DNA of 64,000 bases from Fibrobacter sp. UWB10 (GTDB taxonomy: Bacteria; Fibrobacterota; Fibrobacteria; Fibrobacterales; Fibrobacteraceae). The stretch lies in contig NZ_FXUE01000004.1 of NCBI RefSeq assembly GCF_900182935.1, positions 186,001 through 250,000 on the forward strand. Direction: 5' to 3'. Below the pieces are notes generated by a model. It was given only the letters and a program-made list of their open reading frames with translations, searched no databases and had not been told where the DNA came from. Shown here piece after piece: positions 1 through 64,000 of the stretch (position 1 is its first letter; each line of letters starts with the position of its first letter). The position numbers were made by a program, and so were the translations under genes.

Positions 1-2688
<2,688 letters not shown>

Positions 2689-2720
2689 CGCACAAACGAA
2701 CCTCCACACCCCATGCAATG

Positions 2721-2749
2721 AACGCCCCGGTTTCGGCCGGGGCGTTTTA
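2721..2749 (+). terminator. Terminator after the GH2 gene
   Basis: A perfect 10-bp stem (AACGCCCCGG at 2721-2730 with CCGGGGCGTT at 2737-2746) encloses a 6-base loop and runs into TTTT. Confidence 0.85.
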
Positions 2750-2871
2750 CGGGCGGGTTTTGCTATTGAAATTTTTGCAAAAGTGTTTTTGTGAGGGGTA
2801 TACAAAAATGGACTTTGGGGGTGTATCTTTAAATTGGTAAAAGTGTGCGCTTTGCACAAGGGATGGTAAAT

Positions 2872-4800
2872 ATGAACTTTAAAACGTTTTTCCCGCTATT
2901 TTTGTTGCCGGCGAGCGTTTTTGCCGCGGTAAACTTGAACGTAAGCCTGGGCGACAGCATTAAGCCGGTGACACACGTGGCGACCGGTTCGCTTTATGGC
3001 TTGACCGAGACGCTCCCGAGCAATATCGAAAAAGATGTGGCACCTCTCAAACCGAACGTGTTCCTTTCGCCGGCGCGTAGCGGTAGCGGTCGCCAGCAGC
3101 CTATCGGTGGCGCGTTCCTTGTGGCTCCGCGTGTCGAAAGCATCGGTGCCAAAATCCAGATTCGCTTGGCCGACGTTTTGCCGGGCTGGCCGTACAAGTT
3201 CCAGAATATGGACCACTGGAAAAACGAAGTGAAGTCCGTCATTAACGACAAGCTCAAATCGAACAACAAGAATTTTGACGGTTACGAAATTTGGAACGAA
3301 CCGAACGATACCTGGAAATCAAGCATTGACTTCAATTCCGGTCTCTGGAAACAGACTTACGATTTGATCCGCCAGATGGACCCCGGTGCCAAAATCATTG
3401 GCCCGTCGTACTCCTTCTATCATGGTTCCAAGATGGAAGAATTCGTGAAGTACTGTTCGCAGAACAACTGCATGCCCGACGTGGTCAGCTGGCACCAGTG
3501 GGGTAGCGGTGGCTTCGTGGGTTCTGTCGAAACTTACCGTAACCTCGAAAAGAAATACAACGTCAAGCCGCGCCCGCTGAGCATCAACGAATATTCTTCG
3601 ACCGAACACAGCGAAGAAGGTTGCCCGGGCTTGTCTATTCCCTTTATCGCTAAATTCGAACGTCACGGTGTCGAAAGCGCCATGATTTCTTGGTGGTTCG
3701 TACCGCTTCCGGGTCGCTTGGGTAGCCTGCTCACCAAGGATAACGAACGCGGTGGCGGCTGGTGGCTGTACAAGTGGTATGGCGACATGAGCGGCTATAT
3801 GGCAAAGGTTGTACCCCCCAACGACAAGAGCGATGGCGTCGACGGCTTTGCTGCTCTCGACAAGAAGAAAGGCTTTGCAAGCATTGTGCTCGGCGGTAAC
3901 ACCAAGGGCGATGTGAATGTGAATATTTCGGGCATTCCTTCGGCATTCGGCAACAAGGTGAATGTGACGGTGGAATACGTGGTTTGGGAAAACAAGGACA
4001 AGGCCGTACCCTCGACGAATCTGGTGTCCGACAAGGAATACGACGTGAGCGACGGCAAGATTACGGTGCCGGTGAATATCACGAATACCAAGTATGGCTA
4101 TCGCGTGTACATTACACCGATCATTCCTCAGGCGCCTTATAAGGATGTCGCCGCCGCAATCCCGGGCAAGATTGAAGTCGAAAACTACGACGTCGGCGGT
4201 TCGGGCAAGGCCTACTCCGACAAGGACGACGACAACAAGGGCGGAGAATACCGCGACGATGCAGTCGATATCGTTAAAGCAGGCAATGGCTACGCTATCG
4301 GTTACACGCAAGAAGGCGAATGGCTCGAATACACGGTGAAGGTTGCCAAGTCGGGCGAATACAATCTTAACGCAAGCTACGCCACATCGTCTGAAAATGT
4401 AGGCTTCAAACTCTATGTCGACGGTAATGCGGTTACAGATAACATAATCGTGCCGCAAGGTGCCGACTGGGAAACCTATTCGACATACGAAGCAGGCAAA
4501 GTGAACCTTACCGAAGGCGAACACGTGCTCAAGCTCGAAATCGTGGGTAACTACGTGAACCTCGACTGGCTCGAATTCGTGGACCCGTCGCAAACCACGC
4601 GTATCGCAGGCACTCCGGCATTGCAGCGCATGAATGCAAGCTACGACGTATTCAGTGCAACAGGCAAGTTCCTTGGTCGTATTGACCGCGGCGCTACCGC
4701 TACCGAATCGCTCACGGCTTCGCTCAAGAATGCAGGCTACGCAAACGGCGTCTACATCATCCGCACCTCCGGCAAGACCCACCGCGTAACCGTGCGCTAA
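2872..4800 (+). CDS. Secreted GH39-like glycoside hydrolase with CBM6 and basic C-terminal domain
   Basis: 642 residues. The ATG at 2872 is chosen over a GTG at 2845 because AAGGGA lies just upstream and a signal peptide starts directly (MNFKTFFPLFLLPASVFA). The catalytic part (about residues 20-415) has YEIWNEPNDTW for the acid/base glutamate and SINEYSS for a likely nucleophile. This is the clan GH-A pattern, closest by eye to GH39/beta-xylosidase or agarase-like folds. A CBM6 follows (about 430-575, IPGKIEVENYD to NLDWLEFVD), then the C-terminal sorting-like domain (YDVFSATGKFLG to GVYIIRTSGKTHRVTVR). It probably cuts a hemicellulose or other plant polysaccharide outside the cell. The exact GH family is uncertain. 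Confidence 0.8.
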   Translation: MNFKTFFPLFLLPASVFAAVNLNVSLGDSIKPVTHVATGSLYGLTETLPSNIEKDVAPLKPNVFLSPARSGSGRQQPIGGAFLVAPRVESIGAKIQIRLADVLPGWPYKFQNMDHWKNEVKSVINDKLKSNNKNFDGYEIWNEPNDTWKSSIDFNSGLWKQTYDLIRQMDPGAKIIGPSYSFYHGSKMEEFVKYCSQNNCMPDVVSWHQWGSGGFVGSVETYRNLEKKYNVKPRPLSINEYSSTEHSEEGCPGLSIPFIAKFERHGVESAMISWWFVPLPGRLGSLLTKDNERGGGWWLYKWYGDMSGYMAKVVPPNDKSDGVDGFAALDKKKGFASIVLGGNTKGDVNVNISGIPSAFGNKVNVTVEYVVWENKDKAVPSTNLVSDKEYDVSDGKITVPVNITNTKYGYRVYITPIIPQAPYKDVAAAIPGKIEVENYDVGGSGKAYSDKDDDNKGGEYRDDAVDIVKAGNGYAIGYTQEGEWLEYTVKVAKSGEYNLNASYATSSENVGFKLYVDGNAVTDNIIVPQGADWETYSTYEAGKVNLTEGEHVLKLEIVGNYVNLDWLEFVDPSQTTRIAGTPALQRMNASYDVFSATGKFLGRIDRGATATESLTASLKNAGYANGVYIIRTSGKTHRVTVR

Positions 4801-4840
4801 GTGCCGCCTAGAACGCTTAATGACTCCATGCAACCTAAGG

Positions 4841-4870
4841 AACCCCCCGCGTAAGCGAGGGGTTTCTTTT
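4841..4870 (+). terminator. Terminator after the GH39-like gene
   Basis: AACCCCCCGC and GCGAGGGGTT pair with one mismatch around a GTAA loop, followed by TCTTTT. Confidence 0.75.
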
Positions 4871-4881
4871 ATGCATACGGA

Positions 4882-5027
4882 CGATGGCTAATCCTTTTGG
4901 AGTGCTCAAACGTCATTGGTCGCTTTAATTAAGCGCCGAGTAGAGGCGGCAAGCAAAAGCTTGCCGTCGAGACGAAGGACAGCCGATGGCTGATTAACCT
5001 TTTGGAGTGCTCATACCCCATCGGCTG
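4882..5027. repeat. Intergenic element with a duplicated 16-mer and hairpins
   Basis: The 324-base gap between the GH39-like gene and the convergent esterase contains two copies of CCTTTTGGAGTGCTCA (4893-4908 and 4998-5013), each preceded by CGATGGCT (4882-4889, 4984-4991). The second copy sits in the loop of a perfect 10-bp stem (CAGCCGATGG 4980-4989 with CCATCGGCTG 5018-5027). A GGCAAGC/GCTTGCC hairpin lies between the copies. It could be a small RNA or a dispersed non-coding repeat; no coding frame is evident. Confidence 0.55.
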
Positions 5028-5034
5028 TTTATAT

Positions 5035-5067
5035 AAAAAGAATCCCTCGCCTAGGCGAGAGATTCTT
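5035..5067 (-). terminator. Terminator of the leftward esterase gene
   Basis: A stem (AAGAATC..CTCGCC with GGCGAG..GATTCTT, one mismatch) is followed on the minus strand by a run of T (AAAAA at 5035-5039 on plus). Confidence 0.75.
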
Positions 5068-5124
5068 TGGTTGGTTTTTAGGAGGTATTCTTAGGAGTAC
5101 TAAGATTCGTTTGTGAGAGAGAAC

Positions 5125-6651
5125 TTACTTCACGAAGCTTGCCGGGAGCGTGAACTGCTTCAGGAACGGCCAGCCGATGCTTGCGTCACCGTAGTCGTGG
5201 CCACCGCCCTGCTTGGTGCAGAGAACAACCTTCGTGCCATCCTGGCAGTTGGAGTATTCGTCGCAACCATTGGCGTTCTTGGTCGGAGCGCCGGTACAGC
5301 CGTTCTTTTCAGCCCAGAACTTGAAGGTGCCTTCGGCGCCCAAGAAGTTCAGACCGTCATTGAATCCGCTATCGCCACCCTGATATTTGCAGACAGGGTC
5401 ATTTGTACCGCGGAAGTTGATGACAGAAATCGGACGAGACATCTTGCACTGTGCACTGTTGGTCTTGTTCAAGTCCATAGCTGCCGGAGCGACAGCTGCA
5501 AAGACGTCGGACATCATACAGGCCACGTGGTTACTCATACCGCCACCCATCGAGAAACCGGTTGCGTAAATACGCTGCGGGTCGATACAGGCGATTTCTT
5601 TGAGTTTGTCGATCATTGCGTAAGAGAACTTGACGTCGTCGTCGTTGGAACAGCAGGGGCCGACGTTCCAGCCGTTACCCATTCCACCCGGTTTGCTGGT
5701 GCCGTCCGGGTAAAGCGTGATTACGCCTTCGGGGTCAGTCTTGGCCTTGTACGGAGAACTTCCGAATTCGCCATTGCCGGAACCGCCAATCGGGTGGTAG
5801 TCAATAACGAGCGGTACGGGCTTGTCGCCCTTGTAGGCACTCGGAATGTGCATAATAAAGGTGCGCTGCTTGCCATCGACGGTCACGGACATGTTTTGCT
5901 TGTCTCCGACCTTTGCAGTCTTGCCAGAGCAATCGACTACGATAGGTCCGTCGTTGCCGGCACTGCTGGAAGACTTCGGCGGTTCGACCTGTTGAGAGCT
6001 AGAAGATTTCGGCGGTTCAATAGCTTCAGAGCTGGAAGAAGCGTCGGCAGAGGGCCTTACCATTTCGATGGTCACGCCGGTCTCGGTTTCGCTCTGCATT
6101 TGGTAGACAAAGTTGGCATAACCATCCAGCGCGAACTGGAGCATCGGCAACAGGTCGCCTTCTTTCTTGAGAGCCTTGACTGCACCCTTGTCGGTCAACA
6201 TAAAGGTGCTGTTGCGGTTGTCTGCACTGACGCGGATGAACTTCGCGCCTTTTGCAAGCTTGCCCAAGTCGAGGGAGACGATTCCCTGGACGTTTTCGAT
6301 GTTGTTCTTCTTGAGAACCTTGCCAAGGGAGTTGATCACGGACACGCTGAGAGAACGTGCGTCCGCGTTATAAATGGTGAGCATGTTGCCTTCCATGTGG
6401 AGGGCGACATTTGCGGTGTAGGCGTTGGCGACAATGCCCGTGTTGTCATCGCTGCTGAGGCGGAATGTGCCATCTTCGGCGCTAGTGGTTTCATAGCCGC
6501 CGAAGTTGAATGTGTTGATTTTTACACCGCCGAGCAAACGGCCGGAAACCTTGGATTTGACCACGCCGTCAATGCTCCAGGCAAAAGCCTGGCTGCTGAA
6601 CAAGCCGAACAGTGCCAGGCTAGCGATACTTGCGAATTTGGGGTTACGCAT
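5125..6651 (-). CDS. Secreted CE1/LpqC-type esterase (feruloyl or acetyl-xylan esterase-like)
   Basis: 508 residues from the ATG at 6651, which has AAGGAG six bases upstream and a good signal peptide (MRNPKFASIASLALFGLFSSQAFA). Residues about 24-105 look like a carboxypeptidase-regulatory-like beta domain (VVKSKVSGRLLGGVKI). Residues about 105-185 resemble a sorting-tail-like beta domain placed internally (VSVINSLGKVL). A Ser/Pro linker with PPKSSSS repeats leads to the esterase domain (about 240-508). That domain has DYHPIGGSG, the nucleophile elbow GFSMGGG and a late His in GGGHDYGD. This is the poly-hydroxybutyrate depolymerase/feruloyl esterase fold. Next to xylanases, removal of feruloyl or acetyl groups from xylan is the likely role; the substrate is inferred. 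It is divergent from the first xylanase. Confidence 0.85.
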   Translation of the reverse strand: MRNPKFASIASLALFGLFSSQAFAWSIDGVVKSKVSGRLLGGVKINTFNFGGYETTSAEDGTFRLSSDDNTGIVANAYTANVALHMEGNMLTIYNADARSLSVSVINSLGKVLKKNNIENVQGIVSLDLGKLAKGAKFIRVSADNRNSTFMLTDKGAVKALKKEGDLLPMLQFALDGYANFVYQMQSETETGVTIEMVRPSADASSSSEAIEPPKSSSSQQVEPPKSSSSAGNDGPIVVDCSGKTAKVGDKQNMSVTVDGKQRTFIMHIPSAYKGDKPVPLVIDYHPIGGSGNGEFGSSPYKAKTDPEGVITLYPDGTSKPGGMGNGWNVGPCCSNDDDVKFSYAMIDKLKEIACIDPQRIYATGFSMGGGMSNHVACMMSDVFAAVAPAAMDLNKTNSAQCKMSRPISVINFRGTNDPVCKYQGGDSGFNDGLNFLGAEGTFKFWAEKNGCTGAPTKNANGCDEYSNCQDGTKVVLCTKQGGGHDYGDASIGWPFLKQFTLPASFVK

Positions 6652-6814
6652 AAATACTCCTTTTTTATGATACCCTTTTGTTTTCACTCCATAATAAATT
6701 TACACATTTATTGCCGAAATGCAATATATTTTGCGTAAAGTTTGCGAAACCACGGATAAATCTTACACATTTCCGTGTAAAAAGCGTTTTGTGGGGTAGG
6801 GGGTGTTGGTGTGT

Positions 6815-6831
6815 ATGGATTTGTTGTCCAT
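6815..6831. promoter_or_regulatory. Inverted repeat upstream of xylanase 1 (candidate operator)
   Basis: ATGGAT-TTGTT-GTCCAT lies 85 bases before the xylanase ATG at 6916, inside the divergent esterase/xylanase intergenic region. Matching elements lie at 8891 and 10933 before the next two xylanases. Confidence 0.55.
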
Positions 6832-6915
6832 GCAATCTTTCCTTTAATGTGGAGAAAATCCCGTTTTGTAAAGTACCTTTAACTTAGGTGTTTACGTTTT
6901 TAAAGGATGTTGGTT

Positions 6916-8796
6916 ATGAAAAGACTTTCCCTTTCTCTTGCTATTGCAGCCATTGCAGGCTTTGCGACCGTTGCTAACGCAGCCATGGCCGATGGCGGTG
7001 CAAAATTCCTGGGCAATATTACTACGGGCGGCCAAATTCGTAGCGACTTTGCCCAATACTGGAACCAGATTACTCCCGAAAACGGCTGTAAGTGGGGCTC
7101 TATCCATTCCCTTTCTAACGGCAACAGCGGTACAAGCAAGTTTGCCTGGGACAACTTCGACAAGTGCGAAAGCGCCTACAAGTGGGCCAAGGAAAAACCG
7201 GGCGAACGCCACTTCAAGTTCCATGCTCTCGTTTGGGGCTCCCAGTACCCGAACTTCCTCTGCAAAAAGAAAAATCCGGGCATTACCGTAGAACTCACCA
7301 AGCAGTACATTACCGAATGGTTCGATGCCGTTGCGGCTAAGTTCCCGGACCTCGAATACATCGACGTGGTGAACGAAGCCATTTGGGCGGGTAACAACTA
7401 CCACTCCGGTTACGGCAAGCCTGCTGCAGGTGCCGAAGGCCACAGCACCGACGATACCGAATGCGGCGGCTCCTACATTATCGAAGCCCTCGGCGGTGAC
7501 CGCGTTGTAAATGGCAAGCACCAGTACGACTTTATCACCACCGCTTTCAAGATGGCCCGCGAACGCTGGCCAAAAGCTGTGCTCATCTATAACGATTACA
7601 ATACGCTTTCCTGGCAGATCAACGAAGGTATCGAACTCATCCAGACTATTGTCAAGAACGGCGCTCCGGTGGATGCTTACGGCCAGCAGGCTCACGACTG
7701 TAAGGGCATGAGCAAGAACGATTTCGAAAGCAAGATGACTCGAATCCATAACGAGACGGGCCTCCCGCTCCTGGTTTCGGAATACGATATCGGCGAAGCC
7801 GACGATACCAAGCAGAAAAACGATTACGCAAACCAGATTCCGTTTATGTGGGAAACTCCCTGGGTCGCGGGCATTACCATCTGGGGCTATATCAACGGCT
7901 CTACTTGGGTTGCAAACACCGGCCTTATCGAAAAGGATGGCCGCAAGCGCGCTTCCATGAACTGGCTCGAAGAATATTTTGCAAACAACTTAAGCAAGGG
8001 CAAGAACGATGTGACCTTCACGCCGATTGAGCCCGAACCGCAGCTTCCGTTCAAGGGAGAACCGATTGCCATTCCGGGTAAAGTCGAAGCCGAAGATTTC
8101 GATATCCCGGGCAAGGGCGTCAACGAAGACGGCACGAGCAACCAGTCCTATAGCGATGATTCCGAAAATCACGGCGATAGCGATTACCGCAAGGACACCG
8201 GTGTCGACCTTTACAAGAAGGCGACTGGCGTGATTGTGGGCTACAACAGCGAAGGCGACTGGCTCGAATGGACCGTGAACGTGGGTGATGCAGGTGACTA
8301 CACGATGTTTGCCGCCGTCGCTGCCGCAGGTTCTACTTCCAGCTTCCAGCTCTCCCTCGATGGCAAGGCGCTCACTGACGTGATTGCGGTTCCTGCCGCC
8401 AAGGAAGGCGAAGAAAATTACGACGACTACAACAAGGTCAAGGCCAACGTGACCCTCCCGGCAGGCAAGCACATTCTCCGCATGGACGTAACGGGCGCCT
8501 GGTTCGACGTAGACTACTTCACCTTCGTGAAGGGCAAGGACGCGACTGACCCCGAACCGATCGAAAATCCGGGCCAGGAAACCTCTATTGGCAAGAACCT
8601 TGAACTCACGAACAACAAACTTCAAGATTACTACGTGTTCGACATGCAGGGCGTGCGCATGGGCGTGCTTTCGGCCTATGGTTTCGATGCCGCCAAGGAA
8701 ATTCTCCAGAATTCCGGCGCCGTCAAGACTTCTGGCGTGTACTACCTGCGCAGCCGTAGCACCGGCAAGATGCAGTCCGTACGCATCACGAAATAA
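6916..8796 (+). CDS. Secreted GH10 endo-beta-1,4-xylanase with CBM6 (xylanase 1)
   Basis: 626 residues. The ATG at 6916 is preferred to the one at 6907, which abuts the AAAGG ribosome-binding site. The signal peptide is MKRLSLSLAIAAIAGFATVANA. The GH10 domain spans about 24-350, with acid/base Glu154 in DVVNEA and nucleophile Glu289 in VSEYDI. CBM6 spans about 375-530 (VEAEDFDIPGKG to DVDYFTFVKG). The basic C-terminal domain follows (YYVFDMQGVRMGVLSAYGF, then GVYYLRSRSTGKMQSVRI). It hydrolyses xylan outside the cell, with CBM6 binding xylan or cellulose. It is the first of three tandem paralogues. I recall a similar tandem xyn10 cluster in F. succinogenes S85, not verified here. Its GH10 domain is the most divergent of the three and lacks the Gly-rich loop of the other two. 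Confidence 0.95.
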   Translation: MKRLSLSLAIAAIAGFATVANAAMADGGAKFLGNITTGGQIRSDFAQYWNQITPENGCKWGSIHSLSNGNSGTSKFAWDNFDKCESAYKWAKEKPGERHFKFHALVWGSQYPNFLCKKKNPGITVELTKQYITEWFDAVAAKFPDLEYIDVVNEAIWAGNNYHSGYGKPAAGAEGHSTDDTECGGSYIIEALGGDRVVNGKHQYDFITTAFKMARERWPKAVLIYNDYNTLSWQINEGIELIQTIVKNGAPVDAYGQQAHDCKGMSKNDFESKMTRIHNETGLPLLVSEYDIGEADDTKQKNDYANQIPFMWETPWVAGITIWGYINGSTWVANTGLIEKDGRKRASMNWLEEYFANNLSKGKNDVTFTPIEPEPQLPFKGEPIAIPGKVEAEDFDIPGKGVNEDGTSNQSYSDDSENHGDSDYRKDTGVDLYKKATGVIVGYNSEGDWLEWTVNVGDAGDYTMFAAVAAAGSTSSFQLSLDGKALTDVIAVPAAKEGEENYDDYNKVKANVTLPAGKHILRMDVTGAWFDVDYFTFVKGKDATDPEPIENPGQETSIGKNLELTNNKLQDYYVFDMQGVRMGVLSAYGFDAAKEILQNSGAVKTSGVYYLRSRSTGKMQSVRITK

Positions 8797-8837
8797 GACC
8801 GATTTTTCCATCTCTCTCTTAGACACATAGACCGAAC

Positions 8838-8873
8838 AACGGGCCTCGGGGCGAATGCTGCGGGGCTCGTTTC
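8838..8873 (+). terminator. Terminator after xylanase 1
   Basis: An imperfect GC-rich hairpin (AACGGGCC ... GGCTCGTT) is followed by TTCTT. It is related to the terminators after the other two xylanases, so these units seem to have been duplicated whole. Confidence 0.6.
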
Positions 8874-8890
8874 TTGCTCTTTACATTATT

Positions 8891-8907
8891 ATGGATATTT
8901 TATCAAT
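8891..8907. promoter_or_regulatory. Inverted repeat upstream of xylanase 2 (candidate operator)
   Basis: ATGGAT-ATTTT-ATCAAT, the least perfect of the three copies, lies 89 bases before the ATG at 8996 and is followed by GGAAAT as in the others (GCAAT). Confidence 0.5.
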
Positions 8908-8995
8908 GGAAATCCTTGAAGACCGTGAGCGATTCCGCCTTTGCCGAGATAATTTTATAGGAGCATGGTGTAACTTTAAAAAAGGATGTGGTTTC

Positions 8996-10852
8996 ATGAA
9001 ACAGAAACTTTCTTTCTCTGCTTTGGCGGTCGCACTTTCTTGTGCCGTTCCGTCGTTCGCTGGCCCCGGCCTTGCCGATGGCGCAGCCAAGTTCGTTGGT
9101 AACATTACTCAGAGTAATAGTGTCGGCTCAGACTTTACTGCGCTCTGGAACCAGGCTACGGCTGAAAACGGCTGTAAGTGGGGCTCCGTCGAAGGTCAGC
9201 GCGGCAAGTACAACTGGGGCGCCTGCGATGCTGCCTATAACTGGGCAAAGCAGAATGGTGGTCACTTCAAGTTCCACGCTTTGGTGTGGGGCTCCCAGTA
9301 TCCGAGCTGGCTCAATGGCCTTAGCACAGACGAAACCAAGAAGGCGATTACCGCCTGGTTCGATGCGGTCAAGCAGCATTACCCGGATCTCGAAATGATC
9401 GACGTGGTGAACGAAGCTATCCGCACGGGCAACAACAGCTATCATTCTCCTTACGGCAAGAACAACAACATCATTCCGGCACTCGGTGGCGATAACGGTG
9501 GCAATTACCAGTTCGTAACGACCGCCTTCAAGATGGCGCGCGAACGTTGGCCGAAGGCTATCCTCATTTATAACGACTATAACACGGTTCAGTGGAACAA
9601 GGACCAAGGTATTCAGCTTATCCAGACCATCAAGAAAAACGGTGCTCCGGTCGACGCATACGGCTTGCAGGCCCACGACATGATGAGCCAGGGCGGTGGC
9701 CAGGGCGGTACCGGTGGCGGCGGCGTCTGCTTGAACATCAATACGCTCAAGAGCATTACCAAGGAAATCTGGGACAAGACCCAGACCCCGATGTTCATCA
9801 GCGAATACGACATTGCAACTACCGACGACAATATCCAGAAGCAGTGCTACTCCGAACAGATTTCTCACTTCATGGAAAACGAACACATTGCCGGCATTAC
9901 CATCTGGGGCTACATTTATGGTCGCACTTGGCTCGACTGTAACGGCACTGCGAGTGGCTGCTCCGGCATTGTCAAGAATGGCCAGGACCGCGCCGCTTTG
10001 AAGTGGATGAGGGAGTACCTCAAGAGCAACAAGGGCGTGAACACGACTGGCCTCAAGACGGGTGTGCTCACTCCGGTCGAACCTGTGCCGCGCAAGTTGT
10101 TCAAGGGTTCTGCATTCGACATCCCGGGCAAAATCGAAGCCGAAGACTTTGATATTTCCGGTGTCGGCGAAACCAATGGCGTGAGCAACGTTTCTTACAG
10201 CGAAAGCGATATCGAAAATCACGGCGACGTGAAGGATTACCGCAAGGACACGACGGGTGTCGACCTCTACAAGAAGGCGACCGGCATCATCGTGGGCTAC
10301 AACAGCGAAGGCGATTGGCTCGAATACACCGTGAACGTAAAAGAAGCGGGCGACTACACCATGTTCGCAGCCGTGGCTGCCGCAGGTTCGACTTCCAGCT
10401 TCCAGCTTTCTCTCGACGGCAAGGAACTCACCAACGTGATTACTGTTCCTGCAGCAAAGTCCGGCGAAGAAAACTACGACGACTACAACAAGGTCAAGGC
10501 GAACGTGTCCCTCACGGCCGGCACGCATATCCTCCGCATGACGGTGACTGGCTCCTGGTTCGACATCGACTATTTCACCTTCGTGAAGGGTAAAGATGCT
10601 ACCGACCCCGAACCGATTGAAATCGAAGATGATCCGATGTTTGTCCAGCCGAGCATCCAGATCGATGAAAACGGCCTGCAGGACTACTTTGTGTTCGATG
10701 CACACGGCGTGAACTTGGGCGTGCTCTCGGCCTACGGTTTCGAAGGCGCTGCCGAAATTCTCCAGAACACGGGCGACATCAAGGCTTCCGGTATCTACTA
10801 CCTGCGTAACCGCTGGACCGGAAAAATGCAGTCTGTGAGAATTTCTAGGTAA
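8996..10852 (+). CDS. Secreted GH10 endo-beta-1,4-xylanase with CBM6 (xylanase 2)
   Basis: 618 residues from the ATG at 8996, with AAAAGGATG just upstream. An earlier in-frame start at 8855 would hide the signal peptide MKQKLSFSALAVALSCAVPSFA. GH10 spans about 24-365 with acid/base Glu140 (DVVNEA) and nucleophile Glu270 (ISEYDI). A Gly-rich insertion (GGGQGGTGGGG) lies between them, as in xylanase 3. CBM6 (about 385-535) is nearly identical to xylanase 1 in its second half (AAVAAAGSTSSFQLSLDGK). The C-terminal domain ends YYLRNRWTGKMQSVRISR. The role is extracellular xylan depolymerisation. It sits in its own unit with its own upstream inverted repeat and terminator. Confidence 0.95.
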   Translation: MKQKLSFSALAVALSCAVPSFAGPGLADGAAKFVGNITQSNSVGSDFTALWNQATAENGCKWGSVEGQRGKYNWGACDAAYNWAKQNGGHFKFHALVWGSQYPSWLNGLSTDETKKAITAWFDAVKQHYPDLEMIDVVNEAIRTGNNSYHSPYGKNNNIIPALGGDNGGNYQFVTTAFKMARERWPKAILIYNDYNTVQWNKDQGIQLIQTIKKNGAPVDAYGLQAHDMMSQGGGQGGTGGGGVCLNINTLKSITKEIWDKTQTPMFISEYDIATTDDNIQKQCYSEQISHFMENEHIAGITIWGYIYGRTWLDCNGTASGCSGIVKNGQDRAALKWMREYLKSNKGVNTTGLKTGVLTPVEPVPRKLFKGSAFDIPGKIEAEDFDISGVGETNGVSNVSYSESDIENHGDVKDYRKDTTGVDLYKKATGIIVGYNSEGDWLEYTVNVKEAGDYTMFAAVAAAGSTSSFQLSLDGKELTNVITVPAAKSGEENYDDYNKVKANVSLTAGTHILRMTVTGSWFDIDYFTFVKGKDATDPEPIEIEDDPMFVQPSIQIDENGLQDYFVFDAHGVNLGVLSAYGFEGAAEILQNTGDIKASGIYYLRNRWTGKMQSVRISR

Positions 10853-10874
10853 ATTTCAAAACTCAATACACCAA

Positions 10875-10915
10875 ACAACGGGCCCCGAGGCGAGTGCTTC
10901 GGGGCTTGTTTTTAT
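10875..10915 (+). terminator. Terminator after xylanase 2
   Basis: GGGCCCCGAGGC ... GCTTCGGGGCTTG hairpin followed by TTTTTATT. The bases just before it (ACTCAATACACCAAACAACG) are the same as those before the terminator of xylanase 3. Confidence 0.75.
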
Positions 10916-10932
10916 TACAAAAATGTTACGCT

Positions 10933-10949
10933 ATGGACATTTTGTCCAT
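10933..10949. promoter_or_regulatory. Perfect inverted repeat upstream of xylanase 3 (candidate operator)
   Basis: ATGGAC-ATTTT-GTCCAT is a perfect 6-bp palindrome with a 5-base spacer, 95 bases before the ATG at 11044. A TATATT box at about 10992 between it and the gene could be the -10 element. Confidence 0.6.
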
Positions 10950-11043
10950 GGCAATTTCGCTTTTTAGGGTAAAATAGGGCGTTTTGCGGGATATATTTAT
11001 AATGGTTTTTGGGATGAAAAACCATCAAAAAGGATGTGTGGAT

Positions 11044-12819
11044 ATGAAAAAGATAATCTCTACAGCAACGAAAGTTGCTGCTGTTGCTCTCGCAGCGTCA
11101 ACTTTCTCTTTTGCCGGTCCGGGCTTGGCTGATGGTGCAGCCAAATTCGTCGGTAACATTACCACTAACGGCCAGGTCCGTAGCGACTTTACGTCTCTCT
11201 GGAACCAGATTACCGCTGAAAACGAATGTAAGTGGGCTTCTATCGAAGGTACCCGCGGTCGTTACAACTGGTCTGGTTGCGACGCTGCCTATAACTGGGC
11301 AAAGAACAACGGTGGCCACTTCAAGTTCCACGCCCTGGTGTGGGGCTCCCAGTATCCGAACTGGTTGAACGGCCTTAGCGCAGCCGACACCAAGACGGCA
11401 ATCACGAACTGGATGGATGCCGTCAAGCAGCATTACCCCGAACTCGAAATGATCGACGTGGTGAACGAAGCTATTAAGTCGGGTGGCAGCTACCACTCTG
11501 GCTACGGCAAGAACAACAATATCATCGCGGCTCTCGGTGGCGATAACGGCAACTACGAATTCGTGGCTGAAGCCTTCAGAATGGCCCGTAAGCGTTGGCC
11601 GAACGCTATCTTGATCTATAACGACTACAATACCGTTCAGTGGCAGAAGAACGAAGGTATCGACCTTATCAATAAGCTGAAAAAGGCTGGCGCTCCGGTT
11701 GACGCCTATGGCTTGCAGGCTCACGATATGCAGGTTTCCGGTGGTCAGCAAGGTGGCCAAGGCGGTGGCGGTTCCTGCTTGAACATCAATACGCTCAAGA
11801 GCGCTATTGAAGAAATCTGGAACAAGACCCAGATGCCGATGTTCATCTCTGAATACGATATCGCTTCTAACGACGATAACGACCAGAAGAACTGCTACTC
11901 TCAGCAGATCTCCTACTTCATGGAAAATGAACACATTGCCGGTATCACCCTCTGGGGTTACATCTACGGTTCTACTTGGACCTCTGGCGGTAACTCCGGT
12001 ATTATCAGGAACGGCCAGGACCGTCCGGCCATGACTTGGTTGAAGGATTACCTCTCCAAGAACAAGGGCGTGAACACGACGGGCCTTCCTACGGGCGAAA
12101 TCACTCCGGTGGAACCTGAACCGCAGACTCCGTTCAAGGGTGAAGCTCTCGCTGTCCCGGGCAAGATCGAAGTCGAAGACTTCGACATTCCGGGCAAGGG
12201 CAAGAACGAAGACGGCACGAGCAACGCTTCTTATGCCGACGATGGCGAAAACCACGGTGATTCCGACTACCGCAAGGATACCGGTGCCGACCTTTACAAG
12301 AAGGGTACGGGCATTGCTCTCGGCTACAACAATACCGGTGACTGGTACGAATACACCATCAACGTTGCCGAAGCAGGCGAATACACCGCTGTAGCTTCTG
12401 TCGCAACCGAAGGTACTGGCGCATTCACGCTCTCCCTCGACGGCAAGGCTCTCGCCGACTTCGAAGTCACGGGAACTAGCTACGACGAATTCTCCAACGT
12501 GAGCAAGAAGGTGACTCTCCCGGCCGGCAAGCATATCCTCCGCATGGAAGTGACTCAGGAATACTTCGACATCGACTACATCGAATTCACGAAGGGTGAC
12601 ATTACTGCAATCGCCCAGAAGGTGGAACTCGACAACAACTCTCGTCAGGACTACCACGTGTTCGACCAGAACGGTGTCCACATGGGTGTGCTCACTGCCT
12701 ACGGTTTCGACGCTGCTAAGGAAATCCTCCAGAGCTCCAGCGCTGTGAAGGCCTCCGGTATCTACTACCTGCGCAGCCGCACCACTGGCAAGATGCAGTC
12801 TGTAAGAGTTATTCGCTAA
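11044..12819 (+). CDS. Secreted GH10 endo-beta-1,4-xylanase with CBM6 (xylanase 3)
   Basis: 591 residues from the ATG at 11044 (AAAAAGGATG upstream); earlier in-frame starts precede the ribosome-binding site. The signal peptide is MKKIISTATKVAAVALAASTFSFA. GH10 spans about 25-365 with Glu142 in DVVNEA and Glu270 in ISEYDI, and the Gly-rich loop GGQQGGQGGGG. CBM6 (about 385-520) matches xylanase 1 in its first half but diverges in its second (TEGTGAFTLSLDGK). The C-terminal domain ends YYLRSRTTGKMQSVRVIR. It has the same function as its two neighbours, probably with different chain-length or side-chain tolerance. Confidence 0.95.
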   Translation: MKKIISTATKVAAVALAASTFSFAGPGLADGAAKFVGNITTNGQVRSDFTSLWNQITAENECKWASIEGTRGRYNWSGCDAAYNWAKNNGGHFKFHALVWGSQYPNWLNGLSAADTKTAITNWMDAVKQHYPELEMIDVVNEAIKSGGSYHSGYGKNNNIIAALGGDNGNYEFVAEAFRMARKRWPNAILIYNDYNTVQWQKNEGIDLINKLKKAGAPVDAYGLQAHDMQVSGGQQGGQGGGGSCLNINTLKSAIEEIWNKTQMPMFISEYDIASNDDNDQKNCYSQQISYFMENEHIAGITLWGYIYGSTWTSGGNSGIIRNGQDRPAMTWLKDYLSKNKGVNTTGLPTGEITPVEPEPQTPFKGEALAVPGKIEVEDFDIPGKGKNEDGTSNASYADDGENHGDSDYRKDTGADLYKKGTGIALGYNNTGDWYEYTINVAEAGEYTAVASVATEGTGAFTLSLDGKALADFEVTGTSYDEFSNVSKKVTLPAGKHILRMEVTQEYFDIDYIEFTKGDITAIAQKVELDNNSRQDYHVFDQNGVHMGVLTAYGFDAAKEILQSSSAVKASGIYYLRSRTTGKMQSVRVIR

Positions 12820-12842
12820 TCTTTAGAAACTCAATACACCAA

Positions 12843-12883
12843 ACAACGGGCCCCGAAGCGAATGCTTCGGGACTTGTTTTTTA
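12843..12883 (+). terminator. Terminator after xylanase 3
   Basis: GGGCCCCGAAGC-GAAT-GCTTCGGGACTTG hairpin followed by TTTTTTATT; nearly the same as the terminator of xylanase 2. Confidence 0.8.
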
Positions 12884-12904
12884 TTCAGGGGATTTTTGTG
12901 CAAA

Positions 12905-12936
12905 CGAAAAAGCACCAGTGAAACTGGTGCTTTTCG
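12905..12936. terminator. Bidirectional terminator between xylanase 3 and the leftward small gene
   Basis: A near-perfect hairpin (AAAAGCACCAGT-GAA-ACTGGTGCTTTT) with A/T arms that can work in both directions. It most likely serves the leftward gene ending at 12959. Confidence 0.8.
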
Positions 12937-12958
12937 AAATTCGATTTGAATTTACCGA

Positions 12959-13378
12959 TTAGCGATCGTGAATGTCGATGCAGTCGCGGATGTCGCGGGC
13001 AGCGAACATACGGCCACGGCGCGGGTCGAGGCAGTCAACGCGATCCGGGCGGTTGCGACGGAAGTCAACAGTCATCCAACGGGTACCATCGTTGCAGTAG
13101 TAGTCGAAACGACCTTCTGCATCACCACGGTAGCAAGAACCTTCAACCATCGGACGGCGGTTGCGGTAGTCAACGCGGAAGTGGCGGTCACGCGGGCGGC
13201 AATCCGGCTTTTCAAAGCGGCATTGCAGGCGTTCACGCGGAGGAGGTGGCGGCGGAGGAGGAGGGTCGGCCGGTCTTTCCTTTTTCTTGCCATTGTCAAC
13301 GTGAATCGTAAAGCCGGCCCATGCGCCGGAAGAAAGCATCAGCGTAGCTGCCAAGATTGCTAGAATGGGTTTCTTCAT
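12959..13378 (-). CDS. Small secreted Arg/Asp-rich protein with poly-proline stretch
   Basis: 139 residues from the ATG at 13378, which follows AAGGAG; upstream in-frame starts lack this. Signal peptide MKKPILAILAATLMLSSGAWA. After a short Lys-rich segment comes a run of nine prolines (about residues 41-49), then an Arg/Asp-rich domain with six cysteines (CRFEKPDC, SCYRGDAEGRFDYYC, VDCLDPRR, RDCIDI), suggesting disulfides outside the cytoplasm. No family is recognised. Placement after the xylanases and convergent orientation do not show a role; binding to anionic polymers is only a guess. Confidence 0.75.
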   Translation of the reverse strand: MKKPILAILAATLMLSSGAWAGFTIHVDNGKKKERPADPPPPPPPPPRERLQCRFEKPDCRPRDRHFRVDYRNRRPMVEGSCYRGDAEGRFDYYCNDGTRWMTVDFRRNRPDRVDCLDPRRGRMFAARDIRDCIDIHDR

Positions 13379-13771
13379 TCTTACTCCTTGAGAGAAATGC
13401 ATTATATAGTTATGACCAAAATATAAGTTAATTAGTTCCAAAAAAGTGAGTGTGCTTGAAAAAAATATGGATAGGTTGAAAAAAATTACAGATAGTTTGC
13501 AAGCTTGTTTTGTGACGAGCGGTTGTCTTTAAGACTCGGGTGGTCGAGTGTAGTTTGTGTGCTTTTGAGGGCGAAAATGGGGTAATTTATAGCAAAACTA
13601 TATTATAATTAATATAATTGATATAATCGATAGAATGAAAAATGCTTAAATGACGCGGATTTTTCGAAAAATAGTACTTTTTTGCCCTTGCAAAGCCCGG
13701 AAATTTCTTCTAAATTTAGCGCAGCATTTCACGGGGCGACTTTGCTCCGGAATAACTCAAAAAGGATTTAC
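13379..13771. other. AT-rich intergenic region upstream of rplM
   Basis: 393 bases between the divergent small gene and rplM. The left part holds the start region of the leftward gene. The middle (about 13590-13640) is very AT-rich with repeated ATAAT/TATAAT-like words (ATTATAATTAATATAATTG). The right end contains the rplM promoter. No gene is seen. Confidence 0.6.
13688..13716 (+). promoter_or_regulatory. Promoter of rplM-rpsI
   Basis: TTGCAA at 13688-13693, a 17-base spacer, then TAAATT at 13711-13716. This leaves a leader of about 50 bases before the ATG at 13772. The same TTGCAA-N17-TAA(A/T)TT layout precedes the EAL gene at 21835. Confidence 0.6.
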
Positions 13772-14200
13772 ATGAAGACCATTACGGTAAACCCGAAGAA
13801 CGTCGAACGCAAGTGGAAGCTTGTGGACGCCGCCGAAAAGCCTATGGGTCGCGTTGCCTCTGAAGTTGCAAAGCTCCTGATGGGCAAGCACAAGGCCATC
13901 TTCTCCCCGAACGTCGACACTGGCGACTTCGTGGTTGTGATCAACGCTGAAAAAGTTGCTGTTACCGGCAACAAGAACCTGCAGAAGCAGTACTTCCACC
14001 ACACCGGTCACATTGCCGGTGAACGCTGGATCAACTTTGCCGACCTTCAGGCAAAGCACCCGACTGCACCGCTCGAAGCTGCCATTTGGGGCATGCTCCC
14101 GCACAGCGCTCTCGGTCACAAGATGATCAAGAAGCTCAAAATTTATGCCGGCGCCGAACATCCGCACGCTGCGCAGAAACCTGAAGTTGTAGAACTTTAA
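13772..14200 (+). CDS. rplM: 50S ribosomal protein L13
   Basis: 142 residues, the usual L13 length, from the ATG at 13772 (AAAAAGGATTTAC upstream). Typical L13 features include KWKLVDAAEKPMGRVASEVA at the N-terminus and the core GDFVVVINAEKVAVTGNK and WGMLPHSALGHKMIKKLKIYAG. It is a large-subunit protein that binds 23S rRNA early in assembly. rpsI follows 17 bases downstream, the standard bacterial rplM-rpsI pair. Confidence 0.97.
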   Translation: MKTITVNPKNVERKWKLVDAAEKPMGRVASEVAKLLMGKHKAIFSPNVDTGDFVVVINAEKVAVTGNKNLQKQYFHHTGHIAGERWINFADLQAKHPTAPLEAAIWGMLPHSALGHKMIKKLKIYAGAEHPHAAQKPEVVEL

Positions 14201-14217
14201 GAACGGAGGATACCTCT

Positions 14218-14622
14218 ATCGCTACCGCAAAAAATAAGAAGATCTACCGCGGCACTGGCCGTCGCAAGAACGCCATCGCTGCTGTGATCCTGAAGCCGGG
14301 TTCCGGCAAGCGCACTATCAATGGTCGTGATTTCAAGGATTACTTCCATTCTGAAGTGCAGAACATGATTGCAAACCTCCCGTTCGCCATCCTCGGCAAC
14401 GCGGAAGAATGGGACGTCGAAGTTACCGCTCGTGGCGGTGGCATCGCTGGCCAGATGGGCGCTGTCCGTCTCGGCATTGCCCGCGCACTGGTTGCTAACA
14501 ACGCTGAAGACAAGCCGGCCCTCAAGAAGGAAGGCTTGATGACTCGCGACTCTCGTGCTGTTGAACGTAAGAAGTTCGGCCGCAAGAAGGCTCGTAAGCA
14601 CTTCCAGTTCAGCAAGCGCTAA
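14218..14622 (+). CDS. rpsI: 30S ribosomal protein S9, apparent AUC start
   Basis: 134 residues if translation starts at ATC 14218. This codon lies 7 bases after a strong GGAGGA (14205-14210), and the following residues ATAKNKKIYRGTGRRKNAIAAV match the S9 N-terminus. No ATG, GTG or TTG is in frame between the rplM stop and GTG 14284, and starting there would lose 22 conserved residues, including GTGRRKNA. The C-terminus (LMTRDSRAVERKKFGRKKARKHFQFSKR) is the classic S9 tail that reaches the P-site. A non-canonical AUC start, or a sequencing error at that codon, is required. Co-transcribed with rplM and closed by a strong terminator. Confidence 0.9.
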   Translation: MATAKNKKIYRGTGRRKNAIAAVILKPGSGKRTINGRDFKDYFHSEVQNMIANLPFAILGNAEEWDVEVTARGGGIAGQMGAVRLGIARALVANNAEDKPALKKEGLMTRDSRAVERKKFGRKKARKHFQFSKR

Positions 14623-14642
14623 TCTGCGAATTTGCTTTTACG

Positions 14643-14676
14643 GAAAACCCTGGCTCTCGCCAGGGTTTTCTTTTTA
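14643..14676 (+). terminator. Terminator after rpsI
   Basis: A perfect 11-bp stem AAAACCCTGGC-TCTC-GCCAGGGTTTT followed by CTTTTT. Confidence 0.9.
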
Positions 14677-14693
14677 TACGCTTGCTGCTAGCG

Positions 14694-14722
14694 TGTCATG
14701 CTGAGGAATCTCAGCATCGGCT
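14694..14722. repeat. Dispersed hairpin repeat, copy 1
   Basis: TGTCATGCTGAG-GAAT-CTCAGCATC. The 8-bp stem ATGCTGAG/CTCAGCAT is closed by GAAT. Related copies lie at 63321 and 63501. Confidence 0.6.
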
Positions 14723-14743
14723 CTTGGTTGTCTGATTAGTTTG

Positions 14744-15499
14744 TTAGAAATTATCCGGGCGGTCGAACATGTGCGTCACGAATTCAACGACCAGCGTCTC
14801 GTAGGCCTCGTCGCTGAAAATCGGCTTTTGCATCAGGTCGATCGCCTCTTGCGAAAGCTTGCCAGTTTTGGCAAGTTCTGCGCCGCCTTTCTTGTACTTT
14901 TCACGCAGCATGTTGAGGCGGCGCGGGCCCCCGCGGTGGTCGAGCGCTCGCATCTGCGGGCAGGCGATGAGCGTGTAGCCTTCGTGACCAAGAATGATGT
15001 CAAACTGCTTGCGGATCGGCTCGTACACAACGTCCAAATCCATCCAGGCGCAGCTCGAAAGCAGAATGATCTTCTGACCTTCTTTCTGGAACTGCAAGCC
15101 GTGCAAGTGCGAGTTCATGGCGGTGGCGCCTTCTTTAAGCTTCTGGCCCATGTAGGGGTGAACCATGCCCACGATGCGGTCCATGAGTACCTTCATCTGG
15201 CCCGGCACGCTAAACAGGTACAAAGGGAAACTCCAGATCACGATGTCGGAATTCGTGAGCTTTTCGCGAATCCAGGGCACATCGTCGTCCTTCATGAAGC
15301 AGCTGCCGTCTTCACGACCCCAGCAGCTTAAGCAACCGCGACAGGGCTTGATATTCAGACGGTCGATAAAAAGGTATTCCGACTCGTATTCGCCGCTTTC
15401 TTCTAGGCCTTCTACGAACGCCTTGGTCGGAATCAGGGTTCCGCTGCGTTCGTTTTTCGGGCTTGCAACCATCACGAGAATTTTCTTTTTATCTGCCAT
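14744..15499 (-). CDS. Flavodoxin-fold NAD(P)H-dependent oxidoreductase
   Basis: 251 residues from the ATG at 15499. The N-terminal ILVMVASPKNERSGT is the FMN phosphate-binding loop of the NADPH-dependent FMN reductase/flavodoxin-like family. IKPCRGCLSCWGREDG carries the cysteine cluster common in iron-sulfur flavoprotein-like oxidoreductases, and SFPLYLFSVPGQMKVLMDRI is the second flavin-contact region. It is probably a cytosolic FMN-dependent reductase; the electron donor and acceptor are unknown. It stands alone on the minus strand between two ribosomal operons. Confidence 0.8.
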   Translation of the reverse strand: MADKKKILVMVASPKNERSGTLIPTKAFVEGLEESGEYESEYLFIDRLNIKPCRGCLSCWGREDGSCFMKDDDVPWIREKLTNSDIVIWSFPLYLFSVPGQMKVLMDRIVGMVHPYMGQKLKEGATAMNSHLHGLQFQKEGQKIILLSSCAWMDLDVVYEPIRKQFDIILGHEGYTLIACPQMRALDHRGGPRRLNMLREKYKKGGAELAKTGKLSQEAIDLMQKPIFSDEAYETLVVEFVTHMFDRPDNF

Positions 15500-15535
15500 G
15501 GGCGCAAATTTAGTTAAAATTACGGATTTTTGCGC

Positions 15536-15564
15536 TTTACCTGCCTATGATTATTTTCTATATT
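15536..15564 (+). promoter_or_regulatory. Promoter of rpsB-tsf
   Basis: TTTACC (15536-15541), a 17-base spacer and TATATT (15559-15564). The start codon lies about 150 bases further on, leaving a long structured leader. Confidence 0.5.
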
Positions 15565-15569
15565 ATGCG

Positions 15570-15713
15570 CCGCTCGGGCAATTACGCTCGGGTAAAACCA
15601 ATCACCGGCTTGCGAGAGTCGCTTCGGTGGCGAGGTCCACACCCCTAGGTTCGGGCATCGCTTCGCGGCTTAATTGCAGTCCGGGTAGTAACAACCGAAA
15701 AGGAAAATACATT
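15570..15713 (+). promoter_or_regulatory. Structured leader of rpsB (candidate S2 autoregulatory RNA)
   Basis: About 140 GC-rich, non-coding bases with a long-range pairing (GCAATTA 15578-15584 with TAATTGC 15671-15677) enclosing smaller hairpins such as TCGC-TTCGGTG-GCGA. Ribosomal protein leaders that bind S2 are known in other bacteria. I cannot match this one to a specific family by eye. Confidence 0.4.
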
Positions 15714-16454
15714 ATGGCAAATCTGCCTTCTGTCGAAGATCTGCTTGCTGCAGGCTCCCACTTTGGTCACCAGACTCAGCGCTGGAACCCGAAAATGAAA
15801 CCCTACATCTTGGCTGAAAAGAACGGCATCTACGTTCTCAACCTCTCCAAGACTCGTGAACTCCTTGAAGAAGCTGCCAAGGCCGCTGCCAAGATTTCTG
15901 AATCTGGCAAGACCGTGCTCTTCGTTGGCACCAAGCCGACCGCTCGTCAGTGCGTGCTCGACGCTGCTGCTTCTTGCAACCAGTTCTCCGTGACCAACCG
16001 CTGGCTCGGTGGTATGCTCACGAACTTCCAGACCGTTCGTAAGTCCATCAAGAAGATTGACAAGATCGACGCTATGGAAGCTGATGGTACTTTCCAGGCT
16101 CTCTCCAAGAAGGAAGTCCTCGACAAGAACCGCGAACGCGAAAAGCTCCTTTCCGTGTTCGGTGGCATCCGTGAAATGGTGAACCTCCCGGGCCTCCTCG
16201 TCGTGACCGACCTCGCTCACGAAAAGATCGCCGTGGCTGAAGCTCGCCGCCTCCACATTCCTATCATCGGCATTTGCGACACGAACGTCGACCCGACTCT
16301 CGTGGACTATCCGATTCCGGCTAACGACGACGCCGTGAAGTCTCTCACGCTCATCGTCGACTACATCGCAGCTAACGTCCAGAAGCGTACTGCTGACAAG
16401 AAGGCCGACAAGGAAGAAGCTAAGAAGTTCGACAACGGCGAGGAAGAAAAGTAA
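15714..16454 (+). CDS. rpsB: 30S ribosomal protein S2
   Basis: 246 residues from the ATG at 15714, with AAAAGGAAA upstream. The S2 hallmarks are VEDLLAAGSHFGHQTQRWNP near the N-terminus, NRWLGGMLTNFQT in the middle and PIIGICDTNVDPTLVDYPIP towards the C-terminus, followed by an acidic/Lys tail. It is required for binding of S1 and for 30S function. The gene stops one base before tsf, so the two are translationally coupled. Confidence 0.97.
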   Translation: MANLPSVEDLLAAGSHFGHQTQRWNPKMKPYILAEKNGIYVLNLSKTRELLEEAAKAAAKISESGKTVLFVGTKPTARQCVLDAAASCNQFSVTNRWLGGMLTNFQTVRKSIKKIDKIDAMEADGTFQALSKKEVLDKNREREKLLSVFGGIREMVNLPGLLVVTDLAHEKIAVAEARRLHIPIIGICDTNVDPTLVDYPIPANDDAVKSLTLIVDYIAANVQKRTADKKADKEEAKKFDNGEEEK

Positions 16455-16455
16455 T

Positions 16456-17337
16456 ATGCAGATTACCGCTTCCCTCGTTAACGAACTCCGTCAGAAGACT
16501 GGCGTGGGCATGATGCAGTGCAAGAAGGCCCTCACCGAAACTGACGGCGACATGGACAAGGCCGTTGAACTCCTCCGCAAGCAGGGTGCTGCTGTTGCCG
16601 CCAAGCGCGCCGACAAGGCCGCTAAGGAAGGCCGCATCTACCTCATCGAAACCGCTGACAAGGCTGCTGCTTTCGAACTCTCTTGCGAAACTGAACCGGT
16701 TTCCAACAACGACGACTTCGTCGCTCTCGCCAACATGGCTGTGAAGGCTGTCGAAACTCAGGCTATCGCCTCTGTCGAAGACCTCAAGAACGCTGTTGTC
16801 GACGGCAAGAAGATCAACGATGTGCTCCAGGACGTGCTCGTCAAGATCCAGGAAAACATCGACTTCCGCAAGTTCGCCGAAATGAAGAAGACTGCTAACT
16901 CCGTGTTTGGCGTTTACAGCCACATGAAGGGCAAGATCGGTGTGATCACCGAACTCGCTTACGAAGGCTCTGCCGACGAAGCTGCCCTCAAGGCTGCCGC
17001 TAAGGACATCGCTATGCAGGCCGCTGCATTCGCTCCGGTTGCATTGAACGATGCTGCAGTTCCGGCTGAAACGATCGAAAAGGAAAAGGAAATTGCCAAG
17101 GCTCAGATCGAAGCTTCTGGCAAGGCTCCGAAGCCTGAATTCCTGCAGCGCCAGATTGACGGCCGCGTCGCCAAGGTGCTCAAGGAAATCGTTCTCGAAG
17201 ACCAGGAATTCTTCATGTCCGAAAAGAACCCGAAGAAGCTCTCTGTCAAGGACTATCTCCAGGAAGTCGTTGCCAAGCAGCTCGGTCTTTCCAGCTTGAA
17301 GGTCGTGAACTTCATCCGCTTCGAACGCGGTAACTAA
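16456..17337 (+). CDS. tsf: Elongation factor Ts
   Basis: 293 residues, of normal EF-Ts length. The N-terminal UBA-like helix region has VNELRQKTGVGMMQCKKAL, followed by the TDGDMDKAVELLRKQG signature. The core ends with the typical KKLSVKDYLQEVVAKQLG. It is the guanine nucleotide exchange factor of EF-Tu. It begins one base after the rpsB stop and is closed by a terminator at 17413. Confidence 0.97.
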   Translation: MQITASLVNELRQKTGVGMMQCKKALTETDGDMDKAVELLRKQGAAVAAKRADKAAKEGRIYLIETADKAAAFELSCETEPVSNNDDFVALANMAVKAVETQAIASVEDLKNAVVDGKKINDVLQDVLVKIQENIDFRKFAEMKKTANSVFGVYSHMKGKIGVITELAYEGSADEAALKAAAKDIAMQAAAFAPVALNDAAVPAETIEKEKEIAKAQIEASGKAPKPEFLQRQIDGRVAKVLKEIVLEDQEFFMSEKNPKKLSVKDYLQEVVAKQLGLSSLKVVNFIRFERGN

Positions 17338-17412
17338 GAGGTTTTGAGCTAGCGAGGTGTGAGGTCGTGCCTTCGGCACTCTGAGCATCGCCTAGTACAG
17401 GCTCTAAAATTT

Positions 17413-17446
17413 GGTCGCTCCCTTGCGGGGCGGCCAATTTTTTTTA
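17413..17446 (+). terminator. Terminator after rpsB-tsf
   Basis: GGTCGCTCCC-TTGC-GGGGCGGCC hairpin (one bulge) followed by an eight-T run. Confidence 0.8.
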
Positions 17447-17477
17447 TTTTGTACAAGAGTTAAGAAAGGAGAACAAA

Positions 17478-20447
17478 ATGCTGAAGAAGTATTTGTTTGG
17501 GATTTTAGTCAGCTGTAGTTTCGTTTTTGCCAAATTCGTTGATGTCATTCCGGTGGAACCTGCTCAAAAAGAGGGGTGCTACTCTATTTCCTCGTTAGAG
17601 GAACTTTATGGCTTTGCCGCGGTTGTCAACGGGACTCTCGAAGAAGGCCGTGCGGCAGAACCTTCCGCTTGTGGTCAGCTTGAAAAGGACATTCTGGTCA
17701 ACGACACGACAACGGTTCATCGCACTTATAGGTGGGTCCAAAATCCTGAAACGCAGGAATACGAAAAGGAATACTACTTCTACATATACGATGAAAACCG
17801 TAAAGAAGTCGAAGTCGACACGAATGAAATCGAACATCACCACTGGACGCCGATTGGGGAATTCTCGGGAGCCTTCGATGGCCGAGGACACGTCATTAGG
17901 GCTTTGGAATATGCGGATAGCCTAGATACGGCGGCGTTTATTCGTACTACGGTCGGTTCCGATGCAGAACCTGTAAAGATTCAGAACTTGAAACTCCATT
18001 ATTGGAAACTGGGCCCCCATATTGTGGGTGGTGGAATTGTCGCTGTCAATCGCGGGAATCTTTATTTTGAAAATTCTGTTGCTTTTGGCTCCATGTATGC
18101 TTATGCTGTTTCTGGCAGCTTTGTGGCGCAGAATGATGGAAACTTGATTCTGAAAAATATAGCTGCCGCCTCTGGCATTAGTGCTGGTTTAATAGCAGGG
18201 TTGGTTGTCGGTGTAAACAATGGCGAAGTGTCGATAGATAGTTTAGAGACATCGTATCCTGAAGGTATAGTTACGTATATGGCTCGCGCTGAAGGTGTAG
18301 ATATTGCCGGTGGCGTGGTCGGCGCAAACGCTGATGGTGCGACCTTGAAAATATCGAATGCGAATATTGCTACATCCGTTACCGCAGAAAAACTTGCTGG
18401 AGGCCTTGTTGGGTATAACGGGATAGGTTCCGTAGCCTCTATTGAGGCTGCATCTTTTGACGAAGGCGATGCTTCTGCTCGGGTTGCCAGTTCTTTTGTT
18501 GGCAAGAATAAGGGAATCGTATCGATTCTGAATGCCTATTCGACCGCTTCAACGATGAAAGACAACGATACCGTGGGCGTGTTCGTCGCCTACAACGAGG
18601 ATTCCGTTTCGCTTCGAAATGTCTACTGGATTTATGATGGTATATACGCTCGTCCGCAAGCAACGGAAAGGGATGTGTTTGTCGGAGTTTGTAGCGGTAA
18701 GGAATCCCTGCAAAATGGCTTTTATCTTAGCGATAAGGTTCTCTGGAAAAACGATAGCAGTTCCTGCATGGCGCGCTTGAACGCGCAGAATGCCGATGCG
18801 GATGCCTTTTTTGATGGTGTTGTCGCTATCGCGCTTAACCGCGGCAAAGATGGCGAAGTTTGGGGGCAGGACACGAGCTTGTACGACAACTACCCGAAGC
18901 TTGGCAGAAAATTAAATATCAAGCCCTTTAAGATTATGATGAAGGATACGCTCTATGTCGGTAACGATACAGTGCAGTATTCCTATGGAAGCAAGAAGAA
19001 ACTGCCTGAACTGTTCCGGCACGGCTATGAGTTCTTGGGCTGGTATTATGAAGGCAAGGAAGATTCCCTTGTGTATGAGATCACCGAGAACGATTATGGA
19101 CACAAGGTGCTGTATGCGAAATGGGACGGCCTGCCTACCTTGCCGGCAAAGGATTCTTTAGGCTGTTACTTGATATCGAGCGCAGGCGAACTTTATGGCT
19201 TTTACGAACTTGTTCCGCAGAATCAGAAAAAATGTGCCAAGCTGACAAAAGACATTGTTGTCAACAAGAATGTGCTCGATTCAGACGGTGACCGCGTTGA
19301 TGAATATTTCCGAGACTGGTTTGGACTGCGTAGTTACACCGGTGTCTTTGATGGTCAGGGCCATACCATATCGGGCCTGTATATCGGGGCGCTTTTCGAA
19401 GAGGTCCGAGATGGCGATACGCTTGTTATCAAGAACCTTGGTTTCCGGGATTCCTACTTTATCGCGTACAACGCGGGCGCGTTTGTTTCTGAGAATCATG
19501 GGTACCTGACGATTGATAGTTGCTTTAATGCCTCTACGGTGCATAACAAAGTGTACTGGGCGGGTGGCTTTGTCGGTGAGTCCACCGGAGAATTGATTAT
19601 CACCAATTCCCATAACGAGGGCCTTGTAGAACAAGGATCTGGTTTGGTGGGGACCATGGAAGGTCGCTTGATTATTGCCAACTCGTATAATTCGGGCTAT
19701 TTAAAAGGTATTCATTCTATGAAGGGTACGGGAGGCCTTTTGGGGCAGAGTTACGGAAAGACCACGATTGTAAATTCGTACAACGTGGGACATGTGGAAG
19801 GTTGCTACAATGTTGGAGGCCTTATCGGCGAATCGAATAGGGAAACGACTATTTTGAATTCCTACAATGCAGGCAAGGTCGAAGGATGCTATGAGAAGTA
19901 TTTCGGATTGGTGGGTGAAGATGTTTCGATATCGGGATCGCTTCCGGCCGGGTATTCCTTGGTAATGAAGAATGTCTATTATCCCGAAGGCTATATCGAC
20001 GATAATGGCGGAATCCCCTTTACCGAAGAACAGCTCAAGAATGGTTATCTAGCGACCAAGCTCCATAAATACGTATGGCTCGATAGCGTTGCCAAAATCT
20101 ATCCGAACGGGATTGACGGAAAAATCTGGGGCCAGAAGGTGGGGACTGATCCGTATCCGGTATTCTCCGGTGTATTGGATGGCGCGGTCGCGGTTCCGGA
20201 CTCCGAATTTACGACCGCCTTGGATATGGATTGGATGGCTCGTTACGGAATGTCGCTCCAGGTGGTGTCAAGGAACGTTCGCGTGTCGGCGGCGCCTGTG
20301 GGTTCGGATTATGTAGCCTACGATATGCAAGGGCGCATTCTGCAGAAGGGCCGCGTTAAATCGGCTAACTTTGACATCGAGTTCCCGCGTGCCGGGCGGT
20401 ATCTGTTGCGTATTGGCAATTGGACGGGCCGTGTCGATATAAGGTAG
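17478..20447 (+). CDS. Large secreted GLUG-repeat protein with InlB-like module and sorting tail
   Basis: 989 residues from the ATG at 17478 (AAAGGAG upstream), with signal peptide MLKKYLFGILVSCSFVFA. Two similar halves each begin with GCYxISSxxELYGF (about residues 31-45 and 555-570) and contain GLUG-type beta-helix repeats, for example AGGFVGESTGEL and GGLIGESNRETTILNSYNAG. Between them (about 490-550) is an InlB/Flg_new-like repeat (HGYEFLGWYYEGKE to KVLYAKW). The end (VAYDMQGRILQKG to GRYLLRIGNWTGRVDIR) is the same kind of C-terminal domain as on the glycosidases. It is probably a cell-surface or secreted beta-helix protein, perhaps adhesive. A lipoprotein gene follows 23 bases later. Confidence 0.85.
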   Translation: MLKKYLFGILVSCSFVFAKFVDVIPVEPAQKEGCYSISSLEELYGFAAVVNGTLEEGRAAEPSACGQLEKDILVNDTTTVHRTYRWVQNPETQEYEKEYYFYIYDENRKEVEVDTNEIEHHHWTPIGEFSGAFDGRGHVIRALEYADSLDTAAFIRTTVGSDAEPVKIQNLKLHYWKLGPHIVGGGIVAVNRGNLYFENSVAFGSMYAYAVSGSFVAQNDGNLILKNIAAASGISAGLIAGLVVGVNNGEVSIDSLETSYPEGIVTYMARAEGVDIAGGVVGANADGATLKISNANIATSVTAEKLAGGLVGYNGIGSVASIEAASFDEGDASARVASSFVGKNKGIVSILNAYSTASTMKDNDTVGVFVAYNEDSVSLRNVYWIYDGIYARPQATERDVFVGVCSGKESLQNGFYLSDKVLWKNDSSSCMARLNAQNADADAFFDGVVAIALNRGKDGEVWGQDTSLYDNYPKLGRKLNIKPFKIMMKDTLYVGNDTVQYSYGSKKKLPELFRHGYEFLGWYYEGKEDSLVYEITENDYGHKVLYAKWDGLPTLPAKDSLGCYLISSAGELYGFYELVPQNQKKCAKLTKDIVVNKNVLDSDGDRVDEYFRDWFGLRSYTGVFDGQGHTISGLYIGALFEEVRDGDTLVIKNLGFRDSYFIAYNAGAFVSENHGYLTIDSCFNASTVHNKVYWAGGFVGESTGELIITNSHNEGLVEQGSGLVGTMEGRLIIANSYNSGYLKGIHSMKGTGGLLGQSYGKTTIVNSYNVGHVEGCYNVGGLIGESNRETTILNSYNAGKVEGCYEKYFGLVGEDVSISGSLPAGYSLVMKNVYYPEGYIDDNGGIPFTEEQLKNGYLATKLHKYVWLDSVAKIYPNGIDGKIWGQKVGTDPYPVFSGVLDGAVAVPDSEFTTALDMDWMARYGMSLQVVSRNVRVSAAPVGSDYVAYDMQGRILQKGRVKSANFDIEFPRAGRYLLRIGNWTGRVDIR

Positions 20448-20470
20448 GGGATTTATAAAAGGAGAGTGAA

Positions 20471-21562
20471 ATGCTGAAAAAGTTTTTGTCTTTGGCTGTA
20501 ACGGGTTCTGTCGCTTTCGCGCTTTTGGCCTGCGGCGATTCAGATTCATCTTCCCAAGCGTCTGTACAAGATACGCCGCAAGTCGGCTCAGAAAGTTCCT
20601 CGTCCGAGGGACCTGCATCGCCGGATCCTCTTGTGAGTTCTTCGTCTGAAGCTGAACCGTCAGAAATTGTGGGCCTGGATACTCTCCCGTTCGACACCAC
20701 GGGAATCGAGCCGGATTTCTACACTTATACGTATGACGAATTGGATCCTTTTACGCCCGAACAGCGCGCTGCGGTAGGTGCTGATGTCGTTTTGGGCCGC
20801 TATATTAATGCCCTGAAAAAAGTGCCCCCGTTTTGCGGTATCGACCATATCTATGCGAATGGAAAAGTCCTGCTCTCCTATAAAAATGGTTGGCCTGGTG
20901 ATTATAAGTTCGCAATCCTAGTTCGTGAAGATTCGCTGATGCTTGCCGATGAACGCGATTGCAAGATGCCCGCTTGGGGCGCTTGCGGAAATGTAAATGA
21001 CTATTTGAAAAAGATTACGGTGGGTAACGAAGTCTTTTTCTATACGGAAATAAAAGATCTGTATGCTTATCAAGATTCAGTGAAAGAATACGAACTGATT
21101 CGCCTGACAGATTCTACAATCACGGTATGGGTTAAGCCTAATCCATGGTATATAGAACCTGCGCTTGATACGGTTACCTTACCACCTCCAACGGGTTGGG
21201 AAATCGATGCCTTTGAAGGAGATTCGCTGGTGACGATTGTCGGTTATGACAGCAATCTTATAAAGGAGTATATCGACACCATTTTCATTGAAAAGTACAA
21301 CGTGAAGATTACCGATATCGGAAGCACGTGGATTTTTGAAAATGAAACCTGCCGCACGGCTGACTATGTTCCTGATACGACTCACACGGTGCAGGAACAG
21401 TGCAAGGAACGGCAAGATTACATCAACAATGGTGTCGATTGTATGCAGCGCAATATCGGTGCTCCCGAGGGGGTGTATCCGAACTTGTGCCGCCCCACTA
21501 AAAAGAGCGGAGACGGTGTCTGGTGCATTCTTGATGGAGATTACGCTTCAGCCGCTGATTGA
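20471..21562 (+). CDS. Uncharacterised lipoprotein
   Basis: 363 residues. AAAAGGAG precedes the ATG at 20471. The N-terminus MLKKFLSLAVTGSVAFALLAC has a lipobox (LLAC) followed by Gly-Asp, then a Ser-rich linker (about residues 25-60). The rest is an unrecognised domain with several Cys pairs (ERDCKMPAWGACG, TCRTADYVPD, VQEQCKERQDY, VDCMQRN, NLCRPTKKSGDGVWC). It lies 23 bases after the GLUG-repeat gene with no terminator between, so the two are likely co-expressed and could form a surface pair. No function is recognised. Confidence 0.8.
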   Translation: MLKKFLSLAVTGSVAFALLACGDSDSSSQASVQDTPQVGSESSSSEGPASPDPLVSSSSEAEPSEIVGLDTLPFDTTGIEPDFYTYTYDELDPFTPEQRAAVGADVVLGRYINALKKVPPFCGIDHIYANGKVLLSYKNGWPGDYKFAILVREDSLMLADERDCKMPAWGACGNVNDYLKKITVGNEVFFYTEIKDLYAYQDSVKEYELIRLTDSTITVWVKPNPWYIEPALDTVTLPPPTGWEIDAFEGDSLVTIVGYDSNLIKEYIDTIFIEKYNVKITDIGSTWIFENETCRTADYVPDTTHTVQEQCKERQDYINNGVDCMQRNIGAPEGVYPNLCRPTKKSGDGVWCILDGDYASAAD

Positions 21563-21574
21563 CCTACTGTATAT

Positions 21575-21717
21575 GCGAACAACGAAAAGAGAGAACTCCA
21601 AAAGGATTTGCTAGTCGTTGTTCGCCCTTCGCTCCGACAATAGGCTAATTGCCTATTGCCTTCGCTTGGCACTAGATTTTTTCGCAAAAAGCCGTCCCTT
21701 AGGGGCGGTTTTTTGCG
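21575..21717 (+). terminator. Structured 3' region and terminator after the lipoprotein gene
   Basis: A long stem GCGAACAACGA (21575-21585) with TCGTTGTTCGC (21615-21625) is followed by CAATAGGC-TAATT-GCCTATTG (21638-21658). Last comes a strong hairpin with a T run (CGCAAAAAGCCG..., 21683-21717), which is the likely terminator. The first two hairpins may protect the transcript or form a small 3' RNA. Confidence 0.65.
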
Positions 21718-21767
21718 TGTAAAGGGCGTGTTAGGGCTGTTTTTAGGGTTGAAATGTGAAAAAACGT

Positions 21768-21796
21768 TTGCAAATTCAAACGAAATCATTTAATTT
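21768..21796 (+). promoter_or_regulatory. Promoter of the EAL-domain gene
   Basis: TTGCAA (21768-21773), a 17-base spacer and TAATTT (21791-21796), the same layout as the rplM promoter. Confidence 0.55.
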
Positions 21797-21834
21797 AATA
21801 GGTAAGAGAGAAAATGTGAATTAAGGTGGGAGCA

Positions 21835-24800
21835 ATGACTTTGCGTGAGAAATCCGACATTCCCGCGTCGGTAGTCGTGGATCTTTTGAATACGGCCAAG
21901 GTGGATCCGTTTGTGATTTTCGATGCGAAATCGCACGAAATCTATATGGTGAATCCTTCTATGTCGCTTTTTTGGAAACCGAAAAGACCCTATGAACAGG
22001 GAATCAAGTTCGAAGAATATTTCTTTCCTGCCAACGAACAGAATACATTGTTTGTCGAAGAACTCCTTGAAAAAGGGGTGACGATTATTCGCTGCCCGTA
22101 TTCGGGAAAAGACCTGGTTGTAGAGGCGTCGCAGATTTCCTGGAATGGCAAGCGCTCCATTTTCATGCGCGTAAACGATCATTCCGACCGGTTCTTCGAT
22201 TCCCTGACGGGGCTTCCGAATTTAGAGTATTGCCGCATCCGCGGAGAAAACTATGTAGAGGGTCTTTTAAATGCAGGTAAAACCCCTGCAGTGGTTTTCT
22301 TCGACATTATCGGGATGAAGCTTTACAACAATGCCAACGGCTTTAGCTCCGGAAACGAGTTCTTGATTCACTTTGCGGCCGTACTGAAAAAGCAGTTTGC
22401 AGATAACCTGGTATGCCGTAGCACGAACGACCATTTTGTCGTTGTTGCAGACATTGCCAACCTCAAAGAAAAGTTGTGCGAAGTTCGAAAATACGTTAAA
22501 GGTACGGTTTCGAAAATTTCGATGGACCTTTACGTGGGCATTTGTGAGGCCGATACAGACAGCGATATTCTCGACGCGATTGAAAAGGCGAAACTCGCCT
22601 GCAACGTTCAAAAGAAAAAGGGTGATAAATTTATTCGGCAATATGACGAAGACCTGCACAGAACTCTCATATTGCACAATTACGTGGTAAACCACATTGA
22701 CGACGCCATTGAGAACGGCTACATCAAGGTTTATTACCAGCCGGTGGTGCGTACGATTTCGGAAACGTTCTGCGGCATGGAGGCGCTTGCTCGTTGGATC
22801 GATCCTGAACAGGGTTTTTTGAACCCGGGTGAATTTATCGGCGCATTAGAAGAATCCAAGCAAATTCATAAGCTCGACAGCCACGTGATAGAACTTGTTT
22901 GCAAAGAAATGCGCGAACAATTGGACCAGGGCTACCCTGTGGTTCCGGTGTCGTTCAACCTTTCGCGATTGGACTTTACCGGCTGCGATATTTTTGAGGT
23001 AGTTGAAAGCATTCTTGAAAAATACAAGATTGAGCGTGACTACATCCGTGTAGAAATTACCGAAAGCATCATGGCGTCGGATTCGTATATCCAGCATGAA
23101 ATTGAGCGATTCCGTCTGGTTGGCTACGAAGTTTGGATGGACGATTTCGGGAGCGGTTATTCTTCGCTGAATACGCTCAAGGACTACAAGTTCGACGAAC
23201 TTAAAATCGACATGGCCTTCCTTTCGAACTTTAACGAGGTATCTCGCACCATTATCAGCTCGATGGTCCGCATGGCGAAAAGCCTTGGGTTAAAGACCTT
23301 GGCCGAAGGTGTAGAAACCAAGGGACAGATGGAATTCCTGAAGAGCATCGGTTGCGAAAAAGTCCAGGGCTACTACTATGGAAAGCCGCAACCGTTGAAG
23401 GCTACCATGGAGCACATGGAAACTTCGGGAATAGCCATCGAAGATAGCAACACGCGTGCCGTGTATTCAAAAATCGGGCGTCTCGACTATCAGGAAAATA
23501 CTCCCAGGGCGATCATGTCCTTCGAAAACGGAATTTTCAAGTTCCTGTTTGTGAACAAACAGTACGAAGAACAGCTCCTGAGTCTCGGTTTTAAGGATGT
23601 CCAGGAAGTCGAGGATGCTTCGAACAATCCTGAAAACCCGGTGTACTACACACTTCACGAGGCAGAAAGGGCCGCCTACGAGGCTCCCTGTGAAGTGACC
23701 TATGTGACGCATGGCATGTACGTCATTATGAGGGGGCGCCTGGTTGCCGACAATAACGGCTGTCACATTTACGACTTGTCTTTCCGCAATACGCATGTGA
23801 GTGCGTATGACAGTTCTTCTCAAGGTGGAGAGTCGGTGCTTCCGGCAAATACGAAGACTATATTGATTGCCGAAGCCAATCCGCAAGAGAGGGCATTCCT
23901 TGAAAGTATTTTGAGATCGGATTACCACGTGTTGCTTGCCGAAGATGGCGAACAGGCTCTTAGCTTGCTGCTTGAATACGGACGTCACGTGGCTCTTGCC
24001 TTGATTAACGCAAACCTTCCGAAAATGGACGGTTTCAAACTCATCCAGAATTTCCAAGCTGAACGGCGCAATCTCCAAATTCCATTTGTTGTCATGACCG
24101 ACAACATAGATTTAGCCAAAGAAAGCATCCGTATAGGCGCCACTCAGTTCCTCTTGACGCCCATTAAAGATAGGGGCATGCTCAAGGCAAAAATTGATGG
24201 CTCTATCAAGAATGCCGAAATGCTGCAGCAATTGGCTTTGAACTATATGGAGTTTGTTCCTGGCGGAGTAATTCTGTACAGTGTAAAGACTGGCGAAATT
24301 CTTTATGTAAATGCCCGAATACTTGACATGTTTGAATGTAGCAGTGTCGATGATTTCCGTAATTATGCCGGGCGGTTCTTCAAGAATGCAATTGTTCCCG
24401 AAGATTACGGAAGGACGAATACGGATATTTCGGAACAGGTAAAGAGCAGAAGCACCGCGACAAAGCAATTGACCTTCCGTGTAAAGACAATCAACGGAAA
24501 CATCAAGCGCGTCTATCATGTGGGAAAAGTCTTTGGCAAGACTCCGTATGGAACAATCTATTCGGCATTCATGTCCGAAGACGACTTGGCAATGAAAAAG
24601 TACTTTGCCCGTAAAGAATCTTTCGCAAAATTCATGGCATCGGGCGTGTCGACGAATACGAAATCTTACGACCCGGGTTATCGCGGATTCCTGTTCTGGA
24701 ACCTGACCAAGAATTCTCCTGTGATTCGCATGGGCGGAATCTCGTACATCCCCAAGGATCTCGAAGACAAGTACACCTACGAAATCCATTACAAGTACCT

Positions 24801-25035
24801 GAGTTCCGTGATGCAGCAAAACGAAACTAATGTCATGAACGCGTTGGATTACACGCGCGATAAACTGATCCTCGATTACATGAACAAGTGCATGGTGCAT
24901 TCGCTGGACATCAGCTATGACGTCGCGGGCTATAAATTTACAATCCGATCCAGTTTCGACATGATGATGGACCCGGAATCCGGCGACATCATCCTGAAAC
25001 TGCAAAACGACAGTATCAAGACGACAAAGAAGTAA
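21835..25035 (+). CDS. Multi-domain EAL c-di-GMP phosphodiesterase-like protein with degenerate GGDEF and receiver domains
   Basis: 1066 residues. The ATG at 21835 is preferred over the GTG at 21826, which lies inside the AAGGTGG ribosome-binding site. A PAS-like N-terminus (about 1-115) is followed by a GGDEF-fold domain (about 120-270) whose signature is RSTNDHF instead of RxGGDEF, so cyclase activity is unlikely. The EAL domain (about 285-530) keeps EAL in GMEALARW, NLSRLDF, EITES, DDFGSGYSSL, the Lys/Asp in LKIDMAFL and LAEGVET, so c-di-GMP hydrolysis is plausible. A receiver-like domain (about 672-795) has ILIAEANP and LINANLPKMDG, where the phospho-acceptor Asp is Asn. A PAS domain follows (about 805-930). 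It is probably a cytosolic sensor-regulator; the signal is unknown. Confidence 0.85.
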   Translation: MTLREKSDIPASVVVDLLNTAKVDPFVIFDAKSHEIYMVNPSMSLFWKPKRPYEQGIKFEEYFFPANEQNTLFVEELLEKGVTIIRCPYSGKDLVVEASQISWNGKRSIFMRVNDHSDRFFDSLTGLPNLEYCRIRGENYVEGLLNAGKTPAVVFFDIIGMKLYNNANGFSSGNEFLIHFAAVLKKQFADNLVCRSTNDHFVVVADIANLKEKLCEVRKYVKGTVSKISMDLYVGICEADTDSDILDAIEKAKLACNVQKKKGDKFIRQYDEDLHRTLILHNYVVNHIDDAIENGYIKVYYQPVVRTISETFCGMEALARWIDPEQGFLNPGEFIGALEESKQIHKLDSHVIELVCKEMREQLDQGYPVVPVSFNLSRLDFTGCDIFEVVESILEKYKIERDYIRVEITESIMASDSYIQHEIERFRLVGYEVWMDDFGSGYSSLNTLKDYKFDELKIDMAFLSNFNEVSRTIISSMVRMAKSLGLKTLAEGVETKGQMEFLKSIGCEKVQGYYYGKPQPLKATMEHMETSGIAIEDSNTRAVYSKIGRLDYQENTPRAIMSFENGIFKFLFVNKQYEEQLLSLGFKDVQEVEDASNNPENPVYYTLHEAERAAYEAPCEVTYVTHGMYVIMRGRLVADNNGCHIYDLSFRNTHVSAYDSSSQGGESVLPANTKTILIAEANPQERAFLESILRSDYHVLLAEDGEQALSLLLEYGRHVALALINANLPKMDGFKLIQNFQAERRNLQIPFVVMTDNIDLAKESIRIGATQFLLTPIKDRGMLKAKIDGSIKNAEMLQQLALNYMEFVPGGVILYSVKTGEILYVNARILDMFECSSVDDFRNYAGRFFKNAIVPEDYGRTNTDISEQVKSRSTATKQLTFRVKTINGNIKRVYHVGKVFGKTPYGTIYSAFMSEDDLAMKKYFARKESFAKFMASGVSTNTKSYDPGYRGFLFWNLTKNSPVIRMGGISYIPKDLEDKYTYEIHYKYLSSVMQQNETNVMNALDYTRDKLILDYMNKCMVHSLDISYDVAGYKFTIRSSFDMMMDPESGDIILKLQNDSIKTTKK

Positions 25036-25049
25036 ATGCGGTTCTGACG

Positions 25050-25715
25050 CTATTCTAGATTGATGTGGTAGCCATCATTGGGTTCTAGCCATCTTTTAAC
25101 GAACGGCTGTTCGTTGTTTTCTTCGGGTTCGGCGAATTTGACGATTGACCCTAGGTAAAGCCGTATGATTTGCTTGGCGTGTTCGCGAGCCCTGCGCTTG
25201 AGTTCTTCGCTGTTTTCTTCTTCGTATTTTTTCTGCTCGGCAATAAAGAACTGCTTGAAGTCTTCGAATTTGATATCGTTGAACCAGCCCTTCTTTTCCC
25301 AAAAAACTTCAATGCTTTCGAAATTGATACTGTGGCTCAGAATTTTAGGTTCCGGCAAGTAAATCAGGATTGTCCTGGTGATTGGCTCGACATTGATTTT
25401 GATGTCTTTCAAGTCGTAACCGAGCTTGACATCGCCCTGGTAAATCAGCATGAATTCCTTGATGGACTTGTTGATTCTCCAGTCGGGCATGTATTTCAAG
25501 AGTTTCTTGGCGTCTTGGTAGTTCGCGTTTTTGCGGTAGTGGTGGTGGAGTGTTGCTAGCTCCGCAATCTCGCTGATTTGCTGCTCTACGAAAGCGCTTG
25601 TAATGGTCGGCCCTCTTGTCTCGGCGGTGTACAGCTTTTTCATGACTACGGCAGTCGCAACTACAGTTGCGCACACGAGAATCACGATGGCCAGTATTTT
25701 TAGGGCAAGCTTCAT
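25050..25715 (-). CDS. DUF4230-like membrane-anchored protein
   Basis: 221 residues. One N-terminal membrane segment (ALKILAIVILVCATVVATAVV) is followed by a soluble domain (ISEIAELATLHHHYRKN, then GDVKLGYDLKDIKINVE), which I associate with DUF4230. The C-terminal part is Lys/Glu-rich and helical. Its start overlaps the PlsC stop by 4 bases (ATGA), so it is the last gene of the leftward arm of the polyene locus. The function of the family is unknown; the anchor suggests a periplasmic-facing domain. Confidence 0.75.
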   Translation of the reverse strand: MKLALKILAIVILVCATVVATAVVMKKLYTAETRGPTITSAFVEQQISEIAELATLHHHYRKNANYQDAKKLLKYMPDWRINKSIKEFMLIYQGDVKLGYDLKDIKINVEPITRTILIYLPEPKILSHSINFESIEVFWEKKGWFNDIKFEDFKQFFIAEQKKYEEENSEELKRRAREHAKQIIRLYLGSIVKFAEPEENNEQPFVKRWLEPNDGYHINLE

Positions 25716-26491
25716 TTTGCCTCCGTGAGTTCCTGCTCGAGAACTTCTTTCATTTTCTTGGTGAGAGTACTTGCGCTTATCGTCATGGGAATATCTTCGT
25801 ATTCCTTAATCGAAATGGGCTCGAGAACTTTCAGTTTGAACTGGAGACGTTCGGTCGGATGGTACTGCGTGATTCTGTCGTACTTGCGCAGTCCGATTTT
25901 ATCGTTGCCTCCAAAGAAAATGGGAATGACGTCCTTCTTGGCATAGAGGGCGAACCTAGCGGCGCCCTTCTTGAATTCCCAAGGAACGCCGGATTTAGAA
26001 CGCGTGCCTTCAGGGAATATAATGAGGTTGTTGCCTTCGTCCATCGATTTCTTGGCGCGCTCCAGCTGTTCGTCGAAAGGAATATTGTTTGGAATGTAGA
26101 GGTTCCTTACAATGAGCGAAACGAACTTGTTGTTGACGAGGTCGCCTTTCACGATGCAGTCTGCGTTGGGCACGAGCGAAAACAAGATGACGACGTCTAG
26201 AATAGAGGGGTGGTTCGCGACGACAACTTTGGAGCGGAGGTGGGTCAGCGCTTCTTTATTTTCGATATCTACGCTAATGCAGCCGATGGCGCTAATGACC
26301 TTGACGTAGACGATAAAGAAAACGTGGTTGAGCTTGCGTGAAAATGCCTTGAAGCGTCTTTCGGAAAAGCCTGTTATCAGGTGGATAATCGGGAATAGGC
26401 CTAGGGCAACGGTCAGACTAAAAAAGCCGAAAATGAAAAAGCTGACTAGCTTAACGAAAACATGCCAAGCGTGACGGATTCCTATGGCCAT
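25712..26491 (-). CDS. 1-acyl-sn-glycerol-3-phosphate acyltransferase-like (PlsC family)
   Basis: 259 residues with an N-terminal membrane segment (FFIFGFFSLTVALGLFPIIHL). The acyltransferase motif I is ANHPSILDVV (H-x4-D) and motif III is IFPEGTRSKSG. The family transfers acyl groups to glycerophospholipids or related acceptors at the inner membrane. Here it lies between the ketosynthase-like gene (4 bases upstream) and the DUF4230 gene. In aryl polyene clusters such acyltransferases are thought to help build the lipid that carries the polyene. Confidence 0.85.
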   Translation of the reverse strand: MAIGIRHAWHVFVKLVSFFIFGFFSLTVALGLFPIIHLITGFSERRFKAFSRKLNHVFFIVYVKVISAIGCISVDIENKEALTHLRSKVVVANHPSILDVVILFSLVPNADCIVKGDLVNNKFVSLIVRNLYIPNNIPFDEQLERAKKSMDEGNNLIIFPEGTRSKSGVPWEFKKGAARFALYAKKDVIPIFFGGNDKIGLRKYDRITQYHPTERLQFKLKVLEPISIKEYEDIPMTISASTLTKKMKEVLEQELTEAK

Positions 26492-26495
26492 GGGG

Positions 26496-27188
26496 CTATT
26501 CCTTCTGCGAGTCTAGTTCGCGGAGAAACGCGAGGGCTTGCTCTGCGGCGGTGTCGTAGTGGTCTTGCCGAGTCTTGAACTGTTCGAACAGGTTTGCCAC
26601 ATCCACATTCTTGAAGGCGGCGTCCGCCTTAGATACCTCGGTCGTGAGTCTGAGCGCAATCGCGCACACGGCGTTGGGATAGGGAACTCCTGCAATGGGG
26701 GCATAAGTTTCGGGAATGGGTTCGTCGGCAAAGATAAACGTGCGCGTGTCGCATTCCTCGTTTTCAAGAGCGGCAAGGCAGTCCGCAAGTCCCGAAACAA
26801 AAGAATCCTTTCCAGAAGCAGTCGCTGCATAGCCTGCGGTGTTTGATTCGAGAATCGATGCGTTTGCGACCGAGGCGTTGAATACCGAAAGGCTAAAGTG
26901 GGCGGGCGAAACGTTGCCGGTTTCAATGAGCGCCTGCGAAATCTTTAATTGCTGGGTAATTTCGCCAAATTGCGAAGCAAACGTTACCTTGGATGCATTG
27001 AGCCTGTTGCCGTCGTTGTCGCGCGAAACTTGGTCGCTTACAAGGACAACCATTCGCGAAAGATAGCTCAAACGGCGTCTTGTGAGCATGGGAACAAACG
27101 AAACATCCGGCTTTGACTGCGTTTCGGTCGGAATAAAGCGGGATAATCTCTGGATATAGATTTTTTGTCTAGATTTTTTATCGGGCAT
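26496..27188 (-). CDS. Beta-ketoacyl synthase-like protein (chain-length-factor type)
   Basis: 230 residues from the ATG at 27188, with AGGA seven bases upstream; an earlier frame start at 27254 would overlap the promoter of the divergent operon. The segment with FSLSVFNASVANASILE and GYAATASGKDSFVSGLADCL resembles the N-terminal half of a ketosynthase without the catalytic Cys and His residues, as in the 'ketoacyl-synt_2' proteins of aryl polyene clusters. It is likely to partner a ketosynthase and influence chain length. It is the first gene of the leftward arm, divergent from the ACP operon. Confidence 0.75.
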   Translation of the reverse strand: MPDKKSRQKIYIQRLSRFIPTETQSKPDVSFVPMLTRRRLSYLSRMVVLVSDQVSRDNDGNRLNASKVTFASQFGEITQQLKISQALIETGNVSPAHFSLSVFNASVANASILESNTAGYAATASGKDSFVSGLADCLAALENEECDTRTFIFADEPIPETYAPIAGVPYPNAVCAIALRLTTEVSKADAAFKNVDVANLFEQFKTRQDHYDTAAEQALAFLRELDSQKE

Positions 27189-27273
27189 GTTAAAATCCTG
27201 AAACATAATATAACAATATTTTTCTATATTGCGGTCCGTAAAATCAATGCTCAATCGAGGTCTTTAAAAAGTT
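27189..27273. promoter_or_regulatory. Divergent promoter region of the aryl polyene locus
   Basis: The 85-base gap between the two arms is AT-rich. TATATTGC at 27225-27232 could be the rightward -10 box. AATATA at 27207-27212 (TATATT on minus) could serve the leftward arm. No convincing -35 boxes were found. Confidence 0.4.
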
Positions 27274-27549
27274 ATGTCCGATTTGAATAACCGCGTTAAA
27301 GAAGTTATCATCGAGTCTCTGGAACTGGAAGATGTCACTCCGGCTGACATCGTGGATTCCGCTCCGATTTTTGGCAAAAACGAAAAGGGTGAAGGCTTAG
27401 GCCTTGACTCTATCGATGCCCTTGAATTGGGCATTGCCATTAAGGAAAAGTTTGGGGTCTCTTTTTCTTCGGTGAAAGAAGAAGCCAAGAAACATTTTGC
27501 ATCGGTAGATACTCTTTCGGCCTATATTGCCGAACACACTGAGGGTTAA
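27274..27549 (+). CDS. Acyl carrier protein 1 of the aryl polyene cluster
   Basis: 91 residues. The phosphopantetheine attachment site is GLDSIDALELG (Ser about 49), with the usual four-helix ACP layout and acidic composition. It carries starter or growing polyene chains as thioesters. It is the first gene of the rightward operon, and a second ACP starts 3 bases after its stop. Paired ACPs are typical of aryl polyene systems. Confidence 0.92.
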   Translation: MSDLNNRVKEVIIESLELEDVTPADIVDSAPIFGKNEKGEGLGLDSIDALELGIAIKEKFGVSFSSVKEEAKKHFASVDTLSAYIAEHTEG

Positions 27550-27552
27550 GAT

Positions 27553-27810
27553 ATGGAAAAACAGGAAATTTTTGAAAAGATCAAAGCTGCTCTTGCAGAA
27601 GACTTTGATATCGAAGAAGAAAAGCTCGTGCCCGAAGCCAAGCTCTACGAAGACTTGGAACTGGACAGCATTGATGCTGTTGACTTGATTGTCAAGCTGA
27701 AGTCTTTCTTGCCGCGCAATATTGACCCCGAAGTGTTTAAGGCTGTCCGCACCTTGCAAGATGTGGTGGACGCTATCTATAACCTGATTCACAGCACGGA
27801 AAGCAAGTAA
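27553..27810 (+). CDS. Acyl carrier protein 2 of the aryl polyene cluster
   Basis: 85 residues with the attachment motif LELDSIDAVDL (Ser about 40). It differs clearly from the first ACP, which suggests a division of labour, such as one for the aromatic starter and one for elongation. Its stop overlaps the start of the next gene by one base (TAATG). Confidence 0.92.
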   Translation: MEKQEIFEKIKAALAEDFDIEEEKLVPEAKLYEDLELDSIDAVDLIVKLKSFLPRNIDPEVFKAVRTLQDVVDAIYNLIHSTESK

Positions 27811-30140
27811 TGAAATCGATGGCGGGAAAGATTTTCTTTGCCGCGATTTCTGTATTGTACCCGATTATCGTCTATTGCGGACTGGTATTCTGGGGACTTT
27901 CTCCACGGCGGCTGAGCGTGCTGCTTTTAGTGCTAGCTCTCAGCCACTTTCTGGGCTTTACGCGTAGCAAGTCGAACTTGGATCGTTGGCGGATTGTCCT
28001 GCTTGTGGTTCTCGTGCTTGCTTGTGCGTTCACCGCGTTTTTCTTGGACAACGTTTTGTTTGTCAAGTTCTACCCGGTGCTCGTGAGTGTAAGCCTGCTT
28101 GCTTTTTTTGCGTTTACGCTGATCAAGCCGCCAAGCTTTGCGTTTCGCATGGCAAGTCTTGCCGACAAGTCGTTGGCCGATTCGCCTTCAAGGCCTGCGG
28201 TAGAATGCTATTGCACTAAAGTAACGCTTGTCTGGTGTGTCTTTTTTGCAGTGAATGCAAGTGTCGCGACGCTTACTGTTTTCATGGAATCAGACAAAGC
28301 CTGGGCGCTTTACAACGGATTAATTTCTTACATTTTAATAGGGGTTATTTTTACCGTGGAATTCTTGGTTCGTAAGATGGTGCAGAATAAATTGCAGTCA
28401 TACATTCCTGTATGTGAATTAGAAAAAGATTCTAGGCCCGAAGGCGCTTTGGTTAGCTTTGGCGCAGGTGATGCCGGCAAAGATTGCAAAACTTGGGGCG
28501 ACCTTGTGCGCGATGTTTCCAGCGTACGCCATTTCCTGGAACAAAAAAATATAGCGTCGTGGATTTTGCATTGCGAAGATTCCTACTATTTCGCGGTCTC
28601 GCTTTTGGCAATTCTCCAGAGTGGATTCCGCGCGCTCGTGACCGCAAACCGCCAAGAAGCTTTCATTAAAGAAATCAAGAAACCGGAATATGGATTCTTG
28701 ACCGACGAACCGTTCGCAGGCGATAGCTCTTGTGTCTTGATTCAAGATATTCTTGCTGCAAGTAAAAACAATGCCGAAATCAAGTTCGGAAAGTTCGACA
28801 AGTCGAAAGCCGAAATGGTCATGTACACCTCTGGCACGACTGGCGAACCGAAGGCGGTTCACAAGCTGTTCCTGCAATTCGAAAATGAACTTTTTGAATT
28901 GGTAAAGGTTTTCGGTAATGATTGGGTGAACCGCAAAGTTTATAGCACGGTTAACCATCACCACATTTACGGCCTCTTGTTTACGGCCCTCCTGCCGATT
29001 GCAACAGGCCTCCCGTTCCGCAGGCGTCGTATCGATTTCCCGACAGAACTTTCGGGCATTGCGTCTGAATCGGCCGTCATGGCCTCTAGCCCCGCATTCT
29101 TGAAACGCCTTTCTGCTGAGGCCGATAAGCCTGTCGGCTTTAAGTGCACTCCGGTGATTTATTCTTCTGGTGGCCCGCTCCCGGTCGAGGTGGCCCGCAG
29201 AGCAAGCGAACTCACGGGATACTGGCCCATGGAAATTTATGGCAGTACCGAAACGGGCGGCATTGCTTATAGGCAATCGAAAAATGGGGCTGTGTGGACT
29301 CCGTTTGAAGTCTGCAAGATGAGCCTTGCCGAAAACGAATGTCTGAATGTCAAGTCGAGCTATATTCTCGAAGCCGAAGGCTTTACGACAGGCGATCTGG
29401 TTGACCTTTATGACGATGGCCGATTCTTGCTTAAGGGCCGCTCCGATTCTATCGTGAAAATCGAAGAAAAGCGTATCTCGCTTCCTGAAGTCGAAAACAG
29501 AATCAAGCAGACGGGCCTTGTGCAAGATGTACGCGTGGTTCCCATGTCTGGCAAACGCCAGTATCTTGCCGCGGCGATTGTCTTGAACGAAGACGGTCGC
29601 AAACAATTTGCGGGCCAGCCCAAGCTTGCCATCAACAATTACTTCCATGATTATTTGGTAAAGTTTATCGAGAATACGGTGTTGCCGAAAAAGTGGCGCT
29701 ACCTCGAAGAACTCCCGCAGAATACGGAAGGTAAAATCCGCATGCGCGATATTCAGGCGCTTTTCGGTCTTGCCGAAAGCCCGAACTTCAAGATTTTGAA
29801 ATTCCGCCGGGAACCGGGCGTGTTCACGGCAAAGCTTGTGTTCCCGGCAACCAGCGAATACTATGACGGGCATTTCCCGGAATTCAAGCTGTTACCCGCT
29901 GTGGCGCAGGTTGACTTGGCGCTTCGCCTTGCAAGAAACTTTTTGGAAGTTCCCAAAATGCTTTCGAAAATTCACCGCACCAAGTTTGCAAACCCGATTA
30001 TGCCCGAAAATCCTGTAGAACTGAAAATTACCTACGACGCCGATTCTGCCAAGGTTACGTTTGGCTATACGAGCGAGCAAGGTGATAAAAAGTATTCGAG
30101 CGGTTCGTTCACTATGAATCCGGAGCAGTCCCTTGGCTAA
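27810..30140 (+). CDS. Fusion of membrane domain, AMP-dependent acyl ligase and hotdog dehydratase (ApeG-ApeH-ApeI type)
   Basis: 776 residues. Residues 1-195 contain six or so membrane segments, like the small membrane protein (COG4648 type) of aryl polyene clusters. Residues about 205-650 are an adenylating enzyme: MVMYTSGTTGEPK (about 336), YGSTETGG (about 477), TGDLVDLYDDG with LKGRSDSIVKI, and the catalytic Lys in NTEGKIRMRD (about 640). Residues about 665-776 are a hotdog dehydratase with YDGHFPEFKLLPAVAQVD. In other clusters these are usually separate genes. The protein would activate an aromatic acid, load it onto an ACP and dehydrate beta-hydroxyacyl intermediates at the membrane. 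It is translationally coupled to the ACP before it. Confidence 0.88.
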   Translation: MKSMAGKIFFAAISVLYPIIVYCGLVFWGLSPRRLSVLLLVLALSHFLGFTRSKSNLDRWRIVLLVVLVLACAFTAFFLDNVLFVKFYPVLVSVSLLAFFAFTLIKPPSFAFRMASLADKSLADSPSRPAVECYCTKVTLVWCVFFAVNASVATLTVFMESDKAWALYNGLISYILIGVIFTVEFLVRKMVQNKLQSYIPVCELEKDSRPEGALVSFGAGDAGKDCKTWGDLVRDVSSVRHFLEQKNIASWILHCEDSYYFAVSLLAILQSGFRALVTANRQEAFIKEIKKPEYGFLTDEPFAGDSSCVLIQDILAASKNNAEIKFGKFDKSKAEMVMYTSGTTGEPKAVHKLFLQFENELFELVKVFGNDWVNRKVYSTVNHHHIYGLLFTALLPIATGLPFRRRRIDFPTELSGIASESAVMASSPAFLKRLSAEADKPVGFKCTPVIYSSGGPLPVEVARRASELTGYWPMEIYGSTETGGIAYRQSKNGAVWTPFEVCKMSLAENECLNVKSSYILEAEGFTTGDLVDLYDDGRFLLKGRSDSIVKIEEKRISLPEVENRIKQTGLVQDVRVVPMSGKRQYLAAAIVLNEDGRKQFAGQPKLAINNYFHDYLVKFIENTVLPKKWRYLEELPQNTEGKIRMRDIQALFGLAESPNFKILKFRREPGVFTAKLVFPATSEYYDGHFPEFKLLPAVAQVDLALRLARNFLEVPKMLSKIHRTKFANPIMPENPVELKITYDADSAKVTFGYTSEQGDKKYSSGSFTMNPEQSLG

Positions 30141-30900
30141 GAACGCTAAAGATAATACCCCGATTAACGTTTGTGCAATTGTGCCTGTGTACAGGCACGA
30201 AAAGGCTTCGCGCTCGGTTGTCGAAAAGCTGGTTTCGTACAATATCCCCGTGATTCTTATCGATGACGGTAATGCGCCCGAAGGCCACGAAATCTTGGTG
30301 CAAATTGTCAAGGAATTTCCGCATGTGAACCTTGTAACGCACGCAGTCAACCGCGGCAAAGGTGGCGCTGTACGCACGGGTATGGAAACTGCGGTGAATA
30401 TGGGCTTTACGCATGCGCTCCAGGTGGATGCCGACGGCCAGCACGATATGGAAGCGATTCCGTTCTTTGTCAAGGCCGCTCAAAAGCATCCGAAAGACAT
30501 GATTTGCGCGTTCCCGCAGTACGATGATTCTGTTCCGACGGCTCGTGAAAAAGGTCGTAAGATTACGAATTTCTGGATTGCTGTTGAAACGCTTTCGAAG
30601 CAGATTCCCGATGCCATGTGTGGCTTTCGTGTGTACCCGCTGAAAAAGTCTTGGCCTATTGTGCGTCGCTTCCGCAATAACCGCATGGGCTTTGATATCG
30701 AAGTTCTGGTAAGGCTTTCGTGGGCGGGACTCGTTATGCGTTTTTACCCCATCAAGGTGAACTATCCGGAAGATGGCGTGTCGAACTTTAGAATGTTCCA
30801 TGACAACGTCGCCATTTCGCTAACGCATTCGATGCTTTTCTTTGGTATGCTTGTTCGACTTCCGATGATTCTTGGCCGTCGTTTGTTCTGCAAGAAATAG
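30133..30900 (+). CDS. Family 2 glycosyltransferase
   Basis: 255 residues, starting at TTG 30133 inside the end of the previous gene, with GGAG 7 bases upstream; no ATG fits. GT2 features are AIVPVYRHEKASRSVVEKL, ILIDDGN and the metal-binding DxD region QVDADGQHD, then GFRVYPLK and MGFDIEVLVRL. This resembles DPM1-like GT2 enzymes that act on lipid acceptors. In several aryl polyene clusters a GT2 is fused to an acyltransferase; here the two are adjacent separate genes. It probably adds a sugar to the lipid or head group that anchors the polyene. Confidence 0.88.
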   Translation: MAKNAKDNTPINVCAIVPVYRHEKASRSVVEKLVSYNIPVILIDDGNAPEGHEILVQIVKEFPHVNLVTHAVNRGKGGAVRTGMETAVNMGFTHALQVDADGQHDMEAIPFFVKAAQKHPKDMICAFPQYDDSVPTAREKGRKITNFWIAVETLSKQIPDAMCGFRVYPLKKSWPIVRRFRNNRMGFDIEVLVRLSWAGLVMRFYPIKVNYPEDGVSNFRMFHDNVAISLTHSMLFFGMLVRLPMILGRRLFCKK

Positions 30901-30903
30901 GGT

Positions 30904-31899
30904 ATGGCTGAACAGCGCGAATATAAAAGCAAAAATGATGCTGTAAACGGGCACTGGGCCGACCTCAAAGAAGTGGGCGGAGGCCTATGGCATTTCCGTT
31001 TTATGCTTTGGGTCGCATGCCATTTACCACTCTTTATGGTAGAGCTTGTGACGGCTGTAGGCAGTTTTTTCTTTTGGCTTGGTGCGGCGCCTGTGCGTGC
31101 CCGTTCCCGAATTTATCTGGATCACTTGAGCAAAGCCAGCGGTAAAAAGATGGGCCTGTTTGGCACGTACAAGCATATTTATTCGTTTGCGCTCTCGATG
31201 ATGGAAAAACTGCTCGGCTGGCGTGGGGCTATAAAGCTCAACCGCATTGAAAAGCAGAACGATGACTTGGAAATGTTTTTAGACCAGCTGAATCGCGGTC
31301 AGGGTGCGTTTATGCTCTGCTCGCATTTGGGCAATATGGAAATGCTTCGTTCGCTTACGGCATACGATGGCTTTATGACCAAAAGAAAGTTCGAAGTGTT
31401 TCCGGTTATCGATTTCTCGGTAACGTCAAAATTTAACGGATTGCTTCGCGAACTGAATCCGGGCTTAATGGACCACATTGTCGATGCAAACGGCATCGGG
31501 ATTGAATCCGCCGTATGGATGAAGGAACAGGTCTCTGCCGGAAACTTGGTGGTCATTGCGGGCGACCGTACCTCGGCAAATTCGCGCAACCGCACGATTG
31601 CAACGGAATTCTTGGGAGAACCCGCAAACTTTCCCGAAGGCACATTCTCGCTTGCTGGCATTTTGAACGAGCCCGTTTATTTTGTCTTTGTCGTTCGCAA
31701 GAGTGATTTTAATATTCGCTCGACATACGAACTGCATGTAATGCGGGCTAAAACGTCTCTGCAATGCCCGCGCAAGGAACGCCCCGAGCGAATGAAGGCT
31801 TTGCTGCGGGAATACACAAGCATTTTGGAAAAGCTCTGCAAGGAGCATCCTTACCAGTGGTATAACTTTTACAATTTTTGGGAACGAATCGAAAACTAG
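30904..31899 (+). CDS. LpxL/HtrB-like lipid acyltransferase
   Basis: 331 residues. One N-terminal membrane segment (LWVACHLPLFMVELV) is followed by the acyltransferase motif SHLGNMEML (H-x4-E) and VVIAGDRTSANSRN, as in Kdo2-lipid A acyltransferases. It starts 3 bases after the GT2 stop. In this setting it probably acylates the glycolipid to which the polyene is attached rather than making lipid A itself. Confidence 0.85.
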   Translation: MAEQREYKSKNDAVNGHWADLKEVGGGLWHFRFMLWVACHLPLFMVELVTAVGSFFFWLGAAPVRARSRIYLDHLSKASGKKMGLFGTYKHIYSFALSMMEKLLGWRGAIKLNRIEKQNDDLEMFLDQLNRGQGAFMLCSHLGNMEMLRSLTAYDGFMTKRKFEVFPVIDFSVTSKFNGLLRELNPGLMDHIVDANGIGIESAVWMKEQVSAGNLVVIAGDRTSANSRNRTIATEFLGEPANFPEGTFSLAGILNEPVYFVFVVRKSDFNIRSTYELHVMRAKTSLQCPRKERPERMKALLREYTSILEKLCKEHPYQWYNFYNFWERIEN

Positions 31900-31911
31900 G
31901 TAAATGTTCTT

Positions 31912-33438
31912 ATGAAAACAGTCGTAATCGGAAAAGAAAAACTTTCTATCGAAGATATTGTGGCGATTGCCAAAAAGCAAGTTGCCGTCGAATTGGACAG
32001 CACTCCGGAATTCCAGAAGAAGATTGATTCTGGCGCAGAATTCCTGGACGATGCTCTTGCCGAACATGGTGGCATTTATGGCGTGACAACCGGTTATGGT
32101 GATTCTTGCACGCAGGTGCTGCCGCCGGAACATTATTACCAGCTTCCGATTAACTTGACTCGTTTTCATGGTTGCGGCCTTGGTCAATATTTCGACCCTG
32201 AAACGACCCGCGCGATTATGGCGGTTCGCTTGAACACTTTGGCACAAGGCTTTTCGGGCGTGAGCTATGCGCTCTTGAAGATGATTATGCTGTTCTTGCA
32301 GAACGATATTTTGCCGCTCATTCCGCAAGAAGGCTCCGTTGGCGCAAGCGGTGACTTGACTCCGCTTTCGTATTTGGCTGGTGCCATAATCGGTGAACGC
32401 GATGTGCTGTATAAAGGCGAACGCAGGCCTTCGCTCGATGTCATGAAGGAACTGGGAATTGTCCCGCACAAGTTCCGCCCCAAAGAAGCAATTGCTATTA
32501 TGAACGGTACGGCTGCCATGAATGCGGTGGCCTGCATGGCGTATTCTCGTGCTGAATACCTTTCGGATCTGGCTTGCCGCATTACGGCGATGATTACGGT
32601 TGCCATGAAGGGCAATGCCTACCATTATTATGAACGCCTGTTCGAAGCAAAACCGCATCCGGGCCTTATTTGCGCTGCAAAGAAAATGCGCGAAGCCTTG
32701 AATTTGGATGTGGTCAAGAATGTGGTTCCCGAAAAAATCCAGGACCCGTATTCCTTGCGCTGCGCTCCGCATATCATTGGCTTGTTCTATGATTCTAGCG
32801 CCTTCTTGCGCCAGCTTATTGAAATTGAATTGAACAGCGCAAACGACAATCCGATTGTCGATCCGTTTACAAGGAACATTTTCCATGGTGGACATTTCTA
32901 CGGTGGTCATATTTGCCTTGCCATGGATACCTTGAAGAACATGGTGGCAAACATTGCTGATCTTTTGGATCGTCAGCTCGCCATGATTGTCGATATCAAG
33001 TTTAACCGTAACCTGCCCCCGAATCTTGCTGGTAGCAAGGGCGACTACGACATTAATCACGGCTTTAAGGCCGTGCAGATTGGCGTGTCGGCTTGGACCG
33101 CCGAAGCGCTTCACCTTACCATGCCTATGAGCGTGTTCAGCCGTTCTACGGAATGCCATAACCAAGATAAGGTGAGCATGGGCACAATCGCCGCCCGCGA
33201 TTGCATTCGCGTGCTGGAACTTTCGGAACAGGTGGCTGCTGCAACGCTTTTGGCTTCGGCTCAGGCACTCCGCATTCGCCTGGAACGCAATGAAATTTCT
33301 GAAGACCGCATCAAGAACCTGAAGGATACTTATGACCAGGTGTTCTCCAAGTTCAGCCCGCTGGAATGCGACCGTCAGCTTGAAAAGGATTTGCGCAACA
33401 CCTTGGAACTCATTCGAAACAAGTTCTACACGGTGTAA
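31912..33438 (+). CDS. MIO-dependent aromatic amino acid ammonia-lyase (HAL/PAL/TAL family)
   Basis: 508 residues, the usual length. The prosthetic-group tripeptide is Ala145-Ser146-Gly147 in GSVGASGDLTP. GVTTGYG (57-63) carries the catalytic Tyr loop and NDNPIVD is also conserved. The substrate-selectivity pair, by manual alignment of NLTRFHGCGLG (81-91), is Phe85-His86. That is neither the Ser-His of histidase nor the His-Leu of the Rhodobacter tyrosine lyase. Inside this cluster it most likely makes an aryl acrylic acid (cinnamate or coumarate) as the polyene starter; histidine degradation is less likely because no other hut gene is present. It starts 12 bases after the acyltransferase stop. 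Confidence 0.88.
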   Translation: MKTVVIGKEKLSIEDIVAIAKKQVAVELDSTPEFQKKIDSGAEFLDDALAEHGGIYGVTTGYGDSCTQVLPPEHYYQLPINLTRFHGCGLGQYFDPETTRAIMAVRLNTLAQGFSGVSYALLKMIMLFLQNDILPLIPQEGSVGASGDLTPLSYLAGAIIGERDVLYKGERRPSLDVMKELGIVPHKFRPKEAIAIMNGTAAMNAVACMAYSRAEYLSDLACRITAMITVAMKGNAYHYYERLFEAKPHPGLICAAKKMREALNLDVVKNVVPEKIQDPYSLRCAPHIIGLFYDSSAFLRQLIEIELNSANDNPIVDPFTRNIFHGGHFYGGHICLAMDTLKNMVANIADLLDRQLAMIVDIKFNRNLPPNLAGSKGDYDINHGFKAVQIGVSAWTAEALHLTMPMSVFSRSTECHNQDKVSMGTIAARDCIRVLELSEQVAAATLLASAQALRIRLERNEISEDRIKNLKDTYDQVFSKFSPLECDRQLEKDLRNTLELIRNKFYTV

Positions 33439-33454
33439 GGGACTAGAATCGTTT

Positions 33455-33895
33455 ATGGCTGCAAATAAAATCAAGGAAACGATTGAATTCCAGATTGAAT
33501 TCTACGATGTCGATTCCATGCAGGTGGCATGGCACGGCAATTATGCTAAATTCATGGAAGTCGCACGTTGCGCGCTGTTGCACAAAATCGGTTATGACTA
33601 TAACGAAATGACCCGCAGTGGTTACGTGTGGCCTGTTGTCGACATGCACATAAAGTATATCCGCCCGATGATCTTTATGCAGAAAATTCGTGCCGAAGTC
33701 ACGCTCGAAGAATACGAAGTCTGCATGAAGCTTTCGTATAAATTTAAGGATGCAGAATCGGGCGCCGTACTTACCAAGGCCGAAAGCACCCAGATGGCTG
33801 TCGACATGAAAACGAAGGAATCCCTTTGGGCATGCCCTGCTTGCTTTGTAGAAAAAGTGCGTGCCTATTTGGAAAGCCAAGGTGGTTCAAAATGA
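33455..33895 (+). CDS. Hotdog acyl thioesterase (4-hydroxybenzoyl-CoA thioesterase type)
   Basis: 146 residues from the ATG at 33455. FQIEFYDVDSMQVAWHGNY contains the catalytic Asp, followed by KFMEVARCALL, typical of the 4HBT/YbgC fold. In aryl polyene clusters a thioesterase of this kind is present (ApeK type), perhaps releasing or proof-reading acyl-ACP. It overlaps the next start by 4 bases (ATGA). Confidence 0.88.
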   Translation: MAANKIKETIEFQIEFYDVDSMQVAWHGNYAKFMEVARCALLHKIGYDYNEMTRSGYVWPVVDMHIKYIRPMIFMQKIRAEVTLEEYEVCMKLSYKFKDAESGAVLTKAESTQMAVDMKTKESLWACPACFVEKVRAYLESQGGSK

Positions 33896-34515
33896 TTTGC
33901 GTTAGGCAGAAATTTTGCGAATGGTTACTGTTGCCTGTTTTAATAGGGCTTGGTGTGTCGTTCTCCTCTGCCGCCGTTTTTGATAATCCGGTAAACGAAA
34001 AGTCTAAGCAGGAACTGTCTCAGGTTTTAACGCAAGTGACCCGTTACGATGAAGTTTCGGGCGACTTCAAGCAGGTAAAATCCATCAAGAAACTGAATCG
34101 GGAATTTGTATCTACAGGCACGTTCCTTATTTCAAAAAAATCGGGCATTGTCTGGAAAATGCAGAAACCGTTTGTTTCTGAAATGACCGTGTCCGATGAA
34201 GGAATTTTTGAACGTAGCGCAAACGGTACAGTGAAAACGGTCTCGACAAAAGATAGCCCTGTCTTCGCTCAATTTTCAAAAGTGATTCAGGCTGCGTTTT
34301 TTGGAAACCTTTCAGAACTGGAATCTCGCTTTAGCCTCTATTACGAAAAAACGCAGAACGGTAGCCGTATCGGGCTTGTCCCGCGAGAAGCTGCGATTCG
34401 CAAGGTGGTCGCAAACATTGTCATGGAAATGTCTGAAAATCTGGACAAGGTTGTGATTACCGATGGCGAAGGCTCTCCTGTAACATACGAATTTACGAAT
34501 CATAAAAGGAAATGA
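33892..34515 (+). CDS. LolA-like outer-membrane lipid/lipoprotein carrier
   Basis: 207 residues from the ATG at 33892, preceded by AAGGTGG. The signal peptide is EWLLLPVLIGLGVSFSSAAV, and LolA-like features include VSGDFKQVKSIKKLNREFVSTGTF and GIVWKMQKPF. A periplasmic carrier of the LolA fold is a standard part of aryl polyene loci and probably shuttles the lipid-linked pigment. It overlaps the exporter gene by 4 bases. Confidence 0.85.
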   Translation: MICVRQKFCEWLLLPVLIGLGVSFSSAAVFDNPVNEKSKQELSQVLTQVTRYDEVSGDFKQVKSIKKLNREFVSTGTFLISKKSGIVWKMQKPFVSEMTVSDEGIFERSANGTVKTVSTKDSPVFAQFSKVIQAAFFGNLSELESRFSLYYEKTQNGSRIGLVPREAAIRKVVANIVMEMSENLDKVVITDGEGSPVTYEFTNHKRK

Positions 34516-36887
34516 AACGCTTGAATCTAAATAGTCTGAATGTTAAAACCGGAGTGCTGCTCTGGTTTGTCGTTCATGCGGTTTTGATTGCCCTCGGCGT
34601 TTCTGTTCCTTGGAAAATGAATTCGGACCTTTATTCCATTTTGCCGGATTCAAATGAAACGAAAAACGTAAGTGCTGCTGAAAAAACGCTCAGTGCCCGA
34701 ACTATGCGCAATATTTCTGTGCTTGTCGGGCATGAAAATTTCGATGTGGCGCGCGCCGCGGCGGTTGCGCTCGATAGCTTGCTCAAAGAGAATAACTCGC
34801 TCGAAGAGACTCGCCTTTTTGTTGATGAAAATTCGTTGAACGAAACTCGTGAATTCTTCTACAAGAATCGCTATTCAATACAAGGTGCGCCTGTTCGCGA
34901 AGCTATTGCGGCAGGTGATTTGGAATCGCTAAAGAACAACGCCCTTCAAAAGATATACGGTTCCTTTTCAATGTCCGACTTGAATCGCCTTGACGAAGAC
35001 CCTCTCTTGCTTGGCGAAGCCTCTTTTGATTATTTCGCGAATCACTCGCCCTTGTCTTCGGGTTCTTTTGAACTTCGCGATGGCGTGCTTGCGGCAACCG
35101 ATTCTGGCATTACCTATGTCATGTGGAATGCGGTGCTTTCCGAAAATGTTTCTGCCATGGCTTCAAATGGTCATGTTCTTGAACGCTTGAATGGCGTACT
35201 GGATTCGCTCAAGCAGGCAAATACGGGCCTTGTGTATGCAAAATCGGGTGCCATGTTCCATAGCTATGAAAGCTCGAATAAGGCCAAGTCCGAAATCGCC
35301 TGGATCTCGGGTGTTTCCATCAGCTTGATTCTCTTGCTGCTGTTGTTTGTTTACCGCTCTCCGCTGCCTGTTGTAGCAACGGTTTCGACCATTGCGCTTT
35401 CTGCCTTTACCGCTCTTTCGTTCACATGGTTCGTTTTCGAAAACATTCATGTCTTCACATTTGTTTTCGGAACGACTGTCATTGGCGTAAGCATTGACTA
35501 TGCGGTGCATTTCTTCACGAGTTTGAAATCGGGTGTGCGCAATGTGCGCTCTGTTATCTTTAAAGGCCTTCTGCTTGGTTTCTTGACAACGGAGCTGAGC
35601 TATATGGCGTTGACTTTTACCGAATTTCCGCTGTTGCGCCAGATGGCAGTGTTCTCGATGGTCGGTTTGTTGAGCTCGTTCCTTTCGATTACGCTGTTGT
35701 TCCATGCGGTATTCGACAAACGTAATCAGCCCGAGAAAAAGGCGAGTGCGACTAATCTCCCGATGTCGATTCCGGAACGATTCCTTAAATTGTATTCTGT
35801 GCTCCCGCCCAAAGGCGTTCGCCTAGTGTTGATTGTGTTTGCACTGGCCTTAATTCCTGGGCTTGGAATGCTCCATGTGCATACCGACCTCGAAAGCCTT
35901 TATTCCATGAGTGCGGAATCGAAAGCCGCGGAATCGCTTGCCGCAAGACTCAACAATTTGGGCGTGTCTTCGAATTACTTCATTGTAGAAGGTTCCAGCG
36001 AGCAAGAAGTCCTTGAACGCGAGGCGCTTCTTTCGGCGCGTCTTGGACAAGCCGAACAAGATACCTTGTTGCAATCTCATCTGGCTTTGTCGAATTTTAT
36101 TCCGTCTGCTAAAATTCAGCAGGTGACGTCTGCAAGTATCAAGCGCTTGATTTTAGATTCTGCAAATGTATTACATCCTTCAGTTCAAAGTTATCTGAAA
36201 GAAATCGGCGTGCAAAATGATTCTCTGCTTGTTGCTGGATTCTCTTCTGAAAAAATGCTTCCGGCAAGCCTTTCAGACAAACTCCCGTCAACGCTTCGCC
36301 TGATTCTGCAAATGCTCTGGATTGGCCCGATTCAAACGGATTCGGGAACTCAATTTTATAGCGCCGTATTGCCGCTCCACGTGTCCGCGCAGTTCGATGC
36401 TCAGACGGTTGCTCATGATATGCCGCATGTTTATGCGGTGAATAAAATCAAGAATGTAAATGCGTCCTTGACCAAGATTTCTCGCATGTCGCTTGCCCTT
36501 GTCGCAATTGCGTACCTTGTCGTGTTCTTAGTTCTTGTCGCTGTGTACAAGTTATCTGTCGCTTTGAAAATTATTCGTACGCCTGTCCTTTCGAGCCTTT
36601 TTGTGGCGGCCTTCTTTGGGTACGCCGGTGTTGATTTTAACTTCTTTGCCATTGTCGGTGTCATTTTAACGCTTGGCATTGGCATTGACTACGCGTTGTT
36701 CTTCTGGGAAGGCGGTCGCAACAATCTTGTGACAGTACTTGCTGTAATGCTTTCGGCCATGACAACGCTGATTTCGTTCGGGAGCCTTGTATGTAGCGCT
36801 TTTGTTCCGGTTTCGACTTTTGGCTTTGCTGTATTACTGGGTATTGCATGTTGTTTCTTGCTTTCACCATTGAGCGCGAAACACTAA
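34512..36887 (+). CDS. MMPL/RND-family exporter
   Basis: 791 residues with two repeats, each a membrane helix, a large periplasmic domain and five further helices. The repeat motifs VIGVSIDYAVHFF and LGIGIDYALFFWEGG are the MMPL signatures. The family moves lipids such as hopanoids, mycolates or aryl polyenes from the inner membrane. Position between a LolA-like carrier and a lipoprotein supports transport of the finished polyene lipid to the outer membrane. Translationally coupled upstream. Confidence 0.9.
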   Translation: MKRLNLNSLNVKTGVLLWFVVHAVLIALGVSVPWKMNSDLYSILPDSNETKNVSAAEKTLSARTMRNISVLVGHENFDVARAAAVALDSLLKENNSLEETRLFVDENSLNETREFFYKNRYSIQGAPVREAIAAGDLESLKNNALQKIYGSFSMSDLNRLDEDPLLLGEASFDYFANHSPLSSGSFELRDGVLAATDSGITYVMWNAVLSENVSAMASNGHVLERLNGVLDSLKQANTGLVYAKSGAMFHSYESSNKAKSEIAWISGVSISLILLLLLFVYRSPLPVVATVSTIALSAFTALSFTWFVFENIHVFTFVFGTTVIGVSIDYAVHFFTSLKSGVRNVRSVIFKGLLLGFLTTELSYMALTFTEFPLLRQMAVFSMVGLLSSFLSITLLFHAVFDKRNQPEKKASATNLPMSIPERFLKLYSVLPPKGVRLVLIVFALALIPGLGMLHVHTDLESLYSMSAESKAAESLAARLNNLGVSSNYFIVEGSSEQEVLEREALLSARLGQAEQDTLLQSHLALSNFIPSAKIQQVTSASIKRLILDSANVLHPSVQSYLKEIGVQNDSLLVAGFSSEKMLPASLSDKLPSTLRLILQMLWIGPIQTDSGTQFYSAVLPLHVSAQFDAQTVAHDMPHVYAVNKIKNVNASLTKISRMSLALVAIAYLVVFLVLVAVYKLSVALKIIRTPVLSSLFVAAFFGYAGVDFNFFAIVGVILTLGIGIDYALFFWEGGRNNLVTVLAVMLSAMTTLISFGSLVCSAFVPVSTFGFAVLLGIACCFLLSPLSAKH

Positions 36888-36906
36888 TTTTCTAACTTTG
36901 GCAACC

Positions 36907-37506
36907 ATGAGTTTCGCTCGCAAAATCCTTGTGCTTGCAGGCTGCATGCTGTGCGTTGCATGCCTGGTTTCGTGCCATCGAGCTCTTGTGACGCCGGACT
37001 CGAATCCTGTTTATTATACCGATTCCAAGTACGTTCATTTGCTGCCGACCAAGGCTGTTTCGGGCCCAATCGATGGCGCCCAGCGTTTTGAAGGAACATT
37101 TGGCAAGACCTCTTTTAGCGGACAAGTCTGGGTGCTTGCAAACGATACCATTCTTTCAATCACGTTCTTTAACGATTTCGGAACGACGGTCGCTGAATTG
37201 ACTTACGCAAAAGACTCTGTCTCATTTGCAAGCTCCGTGCTCGATGTCGAAAAGGTGAAGGCGGAATATATTCTTGCTGATTACCAGGCTTGCTTTTATC
37301 CGTTTGCAGCCTTGAAAGAAAATTTTGAAAAATCCGGTTTTGAATTTCGTGAACAGCTGAATCTAGCGGGTGACAGTAATTCTTTTGAACGCGTTCTTTC
37401 TGAAAACGGGAACGAAATTCTTCGAATTACCCGTAAGGCAAACGAAATCGATTTGGTGAATAAACTTCGCCATTATAAGTATCACATAACTCTTGGTAAT
37501 GAATGA
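36907..37506 (+). CDS. DUF3261-like outer-membrane lipoprotein
   Basis: 199 residues from the ATG at 36907; a TTG at 36898 is an alternative. The lipobox is LVSC in CVACLVSCHRAL. The rest is a beta-rich domain (FEGTFGKTSFSGQVWVLANDT) like the DUF3261 lipoproteins of aryl polyene clusters (ApeN type). It probably helps insert the polyene lipid into the outer membrane together with the LolA-like carrier and exporter. Its end overlaps the next start. Confidence 0.8.
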   Translation: MSFARKILVLAGCMLCVACLVSCHRALVTPDSNPVYYTDSKYVHLLPTKAVSGPIDGAQRFEGTFGKTSFSGQVWVLANDTILSITFFNDFGTTVAELTYAKDSVSFASSVLDVEKVKAEYILADYQACFYPFAALKENFEKSGFEFREQLNLAGDSNSFERVLSENGNEILRITRKANEIDLVNKLRHYKYHITLGNE

Positions 37507-38732
37507 TGAATCGCCCTTTGTACATAAACGATTGTGGCCTTTATTGCATTTGTGGCGGTAACAAGAACCAAGTTTTCGATAAAATTTCGAAGGGCGTTCG
37601 CGGCGATTTTTCGCAGTACGATGTAGCTGGCGTTATACGCCCGGCTGCCACCATCGATCCCGAACAACTCCCGCCTGTGGCTGAGAAAAAGTTTGACAAT
37701 CGCGTGAACCGCCTTGCGCAAGCGGCCCTTTCCGGAATAGAAGAAACTATCCGTAAGGCCACGAACAAGTTTGGCGCAGACCGCGTTGGAATCTTTATCG
37801 GTTCTTGTGATAACGGCTCTGAAGCTTCGGTGGCCGCCCTCAGATGCTTTAAGGAAACGGGTGCGTTCCCTGAAGGCTACGTGCTTGATTTTCAGCGGGC
37901 CGATTTTCCGGCGCAGTTTATTGCAAACCAGTTCGGCATTACGGGAATGCTTTCGGTGCATTCTACGGCGTGCGCATCGAGTGCAAGCGCATTTGTGTCT
38001 GCCCGCAACAATCTTTACGCCGGCAATTGCGATGTGGCAATTGTGGGCGGAGTCGATATTGCATCGCTATCAGTGATTCTCGGCTTTGCCTCTCTCGAAG
38101 CCATGAGCGACCGCCCGACAAATCCGTTTAGCGCAAATCGCTCGGGGCTTACGCTCGGTGATGCGGCTGCATTTTTTGTCGTGACGCGGGAACCCTGTGC
38201 AGAACTTTGCGCGCCCGATTGTGAAATGCTTAAAATTGCAGGCCTTGGCGAAAGTGCCGATGCCGACCACATTACCGCACCGCGCGCCGATGGCGAAGGA
38301 GCGTATCAAGCAATGAAGGCCGCGCTGAAAGATGCAGGAATCGATGCATCTGCAGTGGGCTATGTGAATCTTCACGGAACAGGGACCGAATTGAATGACG
38401 CAATGGAATCGCGCGCCGTCAATCGTCTTTTCGGCGAAGCAAATCATGTTGATGTCCCCGCCAGCTCCACCAAAGCTCTGACAGGCCACACTCTCGGTGC
38501 CGCGGGCGCCCTAGAAGCGGCATTCTGTTGTCTTGCGCTAAAGAGTCGTAATGCAAGTGGCGAATGCCTGTTGCCCGCGCATCTCTTTGATGGCGTTGTA
38601 GACCCGAATCTTCCGCCAGTACACTTGGTAAAGCCCGGTGAATCGGTAAAGAACCTCAAGTATTGCATGAGCAATTCGTTTGCTTTTGGAGGTTGTAATG
38701 TGTCCTTGGTTATTGAAAACGGTTTGGTATGA
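37503..38732 (+). CDS. Beta-ketoacyl-ACP synthase 1 of the aryl polyene cluster
   Basis: 409 residues. The catalytic Cys is in VHSTACASSASAF and the two catalytic His residues are in NLHGTGTELND and TGHTLGAAG, as in FabF-like ketosynthases. It condenses malonyl-ACP with the growing aryl polyene chain. It overlaps both the preceding lipoprotein and the following dehydratase gene by 4 bases, and is the first of a KS-DH-KR-KS block. Confidence 0.9.
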   Translation: MMNRPLYINDCGLYCICGGNKNQVFDKISKGVRGDFSQYDVAGVIRPAATIDPEQLPPVAEKKFDNRVNRLAQAALSGIEETIRKATNKFGADRVGIFIGSCDNGSEASVAALRCFKETGAFPEGYVLDFQRADFPAQFIANQFGITGMLSVHSTACASSASAFVSARNNLYAGNCDVAIVGGVDIASLSVILGFASLEAMSDRPTNPFSANRSGLTLGDAAAFFVVTREPCAELCAPDCEMLKIAGLGESADADHITAPRADGEGAYQAMKAALKDAGIDASAVGYVNLHGTGTELNDAMESRAVNRLFGEANHVDVPASSTKALTGHTLGAAGALEAAFCCLALKSRNASGECLLPAHLFDGVVDPNLPPVHLVKPGESVKNLKYCMSNSFAFGGCNVSLVIENGLV

Positions 38733-39199
38733 CTGAAGAATATAAAACAAGAGAAAGTGTAAGCGAACTTGTGCCGCACAAGGGCAAAATGCTCTTGCTT
38801 GACCGCGTGCAAAGCTATAGCGTTGAAACGGTGACCATCACGACTGAAATCGATATTTCCCGGGATAGCTTCTTTTACGAAGAAGAATTGGGCGGCGTGC
38901 CGGCCTGGGTTGCTTTTGAATATATGGCTCAAAGCATTTCGGCCTTGTCGGGCATTTATGGCCGCTCTAAAGGCGAAAAGCCCAAGGTTGGCTTTATCAT
39001 GAGTGTAAGCGGTTTTAAGTCCGATATCGCGGCCTTTAAAGAAGGCGACAAAGTGGTCGTGACTGTGCACGAAACAATCCGCATGGATTCCGCAGTCACC
39101 TTTGACGGCATCGCAAGCATTGACGGTAAAACAGTTGTGACGGCAACGCTCAACACGGTTGAAGTTGACAACGCCAAGGAAGCTTTAGGAATTAATTGA
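38729..39199 (+). CDS. 3-hydroxyacyl-ACP dehydratase-like hotdog protein (ApeP type)
   Basis: 156 residues. LVPHKGKMLLLDRV carries the catalytic His, and GVPAWVAFEYMAQSISAL carries the acidic residue of FabZ-like dehydratases. It removes water from beta-hydroxyacyl-ACP to give the conjugated double bonds. A second, different dehydratase domain is fused in the ligase protein at 27810. Confidence 0.88.
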   Translation: MTEEYKTRESVSELVPHKGKMLLLDRVQSYSVETVTITTEIDISRDSFFYEEELGGVPAWVAFEYMAQSISALSGIYGRSKGEKPKVGFIMSVSGFKSDIAAFKEGDKVVVTVHETIRMDSAVTFDGIASIDGKTVVTATLNTVEVDNAKEALGIN

Positions 39200-39214
39200 A
39201 TTTGAGGAAAGAAC

Positions 39215-39943
39215 ATGGATAACGCAAAATCAGTTTTGATTACAGGTGCAAGTGGTGGAATTGGCCTTGCGATTGCAGAAGCGGTCGCAAAGGAAGGTTA
39301 CACCGTAGTTGCCCATTACAATAGAAATTCTGCTCCAATAGATGCCTTGGCCGAACGCGTAAATGCAAATGGGGGCTCGATTCGAAAGATTCAGTTTGAC
39401 ATTAGCAATCGCGAACAGTGCCGCGAAGTTCTTGAAAAGGACATCGCTGAAAATGGTGTGTATTACGGCGTCATTACAAACGCTGGCGTATGCGCCGACG
39501 CAGCATTCCCTGCCATGACCGACGAATATTGGGACAAGGTTTTGAATACGAACTTGAACGGTTTTTACAATGTGGTTCACCCGTTGGTGATGCCCATGTG
39601 CCGTAAGCGCAAGGGTCGTATTATTACAATCTCGTCTGTGTCCGGCATTATCGGCAACAGGGGACAGGTTAATTACAGTGCCTCGAAGGCGGGCCTTATC
39701 GGTGCTACGAAGGCGCTTGCAACAGAACTTGCTAGCCGAAACATTACTGTGAACAGTGTTGCGCCGGGCGTTATCGAAACCGAAATGATTAAGGACGCTC
39801 CCCTCGATATGATTCTGCCCGCTATTCCCATGAAGCGTGTGGGCAAGCCCGAAGAAGTGGCGGCAACCGTCGTGTTCCTTCTTTCCGAAGGCGCAGCCTA
39901 TATTACCCGCCAGGTGATCTCGGTAAACGGAGGCTTGGCATGA
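39215..39943 (+). CDS. 3-ketoacyl-ACP reductase (FabG/ApeQ type)
   Basis: 242 residues. Short-chain dehydrogenase with the NADP-binding GASGGIGLAIAE, NAGVCAD, the catalytic Ser in ITISSVSG and Tyr-Lys in NYSASKAG. It reduces the beta-keto group after each condensation. Its end overlaps the start of the last ketosynthase by 4 bases. Confidence 0.92.
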   Translation: MDNAKSVLITGASGGIGLAIAEAVAKEGYTVVAHYNRNSAPIDALAERVNANGGSIRKIQFDISNREQCREVLEKDIAENGVYYGVITNAGVCADAAFPAMTDEYWDKVLNTNLNGFYNVVHPLVMPMCRKRKGRIITISSVSGIIGNRGQVNYSASKAGLIGATKALATELASRNITVNSVAPGVIETEMIKDAPLDMILPAIPMKRVGKPEEVAATVVFLLSEGAAYITRQVISVNGGLA

Positions 39944-41169
39944 GTCGTCGCGTCGTTATTACGGGTGGCAGCTGCATTTCTTCGTTGGGAATGGAAGTCG
40001 AAGACGTCTTTTCGGCCCTCAAGAGCTTGAAAAACCGCGTCGTTCGCATGAATGAATGGGATATGTATGCGCAAATGAATACGCGCTTGGCAAGCCCCAT
40101 TCTGTACGATCTGCCGGAATATCCTCGCAAGAAAATTCGCGGTGCGGGTCGAGTGGCTCTTCTTTCTATCGCTTCTGCAGACAAGGCCATTCAATGTGCA
40201 GGCCTTGCCGAACAACCGGAACTCTTGAAGTCTGGCCGCGTCGGTGTTGCTTACGGTTCGTCCATGGGTAGCATCAATCCGCTGCTTGACTTTTTCTCAA
40301 TGCTGAAACCGCCTCATGACTGTTCAAAGATTACGGCAACAACTTATATCCGTTCTATGCCGCAAACTTGCGCCGTAAACGTGAGTGTGTTCTTCGGCAC
40401 GACAGGCCGCATTATTACGACAAATACCGCCTGCACAAGCGGTAGCCTTTCAATCGGTTATGCTTACGAAGCCATCAAGTACGGCATGCAAGACGTCATG
40501 ATCGCCGGCGGTGCCGATGAACTCGATGCGACTGAATCGGCCGTGTTTGACACCTTGTTTGCAACAAGCGTAAAAAACGATACGCCGGAACTGACGCCTG
40601 CTCCGTTCGACAGCAATCGCGATGGTCTTGTGATTGGCGAAGGTGCCGGAACGCTCATTCTCGAAGAATATGAACACGCCAAGGCCCGCGGCGCGCATAT
40701 CTATGCAGAACTGGTTGGCTTTGGACACAATACCGACGGCGATCATATTACGCAGCCGAAAAAAGAAACGATGCAGATTGCCCTGGAACTCGCTCTTGCT
40801 GATTCGGGCCTTTCTCCCGATGCCATTGGCTACGTAAGCGCCCATGGTACTGCAACGCGTCACGGTGACGTGGCTGAAAGCTGGGCAACGTACGGTGCCT
40901 TCAAGGAACGCGCCGTGCCTATATCCAGTCTTAAAGGCTACATCGGACACACCCTGGGTGCATGCGGTGGCATTGAATCGTGGCTTAGCATTAACATGAT
41001 GAACCGCGGATGGTTCAACCCGAATCTTAACCTTAAAACGGTTGACCCCGCCTGCGCCCCGCTCGATTACATTATGGACTCCGGCCGAGAATTCGACACC
41101 GAATACATCATGTCGAACAACTTCGCCTTCGGCGGCGTAAACACATCGCTCATATTCAAGCGCGTGTAA
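39940..41169 (+). CDS. Beta-ketoacyl-ACP synthase 2 of the aryl polyene cluster
   Basis: 409 residues. Catalytic Cys in TNTACTSGSLS, His in SAHGTATRHGD and in GYIGHTLGACGG. It is distinct in sequence from the ketosynthase at 37503, so one may start the chain and the other extend it. It is the last gene of the rightward operon and meets the leftward giant-protein operon only 31 bases later. Confidence 0.9.
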   Translation: MSRRVVITGGSCISSLGMEVEDVFSALKSLKNRVVRMNEWDMYAQMNTRLASPILYDLPEYPRKKIRGAGRVALLSIASADKAIQCAGLAEQPELLKSGRVGVAYGSSMGSINPLLDFFSMLKPPHDCSKITATTYIRSMPQTCAVNVSVFFGTTGRIITTNTACTSGSLSIGYAYEAIKYGMQDVMIAGGADELDATESAVFDTLFATSVKNDTPELTPAPFDSNRDGLVIGEGAGTLILEEYEHAKARGAHIYAELVGFGHNTDGDHITQPKKETMQIALELALADSGLSPDAIGYVSAHGTATRHGDVAESWATYGAFKERAVPISSLKGYIGHTLGACGGIESWLSINMMNRGWFNPNLNLKTVDPACAPLDYIMDSGREFDTEYIMSNNFAFGGVNTSLIFKRV

Positions 41170-41200
41170 TGTTGTAACAAACTATAAACGGCTCTCGGCT

Positions 41201-42058
41201 TTAAATGTAATTTTCCATGATTACATTAAAGACTTCGGAGTCGTTTCTGTATTCAGGGAAAAGCTTGTTAATCTTTTTCATCAAGGCACAACAAAGAGAA
41301 ACTCGTTGACTTCTGCGGTCTCGGGCTATGTTTTTCGCTCCCCACAAATGGGAAAAATTGTCATTGTTGTCTTGGAAAGGATCGTCCAAAAATGCGTAGA
41401 TGGGGATATCCATCGCTTTTGCGCACATTGCTACCACACGTTGCTCTGCAAATACCATTTGAGATACGAATTCGCAAGGCATTTCCTTGTTGTCTGTCAT
41501 GAAGTCAATGGAACGTGTTGTGTAATATTCCAAAAAATCCTTGTCCCCAAAATAGGCAAAGGCTGTGTTGCACGGGTTTACCGACCAGTCCCACTTAGGG
41601 TCGGGGGCGTACCCTTTTCGCCTTTTAAGCAGTTCCAAAGGCAGATAACACTCTACAAATTCTTCTCGATGTAAACAGGCAAACTTTTCTTTAGAAAGAA
41701 TTTCGTTAAGATCTGTCCAAACGATTAAATCCGTGTCGATCAACGCGACGGGAACCCCTTCGTTTTTAATGGCGAATAACTTGGCTCCGGCCCAGAAAAT
41801 ATTCTGGTCTATAGAATCGGGAATGTTCGATATGGTTTCGGTGTCAATGCCTCCATTCCACAGGTCCGTAAGTCCAAGGCTTTGATAATATGCTAAACCT
41901 ACATCATCTGTATAAAGTTTTATGGGACCATTGCACCTTCTCCACATTAAAGCGGACAAAATTGTGGTCAGAATTTCAAAATCTTCTATAAAGTATTCTT
42001 TCCCTTTGTTCTTGGCAAAATAGGGCGCTGTACTATTGACGTGAAGTCCTGTAATCAT
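41201..42058 (-). CDS. Glycosyltransferase-like protein at the end of the giant-protein operon
   Basis: 285 residues with no signal peptide. An N-terminal LHVNSTAPYF and VALIDTDLIVWTDLNEIL, with a DxD motif, suggest a GT-A-fold glycosyltransferase; CNTAFAYFGDKDFLEYY would be the acceptor side. I know similar uncharacterised proteins only as DUFs. It starts 3 bases after the stop of the 693-residue gene, so it belongs to the same transcript. It might modify one of the giant proteins or a surface glycan. Activity is inferred from the fold motif only. Confidence 0.55.
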   Translation of the reverse strand: MITGLHVNSTAPYFAKNKGKEYFIEDFEILTTILSALMWRRCNGPIKLYTDDVGLAYYQSLGLTDLWNGGIDTETISNIPDSIDQNIFWAGAKLFAIKNEGVPVALIDTDLIVWTDLNEILSKEKFACLHREEFVECYLPLELLKRRKGYAPDPKWDWSVNPCNTAFAYFGDKDFLEYYTTRSIDFMTDNKEMPCEFVSQMVFAEQRVVAMCAKAMDIPIYAFLDDPFQDNNDNFSHLWGAKNIARDRRSQRVSLCCALMKKINKLFPEYRNDSEVFNVIMENYI

Positions 42059-42061
42059 CTG

Positions 42062-44143
42062 TTATTCCTGGTTTTCCGATTCCTGTTTTCCATCGTCCAA
42101 TTCAATTGTTCTGGGCTTTTTCGTAGGAATCAATTCGTCGAATAACAAACCACTGTTGGCTTGGTATTCACTAATGATGGTGCGGTTCCCAATCCAGTTA
42201 AAGGTTTTTCCGAGGAACCATCTGGTTCTCTGAGCTGTTTTAACAAGTTTGGTCCCATAACCCGCAATCTGGTTCTCGTCAATGTAGAAGGGCTTTACAC
42301 CTCCATTACGATCTTTTTCTGTGGCCAACAATTTTGTGGAGGGCCTGACAGGGAGGAATTCATTATTGTAGAACAGAGGCATTCTTGCGCGACGGAAATG
42401 GATGTTGCGGAAATCATCCAACTGTTCCGGCAAGAAGGGAATCCAGTTCAAAGGTACGCGGTTCTGAACCAGCAAAGAATACTCCGCTTCAGTTTTATTG
42501 GCAGCTGCGTTTTCTTTTGTTGAAGCTTCTTCGTTTTGAGTATTCTTCTCATCGACATCCCTAAATACCGCGTCGGATAAGGTCTTGCCATCCAATGTTC
42601 CGCCACAGCCGTCGTTGATTTTTGTCTCGACACCCCATACCATATTGGCCATTTCGTCTCTTAAGAACTGGACTTCTTCAATGGGTGAACTTTCTTCAGT
42701 TTTCTGAACCACAGGAGGGAACAATAGTCCCCTTGCTGTAGTAAAGTTGTCTTTGGCAAAGGCTTGTGCGCTTGCTATGCCAAACAAATTCCAACGATCG
42801 GTGAATTCGTCTGAATCATTGTTGCCATCTACATCTTCGGCGTCTTCTTCAATATAGATTCTTTCGCCAAAGGAATCCTTTATGACAACGCCTTTCACAT
42901 CAAGGACTACTCCGGTTTCTGTTTCTAACGGTACAATCATCCAATCATTGCTGTACATGCTAATGTACTGCATGATGGCTGCCGTCGCCAACATGCTAAA
43001 GTCTTTTTCATCGTCGGCAACCATATTGACTTTAGTGTTTTCAAATTCCCATAGCTTTTGAGAGGGGGCCCCGGTAAAGTTTGCCGGCACGGGAATGTAA
43101 GAAAACATTTTTTCTTCAACGTCTTTGGGAGAATCCTTTTGTGTTGAGATTTCCGAGCTTATGTTTTTTCCGCCGCTGACATAATTTAAAATATTGCCCT
43201 CTGCTGGAATTGTTCCGAATCCAGAAGAATCTCTTTTTACAGTATTATTGTTTCTTTTGACAAAATTAAGATCCTTGTTGTCGAAGGAATACCAGGAAAG
43301 TCGGCCATTATCATAGTCTTCGGCGTCGTACTTTGTCGAACCTTGATGAATTTCTACTTGGTATCCTAACTTTTGGTTGCTCCAACAACTATCGGTCCTT
43401 TTGTGAGGAAAGTACTTTGCGTCAAACCAAGATACATATTCCTTCAATAAACCCATCATTTTTGATGCGGATGCAGGAACAATATCTTTTAATTTTTTCT
43501 CAACTTCAAATTTATTGAAGTCTACCATTTGGTATAATTTATACCCGTCAAAAGTGCGCTTGGAATAGGCGGCAGAAAAATCTTTCAACGCCGTGTTGTT
43601 CTTGAGCTTCAAAGTCTCAATGGTGTTGTTGATGCTCTGATGCTTGTAAAAGTCCTCGCTACAGAATTCTTTCATCAACCATTCATGAAGCTTTGAATAT
43701 GTTGCTGAATCAAATTCACGAAGAAGTCTTTTCTTGAAATGCATAGCGGACTGGACGCGAATATAGGGAGTTATTTCAGCATCCATTTTTTCCACTTCGT
43801 ATTCAAGCGGTGTATCTGTGGAATATGAACGATTTTCCACATCGCCACTTTCGCTTTTTAAGCAGACCTGATTGAACCTTTTCTTTACTGCCTTAATTTT
43901 TACGGATACCGGAGTGCCGCAATCGTTACCGTCAAAGCGCCCAAATTGCCATTGCCGAGTCAACAACCATAAAGGGTCAAAAACTTCAAAGGAAAGAGCT
44001 TTCTTAAAGTCTTTTGTTCTGGTCTTAGGCTCTAATCTTGAATATAGACCTGATTCGGTTTCATAATTCAATTCATGAATATAGTTCCAGCGGGCAATAA
44101 AATAATTCTGCTGATTTGTATAGAATGATTTTGTTGAAGACAT
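42062..44143 (-). CDS. Uncharacterised 693-residue protein of the giant-protein operon
   Basis: No signal peptide or membrane segment. The N-terminal motif FDPLWLLTRQWQFG (about residues 55-68), followed by GNDCGTPVSVKI, is one I recall from uncharacterised proteins in many bacterial phyla. The C-terminal part has WIPFLPEQLDDF, GTKLVKTAQRTRWFLGK and ANSGLLFDELIP, also family-like. The middle has an acidic patch (IYIEEDAEDVDGNNDSDEF). No catalytic motif is seen. It starts 2 bases after the 1633-residue gene stops and precedes the glycosyltransferase-like gene, so a shared complex or pathway is likely. Function unknown. Confidence 0.7.
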   Translation of the reverse strand: MSSTKSFYTNQQNYFIARWNYIHELNYETESGLYSRLEPKTRTKDFKKALSFEVFDPLWLLTRQWQFGRFDGNDCGTPVSVKIKAVKKRFNQVCLKSESGDVENRSYSTDTPLEYEVEKMDAEITPYIRVQSAMHFKKRLLREFDSATYSKLHEWLMKEFCSEDFYKHQSINNTIETLKLKNNTALKDFSAAYSKRTFDGYKLYQMVDFNKFEVEKKLKDIVPASASKMMGLLKEYVSWFDAKYFPHKRTDSCWSNQKLGYQVEIHQGSTKYDAEDYDNGRLSWYSFDNKDLNFVKRNNNTVKRDSSGFGTIPAEGNILNYVSGGKNISSEISTQKDSPKDVEEKMFSYIPVPANFTGAPSQKLWEFENTKVNMVADDEKDFSMLATAAIMQYISMYSNDWMIVPLETETGVVLDVKGVVIKDSFGERIYIEEDAEDVDGNNDSDEFTDRWNLFGIASAQAFAKDNFTTARGLLFPPVVQKTEESSPIEEVQFLRDEMANMVWGVETKINDGCGGTLDGKTLSDAVFRDVDEKNTQNEEASTKENAAANKTEAEYSLLVQNRVPLNWIPFLPEQLDDFRNIHFRRARMPLFYNNEFLPVRPSTKLLATEKDRNGGVKPFYIDENQIAGYGTKLVKTAQRTRWFLGKTFNWIGNRTIISEYQANSGLLFDELIPTKKPRTIELDDGKQESENQE

Positions 44144-44145
44144 AC

Positions 44146-47100
44146 TTACTCCTTAATATTCTTACCACCACTAATGACGTCGAAAACATTAAACGGCTGG
44201 AATCCGGCCTTGTAGAAGGCTGAAGTGGAATAAGAAGATGGATAGCGTTCTGCTGTAATTCTAAAGTGGATTTCACTAAGTAACGGGAATATAGGACTCA
44301 AGGAGCCGTGATTGTATATGGTGTCCGGATCTACAGCTCTGTTCATCATCAAGAATCTTGTTTCATCTAGAATGTCAAGCAAGGAATCAACATCCCATTT
44401 TTTATCATTGGCAGCATTGCTTGTTTTTCCTGACGGAATATTTTTTTGCTCATACTCAGAGGGCTTTGCGTTAATGATATTGTGGTTGATTGCAACAAGT
44501 ATAGCTTGTGGTGCTTCGTTGTCCGGCCTGTCAGCGTGGAATACTAAGCCAGCGTCATGTTTCTTGTACGGAATGTACTCAAGCCATGAGTCTACGACAA
44601 GACCTGCGTTGGTGCTAAGGGTCAGCTTGTCACTCGAACGCTGTAAGTTGTAGGCGTCTGTATTGTAAAGAACCATGGAATCTACATCTTGCAATTCCGA
44701 TTCATTATCAACAGATAGGCCGAGCCAATTCCCGCTAACAACTTCAGATTTGGAAGATTCCGTCTGTAGTACTGCAATCTTACCCAAATCCATATCAAAG
44801 GCCGTTTGGAACATGGAAAGCTGGTGAATATTTTTCATTCCGTCTCTAACTTCAGAAACTTCGTCTTCCCATTGGTCAAAAGCGTTGAAGTTCAAATTCT
44901 TGTAGAAATGCGGACCACTTTTTACCACTGCATCAATGTGTTCTGCTCGGTTAACCAAGTCTTTTTCAGAGGGGTTTCCCGTCAAAAGATTGAACCGTGG
45001 GATAACTTTTAAGGACTCCAATGTAAGTGTTTGAATGGCAGAAATAAGACCTTTAATGGTTAAGGCTTCCTTTGACTCTACTAAGGACTTTGCAGTTTCA
45101 ATTCTCTCTGCGAGTTTGCGTTCTGCGTCTTCCATGGTGTTCAAAAGTTCCTGTTGCAAGGACAGGGTCTTTTGCATTCTTTCAGGCCATAAATCGGGGT
45201 CTACATTTCCTGCAAATATATCAGAGTCAAACTTGCCGAGGCAATTGACAAGACCTGCCTCTACGCAAGTGCAAAGATATTCATAGGCTTCACGAATAAA
45301 CCCGTCGCTGTATAAGTCTTTCTTGTTAGACTTTCTAATCCAATTGTCGATATTGGAATGGATATTGCCTAAGCATACAATCAAGGGGTCATACCGGTAT
45401 CTTTTTAGTTCGTCAATATCGGTGAATTCTTCTTCGTCAGCACCTTCCCAAAGAGCGCTTTGCAAGTCCGAGGCGCGCATTTCTCGACTATGGAGAACGA
45501 TTGATCTTAAGGCGTTCAGACGAACTTTATCTTCTGCAAGGGTCAATTCTCCTTCTTCGGGAATCCATTTGCCGTCCACATTGTCCTCAAGAATTTCAAT
45601 GTCTCCAGAAACTCTCGGATATTTCAGTCGCCATTTGGTTTTGAGATAGTTTTTGAACGATCCTTCATAAAGTGATAAATAAAGGTATTCAGAACCGCTT
45701 ATGTCCAGATCCTTCAAAGAACAGACATGAGTGGTAAAGCTTTCAGCGGAGTCCATCTCTTTGACGAAGAACTTCAACCTGTCCATGTCGCCAATTACGC
45801 TTTCGATCCAAGCGTTTATAGAAGGTTCTGCAATATTGAATGCTTTTTTAGGCGTTTCGTCAACTTCCGGCAGCATTATGCCAGCTTTATGCGATACGAC
45901 GACGTGTTCCGAAGGAATTTTTAAAATTTCCGGTTCCGGAATGCTGCCCTTGCCGTCGGTAAGGAATTGGCCGATTGCATAGAAGGAACTCTTGTCGCCC
46001 ATGACAAGGCGGTGAACACCTTCTGAAAGCAATAGGTCGTTCAAGGCGTCGTAAGAATCCATCAAGCGTTCAATTTGCTTGAAGAATACGCGGCCTGTTT
46101 CTGTAACTTTATAGTGCGTTTGCGAATGTTCTTTTACTTCGGCAACTAAAAGCTTGTTGGTGTGATCGTTAAGATCGCGAAGCCATTCAAGACTTCCGCT
46201 GTCTTTATAATTTTCCTCCAACCAACTAGAAACGGATTTAGACCAATTCCATTCGGCAATAAACGTATTGAGAAGAGCCTCACCATTGATTACCTGCATG
46301 GAATAGTCTTGGGCTTCTTCTGTTTGAGAATTTAAATCGACAACTTGTTTGAATTGCTGGCGCAGCGGGTAAATGAATTGGTCGAGCTCCACTTTAAATA
46401 AATCGTGAGCGTCGTGCAGGTATCGTTCAAGATCAACGCCAAGAATTACGCCGGTCGACATGCCTCGTCTAACGCCGTCTACAAGGCGTAGGGCCTGGCG
46501 AACGCGCATAGATGACAAGTTTACGCAAATATGAGCGTCTGTTGCGCTTTCCTTGGATTTCAGGTAGGCGCTTCTCAAAACTGCAGTGGTCAAAGCATGT
46601 TGTAAGGATGGTGCTACAACATAGTGTCCCTTATCGTAGCCAGTATTCTTGTAAATTGTGCTTTTATTCGGGTCGAGGTCCAGCTTCATGTTGCGAATGA
46701 TATCTTGGCATTTACCGATATCATTGATTTTTTCGCGGCTGTTTTCCTTAAGATTGAATATCCATCCATAGGCGCCGATTTGCGGGGCGTCACGATGTTT
46801 CGCTCTCTTCAAACGGTCTTGGGCAGACTTGGTTACGCCCATAAACCATGCGTCCAATCGATAGGTAAACAAGTCCAAAAACTCTGCCACATAAATGGTC
46901 AGGTCTTCATCTTGTATTTCGTTTTTTAAATCTTCGCTAAGGCAATCTTTTAACTTCTCAAGGGATGCTTCCCGAGTGATGTCTATAGGCTGATCCGCAA
47001 AGAAACCCAAATCATTTAAATCAGAAATGTAGTCGGTAAAGGGTTCTTTTAAGAAATTCTTTTCTAGAAGGGGGGACCTTACTATAAATCGTTCCTCATA

Positions 47101-49047
47101 CGAGGCTGAATAGGGCGTTTGCCCTGCCATTTTCAAATAATTTTTTTCAGCTGTATCGCCTACTAAGTTTTGAGAATGTGGAATCTGACTTTTGCGAATT
47201 TCCTTCCATACTTCTGCAAGGGCGACAAACTGCCTTAGCAGTTTGGCTTCAACGCTGTCCTTATTAAAGGTTGCTAAGAACTTTTGGTAATCAACGGCAG
47301 GTAAAAAACTGTACGGAAGCGTATCCACTTTTATGGTGGGCAAAATACCACGGGCGCGGACATTGTTAATAACAAAATCTCCCACCGTATCAAGCAAATT
47401 GTTTAAGTAATCGTCATCACTTTCAATGTTGCCTTTAAAGTGATTCCATAGCTCCTGATAAACGCGTTTTGCCTTTGAGTCCTGCTTATGGTTGCCCCCT
47501 GCGACTCGTCTCCAACAGGATTCATAATCCATTCCGGTGAAGTTTGCCAATATAGAGGATTCTTCCGCAAGGTCATCATCCGTTTTATACTTATCATTAA
47601 CTTCAATGTCAAAGCGTTCTCGCTTTATTTCCTCGGCTTCATCCTTAAATTTTCCGTCAAGGCTGTTCGTAGGAGTGCCGGCGGCGACATACGAAATTCC
47701 GGACGCCGTATAGTTGTGCCCGTTAAATAGTTCCGTAAGTTTTTCTGCGCTTTCTGCTTCGGAGAAGTCGTTTATTCCTAAGACATAGATGTAATTAAAT
47801 TCATTTACATCGTTTGGTATGGGTACAGTTATGGCCATGCCGCATTTTTCAGCTTCATCGTAATCAGTCATCCATTTGGCGCCACCCTTGATAACCATAT
47901 CTCCATTGCTGTTGATTTGGAATGGAGAAACTTTATGGCCGTTTTCATCTACTTCCTGTTCGTTGGGGTCTATACCCATTTGAAGGTCCGAAGGAATATC
48001 ATTGGAGTAGGCGTAAATTAGATCCTTGTTTCCGTTGGCAACTTCTCCTATAAAGAAGAATTTTTGGGGCAATATGTTAGATATCGGTATGTCAAGCTTC
48101 GTAGTTTCGTTGACCTTGTTGAAGCTAAAAAGAGATTTGTCGGTTAGATAACTCTTTATCATATCGTCAAGAGTTATTCTATTTTTTGCCATGGTATTTA
48201 TGAATTCATCCACATCTTTCCGCAGCGAAAGCAGAACGGTATAATCAACATCCCATAGTTCAAGACGGCGACAGTTTTCTCTAATTTTTTTAGAATTACG
48301 TTCGTAGAAATTAATGTAGTCGTCCAGATTTCGAGAAAGGTAAGCGATTGTATTGCTGATGTTGTCGTATAGGTAATCCACGACATATTTGCAACTAGAA
48401 ATGCCTGTCTTTATTTCGAAAAGCATTCTTTGAACATCGAATAACTTTGTACGAACGTAAAATTCTACTAGGTATTCGTCTGTTGCTGGAGTTTTGTCCT
48501 CATCAGGAATACTGTCGTCATATTCGTCGTCGTTACTGGTCGTTCTGTAATCATCTTCATTAAGATGCTGCGTTATAATAGACAAATGGTCGTATATCGT
48601 TTTGCAGTTTTCTTCAATGGTCGCCATATTACTATAGGGGCGACGATAAAATAATTTTTGGCCGGGCCTGTAGTCGTCTATATAATCTGGCCTTAAACAT
48701 CTACAAATCCAGGCGGCACGATAAACGGGATACTTTCTGCAAAGAACTTCCCATGCTTCATATTCCCTTATGTCACTACCACTGGCAATGTACCATTGAA
48801 TCCAAAAGAACTTGCCGTCTTCAATTTCTTCCTTGGTCAATTTCTCGGTGTGGTAATCCAGCATAATTTCATCTGGAATTACTCTTACACAAAGCTGCTT
48901 TTGTTCTTTTACCTTGCGAAAATGGGTTTCCAAACGCAAAGGGAACATCATAAACGGGCGTTGAACTATAGTATCCTTGAGGATTTCGTTCAACTTATTC
49001 TTATTCAAGTTGTTTAGGCGATTAGTATTGTTTTGGGACATTGTCAT
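44146..49047 (-). CDS. Uncharacterised 1633-residue protein of the giant-protein operon
   Basis: The start at 49047 overlaps the previous stop by one base (TAATG); an ATG two codons later is possible. No signal peptide. The N-terminal block PLRLETHF (36-43), RVIPDEIMLDYH (55-66) and YRAAWICRCLRP (109-120) is a pattern I recall from uncharacterised large proteins in other bacteria. The middle is mainly helical, with a likely coiled coil (QELLNTMEDAERKLAERIE) in the last third. The end has PIFPLLSEIHFRI and AFYKAGFQPFNVFDVISGG. No enzyme motif is recognised. It may be a structural protein of a large assembly together with its neighbours. Confidence 0.7.
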   Translation of the reverse strand: MTMSQNNTNRLNNLNKNKLNEILKDTIVQRPFMMFPLRLETHFRKVKEQKQLCVRVIPDEIMLDYHTEKLTKEEIEDGKFFWIQWYIASGSDIREYEAWEVLCRKYPVYRAAWICRCLRPDYIDDYRPGQKLFYRRPYSNMATIEENCKTIYDHLSIITQHLNEDDYRTTSNDDEYDDSIPDEDKTPATDEYLVEFYVRTKLFDVQRMLFEIKTGISSCKYVVDYLYDNISNTIAYLSRNLDDYINFYERNSKKIRENCRRLELWDVDYTVLLSLRKDVDEFINTMAKNRITLDDMIKSYLTDKSLFSFNKVNETTKLDIPISNILPQKFFFIGEVANGNKDLIYAYSNDIPSDLQMGIDPNEQEVDENGHKVSPFQINSNGDMVIKGGAKWMTDYDEAEKCGMAITVPIPNDVNEFNYIYVLGINDFSEAESAEKLTELFNGHNYTASGISYVAAGTPTNSLDGKFKDEAEEIKRERFDIEVNDKYKTDDDLAEESSILANFTGMDYESCWRRVAGGNHKQDSKAKRVYQELWNHFKGNIESDDDYLNNLLDTVGDFVINNVRARGILPTIKVDTLPYSFLPAVDYQKFLATFNKDSVEAKLLRQFVALAEVWKEIRKSQIPHSQNLVGDTAEKNYLKMAGQTPYSASYEERFIVRSPLLEKNFLKEPFTDYISDLNDLGFFADQPIDITREASLEKLKDCLSEDLKNEIQDEDLTIYVAEFLDLFTYRLDAWFMGVTKSAQDRLKRAKHRDAPQIGAYGWIFNLKENSREKINDIGKCQDIIRNMKLDLDPNKSTIYKNTGYDKGHYVVAPSLQHALTTAVLRSAYLKSKESATDAHICVNLSSMRVRQALRLVDGVRRGMSTGVILGVDLERYLHDAHDLFKVELDQFIYPLRQQFKQVVDLNSQTEEAQDYSMQVINGEALLNTFIAEWNWSKSVSSWLEENYKDSGSLEWLRDLNDHTNKLLVAEVKEHSQTHYKVTETGRVFFKQIERLMDSYDALNDLLLSEGVHRLVMGDKSSFYAIGQFLTDGKGSIPEPEILKIPSEHVVVSHKAGIMLPEVDETPKKAFNIAEPSINAWIESVIGDMDRLKFFVKEMDSAESFTTHVCSLKDLDISGSEYLYLSLYEGSFKNYLKTKWRLKYPRVSGDIEILEDNVDGKWIPEEGELTLAEDKVRLNALRSIVLHSREMRASDLQSALWEGADEEEFTDIDELKRYRYDPLIVCLGNIHSNIDNWIRKSNKKDLYSDGFIREAYEYLCTCVEAGLVNCLGKFDSDIFAGNVDPDLWPERMQKTLSLQQELLNTMEDAERKLAERIETAKSLVESKEALTIKGLISAIQTLTLESLKVIPRFNLLTGNPSEKDLVNRAEHIDAVVKSGPHFYKNLNFNAFDQWEDEVSEVRDGMKNIHQLSMFQTAFDMDLGKIAVLQTESSKSEVVSGNWLGLSVDNESELQDVDSMVLYNTDAYNLQRSSDKLTLSTNAGLVVDSWLEYIPYKKHDAGLVFHADRPDNEAPQAILVAINHNIINAKPSEYEQKNIPSGKTSNAANDKKWDVDSLLDILDETRFLMMNRAVDPDTIYNHGSLSPIFPLLSEIHFRITAERYPSSYSTSAFYKAGFQPFNVFDVISGGKNIKE

Positions 49048-52000
49048 TAATTCTTTTTAAGAAAGGTTAAAACGTGGCGGCCGATTGTAGACGGTGTATC
49101 TAGGTGGGCATTAGCATATCCTGCAGAGGTGTCGCCGAATTCCGCGTCAGATCTAGCTTTTTCCTTAAAGGCAAGGTCCTCGACAACTTGCTTAAAGGCT
49201 AGCAAATATCCTTGGTTCGGCCCTTCGGGAGAGCCTAAGGCTTCTGCTAGGCTTATTTTAAATCCGACAATAAGGACGTCCTTTATATAAGCTTCTGAAA
49301 CTGGTTTTATGATCGCAGCATTGTCAACATTATCTGCAAAGCTGAATGTTATTGTGCCGTCTGTTTTTACAGATGCTTTAGCCTTATGGAGGAATATCTC
49401 GGTATAGGGGTATAGCTTGACAAGGTCTCCCTTGATTGCGAACAATAACAAGCCGTCTTTACCTGCACAATGATTTTTCCCGAGATTGTTTGTCCATGTA
49501 TGCAAGGATTTTACGTCAAAGAAATCATCTTTACGAATAGACTCTACATCGGTTTCGGAATCCCAGAACTTTTTGAAATAAGAACCTCGTTGATCCGTGG
49601 GGTATTCACGCCACAAAAGCTCACGACCCATTTCTGTGTTCATGCCGCATAAATAGGCTTCCACAAAGGCGGTGTTATTTTCGAACATGGCAACACTGTT
49701 GTTGGGAATATCTTCAATACACGGGAGTATAAACTTGTCCGAGAATTGCTTGAGGTAATAGTAAACCGGTTCCGGGAATATGGGATAAGCCATAATGGGA
49801 TACCTGGATTGAAGAAGATCTTCAATGTATTTGTCTTGCAACTCTTTATTGGAGAAGAATTCTTTGTAATAACCAGATGCAACTTCCCAAATTCGGTTGT
49901 ATGTTTGGTCGTCAAGGACGTCTTTTTTCAAATCGTCAATATCTTTGCAGCTGTCTTGATCTTGCTCTGGGGCTTCTTCTGCCTTTGCTGGAGACAATTC
50001 TTCTAGCTCTTTTACAAATTTATCGAGTTGCAGCCATGACGCGTAAATTGGAGCATTGGTTATGTTGGCAAATTCATTGAGCATGTCGTTATTGATGAGG
50101 AATTTGACATAATCATATGCAGTTTCAAACTTCTGTATGTCGTTGCTTGAACTGTCAATCGTCAGGTTTATTCTGTCAGGATTGCTAGACAAGATTTTTA
50201 TTATTTTGTCTTTTACGCCTGGTCGAATTCCTGATTTTAAGGTCGTGTCTTGTAATTCCAAAACGTCATATTCTAGATTGTCGCCTTCTTCAACAACGTT
50301 ATAGTAACTTTCGTCTGGTTTGTAGAACTTGTAATGATAGGAATCAGAAAGTTTTCGTTTCCATTTGGCAGGCTTATAATAGTACAGTTTTTTCTCATTT
50401 ACATTGTATTCGTACTTTGCTTCTTCTGATGCAGAAGAAGCGTAAATAAATGTGTCTCGGGCGGCGAAACCATTGTATTCTTGGATGTCGGAAAAATAAT
50501 CGTAAAGTTTACCACATTCAAGCCAGATTTCGGCGTTGTTTTTTATATTAAAACTGTTTAGGCTGATTGTCTGTTCGTAATTCGTTAATCGAATATATTT
50601 GCAAATTTCCGGTGAACCAGGATTTGTTATATGTATGCATGCGTAAAGGTCACGACCATTTTTATTGTTGAAATGTTTAATAACGAACGAGCTTATTTTT
50701 CTCTTCCATTTTCTTTCATCTCGACTTCCGGTTGTTTTTTTATCATAAAATAATTTCCCTGATGCATATCCTTCTGTTTTTAAAGAAGAAGTTGTCTCTA
50801 TTCTATGTCCTTTTCCCAGAGTAGTTTCGCATTCAAAATTAGGGTCTTGAATCTGGCTTTCTGTCAGTGTTTCGTATTGATGATAACCGTAAGATGATGT
50901 TGGAACATCGTAAAGATATTGCAATACGTTTTTGTACCGATCGTCTTTTTTAGCCTTGCCCTTTGAAACAAAATAAAAACCTTTTGAGTAATTGGTGTTA
51001 TATGGCATGTATGTAATCAGCTTCTCACATCCAAAAAGCTTTTCATACATAGTGTCTGGCAGCCCCCAAACAACATCATAGTAGAGGGCGATATGTGATG
51101 AATAAGCAGACTCTGTAATATAGCGTTCATCAACTTTATTCAGAGAACAACATGCTGTTGAATCTAGGTCTTTGACTTTTTCAAACCAAGTACTATTTTC
51201 GAAATTTGTATAAATATGTCCGTTTTCGAGTCTTCCCCAAGTATATTTGTCGCTATAATCTAAATAGCTGCAAAAGTGATTGTTGTACTGATTTATGCCG
51301 GCGTTCAATCCATCTTTGGGGAGAATGCCGTAAAAATGTTTCCAATCTTTGCATGAGCCTTTGCAGACTTTTAAGTAATTTCCGAGGACATTTCCTACAA
51401 TAAAATCAGAAATCTTGCTCAGCAAAGCTTCTTTGGTCGTTGCAAGTTGCTCCACTGTAGGAAGGTTATAGAAGGTATGCCATTCATCATTAAAAATCTG
51501 ATGCGCGGCAATGTTTTCCATCATTGTGGTCAAATTCAAATTTTTGAATTTCTGCGCTAAACGATCTGTTACACGCTGGAATGTTGCTGAAGCGAAGGCG
51601 GCAGGAATTCCCTTGTCATTCAAAATGTCATTTAGCGATTTTCCGTTGCTGCCAGATTTCGTATTTTGCATGGTGGACAAACGTTGCATGAATCCGGCGA
51701 TAAAGGCGTTTTCGTTTTGATTCATCCATTCGTAATTCATGCCCTTGACGGATTTGTTGACGCCAATACTCAGAATTCTCTGATATAGTGTTCTGTTAAG
51801 GGTTTGTATTGCTTCTACTTGTTTCCAAGCTCTGTTTACAAACTCTTCCTGATGCTTCTGAATGGTCTTTTTACCAAGGCCTGCAACGGCCCTATAATGG
51901 AGATCTAAGTTGACTTGACGTACCCATTCAGGAGAATCCTTGTGACCGAGCGATGTGGCCATGCTGTGCTTTCCTCCGTATATAGGAGGAACTACCCACG

Positions 52001-53192
52001 GATCATCATTTTCTTGCTCATTTTCGTTCTTGCTTTCGCTAATATCTTGTTTGTTCTCTGCAAAAACGGGGCTTCGACTAAGTAAACGGAACAATCTACC
52101 ATAAAGTTCATTTTCATCCTGCCGTTTGGGATCCGGAAAAGAATCTGGATTTTTCAGCTTTGGATCATTGGTGGGAACCTTTGTTGCCGCAGGCATTAAA
52201 ATGGTTTTGGTTGCAGATTGATTTTCTAGTCCCTTACCTAAAGAGGTTACATCAACATCAATGCCTGTCTTGCTTGCTTCATAAACATCTAGGTTTTCAA
52301 CCAAGGTGTCGAAACTATATGTGCCTGTTTTAAAATTCCATGTATAATATACAGGGAATGTTAAGGGGGAGGGGTGTTTGTCGCCCTCGGTTTGTTCGTC
52401 AAAGGTGTTTTCCCAAGAAGGGGCCTGGGCAATAACATCTTTGAGTTTTTCTGAAGAAAAGCCTATACCACGACGTCTACCAACTTCAAAAACGGGAATG
52501 ACCACAGCTGTGTAATTTGTATTGCCGTCCAAAGGAACGCCTTCTCGGCGCGTCCCCAAGAGCCTACAGAAGCGGGCGTTCTTACCGGAATCCGTTTGTG
52601 CATGGGCTGCTTTCCATATATCTTCTTTTTGAGGGAAAATAGCAGGGTATTCATCTTTGGTTATTTTGAACGTGACAATTTTGTTGCCATTTCCACTATT
52701 CTGTATTTCACACTTGGACGAATCACACACCACAAGAGCTATCCATGGACGAAGTTTGTCGCCTTTGGGTGCTGCAGGAGTGTATCGCCAGGCAAAATCA
52801 GGGTCCCAAAATTCTATGTAAGGAAGATAATCACTAGAAAAACCTTCCGTACCGGCTGCTGGGGAAACGTTCATAATGGCGTTTGAATTTATGGATAGAA
52901 TGTCTCCGGGGCCTGCAATTGCAATCTGTTTGGATTCAGGGGTGATTGCAGTAAGGGATGCTACGCCTTCTTTATCTTCGGGCAAAAATTCTTGTTCAGA
53001 CATTCCACTTGCGATTTTTGCCGTGACGTCTATAATCGCTCGTTGGCGATATAAGGAATCACTATTGCTATCATTGCCAAGTTCATCTGATTGAGTTATC
53101 CTTGTGGAGATGCCCTTTCTTACGAAGGGTGTAAAGAATCCATTCGTGTTAATAACTTCTTTCATGTCGTTACTATTGTTTGTTTGGCCCAT
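49047..53192 (-). CDS. Uncharacterised 1381-residue protein of the giant-protein operon
   Basis: It starts 19 bases after the first giant gene stops. No signal peptide. The N-terminal WDPDFAWRYTPAAP (129-142) with LRPWIALVV (147-155) is a motif pair I recall from uncharacterised proteins that occur with relatives of the other giant proteins. A helical middle with RLSTMQNT and VNRAWKQVEAIQTLN is followed by a long, Tyr/Lys/Asp-rich region without recognisable domains (about 690-1100). The end (ISLAEALGSPEGPNQGYLLAFKQVVEDL) is followed by a short flexible tail. No known catalytic motif. Function unknown; probably acts with the other three. Confidence 0.7.
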   Translation of the reverse strand: MGQTNNSNDMKEVINTNGFFTPFVRKGISTRITQSDELGNDSNSDSLYRQRAIIDVTAKIASGMSEQEFLPEDKEGVASLTAITPESKQIAIAGPGDILSINSNAIMNVSPAAGTEGFSSDYLPYIEFWDPDFAWRYTPAAPKGDKLRPWIALVVCDSSKCEIQNSGNGNKIVTFKITKDEYPAIFPQKEDIWKAAHAQTDSGKNARFCRLLGTRREGVPLDGNTNYTAVVIPVFEVGRRRGIGFSSEKLKDVIAQAPSWENTFDEQTEGDKHPSPLTFPVYYTWNFKTGTYSFDTLVENLDVYEASKTGIDVDVTSLGKGLENQSATKTILMPAATKVPTNDPKLKNPDSFPDPKRQDENELYGRLFRLLSRSPVFAENKQDISESKNENEQENDDPWVVPPIYGGKHSMATSLGHKDSPEWVRQVNLDLHYRAVAGLGKKTIQKHQEEFVNRAWKQVEAIQTLNRTLYQRILSIGVNKSVKGMNYEWMNQNENAFIAGFMQRLSTMQNTKSGSNGKSLNDILNDKGIPAAFASATFQRVTDRLAQKFKNLNLTTMMENIAAHQIFNDEWHTFYNLPTVEQLATTKEALLSKISDFIVGNVLGNYLKVCKGSCKDWKHFYGILPKDGLNAGINQYNNHFCSYLDYSDKYTWGRLENGHIYTNFENSTWFEKVKDLDSTACCSLNKVDERYITESAYSSHIALYYDVVWGLPDTMYEKLFGCEKLITYMPYNTNYSKGFYFVSKGKAKKDDRYKNVLQYLYDVPTSSYGYHQYETLTESQIQDPNFECETTLGKGHRIETTSSLKTEGYASGKLFYDKKTTGSRDERKWKRKISSFVIKHFNNKNGRDLYACIHITNPGSPEICKYIRLTNYEQTISLNSFNIKNNAEIWLECGKLYDYFSDIQEYNGFAARDTFIYASSASEEAKYEYNVNEKKLYYYKPAKWKRKLSDSYHYKFYKPDESYYNVVEEGDNLEYDVLELQDTTLKSGIRPGVKDKIIKILSSNPDRINLTIDSSSNDIQKFETAYDYVKFLINNDMLNEFANITNAPIYASWLQLDKFVKELEELSPAKAEEAPEQDQDSCKDIDDLKKDVLDDQTYNRIWEVASGYYKEFFSNKELQDKYIEDLLQSRYPIMAYPIFPEPVYYYLKQFSDKFILPCIEDIPNNSVAMFENNTAFVEAYLCGMNTEMGRELLWREYPTDQRGSYFKKFWDSETDVESIRKDDFFDVKSLHTWTNNLGKNHCAGKDGLLLFAIKGDLVKLYPYTEIFLHKAKASVKTDGTITFSFADNVDNAAIIKPVSEAYIKDVLIVGFKISLAEALGSPEGPNQGYLLAFKQVVEDLAFKEKARSDAEFGDTSAGYANAHLDTPSTIGRHVLTFLKKN

Positions 53193-53211
53193 AATTCACT
53201 AGTGGTAAAGA

Positions 53212-56200
53212 TTAAACATTCTTAATTTTGTCAGAGAGCTGAGATTTGTAAGTGTCTGCAAGAGCCTGATCAGTCTGCTTGACATATCTGTCAAATCCGG
53301 CGGCAGTCCTTCGCAGAGCGGCTCTCATTGTGTTTGCAGAAGACTTTTGGGTGCTCTGGAGTGTGCTTGCGGAAGACGATTTATTTGAATCGCTAGAGCA
53401 ATAGGTTTCCCAAAAATCTTTGTTGCATTTTCCAAAGTTGTCTTCGCATATTTCATAGTTTTCTTCAAAAGAAATATCATCGAAACCTGAAATATCTTTG
53501 CCTACGGTTGCTTTGATTCGGAAGCCGGAGTGCATGTCTTCGTAAGACGGATAAGAAAGCTTTTCTTTTTCGCTCAGTCTCTTCACAAGGCTAGGCGCAA
53601 AGGAATTCATTTCTGCGTCGTATTCAACAGTGCGTCCGCCAATTGTTATTTCCTTGATTGCAAGGAAATTGCAGTCGTTTACGGTTCCTTCGCCGTAGCA
53701 TTCCATCTTTTTATAGAACGGAACAGCAGATTGCGTAAACATGATGCTTTCTGAAGGCTGCATCACAAAGTCGTTACGGTCGAATTCCACCATGGAGACC
53801 ATGTTGTCGACAAGATCCGTGGAAATAAACTTCCAGTTGTTCCTGTCATTAAAGGCGTCGGTGTAAAGCGGCAGTACGTCAATACGGCTACGGTTGTCGT
53901 CGACCTGCTTTTTGCCCCAAGTAAGACTGAAGGATACCTTAATCTTAATGAACAGCACCCAGAAACTAGCTGTACCCTTGGCATGCCACTGAGCAGGGCC
54001 ACCAAGTTCAAAGTCAAGGCTAATGGAGCAAATGGTGCAACTGCCCACCTTGACTGCAAGTCCTGCGGACATGTCTACAACAAACATAAAGGGGTGGAAC
54101 TGGAATAGAGCATTGAATCCCGCATATCCAGTGATTCCAAACTTGTCCCAACCAATTTTCATCTGGAAATCGGTACCGAACTGGACTGTATTCGAAGTTA
54201 TCGCGAAGTAAGCTTCCAACGACATTTTCAAAATGTCATAATCCAGTTTCATTCCCATGCGCTTCATGTCTGGAAGGTTGAAGCCGCTTTCAGGTTTGTA
54301 CTGCGGATGGAAACCGCCTGCCGATAATATAAATCCTTTCGTGCTGCCGGCCCAGTAAATGCGCAAGGCCACATCGCCATAAAGGTCAATACCTACAATA
54401 TGGGAATCGTACAGGTGGGCGTCAAAGAAGATTCCCTTATCGGCCTGATAGCCGCCCATAAAGCTTGCGTTAATGGCGATTAGCTTTTTAGCGCTTTCAT
54501 TTTCAATTTTTACTGCGATGTTACCGGCAATAATAATGGCTACTGGGCTCGGAGCCTGTATAAATAAGCCGAGGTCCGCTTTAAGGATTTCTCCCCAGGT
54601 GATTTGCCCGAGGAGACCAAAATACATTTGCCCTTCATGAATGGGGTAGTAATTATCGATATTTGCAAGGATTTTTTCGATATCCTTGTCAATATCCTTT
54701 GTCAGCAAAACAGAAGTGAGAGTTCCGTCGTATACGGCATCGCGTAGCTTATCAATGTTTAGTGCGCGGTTTACGCCAAGGGAGCCGCCAATAGCGGTCA
54801 ACGAGAATCCCATGCCCAACTGAATGCCCGGGGTAAAGAATACGCTCAGGGCTCCGCTAAAGGAGTACGGCGTATTGTTCTTGCCCGTGGTGAACAGGAT
54901 TCTTCCACTGGCACCACACTTGTCAAGAATGGTCAGTTCCACTTGTCCAAAGAAGCGGCCCTTTTCTTCGTTCCAGTCCACAAAGCCTGAACCCTTGACA
55001 GCCTCTACGTCGATAGAAATGCCAAGGCCGCTGGGGAACTTGAACTTCGGAGATATTTTGAAAGAACCCGGCTTAAAATTGGAGTCTAAGACGTTGCATT
55101 TAATACCGAGCCCCATTTCGGGGAAGGTGATAACGATACCTTCCAAGTCCACAACAAAGGTTGTCAACAGGTTGGCTAGGAGATTTCCCTTTTCGCCGCC
55201 GATTTCCAAATTGATGTTGTTGAACTTGATAAATTTCAAGTCAATATCACTGTTGATGGGAATATTGACATAGAGTCCGCCATCTATATTGAATCCGTCA
55301 CTTAGGGAATAGCCTACATCAAGTTTGCTTAGCTTAATGGCTATATCGTCCTTCAAAATTTTCTTGAAAAAGTCATTTTGATTACGGAGTTTTAAAGTAA
55401 GGACTAGGGTATCTAATGTGCCGTTTACACCGAAGTCAAAACCCTTGTTGTCAGAACCTTTCTTGTTGTAGGAAAGGGATGTTGACAAGGAGTAATTTTT
55501 TATAGACAGCGAAGCAATGTTTGTGTCGAAGAAACTTAAATCGCCAGCCCCTTCTTTTCTGCTGAATCTTAAAGAGGCGTTTGCACTAACGGAATCTTTA
55601 TCGCCACTTGCATTAAATAGGTTGCTTCCGATAGGCTTGCTTACATCAACAAAAATATTCGTTGTCTCTTCTGAATTTTGCTTGTTGGTATCAATGTTGT
55701 TGTTTAAACCAAAATCATCTTTAAATTCTAGTTTATGATTTTTGCCGATGTTGATAGTGAGACCAGATGAGTGGTCTAGAATAGGGACTATGTAAAGACC
55801 TTCGTGTTTCTCGCCATCAACAGTTTTCTCACCTGCAAACAGTACGAGTTGTATGCAAACATTGGCTTCTCCGTTGGCGCTTCCGCTGTTGTCTGTAATT
55901 TTTTTAGTCCAGATGTCTACAATCAAGATGTTGTTTTCGGCATCAAACTTGTAATCGGGCAATTTGATGTTCTCTAAACAAACCGGAAGTTCTGGAATCT
56001 TGCAGATCTCGAAAGCCTTCTCCCTGATTTGTTTTGGAATGGCTTTGATTACCTTTACAGCAAATAGGAAACCGCTCTTCCAGGTGTCTACTTTTGGGGC
56101 TTCATCGGCCAAATCCTTGACATCGCTGACGAGCTTCTCAACTACAGGAATTGTGTTGATGATTTCGTCAATGACGGAGTCAACATTATCTAACAAGTTC

Positions 56201-59073
56201 TTGAGTTCGGAATTTTTAAGAATATCATTTAAAGTTTTTTTGACGGCTTTAAGAACTTCACTAAGAACTTCGTTGAACCAAGCCTTGATAGCTTTTCGGA
56301 TTTGAGAGAGTATAGGCTTGATGATGATTTCGTAGAACTTGTCTTTAACCTTTTCAAGCCATGTATTTAAGATATTGCAAGCAAGTTGCGGGATTCCTTT
56401 TGAATATTTGACAATTTCGCTAACATTTTGTTCGGTGTCAGCTTTTAGCTGTTCAGCATCCTTACATATGGCTTCAGTTAATTCTTTTATGGCGCTATTT
56501 AAGGCTGTGCCAAAATTTTCAAATTCTTTGTCCAAATCAGTTGGAAGTCGATCTTCAACGGCGTCTGCAACGATGTCGTAATACTTGGAAAAATCAATTC
56601 CATCGAATGGATTGTTGGGGGAATTCCCTTTTAACAATTTATTGACGCAATCTTCAACAGCTTCTTCAACTTCTTTTTTATTCTTCGGGATTCCTGCCGT
56701 CTGTATTTCAAATTCAGTCTTCAGTTTTATTACGGTGTCATTAAAACTGTTTTCCCATTTGTCCTTGTCAAGGAAATCTTCGATTTTTGATATAATATTT
56801 TTTGAATTTTCACGGAGGTTGTCTACAGCTTTCTTGGCAGAGTCGTTACAATGAGTGAGTGTTATATCCTTGTTTAGCTTTACCCCGTTAAAGGATGCTG
56901 AGATTTCCTCGCATGCGGCCTCACCTAAGGTCTCAATAAAGATTTTGTAGAAACTGCTATCGGTATCAATTGTTCCAATATTTATTGCTGCTGTATTTTT
57001 AAGGTCGTTTAACTTGTCGCTTACTTGATCCTTGAGATTCCCTAAATCTTTACTTACTTGTTTCTTTAGGTCGTCAATGAGGCCTTCGCCTTTCTCACGG
57101 AAACTTTCAAATTCGGCGGTCAATTGACTCTTTGTTTCAAGAGCGATATCTTCCAAGGCAATCAAAGCGGTATAAATATATGCCTTGAATTCCTTCAAAT
57201 TTTCAATAAACTCGTTCGCTTCAGAAGCGGTGTTCTTCTTGATTTCTGCTTCAACGCGAGCGACCAATTCCCATAAGAAGTCTTTGATAGAACTGATCTT
57301 GGGAATATTACAGTCAAAGGCATTTAACAAATTGGAAACTTTGACGATTAGCTTTTCGATATCGTCGCAGTTTTTTAAAGGGAATTTTTCTTCTAGATAA
57401 CTCTTGGGGCTTGTAAATATTTGCTTCAGCGCTTTCCAGTCAAAAGAGGGAATCTCTATGGACTTGATTGGATCTAAAATGCCGCCATCGTTGTCATCTA
57501 CTTTATTAGGAATGTAGGTCGCGAGTTTGACCTTTTCTTCGCCGATTATTCCGACGAATTCTAATACGGCATAAACCTTATGGAACGTTCTTGCGAGAGA
57601 ATCGTATTGGGGGAATTCTTCCTTAATGAGCTCTTTTATTTTCGCTTCGGCAACCTTAATGGCCGCCTGAATTCGACGAGAGATTTCTTCCTTAATGCGA
57701 TTTTCAATTTCTTTCTTGATTCGATCGCGAGCTTCATTTATTCTGTTTTGAATGTTATCTAATTCAGAAGAAACGTATTTCTCGGCGTTGTCCTTGAGTT
57801 GAGAACCGGCGTCTTCTAACTTGTTAACGATATTTGATGCGGTATCTTTAACGATGCCTTCCGCGTTTGAACCAGACTCTTTAAGAGTGCTGCCGATTTT
57901 ACCGGCCGTGTCTGGAAGGTCCTCGATTGCTCCTGTAGGCGATTTTTCTGCAGTTTCTGCAAGCTCTTTTATTTCGGATTCTATTGCATCTTGCGCTTCG
58001 CTTATTTCTTTTTCGGCAGCCTCTAGAGCGGCAGTTAATTCTTTTTCTAGCTGAGATTTGAGATCATTAATCTCTTTTCTAAGATCGAGGATTTCATCCA
58101 AAAATTCCAACATTTTTTGGAAATTATCGTCTTTGCTAATCTTGGCAAAGAAATCCACAATGTTTTTAATTGGCCCTTCAAGACTGTTTTGGGCATCTTT
58201 GAGGTCCTTACCTAATTTGTCTCTATAATTTTTGAGCTCATCCCAAATAATATTGAGGTCGTCTCTGAAAACGTCCTTGGCATTTTTCAAAATGAGAATA
58301 AGGATGTAATCTAGGATTCGCTTTCCGAATTCTTCCGTAAAATACGTAGAGCTTATAAAATCGCCAAAATCCTCGCATTCATCCTTAATTTTTCCCCATT
58401 CAATATCCGAGAATTTCTTGATAAGGTCAAGAATCTCCTGAATGAGGCTGAGAATGGGCATGATCTTGCCGTAATCGCTGCCTTCTGCTGCCAAACCAAT
58501 ATTAAACTTCTCGGTTCCGATTAACAAGGTATCGCTATCGCCGATTTTTTTAGCTTCATCACATAGGTTGTCTAGGGAGCTGAAACTGTTTTTTACGTCA
58601 GACCAAGTGACAAGCGTGGTATTTTGGCCATCCTTCTTTTCGTTAGGATTAATTTTGATGCCAGATATAAGGTTTTCGATAACCTCCTGGGGGTCTTTAT
58701 CTTGGTAATCCTTAAAAAGCTTTTTGAATGCTGTACCAAGTTTTTCGCCAGATACAACAAGTTGCTTTAATACTTCGTAGAGATCGTTGCATTCCGACCC
58801 GGCAGCCGAAATATCGTAACCAAGTTTCTTGATGATTTTGTCAACAAAGAGCTTGAAGTCGTCGGCGCTTTTGTTCTTTACCTGGTCCAATTCTTTCTGG
58901 AAATCTTCCCTGGTGGCACCTTCTTTTACAAGTTCGTCAAGTAGATCCTGTAAAATGCAGTCTTTGACTCGCGAAAAAACGGTCGCAAGTTTTTCAATAA
59001 AGTAGGTGACAGTGTCAGCGGGCTTTTTGTCCTTAGAGGCCCCATTGTTTGATGAATTCTTGTTGTCGCTCAT
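53212..59073 (-). CDS. Giant 1953-residue protein: helical N-terminal half, DUF6603-like beta-rich C-terminal half
   Basis: First gene of the operon. The ATG at 59073 has no clear ribosome-binding site. No signal peptide. Residues about 20-1080 are Lys/Glu/Asp-rich helices with coiled-coil segments (ALEAAEKEISEAQDAIESE, RINEARDRIKKEIENRIKEE). Residues about 1100-1780 become beta-rich. LEAYFAITSNTVQFG, NALFQFHPFMFVVDMSAGL and LGGPAQWHAKGTASF (about 1610-1705) match my recollection of DUF6603. The last 170 residues form a separate region (LPLYTDAFNDRNNWKF, then VMQPSESIMF) with clustered cysteines, ending in a Ser-rich linker and a helix. The rod-plus-beta design could be a scaffold or an exported fibre-like protein. 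Function unknown. Confidence 0.7.
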   Translation of the reverse strand: MSDNKNSSNNGASKDKKPADTVTYFIEKLATVFSRVKDCILQDLLDELVKEGATREDFQKELDQVKNKSADDFKLFVDKIIKKLGYDISAAGSECNDLYEVLKQLVVSGEKLGTAFKKLFKDYQDKDPQEVIENLISGIKINPNEKKDGQNTTLVTWSDVKNSFSSLDNLCDEAKKIGDSDTLLIGTEKFNIGLAAEGSDYGKIMPILSLIQEILDLIKKFSDIEWGKIKDECEDFGDFISSTYFTEEFGKRILDYILILILKNAKDVFRDDLNIIWDELKNYRDKLGKDLKDAQNSLEGPIKNIVDFFAKISKDDNFQKMLEFLDEILDLRKEINDLKSQLEKELTAALEAAEKEISEAQDAIESEIKELAETAEKSPTGAIEDLPDTAGKIGSTLKESGSNAEGIVKDTASNIVNKLEDAGSQLKDNAEKYVSSELDNIQNRINEARDRIKKEIENRIKEEISRRIQAAIKVAEAKIKELIKEEFPQYDSLARTFHKVYAVLEFVGIIGEEKVKLATYIPNKVDDNDGGILDPIKSIEIPSFDWKALKQIFTSPKSYLEEKFPLKNCDDIEKLIVKVSNLLNAFDCNIPKISSIKDFLWELVARVEAEIKKNTASEANEFIENLKEFKAYIYTALIALEDIALETKSQLTAEFESFREKGEGLIDDLKKQVSKDLGNLKDQVSDKLNDLKNTAAINIGTIDTDSSFYKIFIETLGEAACEEISASFNGVKLNKDITLTHCNDSAKKAVDNLRENSKNIISKIEDFLDKDKWENSFNDTVIKLKTEFEIQTAGIPKNKKEVEEAVEDCVNKLLKGNSPNNPFDGIDFSKYYDIVADAVEDRLPTDLDKEFENFGTALNSAIKELTEAICKDAEQLKADTEQNVSEIVKYSKGIPQLACNILNTWLEKVKDKFYEIIIKPILSQIRKAIKAWFNEVLSEVLKAVKKTLNDILKNSELKNLLDNVDSVIDEIINTIPVVEKLVSDVKDLADEAPKVDTWKSGFLFAVKVIKAIPKQIREKAFEICKIPELPVCLENIKLPDYKFDAENNILIVDIWTKKITDNSGSANGEANVCIQLVLFAGEKTVDGEKHEGLYIVPILDHSSGLTINIGKNHKLEFKDDFGLNNNIDTNKQNSEETTNIFVDVSKPIGSNLFNASGDKDSVSANASLRFSRKEGAGDLSFFDTNIASLSIKNYSLSTSLSYNKKGSDNKGFDFGVNGTLDTLVLTLKLRNQNDFFKKILKDDIAIKLSKLDVGYSLSDGFNIDGGLYVNIPINSDIDLKFIKFNNINLEIGGEKGNLLANLLTTFVVDLEGIVITFPEMGLGIKCNVLDSNFKPGSFKISPKFKFPSGLGISIDVEAVKGSGFVDWNEEKGRFFGQVELTILDKCGASGRILFTTGKNNTPYSFSGALSVFFTPGIQLGMGFSLTAIGGSLGVNRALNIDKLRDAVYDGTLTSVLLTKDIDKDIEKILANIDNYYPIHEGQMYFGLLGQITWGEILKADLGLFIQAPSPVAIIIAGNIAVKIENESAKKLIAINASFMGGYQADKGIFFDAHLYDSHIVGIDLYGDVALRIYWAGSTKGFILSAGGFHPQYKPESGFNLPDMKRMGMKLDYDILKMSLEAYFAITSNTVQFGTDFQMKIGWDKFGITGYAGFNALFQFHPFMFVVDMSAGLAVKVGSCTICSISLDFELGGPAQWHAKGTASFWVLFIKIKVSFSLTWGKKQVDDNRSRIDVLPLYTDAFNDRNNWKFISTDLVDNMVSMVEFDRNDFVMQPSESIMFTQSAVPFYKKMECYGEGTVNDCNFLAIKEITIGGRTVEYDAEMNSFAPSLVKRLSEKEKLSYPSYEDMHSGFRIKATVGKDISGFDDISFEENYEICEDNFGKCNKDFWETYCSSDSNKSSSASTLQSTQKSSANTMRAALRRTAAGFDRYVKQTDQALADTYKSQLSDKIKNV

Positions 59074-59394
59074 AGTAATACACGGTTATGCTTAATTTAT
59101 CCAAATTTGCAATATAAAATAATGTTTTAGTAATAAATGAATATGGTTTGTAAAAATTTACTTTCGTAACTTTTGTATGTAACCGATGTTCTTTCTGAGC
59201 CTTTGTATGTAAGGCATTGTGGATAAATTTATATTTTAGCTTGTTTGTGTAAAAATATATTTACCGTCTTGTTTTGTATGTGTTTTGTATGACAAAATAC
59301 TTGACTAATCACCGAAGATTTCCTTTTTAAACAACAAAAAAGACCCCGATGCATTTGCATCGAGGTCTTCAATTTTTTGTCGCGTTAGCGAGGC
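59074..59394. other. Promoter region of the giant-protein operon with TTTGTATG repeats
   Basis: 321 AT-rich bases between the giant operon and the acyl-CoA dehydrogenase end. TATATTGC on minus (59109-59116) is a possible -10 box, leaving a leader of about 30 bases. Further upstream the 8-mer TTTGTATG occurs four times in one orientation (59172, 59202, 59273, 59284). A terminator for the leftward acyl-CoA dehydrogenase operon closes the region near 59340. No gene is seen. Confidence 0.5.
59334..59374 (-). terminator. Terminator of the etfB-etfA-acyl-CoA dehydrogenase operon
   Basis: The hairpin arms GACC..CGATGCA and TGCATCG.GGTC (around 59343-59369) enclose a TT loop. On the minus strand it runs into TTTTTTGTTG. 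Confidence 0.8.
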
Positions 59395-61107
59395 TTATGC
59401 CTGCTTGTAGCTTTCCAGCGATTCCACGCTCAAGCTCTTCACGAAGTTGTAGTGCTTCGCGATTTCGGCTTCGGCGAGGTTCAGGTACACCTTCACGCTC
59501 TTGTCGAACAGTTCAGGCGACTTGGTGGCATCGCGGAGGAGCAGCTGGCTCATCACGCAGTTGGCGGCCATTTCGTACAGGTGACGGCTGCAGAGGTCGG
59601 TGAATTCGTTGTTGTTGGCGGACTTCACGAATTCCACAGCTTCGTTGTACTTCACGTCCATGGCCTTTGCGCGGGCCTTGAGTGCTTCGTATTCCGGGCG
59701 AACATCCTGAGCTTCGAATTCTTCGAGCATCTGGCTGTAAGTGCCGGTGGTCACGTGCGGGAGAGCTGCAACCGTCTGCAACTGCGTCGTACCTTCGTAA
59801 ATCGAAGTGATACGGGCGTCGCGGTACAGGCGCTGGCAAGCGTATTCGAGCATGTAGCCCGAACCACCGTGAACCTGGATGCTGTCGTAGCTGTTGATGT
59901 TAGCGTATTCAGAGTTCATGCCCTTTGCAAGCGGAGTGCATGCAGAGGCGAGCTTCTGGTACAGCTTGAGTTCGGCCTTTTCTTCGTCGGTGAGCTTGCG
60001 GTCACGTTCGATGTCTTCGAGGCCCTTGTAGATGTCCACGTAGCTGGCAGTCTGGTACAGCAAAGCGCGGCCTGCATCAAGGCGTGCCTTGATGTGAGAA
60101 ATCATTTCGTACACAGCCGGGAAGTTCACGATGGCCTGGCCGAACTGCTTACGGTCCTTGGCGTAGGCGAGAGCTTCGTTGTAGGCCATCTGGCTGATGC
60201 CCACGGACTGAGCGGCAATGCCGAGACGGGCACCGTTCATGAGGGCCATCACGTACTTGATCAGACCGAACTTGCGGCGGCCGCAGAGTTCTGCCTTGGC
60301 GTTCTTGTAGACAAGTTCGCAAGTCGGGCTTCCGTGGATACCCATCTTGTTTTCGATACGGCGAACGTCAACGCCACCGTCGCGCTTGTCGTAAATGAAC
60401 ATGGAAAGACCACGACCGTCGCGGGTGCCTTCTTCGGAGCGGGCGAGCACCAGGTGAATGTCGCTATCACCGTTCGTGATGAAGCGCTTCACGCCGTTCA
60501 GGTACCAGCACTTGTCAGCTTCGCTGTAGGTGGCCTTGAGCATTACGCGCTGCAGGTCGGAACCGGCATCGGGTTCGGTCAAGTCCATCGACATCGTTTC
60601 GCCGGCGCACACGCGCGGGATAAAGCGGGAACGCTGGTCCTCGTCGCCGAATTCGTACAAGGTCTCGATGCAGTCCTGCAGGGACCAGATGTTCTCGAAA
60701 CCGGCGTCTGCAGAGGCGATCATTTCGTTGATGGCCGTGTAGGCGGTAATCGGGAAGTTCAGGCCGCCAAAGCGGCGCGGCATCGTGACACCATTGAGGC
60801 CGGCCTTGCGGGTGGCTTCGAGGTTTTCATAAGTCTTGGAAGCGTAACGAACGCGGCCGTTTTCGCAGTGCGGGCCTTCGGCGTCCACTTCTTCAGAGTT
60901 CGGGAAGACAGTGTTTGCGGTGATGTCGCCAGCGACTTCGAGCACGCGGTTGTAGTTGTCCATCGCGTCGGCAAAATCTTCCGGCGCATAGTCGAAAGCG
61001 TCCTTGTCGGCATAGCCCTTTTCCTTGAGCTCGACAATGCGCGGCATCAGGGAATTGCTTTCGAGGTTGAATTTAATCTCGGGATGATCTGTATAAAAAT
61101 TCGCCAT
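59395..61107 (-). CDS. Acyl-CoA dehydrogenase family protein
   Basis: 570 residues, longer than the usual 380 because of an N-terminal helical extension and a longer C-terminal domain. Family features are MSMDLTEPDAGSDLQRV, the substrate and FAD contacts in WYLNGVKRFITNGD, and the catalytic Glu in SIYEGTTQLQTVAAL. It oxidises (or in anaerobes reduces) acyl-CoA at the alpha-beta bond, using the ETF encoded just upstream. It ends the etfB-etfA-acd operon. The substrate is not evident; in an anaerobic fermenter it may work as an enoyl-CoA reductase, possibly with electron bifurcation. Confidence 0.9.
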   Translation of the reverse strand: MANFYTDHPEIKFNLESNSLMPRIVELKEKGYADKDAFDYAPEDFADAMDNYNRVLEVAGDITANTVFPNSEEVDAEGPHCENGRVRYASKTYENLEATRKAGLNGVTMPRRFGGLNFPITAYTAINEMIASADAGFENIWSLQDCIETLYEFGDEDQRSRFIPRVCAGETMSMDLTEPDAGSDLQRVMLKATYSEADKCWYLNGVKRFITNGDSDIHLVLARSEEGTRDGRGLSMFIYDKRDGGVDVRRIENKMGIHGSPTCELVYKNAKAELCGRRKFGLIKYVMALMNGARLGIAAQSVGISQMAYNEALAYAKDRKQFGQAIVNFPAVYEMISHIKARLDAGRALLYQTASYVDIYKGLEDIERDRKLTDEEKAELKLYQKLASACTPLAKGMNSEYANINSYDSIQVHGGSGYMLEYACQRLYRDARITSIYEGTTQLQTVAALPHVTTGTYSQMLEEFEAQDVRPEYEALKARAKAMDVKYNEAVEFVKSANNNEFTDLCSRHLYEMAANCVMSQLLLRDATKSPELFDKSVKVYLNLAEAEIAKHYNFVKSLSVESLESYKQA

Positions 61108-61112
61108 ATCGC

Positions 61113-62138
61113 CTACTTATTGTTTGCCTTGTAATACTTGATCATCTTCGGGAGGACTTCTTCGACTGTGCCGTTGATCACGTAATCAGCGATAGCGTTG
61201 ATCGGAGCTTCGGGGTCGGAGTTCACGGAGATGATGATACCTGAATCCTGCATGCCAGCGAGGTGCTGGATCTGGCCGGAAATACCGAAAGCGATGTAGA
61301 CCTTCGGGCGGACCGTCACGCCAGTCTGACCGATCTGACGGTCATGATCGACAAAGCCCGCATCCACGGCGGCGCGGCTAGCACCGACTTCTGCGTGGAG
61401 TTCCTTGGCAAGTTCAAACAGCAGGTCGAAGTTTTCCTTGGAGCCCATGCCGTAACCACCGGCGACCACGATCGGGGCGCCCTTGAGGTTGTGCTTGGCC
61501 TTTTCCACATGGCGTTCGAGCACCTTGACCACGTATTCCGTTTCCGGCACGTACTTGGCCACGTCGTGCTTGATGACTTCGCCCTTGTAGTTCGGGTCCA
61601 CGATTTCCTTCTTCATCACGCCTTCGCGCACGGTTGCCATCTGCGGACGGTGTTCCGGGTTCACGATTGTTGCGACGATGTTACCGCCGAATGCCGGGCG
61701 GATCTGGCAAAGCTGGTTTTCGTAAGCCTTCTTCACGCCACCGATGCTCATTTCGAAGCTGTCGATTTCGAGTTCGGTACAGTCGGCGGTAAGGCCGCTG
61801 TGCATGGCGCTAGAAATGCGCGGGCCGAGGTCACGGCCAATCACGGTTGCACCGAGCAAGCAAATCTGCGGCTGCTCTTCCTTGAAGAGGTTCACCACGA
61901 GGGCTGCATGCGGGTTGGTGGTGTAGGGGAACAGGCCTTCGGCGTCGAACACATGAACCTTGTCCACACCGTACGGGAACACCTGCTTTTCAATGCCATC
62001 GAGGCCCTTGCCGGCGCAGATGCACTCGAGCTGAACGCCGAGAGTGTTGGCCAGCTTGCGACCCTTGGACAAAAGTTCGAGGGAAACGTCAACGACGGTT
62101 GTGCCCTCAATTTCGCAATATACAAATACGTTATTCAT
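61113..62138 (-). CDS. etfA: Electron transfer flavoprotein alpha subunit
   Basis: 341 residues. The C-terminal FAD domain has VVAGGYGMGSKENFDLL, GASRAAVDAGFVDHDRQIGQTG and the conserved FGISGQIQHLAGMQDS. It forms a heterodimer with EtfB and passes electrons to or from the acyl-CoA dehydrogenase. It starts 3 bases after etfB ends. Whether it is a bifurcating ETF cannot be settled by eye. Confidence 0.95.
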   Translation of the reverse strand: MNNVFVYCEIEGTTVVDVSLELLSKGRKLANTLGVQLECICAGKGLDGIEKQVFPYGVDKVHVFDAEGLFPYTTNPHAALVVNLFKEEQPQICLLGATVIGRDLGPRISSAMHSGLTADCTELEIDSFEMSIGGVKKAYENQLCQIRPAFGGNIVATIVNPEHRPQMATVREGVMKKEIVDPNYKGEVIKHDVAKYVPETEYVVKVLERHVEKAKHNLKGAPIVVAGGYGMGSKENFDLLFELAKELHAEVGASRAAVDAGFVDHDRQIGQTGVTVRPKVYIAFGISGQIQHLAGMQDSGIIISVNSDPEAPINAIADYVINGTVEEVLPKMIKYYKANNK

Positions 62139-62141
62139 AGG

Positions 62142-63023
62142 CTAGCCAATAATCTTCTCGTCTAAAAGTTCCTTGATAAGTCCTTCAACGTCGGCGTCGC
62201 TCGCGGTAAGCGTGCGGCTTTCCTTCGCCTTGAACACGATGTTCTTGACAGCCTTCACGTTTGTCGGAGAACCGGCCTTACCAATCTGAGTCGGGTCGGC
62301 GTCGATGTCTGCGGCACCCCACTGCGGGATGTCGAGGTAGGGCTTCTTCGCGATGAGGGCGGCGTACTTTTCAGCGGCTTCCGGAGCGCGTTCGGCGACT
62401 GCGGTAGCGTTCTTGTACTTCATGATACGCTTGGCGTTGCGCGGGCGGCAGGGCGCTGCACTGCCGTTCACAGTCACGACCAGCGGGAGCGGTGCTTCCA
62501 CCGTTTCCACACCACCGTCAATATGGCGGCGGATCACGACCTTGCGGGCCTTCTCGTCGAGGCTCAGAATTTCTTCGGCGTAGGTCACCTGGGTAAGGCC
62601 GAGCTTTTCTGCGATCTGCGGACCGACCTGGGCGGTGTCACCGTCGATAGCCTGGCGGCCACCGAGAATAATGTCATAGTCGCCGACCTTCTTGACGGCC
62701 TGGGCGAGCGTGTAGCTAGTAGCGAGCGTGTCTGCGCCACCGAGGGAGCGGTCCGTAATCACGTAACCGCAGTCGGCACCGCGGTACAGAGCTTCGCGGA
62801 TGACTTCGGCGGACTTCGGCAGACCCATCGTCAGCACGGAAATGGTGGAACCGGGGAACTGGTCCTTCAAACGAAGGGCTTGCTCCAGGGCGTTCAGGTC
62901 TTCGGGGTTGAAGACCGCGGGCAATGCGGCACGATTGATGGTTCCCTGCTCCGTCATGGCATCGGGGCCCACGTTTCGTGTATCAGGTACTTGCTTAGCA
63001 AGCACAACGATTTTAAGACTCAT
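62142..63023 (-). CDS. etfB: Electron transfer flavoprotein beta subunit
   Basis: 293 residues from the ATG at 63023 (TTAGGAAAT upstream). VVLAKQVPDTRNVG opens the protein, ALRLKDQFPGSTISVLTMG follows, and GGRQAIDGDTAQVGPQIAEKL is the nucleotide-binding region. It pairs with EtfA. First gene of the leftward etfB-etfA-acyl-CoA dehydrogenase operon. Confidence 0.95.
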   Translation of the reverse strand: MSLKIVVLAKQVPDTRNVGPDAMTEQGTINRAALPAVFNPEDLNALEQALRLKDQFPGSTISVLTMGLPKSAEVIREALYRGADCGYVITDRSLGGADTLATSYTLAQAVKKVGDYDIILGGRQAIDGDTAQVGPQIAEKLGLTQVTYAEEILSLDEKARKVVIRRHIDGGVETVEAPLPLVVTVNGSAAPCRPRNAKRIMKYKNATAVAERAPEAAEKYAALIAKKPYLDIPQWGAADIDADPTQIGKAGSPTNVKAVKNIVFKAKESRTLTASDADVEGLIKELLDEKIIG

Positions 63024-63178
63024 ATTTCCTAACTATTGAATTTACGGTTAATGTTTAGTTGGGGTACAAGATAGAAATTATCGCTTGTTCAAAGCGAACT
63101 CAATTGTGTCTTTTTGCTTGTTAGCGTCTTGTAATAATTCTGTAATATTTCTGTAGCAAATGATTCCGGGCCAAAATA

Positions 63179-63215
63179 CCACACGGATTGGAAATGCCTA
63201 ACGGCATTTTTTAGG
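63179..63215. repeat. TAAC-loop hairpin, copy A
   Basis: CCACACGGATTGGAAATGCC opens the element. The stem AAATGCC/GGCATTT with loop TAAC is at 63192-63209 and is followed by TTTTTA, so it could end the leftward-facing or rightward-facing transcript. Compare copy B at 63559. Confidence 0.55.
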
Positions 63216-63320
63216 GGGTATCTCCTTTGATGCCTGAAAAGGGAGAAGCCTCTCCCTGGCTCGCACTTCGTTGCTCACCACCTACTCTGCGGGGACACCC
63301 CGCAACGCCCCGTTGCCCTC

Positions 63321-63352
63321 TGTCATGCTGAACTCGGTTCAGCATCAGCTTT
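63321..63352. repeat. Dispersed hairpin repeat, copy 2
   Basis: TGTCATGCTGAAC-TCG-GTTCAGCATCAG: stem ATGCTGAAC/GTTCAGCAT, loop TCG, then CTTT. Same family as the elements at 14694 and 63501, with compensating changes in the stem. Confidence 0.6.
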
Positions 63353-63500
63353 CTATGTCCGAGAATAAAGAGCGCTCCGTCTCTGCCTGCACCGCACGCT
63401 CACATGGCCGTTCCGGAATGTTCGCTTTGCGGTCAGGCACTCGCCTCCGCTTTCCTTAGCAATTGCTCTTCTGCTGTCGCGTTGCCCCTATTCCGCCAGT

Positions 63501-63532
63501 TGTCATGCTGACGAAGGTCAGCATCAGCTTTT
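63501..63532. repeat. Dispersed hairpin repeat, copy 3
   Basis: TGTCATGCTGAC-GAAG-GTCAGCATCAG: stem ATGCTGAC/GTCAGCAT, loop GAAG, then CTTTT. Confidence 0.6.
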
Positions 63533-63558
63533 CAGACCCGAGAAATCAAATAAATGGG

Positions 63559-63595
63559 CCACACTGATTCGAAATCACTAACGTGATTTCTGTTT
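63559..63595. repeat. TAAC-loop hairpin, copy B
   Basis: CCACACTGATTCGAAAT, then the stem GAAATCAC/GTGATTTC with loop TAAC at 63571-63590. It matches copy A in the lead sequence and loop, while three inner stem pairs are replaced by other pairs. Confidence 0.55.
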
Positions 63596-63601
63596 AGACT
63601 T

Positions 63602-64000
63602 TTATTCAACCATCACGCAGCGAACGGACGTTCCATGTGTTTTGTAAATGCTCTGCAAAGCATTTCCTGTAGAAGAATTACTTTGAGAACCACTCAGTGC
63701 CGCAGGTTTATCTAAAGATCCCTCTTCCGGATAAAACCAATAAGTCGTTTCGTTTAAATTTCTGAATTTATAACCCCAATTGTATCCCGCACCAATCAAG
63801 CTGTATCCGCTATAGTTGTGCCCGCCAAATCCCATGGCACGAACGCCTTTCACGCCAGCATCGTTTCCGTCGGCATGTACAACGATGTAGAAATCGTCGT
63901 AAGTCAGCAAACGCCAACCTTCCGGGCAGATTCCCCGGTGGTTCGGCTTAATCTGGTCAGCGCAACTCTTGGCGTTGCATTCGCTCGGCAGCTGCATAGC
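63602..64000 (-). CDS. C-terminal end of a Fib_succ_major-domain protein (partial)
   Basis: The frame runs off the right edge; 132 residues remain. NHRGICPEGWRLLTYDDFY, GYSLIGAGYNWGYKFRN, TYWFYPEEG and the ending GTSVRCVMVE match the paralogous 'Fib_succ_major' domain, a large family of probably secreted or surface proteins in Fibrobacter. Several cysteines (CNAKSC, GICPEG, VRCVM) probably form disulfides outside the cytoplasm. The function of the domain is unknown. Confidence 0.8.
   Translation of the reverse strand, partial: AMQLPSECNAKSCADQIKPNHRGICPEGWRLLTYDDFYIVVHADGNDAGVKGVRAMGFGGHNYSGYSLIGAGYNWGYKFRNLNETTYWFYPEEGSLDKPAALSGSQSNSSTGNALQSIYKTHGTSVRCVMVE

Follow-up and report, generated by a model that had tools for sequence, protein, structure and literature searches.

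Gene organization of the locus

A minus-strand operon of five open reading frames occupies positions 41201-59073 of the window, which is the whole stretch of 64,000 nucleotides from Fibrobacter sp. UWB10 that was analysed. The genes, designated P5, P4, P3, P2 and P1 in the direction of transcription, are listed with the features around them in Table 1. Gene calls throughout are the longest open reading frames. A sequence-only reading of this DNA had described five genes with intergenic gaps of 19, -1, 2 and 3 nucleotides, and the coordinates of the open reading frames agree. It had also spoken of four giant proteins. The summed length of P2, P3, P4 and P5 is indeed 5660 residues, but P2 with 693 residues is not giant. 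The motifs that it had quoted (TSNTVQFG, FQFHPF, WDPDFAWRYTPAAP, PLRLETHF, YRAAWI and FDPLWLLTRQWQFG) are all present in the proteins. As it had stated, they are common to other phyla: each lies inside a block conserved across phyla and is not a chance resemblance (alignment consensus TSNTVQFG; WRYTPAxP; RxETRF and RAAWI; RDPLWMLTRQWQxGEF). A simple hydropathy test detected no signal peptide or transmembrane segment in P1-P5 of the window, in line with the same reading, and no signal-peptide-like N-terminus in complete P2-P5 homologues.

Table 1. Coordinates of the five-gene locus and associated features in the window
Feature	Position	Strand	Description	Basis
P5	53212-59073	-	1953 aa; helical N-terminal half, DUF6603 C-terminal half	ORF list, Pfam, predicted model of residues 1010-1953
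DUF6603 domain of P5 (residues 1278-1799)	53677-55242	-	Predicted amphipathic antiparallel beta-meander	Pfam and predicted model
P4	49047-53192	-	1381 aa; no Pfam model; conserved WRYTPAxP and NHEMxRELLWREYPTDQRGSYFRQFWD	
P3	44146-49047	-	1633 aa; no Pfam model	
P2	42062-44143	-	693 aa; no Pfam model; invariant RDEMANMVW; no solved-fold match	
P1	41201-42058	-	285 aa; DUF6734, GT-A-like; clade-specific fifth gene	
Accessory module	41170-59371	n/a	Extent of the module	Comparison with the empty site in a same-species genome
P5 upstream region	59172-59291	-	Four CATACAAA repeats; candidate promoter/regulatory region	
Intrinsic terminator	59339-59370	-	14 bp stem; separates the upstream acyl-CoA dehydrogenase/ETF operon from P5	

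Because the intrinsic terminator closes the acyl-CoA dehydrogenase/ETF operon, the five-gene block probably has its own promoter region. The four CATACAAA repeats are found in AT-rich sequence upstream of P5 (59284-59291, 59273-59280, 59202-59209 and 59172-59179) and represent a possible regulator site. No such repeats were seen upstream of P5 in two other loci, L094 and L090; thus, we treat them as a lead only. The G+C content of the module is 0.41, as against 0.50 and 0.55 on its two sides. An Rfam scan of the window returned no RNA family.

P5-P4-P3-P2 is a fixed, co-evolving cassette

One genome per species was scanned with patterns derived from P2 of the window. The scan yielded 137 relatives, and 79 loci were kept, some of them on contigs from metagenome-assembled genomes (MAGs). 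The hosts of the 79 loci are mostly Bacteroidota, a phylum that the sample favours. Other hosts belong to Chloroflexota, Cyanobacteria, Alpha-, Beta- and Gammaproteobacteria, Myxococcota, Nitrospirota, Acidobacteriota, Actinomycetota and Bacillota. Sixty-two loci extend 9 kb or more upstream of P2, and 61 of them have P3 and P4 beside it in unchanged order; in the remaining one, L022, P5-P4 is found at another place in the genome. DUF6603 was present in all 40 cassette genomes tested. The gene order is also unchanged in plasmid records of Halobacteria, Streptomyces, Nocardia and Rhizobium, the last with P3 and P4 split. Pairwise identities of the core proteins are strongly correlated over 59 loci (Spearman coefficients of 0.925 for P2/P3, 0.884 for P2/P4 and 0.917 for P3/P4, with permuted maxima of 0.20-0.29).

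The four genes are thus a fixed, co-evolving cassette. The earlier proposal of a conserved four-protein set found jointly across phyla is borne out by the linkage, by the constant presence of DUF6603 and by coefficients of 0.88-0.93; homologues lying apart, or clearly matching unrelated functions, were looked for and are not the rule. One Bacteroidales MAG (L018) carries tandem cassettes, in which P5-P4-P3-P2-P1 is followed by a gene resembling a cation-efflux transporter and then by a second P5-P4.

The cassette is mobile across phyla

Among Fibrobacterota, DUF6603 is found in 8 of 168 genomes and is missing from a same-species genome. This genome has the two genes that flank the module in the window, with identities of 98% and 97% and a distance of 76 bp between them, and 52 bp take the place of the 18.2-kb module. 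In a tree of the concatenated core proteins, Fibrobacter cassettes sit among or beside those of Bacteroidales. The tree also pairs Kribbella with Chelatococcus, Paenibacillus with Ruegeria, and a gammaproteobacterium with a chloroflexote, each with a support of 1.00. Since the tree crosses phylum borders and the empty site in the same-species genome is clean, the cassette moves as a unit and has been transferred horizontally between phyla. Plasmids carry it in Halobacteria, Streptomyces, Rhizobium and Nocardia.

Viral collections hold nearly no relatives of the cassette, which disfavours a phage vehicle. Relatives of P2 and P4 occur in one unannotated 40-kb phage record, and a P2 fragment forms the end of one 4-kb IMG/VR contig; a phage origin of the cassette is unsupported by these two records.

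P5 contains a DUF6603 domain with predicted amphipathic beta-strands

The sequence-only reading had placed the large proteins in no recognised family. This holds for P2-P4 and fails for P5 and P1. P5 matches DUF6603 (PF20248) with an E-value of 1e-91 and 308.4 bits at a gathering cut-off of 27. DUF6603 is a catalogued domain whose function is unassigned in Pfam. No paper naming DUF6603, PF20248 or IPR046538 was found in the open-access literature, and neither the four-gene context nor the enzyme slot examined below is described there for this domain.

The model of the C-terminal half of P5 (residues 1010-1953) has a mean pLDDT of 76 and a pTM of 0.50. It predicts about 30 successive beta-strands, mostly 10-20 residues in length, and in many of them hydrophobic residues occupy one face and polar residues the other. 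The mean difference in hydropathy between strand faces is 2.61 in the model, compared with 1.13 after shuffling. Foldseek reported local 3Di similarity of this model to LptD, BtuB, SlpA and ApoB100 with E-values of 3e-5 to 1e-3, but with TM-scores of only 0.07-0.18. As far as the model goes, this likeness is a common strand pattern and not a common fold. The long amphipathic antiparallel strands recall the outer-membrane beta-barrels LptD and BtuB and the amphipathic beta-belt of ApoB-100. Unlike these proteins, P5 has no signal peptide (0 of 75 complete homologues in the simple hydropathy test) and occurs in Gram-positive bacteria and archaea. With such TM-scores and a pTM of 0.50, the suggestion that P5 contacts a membrane draws on amphipathicity and local similarity only. 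Gasdermin was absent from the 50 PDB matches listed for the P5 model, which is of moderate quality, and a profile search with the C-terminal half against solved PDB proteins gave no match at E ≤ 10.

Several matches fall in the helical, coiled-coil N-terminal half of P5. An Apolipoprotein profile reached 1.1e-11, but with 45 bits against a cut-off of 90; tape-measure profiles of PHROGs scored weakly (2e-11); and PADLOC returned only helical-region similarity to ZorA/LmuB at the N-terminus. We took all three kinds of match (tape-measure, apolipoprotein and ZorA) for coiled-coil similarity and gave them no further weight. Tail-fibre matches in BFVD had TM-scores of about 0.1 and were judged non-specific.

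P2, P3 and P4 match no known family

P2, P3 and P4 were without significant matches in both Pfam and NCBIfam, and Pfam likewise had no match to any of 79 P2-family sequences. For P1-P5 as a whole, scans of PHROGs and PADLOC added nothing informative to DUF6603 and DUF6734. The alignments show conserved blocks that are strongly kept across phyla in the core proteins. Profiles of P2 and P4 had no match among solved PDB proteins at E ≤ 10. Matches of P3 to helical-bundle PDB entries were weak, none was significant, and they were regarded as noise. The predicted structure of P2 has a mean pLDDT of 79 and a pTM of 0.75 and is confident over most of the chain. The best Foldseek match of this model had an E-value of 0.09, with nothing at E ≤ 0.001; as modelled, P2 matches no known fold.

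Exchangeable enzyme genes lie next to P5

We surveyed the upstream side of 50 P5 genes for which the neighbour could be read. These neighbours encode trypsin/NAL1-like proteins (8), subtilisins of family S8 (5), PhoD-like phosphatases (5) and M64-like metallopeptidases (3 readings, one of which is the same locus read twice). The remainder comprises two unclassified families, those of L144 and L148, with one case each, 11 other unclassified close neighbours and 16 genes with none. The hydrolase genes are co-directional with P5 and mostly at -4 to +23 bp from it, several with overlapping stop and start codons. The trypsin/NAL1-like genes are sometimes present as two or three in tandem. Protease genes of three unrelated folds lie directly beside P5 in about 15 loci; none lies there in the window.

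Enzyme types were called by Pfam (Trypsin_2/NAL1, Peptidase_S8, Peptidase_M64 and PhoD). Because some scores were below the curated cut-off, motifs contribute to the calls. Nearly all of the neighbour enzymes keep GDSG[SA], the S8 motifs or, in the PhoD type, GDQxY/DDHE/SGDVH; the M64-like partner in L057 has no HExxH, and one pattern is missing from some subtilisins. BLAST among the neighbour proteins found no domain common to the different enzyme types. The same four enzyme families recur beside P5 in unrelated phyla. On the core tree, the type of the fifth gene changes at least 17 times over 36 leaves as against a shuffled mean of 23.6, which suggests that an enzyme type is inherited for a time and then swapped. 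Such a linked and often exchanged enzyme gene beside the cassette is new in the present analysis. With 16 of 50 genes lacking a close co-directional neighbour and 11 neighbours unclassified, the enzyme is not obligatory in cis. In Nocardia, the S8 peptidase gene is downstream of P2 and not upstream of P5. A search of the window's own genome, run without a positive control, found no trypsin-like homologue.

The NAL1-like trypsin proteins of several loci (L155:3398-4870, L140:3624-6703, L149:8182-10943 and others) have a common C-terminal region near VTWHRNKGPAFLAAL without a Pfam match. Bacterial genes for NAL1-like trypsins with this VTWHRNKGPAFLAAL-type region often occur as two or three tandem copies upstream of P5.

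P1 is the fifth gene of the Fibrobacter/Bacteroidales clade

P1 matches DUF6734 (PF20508) with 41.9 bits at a cut-off of 27. The DTD of its ALIDTDLIVW segment is invariant in seven of seven homologues and matches the conserved DxD motif of GT-A enzymes. P1 is therefore a putative glycosyltransferase-like protein of the GT-A-like, DxD type. It is distributed only in the Fibrobacter/Bacteroidales clade and in one MAG filed as Crenarchaeota (L004). The latter locus is close to Porphyromonas and may be a binning error.

The cassettes with a long P5 (Bacteroidales and Fibrobacter) have no hydrolase gene directly upstream, and in a subset of them P1 directly follows P2. Because of this arrangement and the invariant DTD, the best reading of P1 is that it fills the enzyme role in this clade, against which stands its location at the opposite end of the operon from the hydrolases. 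The earlier inclusion of a glycosyltransferase-like gene in the system consequently applies within this clade; it does not extend to a universal set, as hydrolase or other genes often lie beside the cassette elsewhere.

Accessory domains and a second DUF6603 operon type

In Salinigranum (Halobacteria), P2 is fused to one or more Lamin Tail Domains, and in L057 to a Laminin_G_3-like domain. An FG-GAP repeat is present in P4 of Streptomyces longwoodensis, where the gene before P5 encodes a peptidoglycan-binding protein.

A second type of DUF6603 operon was observed in L156, L158, L160 and L183-L187, including Fibrobacter L088/L186 (genome G117). It encodes P5, a distant P4 relative that is sometimes split in two, a protein of 1142-1357 residues from another family, and variable proteins. 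Profile alignment indicated that P5 and P4 of this type are related to those of the cassette (probabilities of 99.7% and 97%, respectively) and gave no relation of the third and later proteins to P3 or P2. In several cases, tail-fibre S74, tail-collar-like or Hint-domain proteins, some with signal peptides, are encoded nearby. Together, the accessory domains and the neighbours of the second operon type hint at surface or extracellular action.

Possible function of the cassette

A four-protein set that is kept jointly across phyla and in Halobacteria, moves as a block and switches its enzyme must serve something strongly selected. Judged from the open-access literature and from Pfam, NCBIfam, PHROGs, PADLOC and PDB profiles, the cassette matches no described molecular machine. 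Three of its four core families have no Pfam entry, and the P2 model matches no known fold. Our preferred explanation, to which we assign somewhat less than an even chance, is that the cassette encodes a horizontally transferred, membrane- or surface-acting assembly which carries or positions an exchangeable enzyme. P2-P5, which have no signal peptides, would be synthesised in the cytoplasm and would assemble with one another; we infer this physical assembly from their obligate linkage and co-evolution. The large amphipathic beta domain of P5 may engage lipid or membrane, and P2-P4 may supply a scaffold, with ligand binding through the domains added in some lineages. The assembly would carry, expose or position the enzyme encoded by the adjacent exchangeable gene. 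Where an enzyme can be recognised, most lineages would use a protease (trypsin-like, subtilisin or M64-like) or a PhoD-like phosphatase; in the Fibrobacter/Bacteroidales clade, the window included, the role would fall to P1, the glycosyltransferase-like protein with the DxD motif. The enzyme would most likely act at or beyond the cell surface, on a competitor, predator or substrate, and the cassette would serve as a platform that delivers or displays interchangeable cargo. Since the hosts have one membrane, two membranes or archaeal envelopes, such a platform is expected to be independent of any particular secretion system. The absence of an export or lysis gene from the core speaks against it.

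Bacterial gasdermin operons place a protease next to a beta pore-former. The cassette resembles them in coupling a hydrolase gene to a beta-rich, possibly membrane-active protein and in being sporadic and mobile. By analogy, cleavage of P5 or a partner by the linked hydrolase could, upon infection, free the amphipathic beta domain and let it make holes in the membrane of the producing cell itself, an activity in self-killing or defence that the proteases of three unrelated folds beside P5 in about 15 loci, the amphipathic strands of P5 and the patchy, mobile distribution would fit. We consider this unlikely. PhoD-like phosphatases also occupy the slot, and a glycosyltransferase-like protein replaces the hydrolase in one clade; the cassette has four large co-evolving proteins, no gasdermin fold was seen among the Foldseek matches listed for P5, and the core has no sensor or NTPase gene. 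PADLOC gave no match to anti-phage defence over a functional domain, its ZorA-type helices matching only the coiled-coil N-terminus of P5. As the phosphatases and the glycosyltransferase-like protein share the role of the proteases, which purely proteolytic activation fails to explain, we prefer carriage or display of the enzyme at or beyond the surface. The same partners, P1 and the phosphatases, could instead modify a substrate in a complex that handles envelope lipids or glycans by storing, moving or altering them, with P5 as a lipid-binding sheet. The local similarity to ApoB and LptD and the Apolipoprotein profile on the N-terminal half of P5, which scores 45 bits against its cut-off of 90, point in that direction. 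Such handling of lipids or surface polymers appears improbable to us given the protease partners, the unrelated envelopes of the Gram-negative, Gram-positive and archaeal hosts, and an occurrence that is sporadic and not core (8 of 168 Fibrobacterota genomes).

Extracellular contractile injection systems (eCIS; PMC8213781) are likewise mobile multi-gene sets with variable enzymatic partners in bacteria and archaea. The cassette differs from them in having no sheath, tube, baseplate or ATPase gene and no sequence relation. A contractile particle derived from a phage tail or eCIS, with structural genes diverged past recognition, would agree with the weak tape-measure scores of the P5 N-terminal half (2e-11) and with the tail-collar-like or S74 tail-fibre proteins that adjoin the second DUF6603 operon type (L156, L183-L187). 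We regard it as very unlikely. Pfam and PHROGs gave no sheath, tube, baseplate or ATPase match in P1-P4 and only the coiled-coil, tape-measure-type match in P5; the Protein Data Bank includes solved proteins of injection systems and phage tails, yet P2, P3, P4 and the C-terminal half of P5 have no significant PDB match; and the cassette is essentially missing from phage collections. The sheath family PF04984 was found in 14 of 24 cassette genomes and so is not general in the hosts, on which ground dependence on a contractile system was rejected. The possibilities raised by the sequence-only reading, namely a large cytoplasmic assembly, an exported particle or a contact-dependent weapon, are conjectural. 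More broadly, Pfam, PHROGs and PDB profiles gave no sequence relation of P2-P5 to known injection or toxin particles, and the Tc toxin families TcA, TcB and TcC yielded no Pfam match and no significant PDB profile match. Finally, patchy distribution and variable neighbours might be those of selfish or structural mobile cargo without a single conserved function, the neighbour enzymes being chance passengers. This is less plausible still, because unrelated phyla have the same four enzyme families beside P5, with stop and start codons that overlap in several cases, and the four core proteins are strongly conserved.

If the enzyme-carrying assembly exists, contractile injection systems, Tc complexes and gasdermin operons would be joined by a new type of machine, and three protein families would be opened to work on structure and function. 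The pattern of the enzyme slot makes the function testable, since the partners have assayable activities. That the assembly represents an undescribed class of delivery or display particle in bacteria and archaea, with four co-evolving giant proteins, an amphipathic beta shell and interchangeable protease, phosphatase or glycosyltransferase cargo, is a more doubtful proposal, which we put forward with reserve.

Other genes of the window

Positions 27810-41169 hold a probable aryl-polyene-type biosynthetic cluster (AMP-binding and ApeI dehydratase, MMPL exporter, and beta-ketoacyl synthases), whose last gene is one edge of the insertion site of the module. An open reading frame of 989 residues at 17478-20447, near a GGDEF/EAL/receiver protein, had no Pfam match at 1e-5. 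Tandem glycoside hydrolase genes lie at 6907-12819 and 2845-4800, with three GH10 and CBM6 proteins in a row and one GH39-like and CBM6 protein; they fit the plant-fibre degradation known for Fibrobacter.
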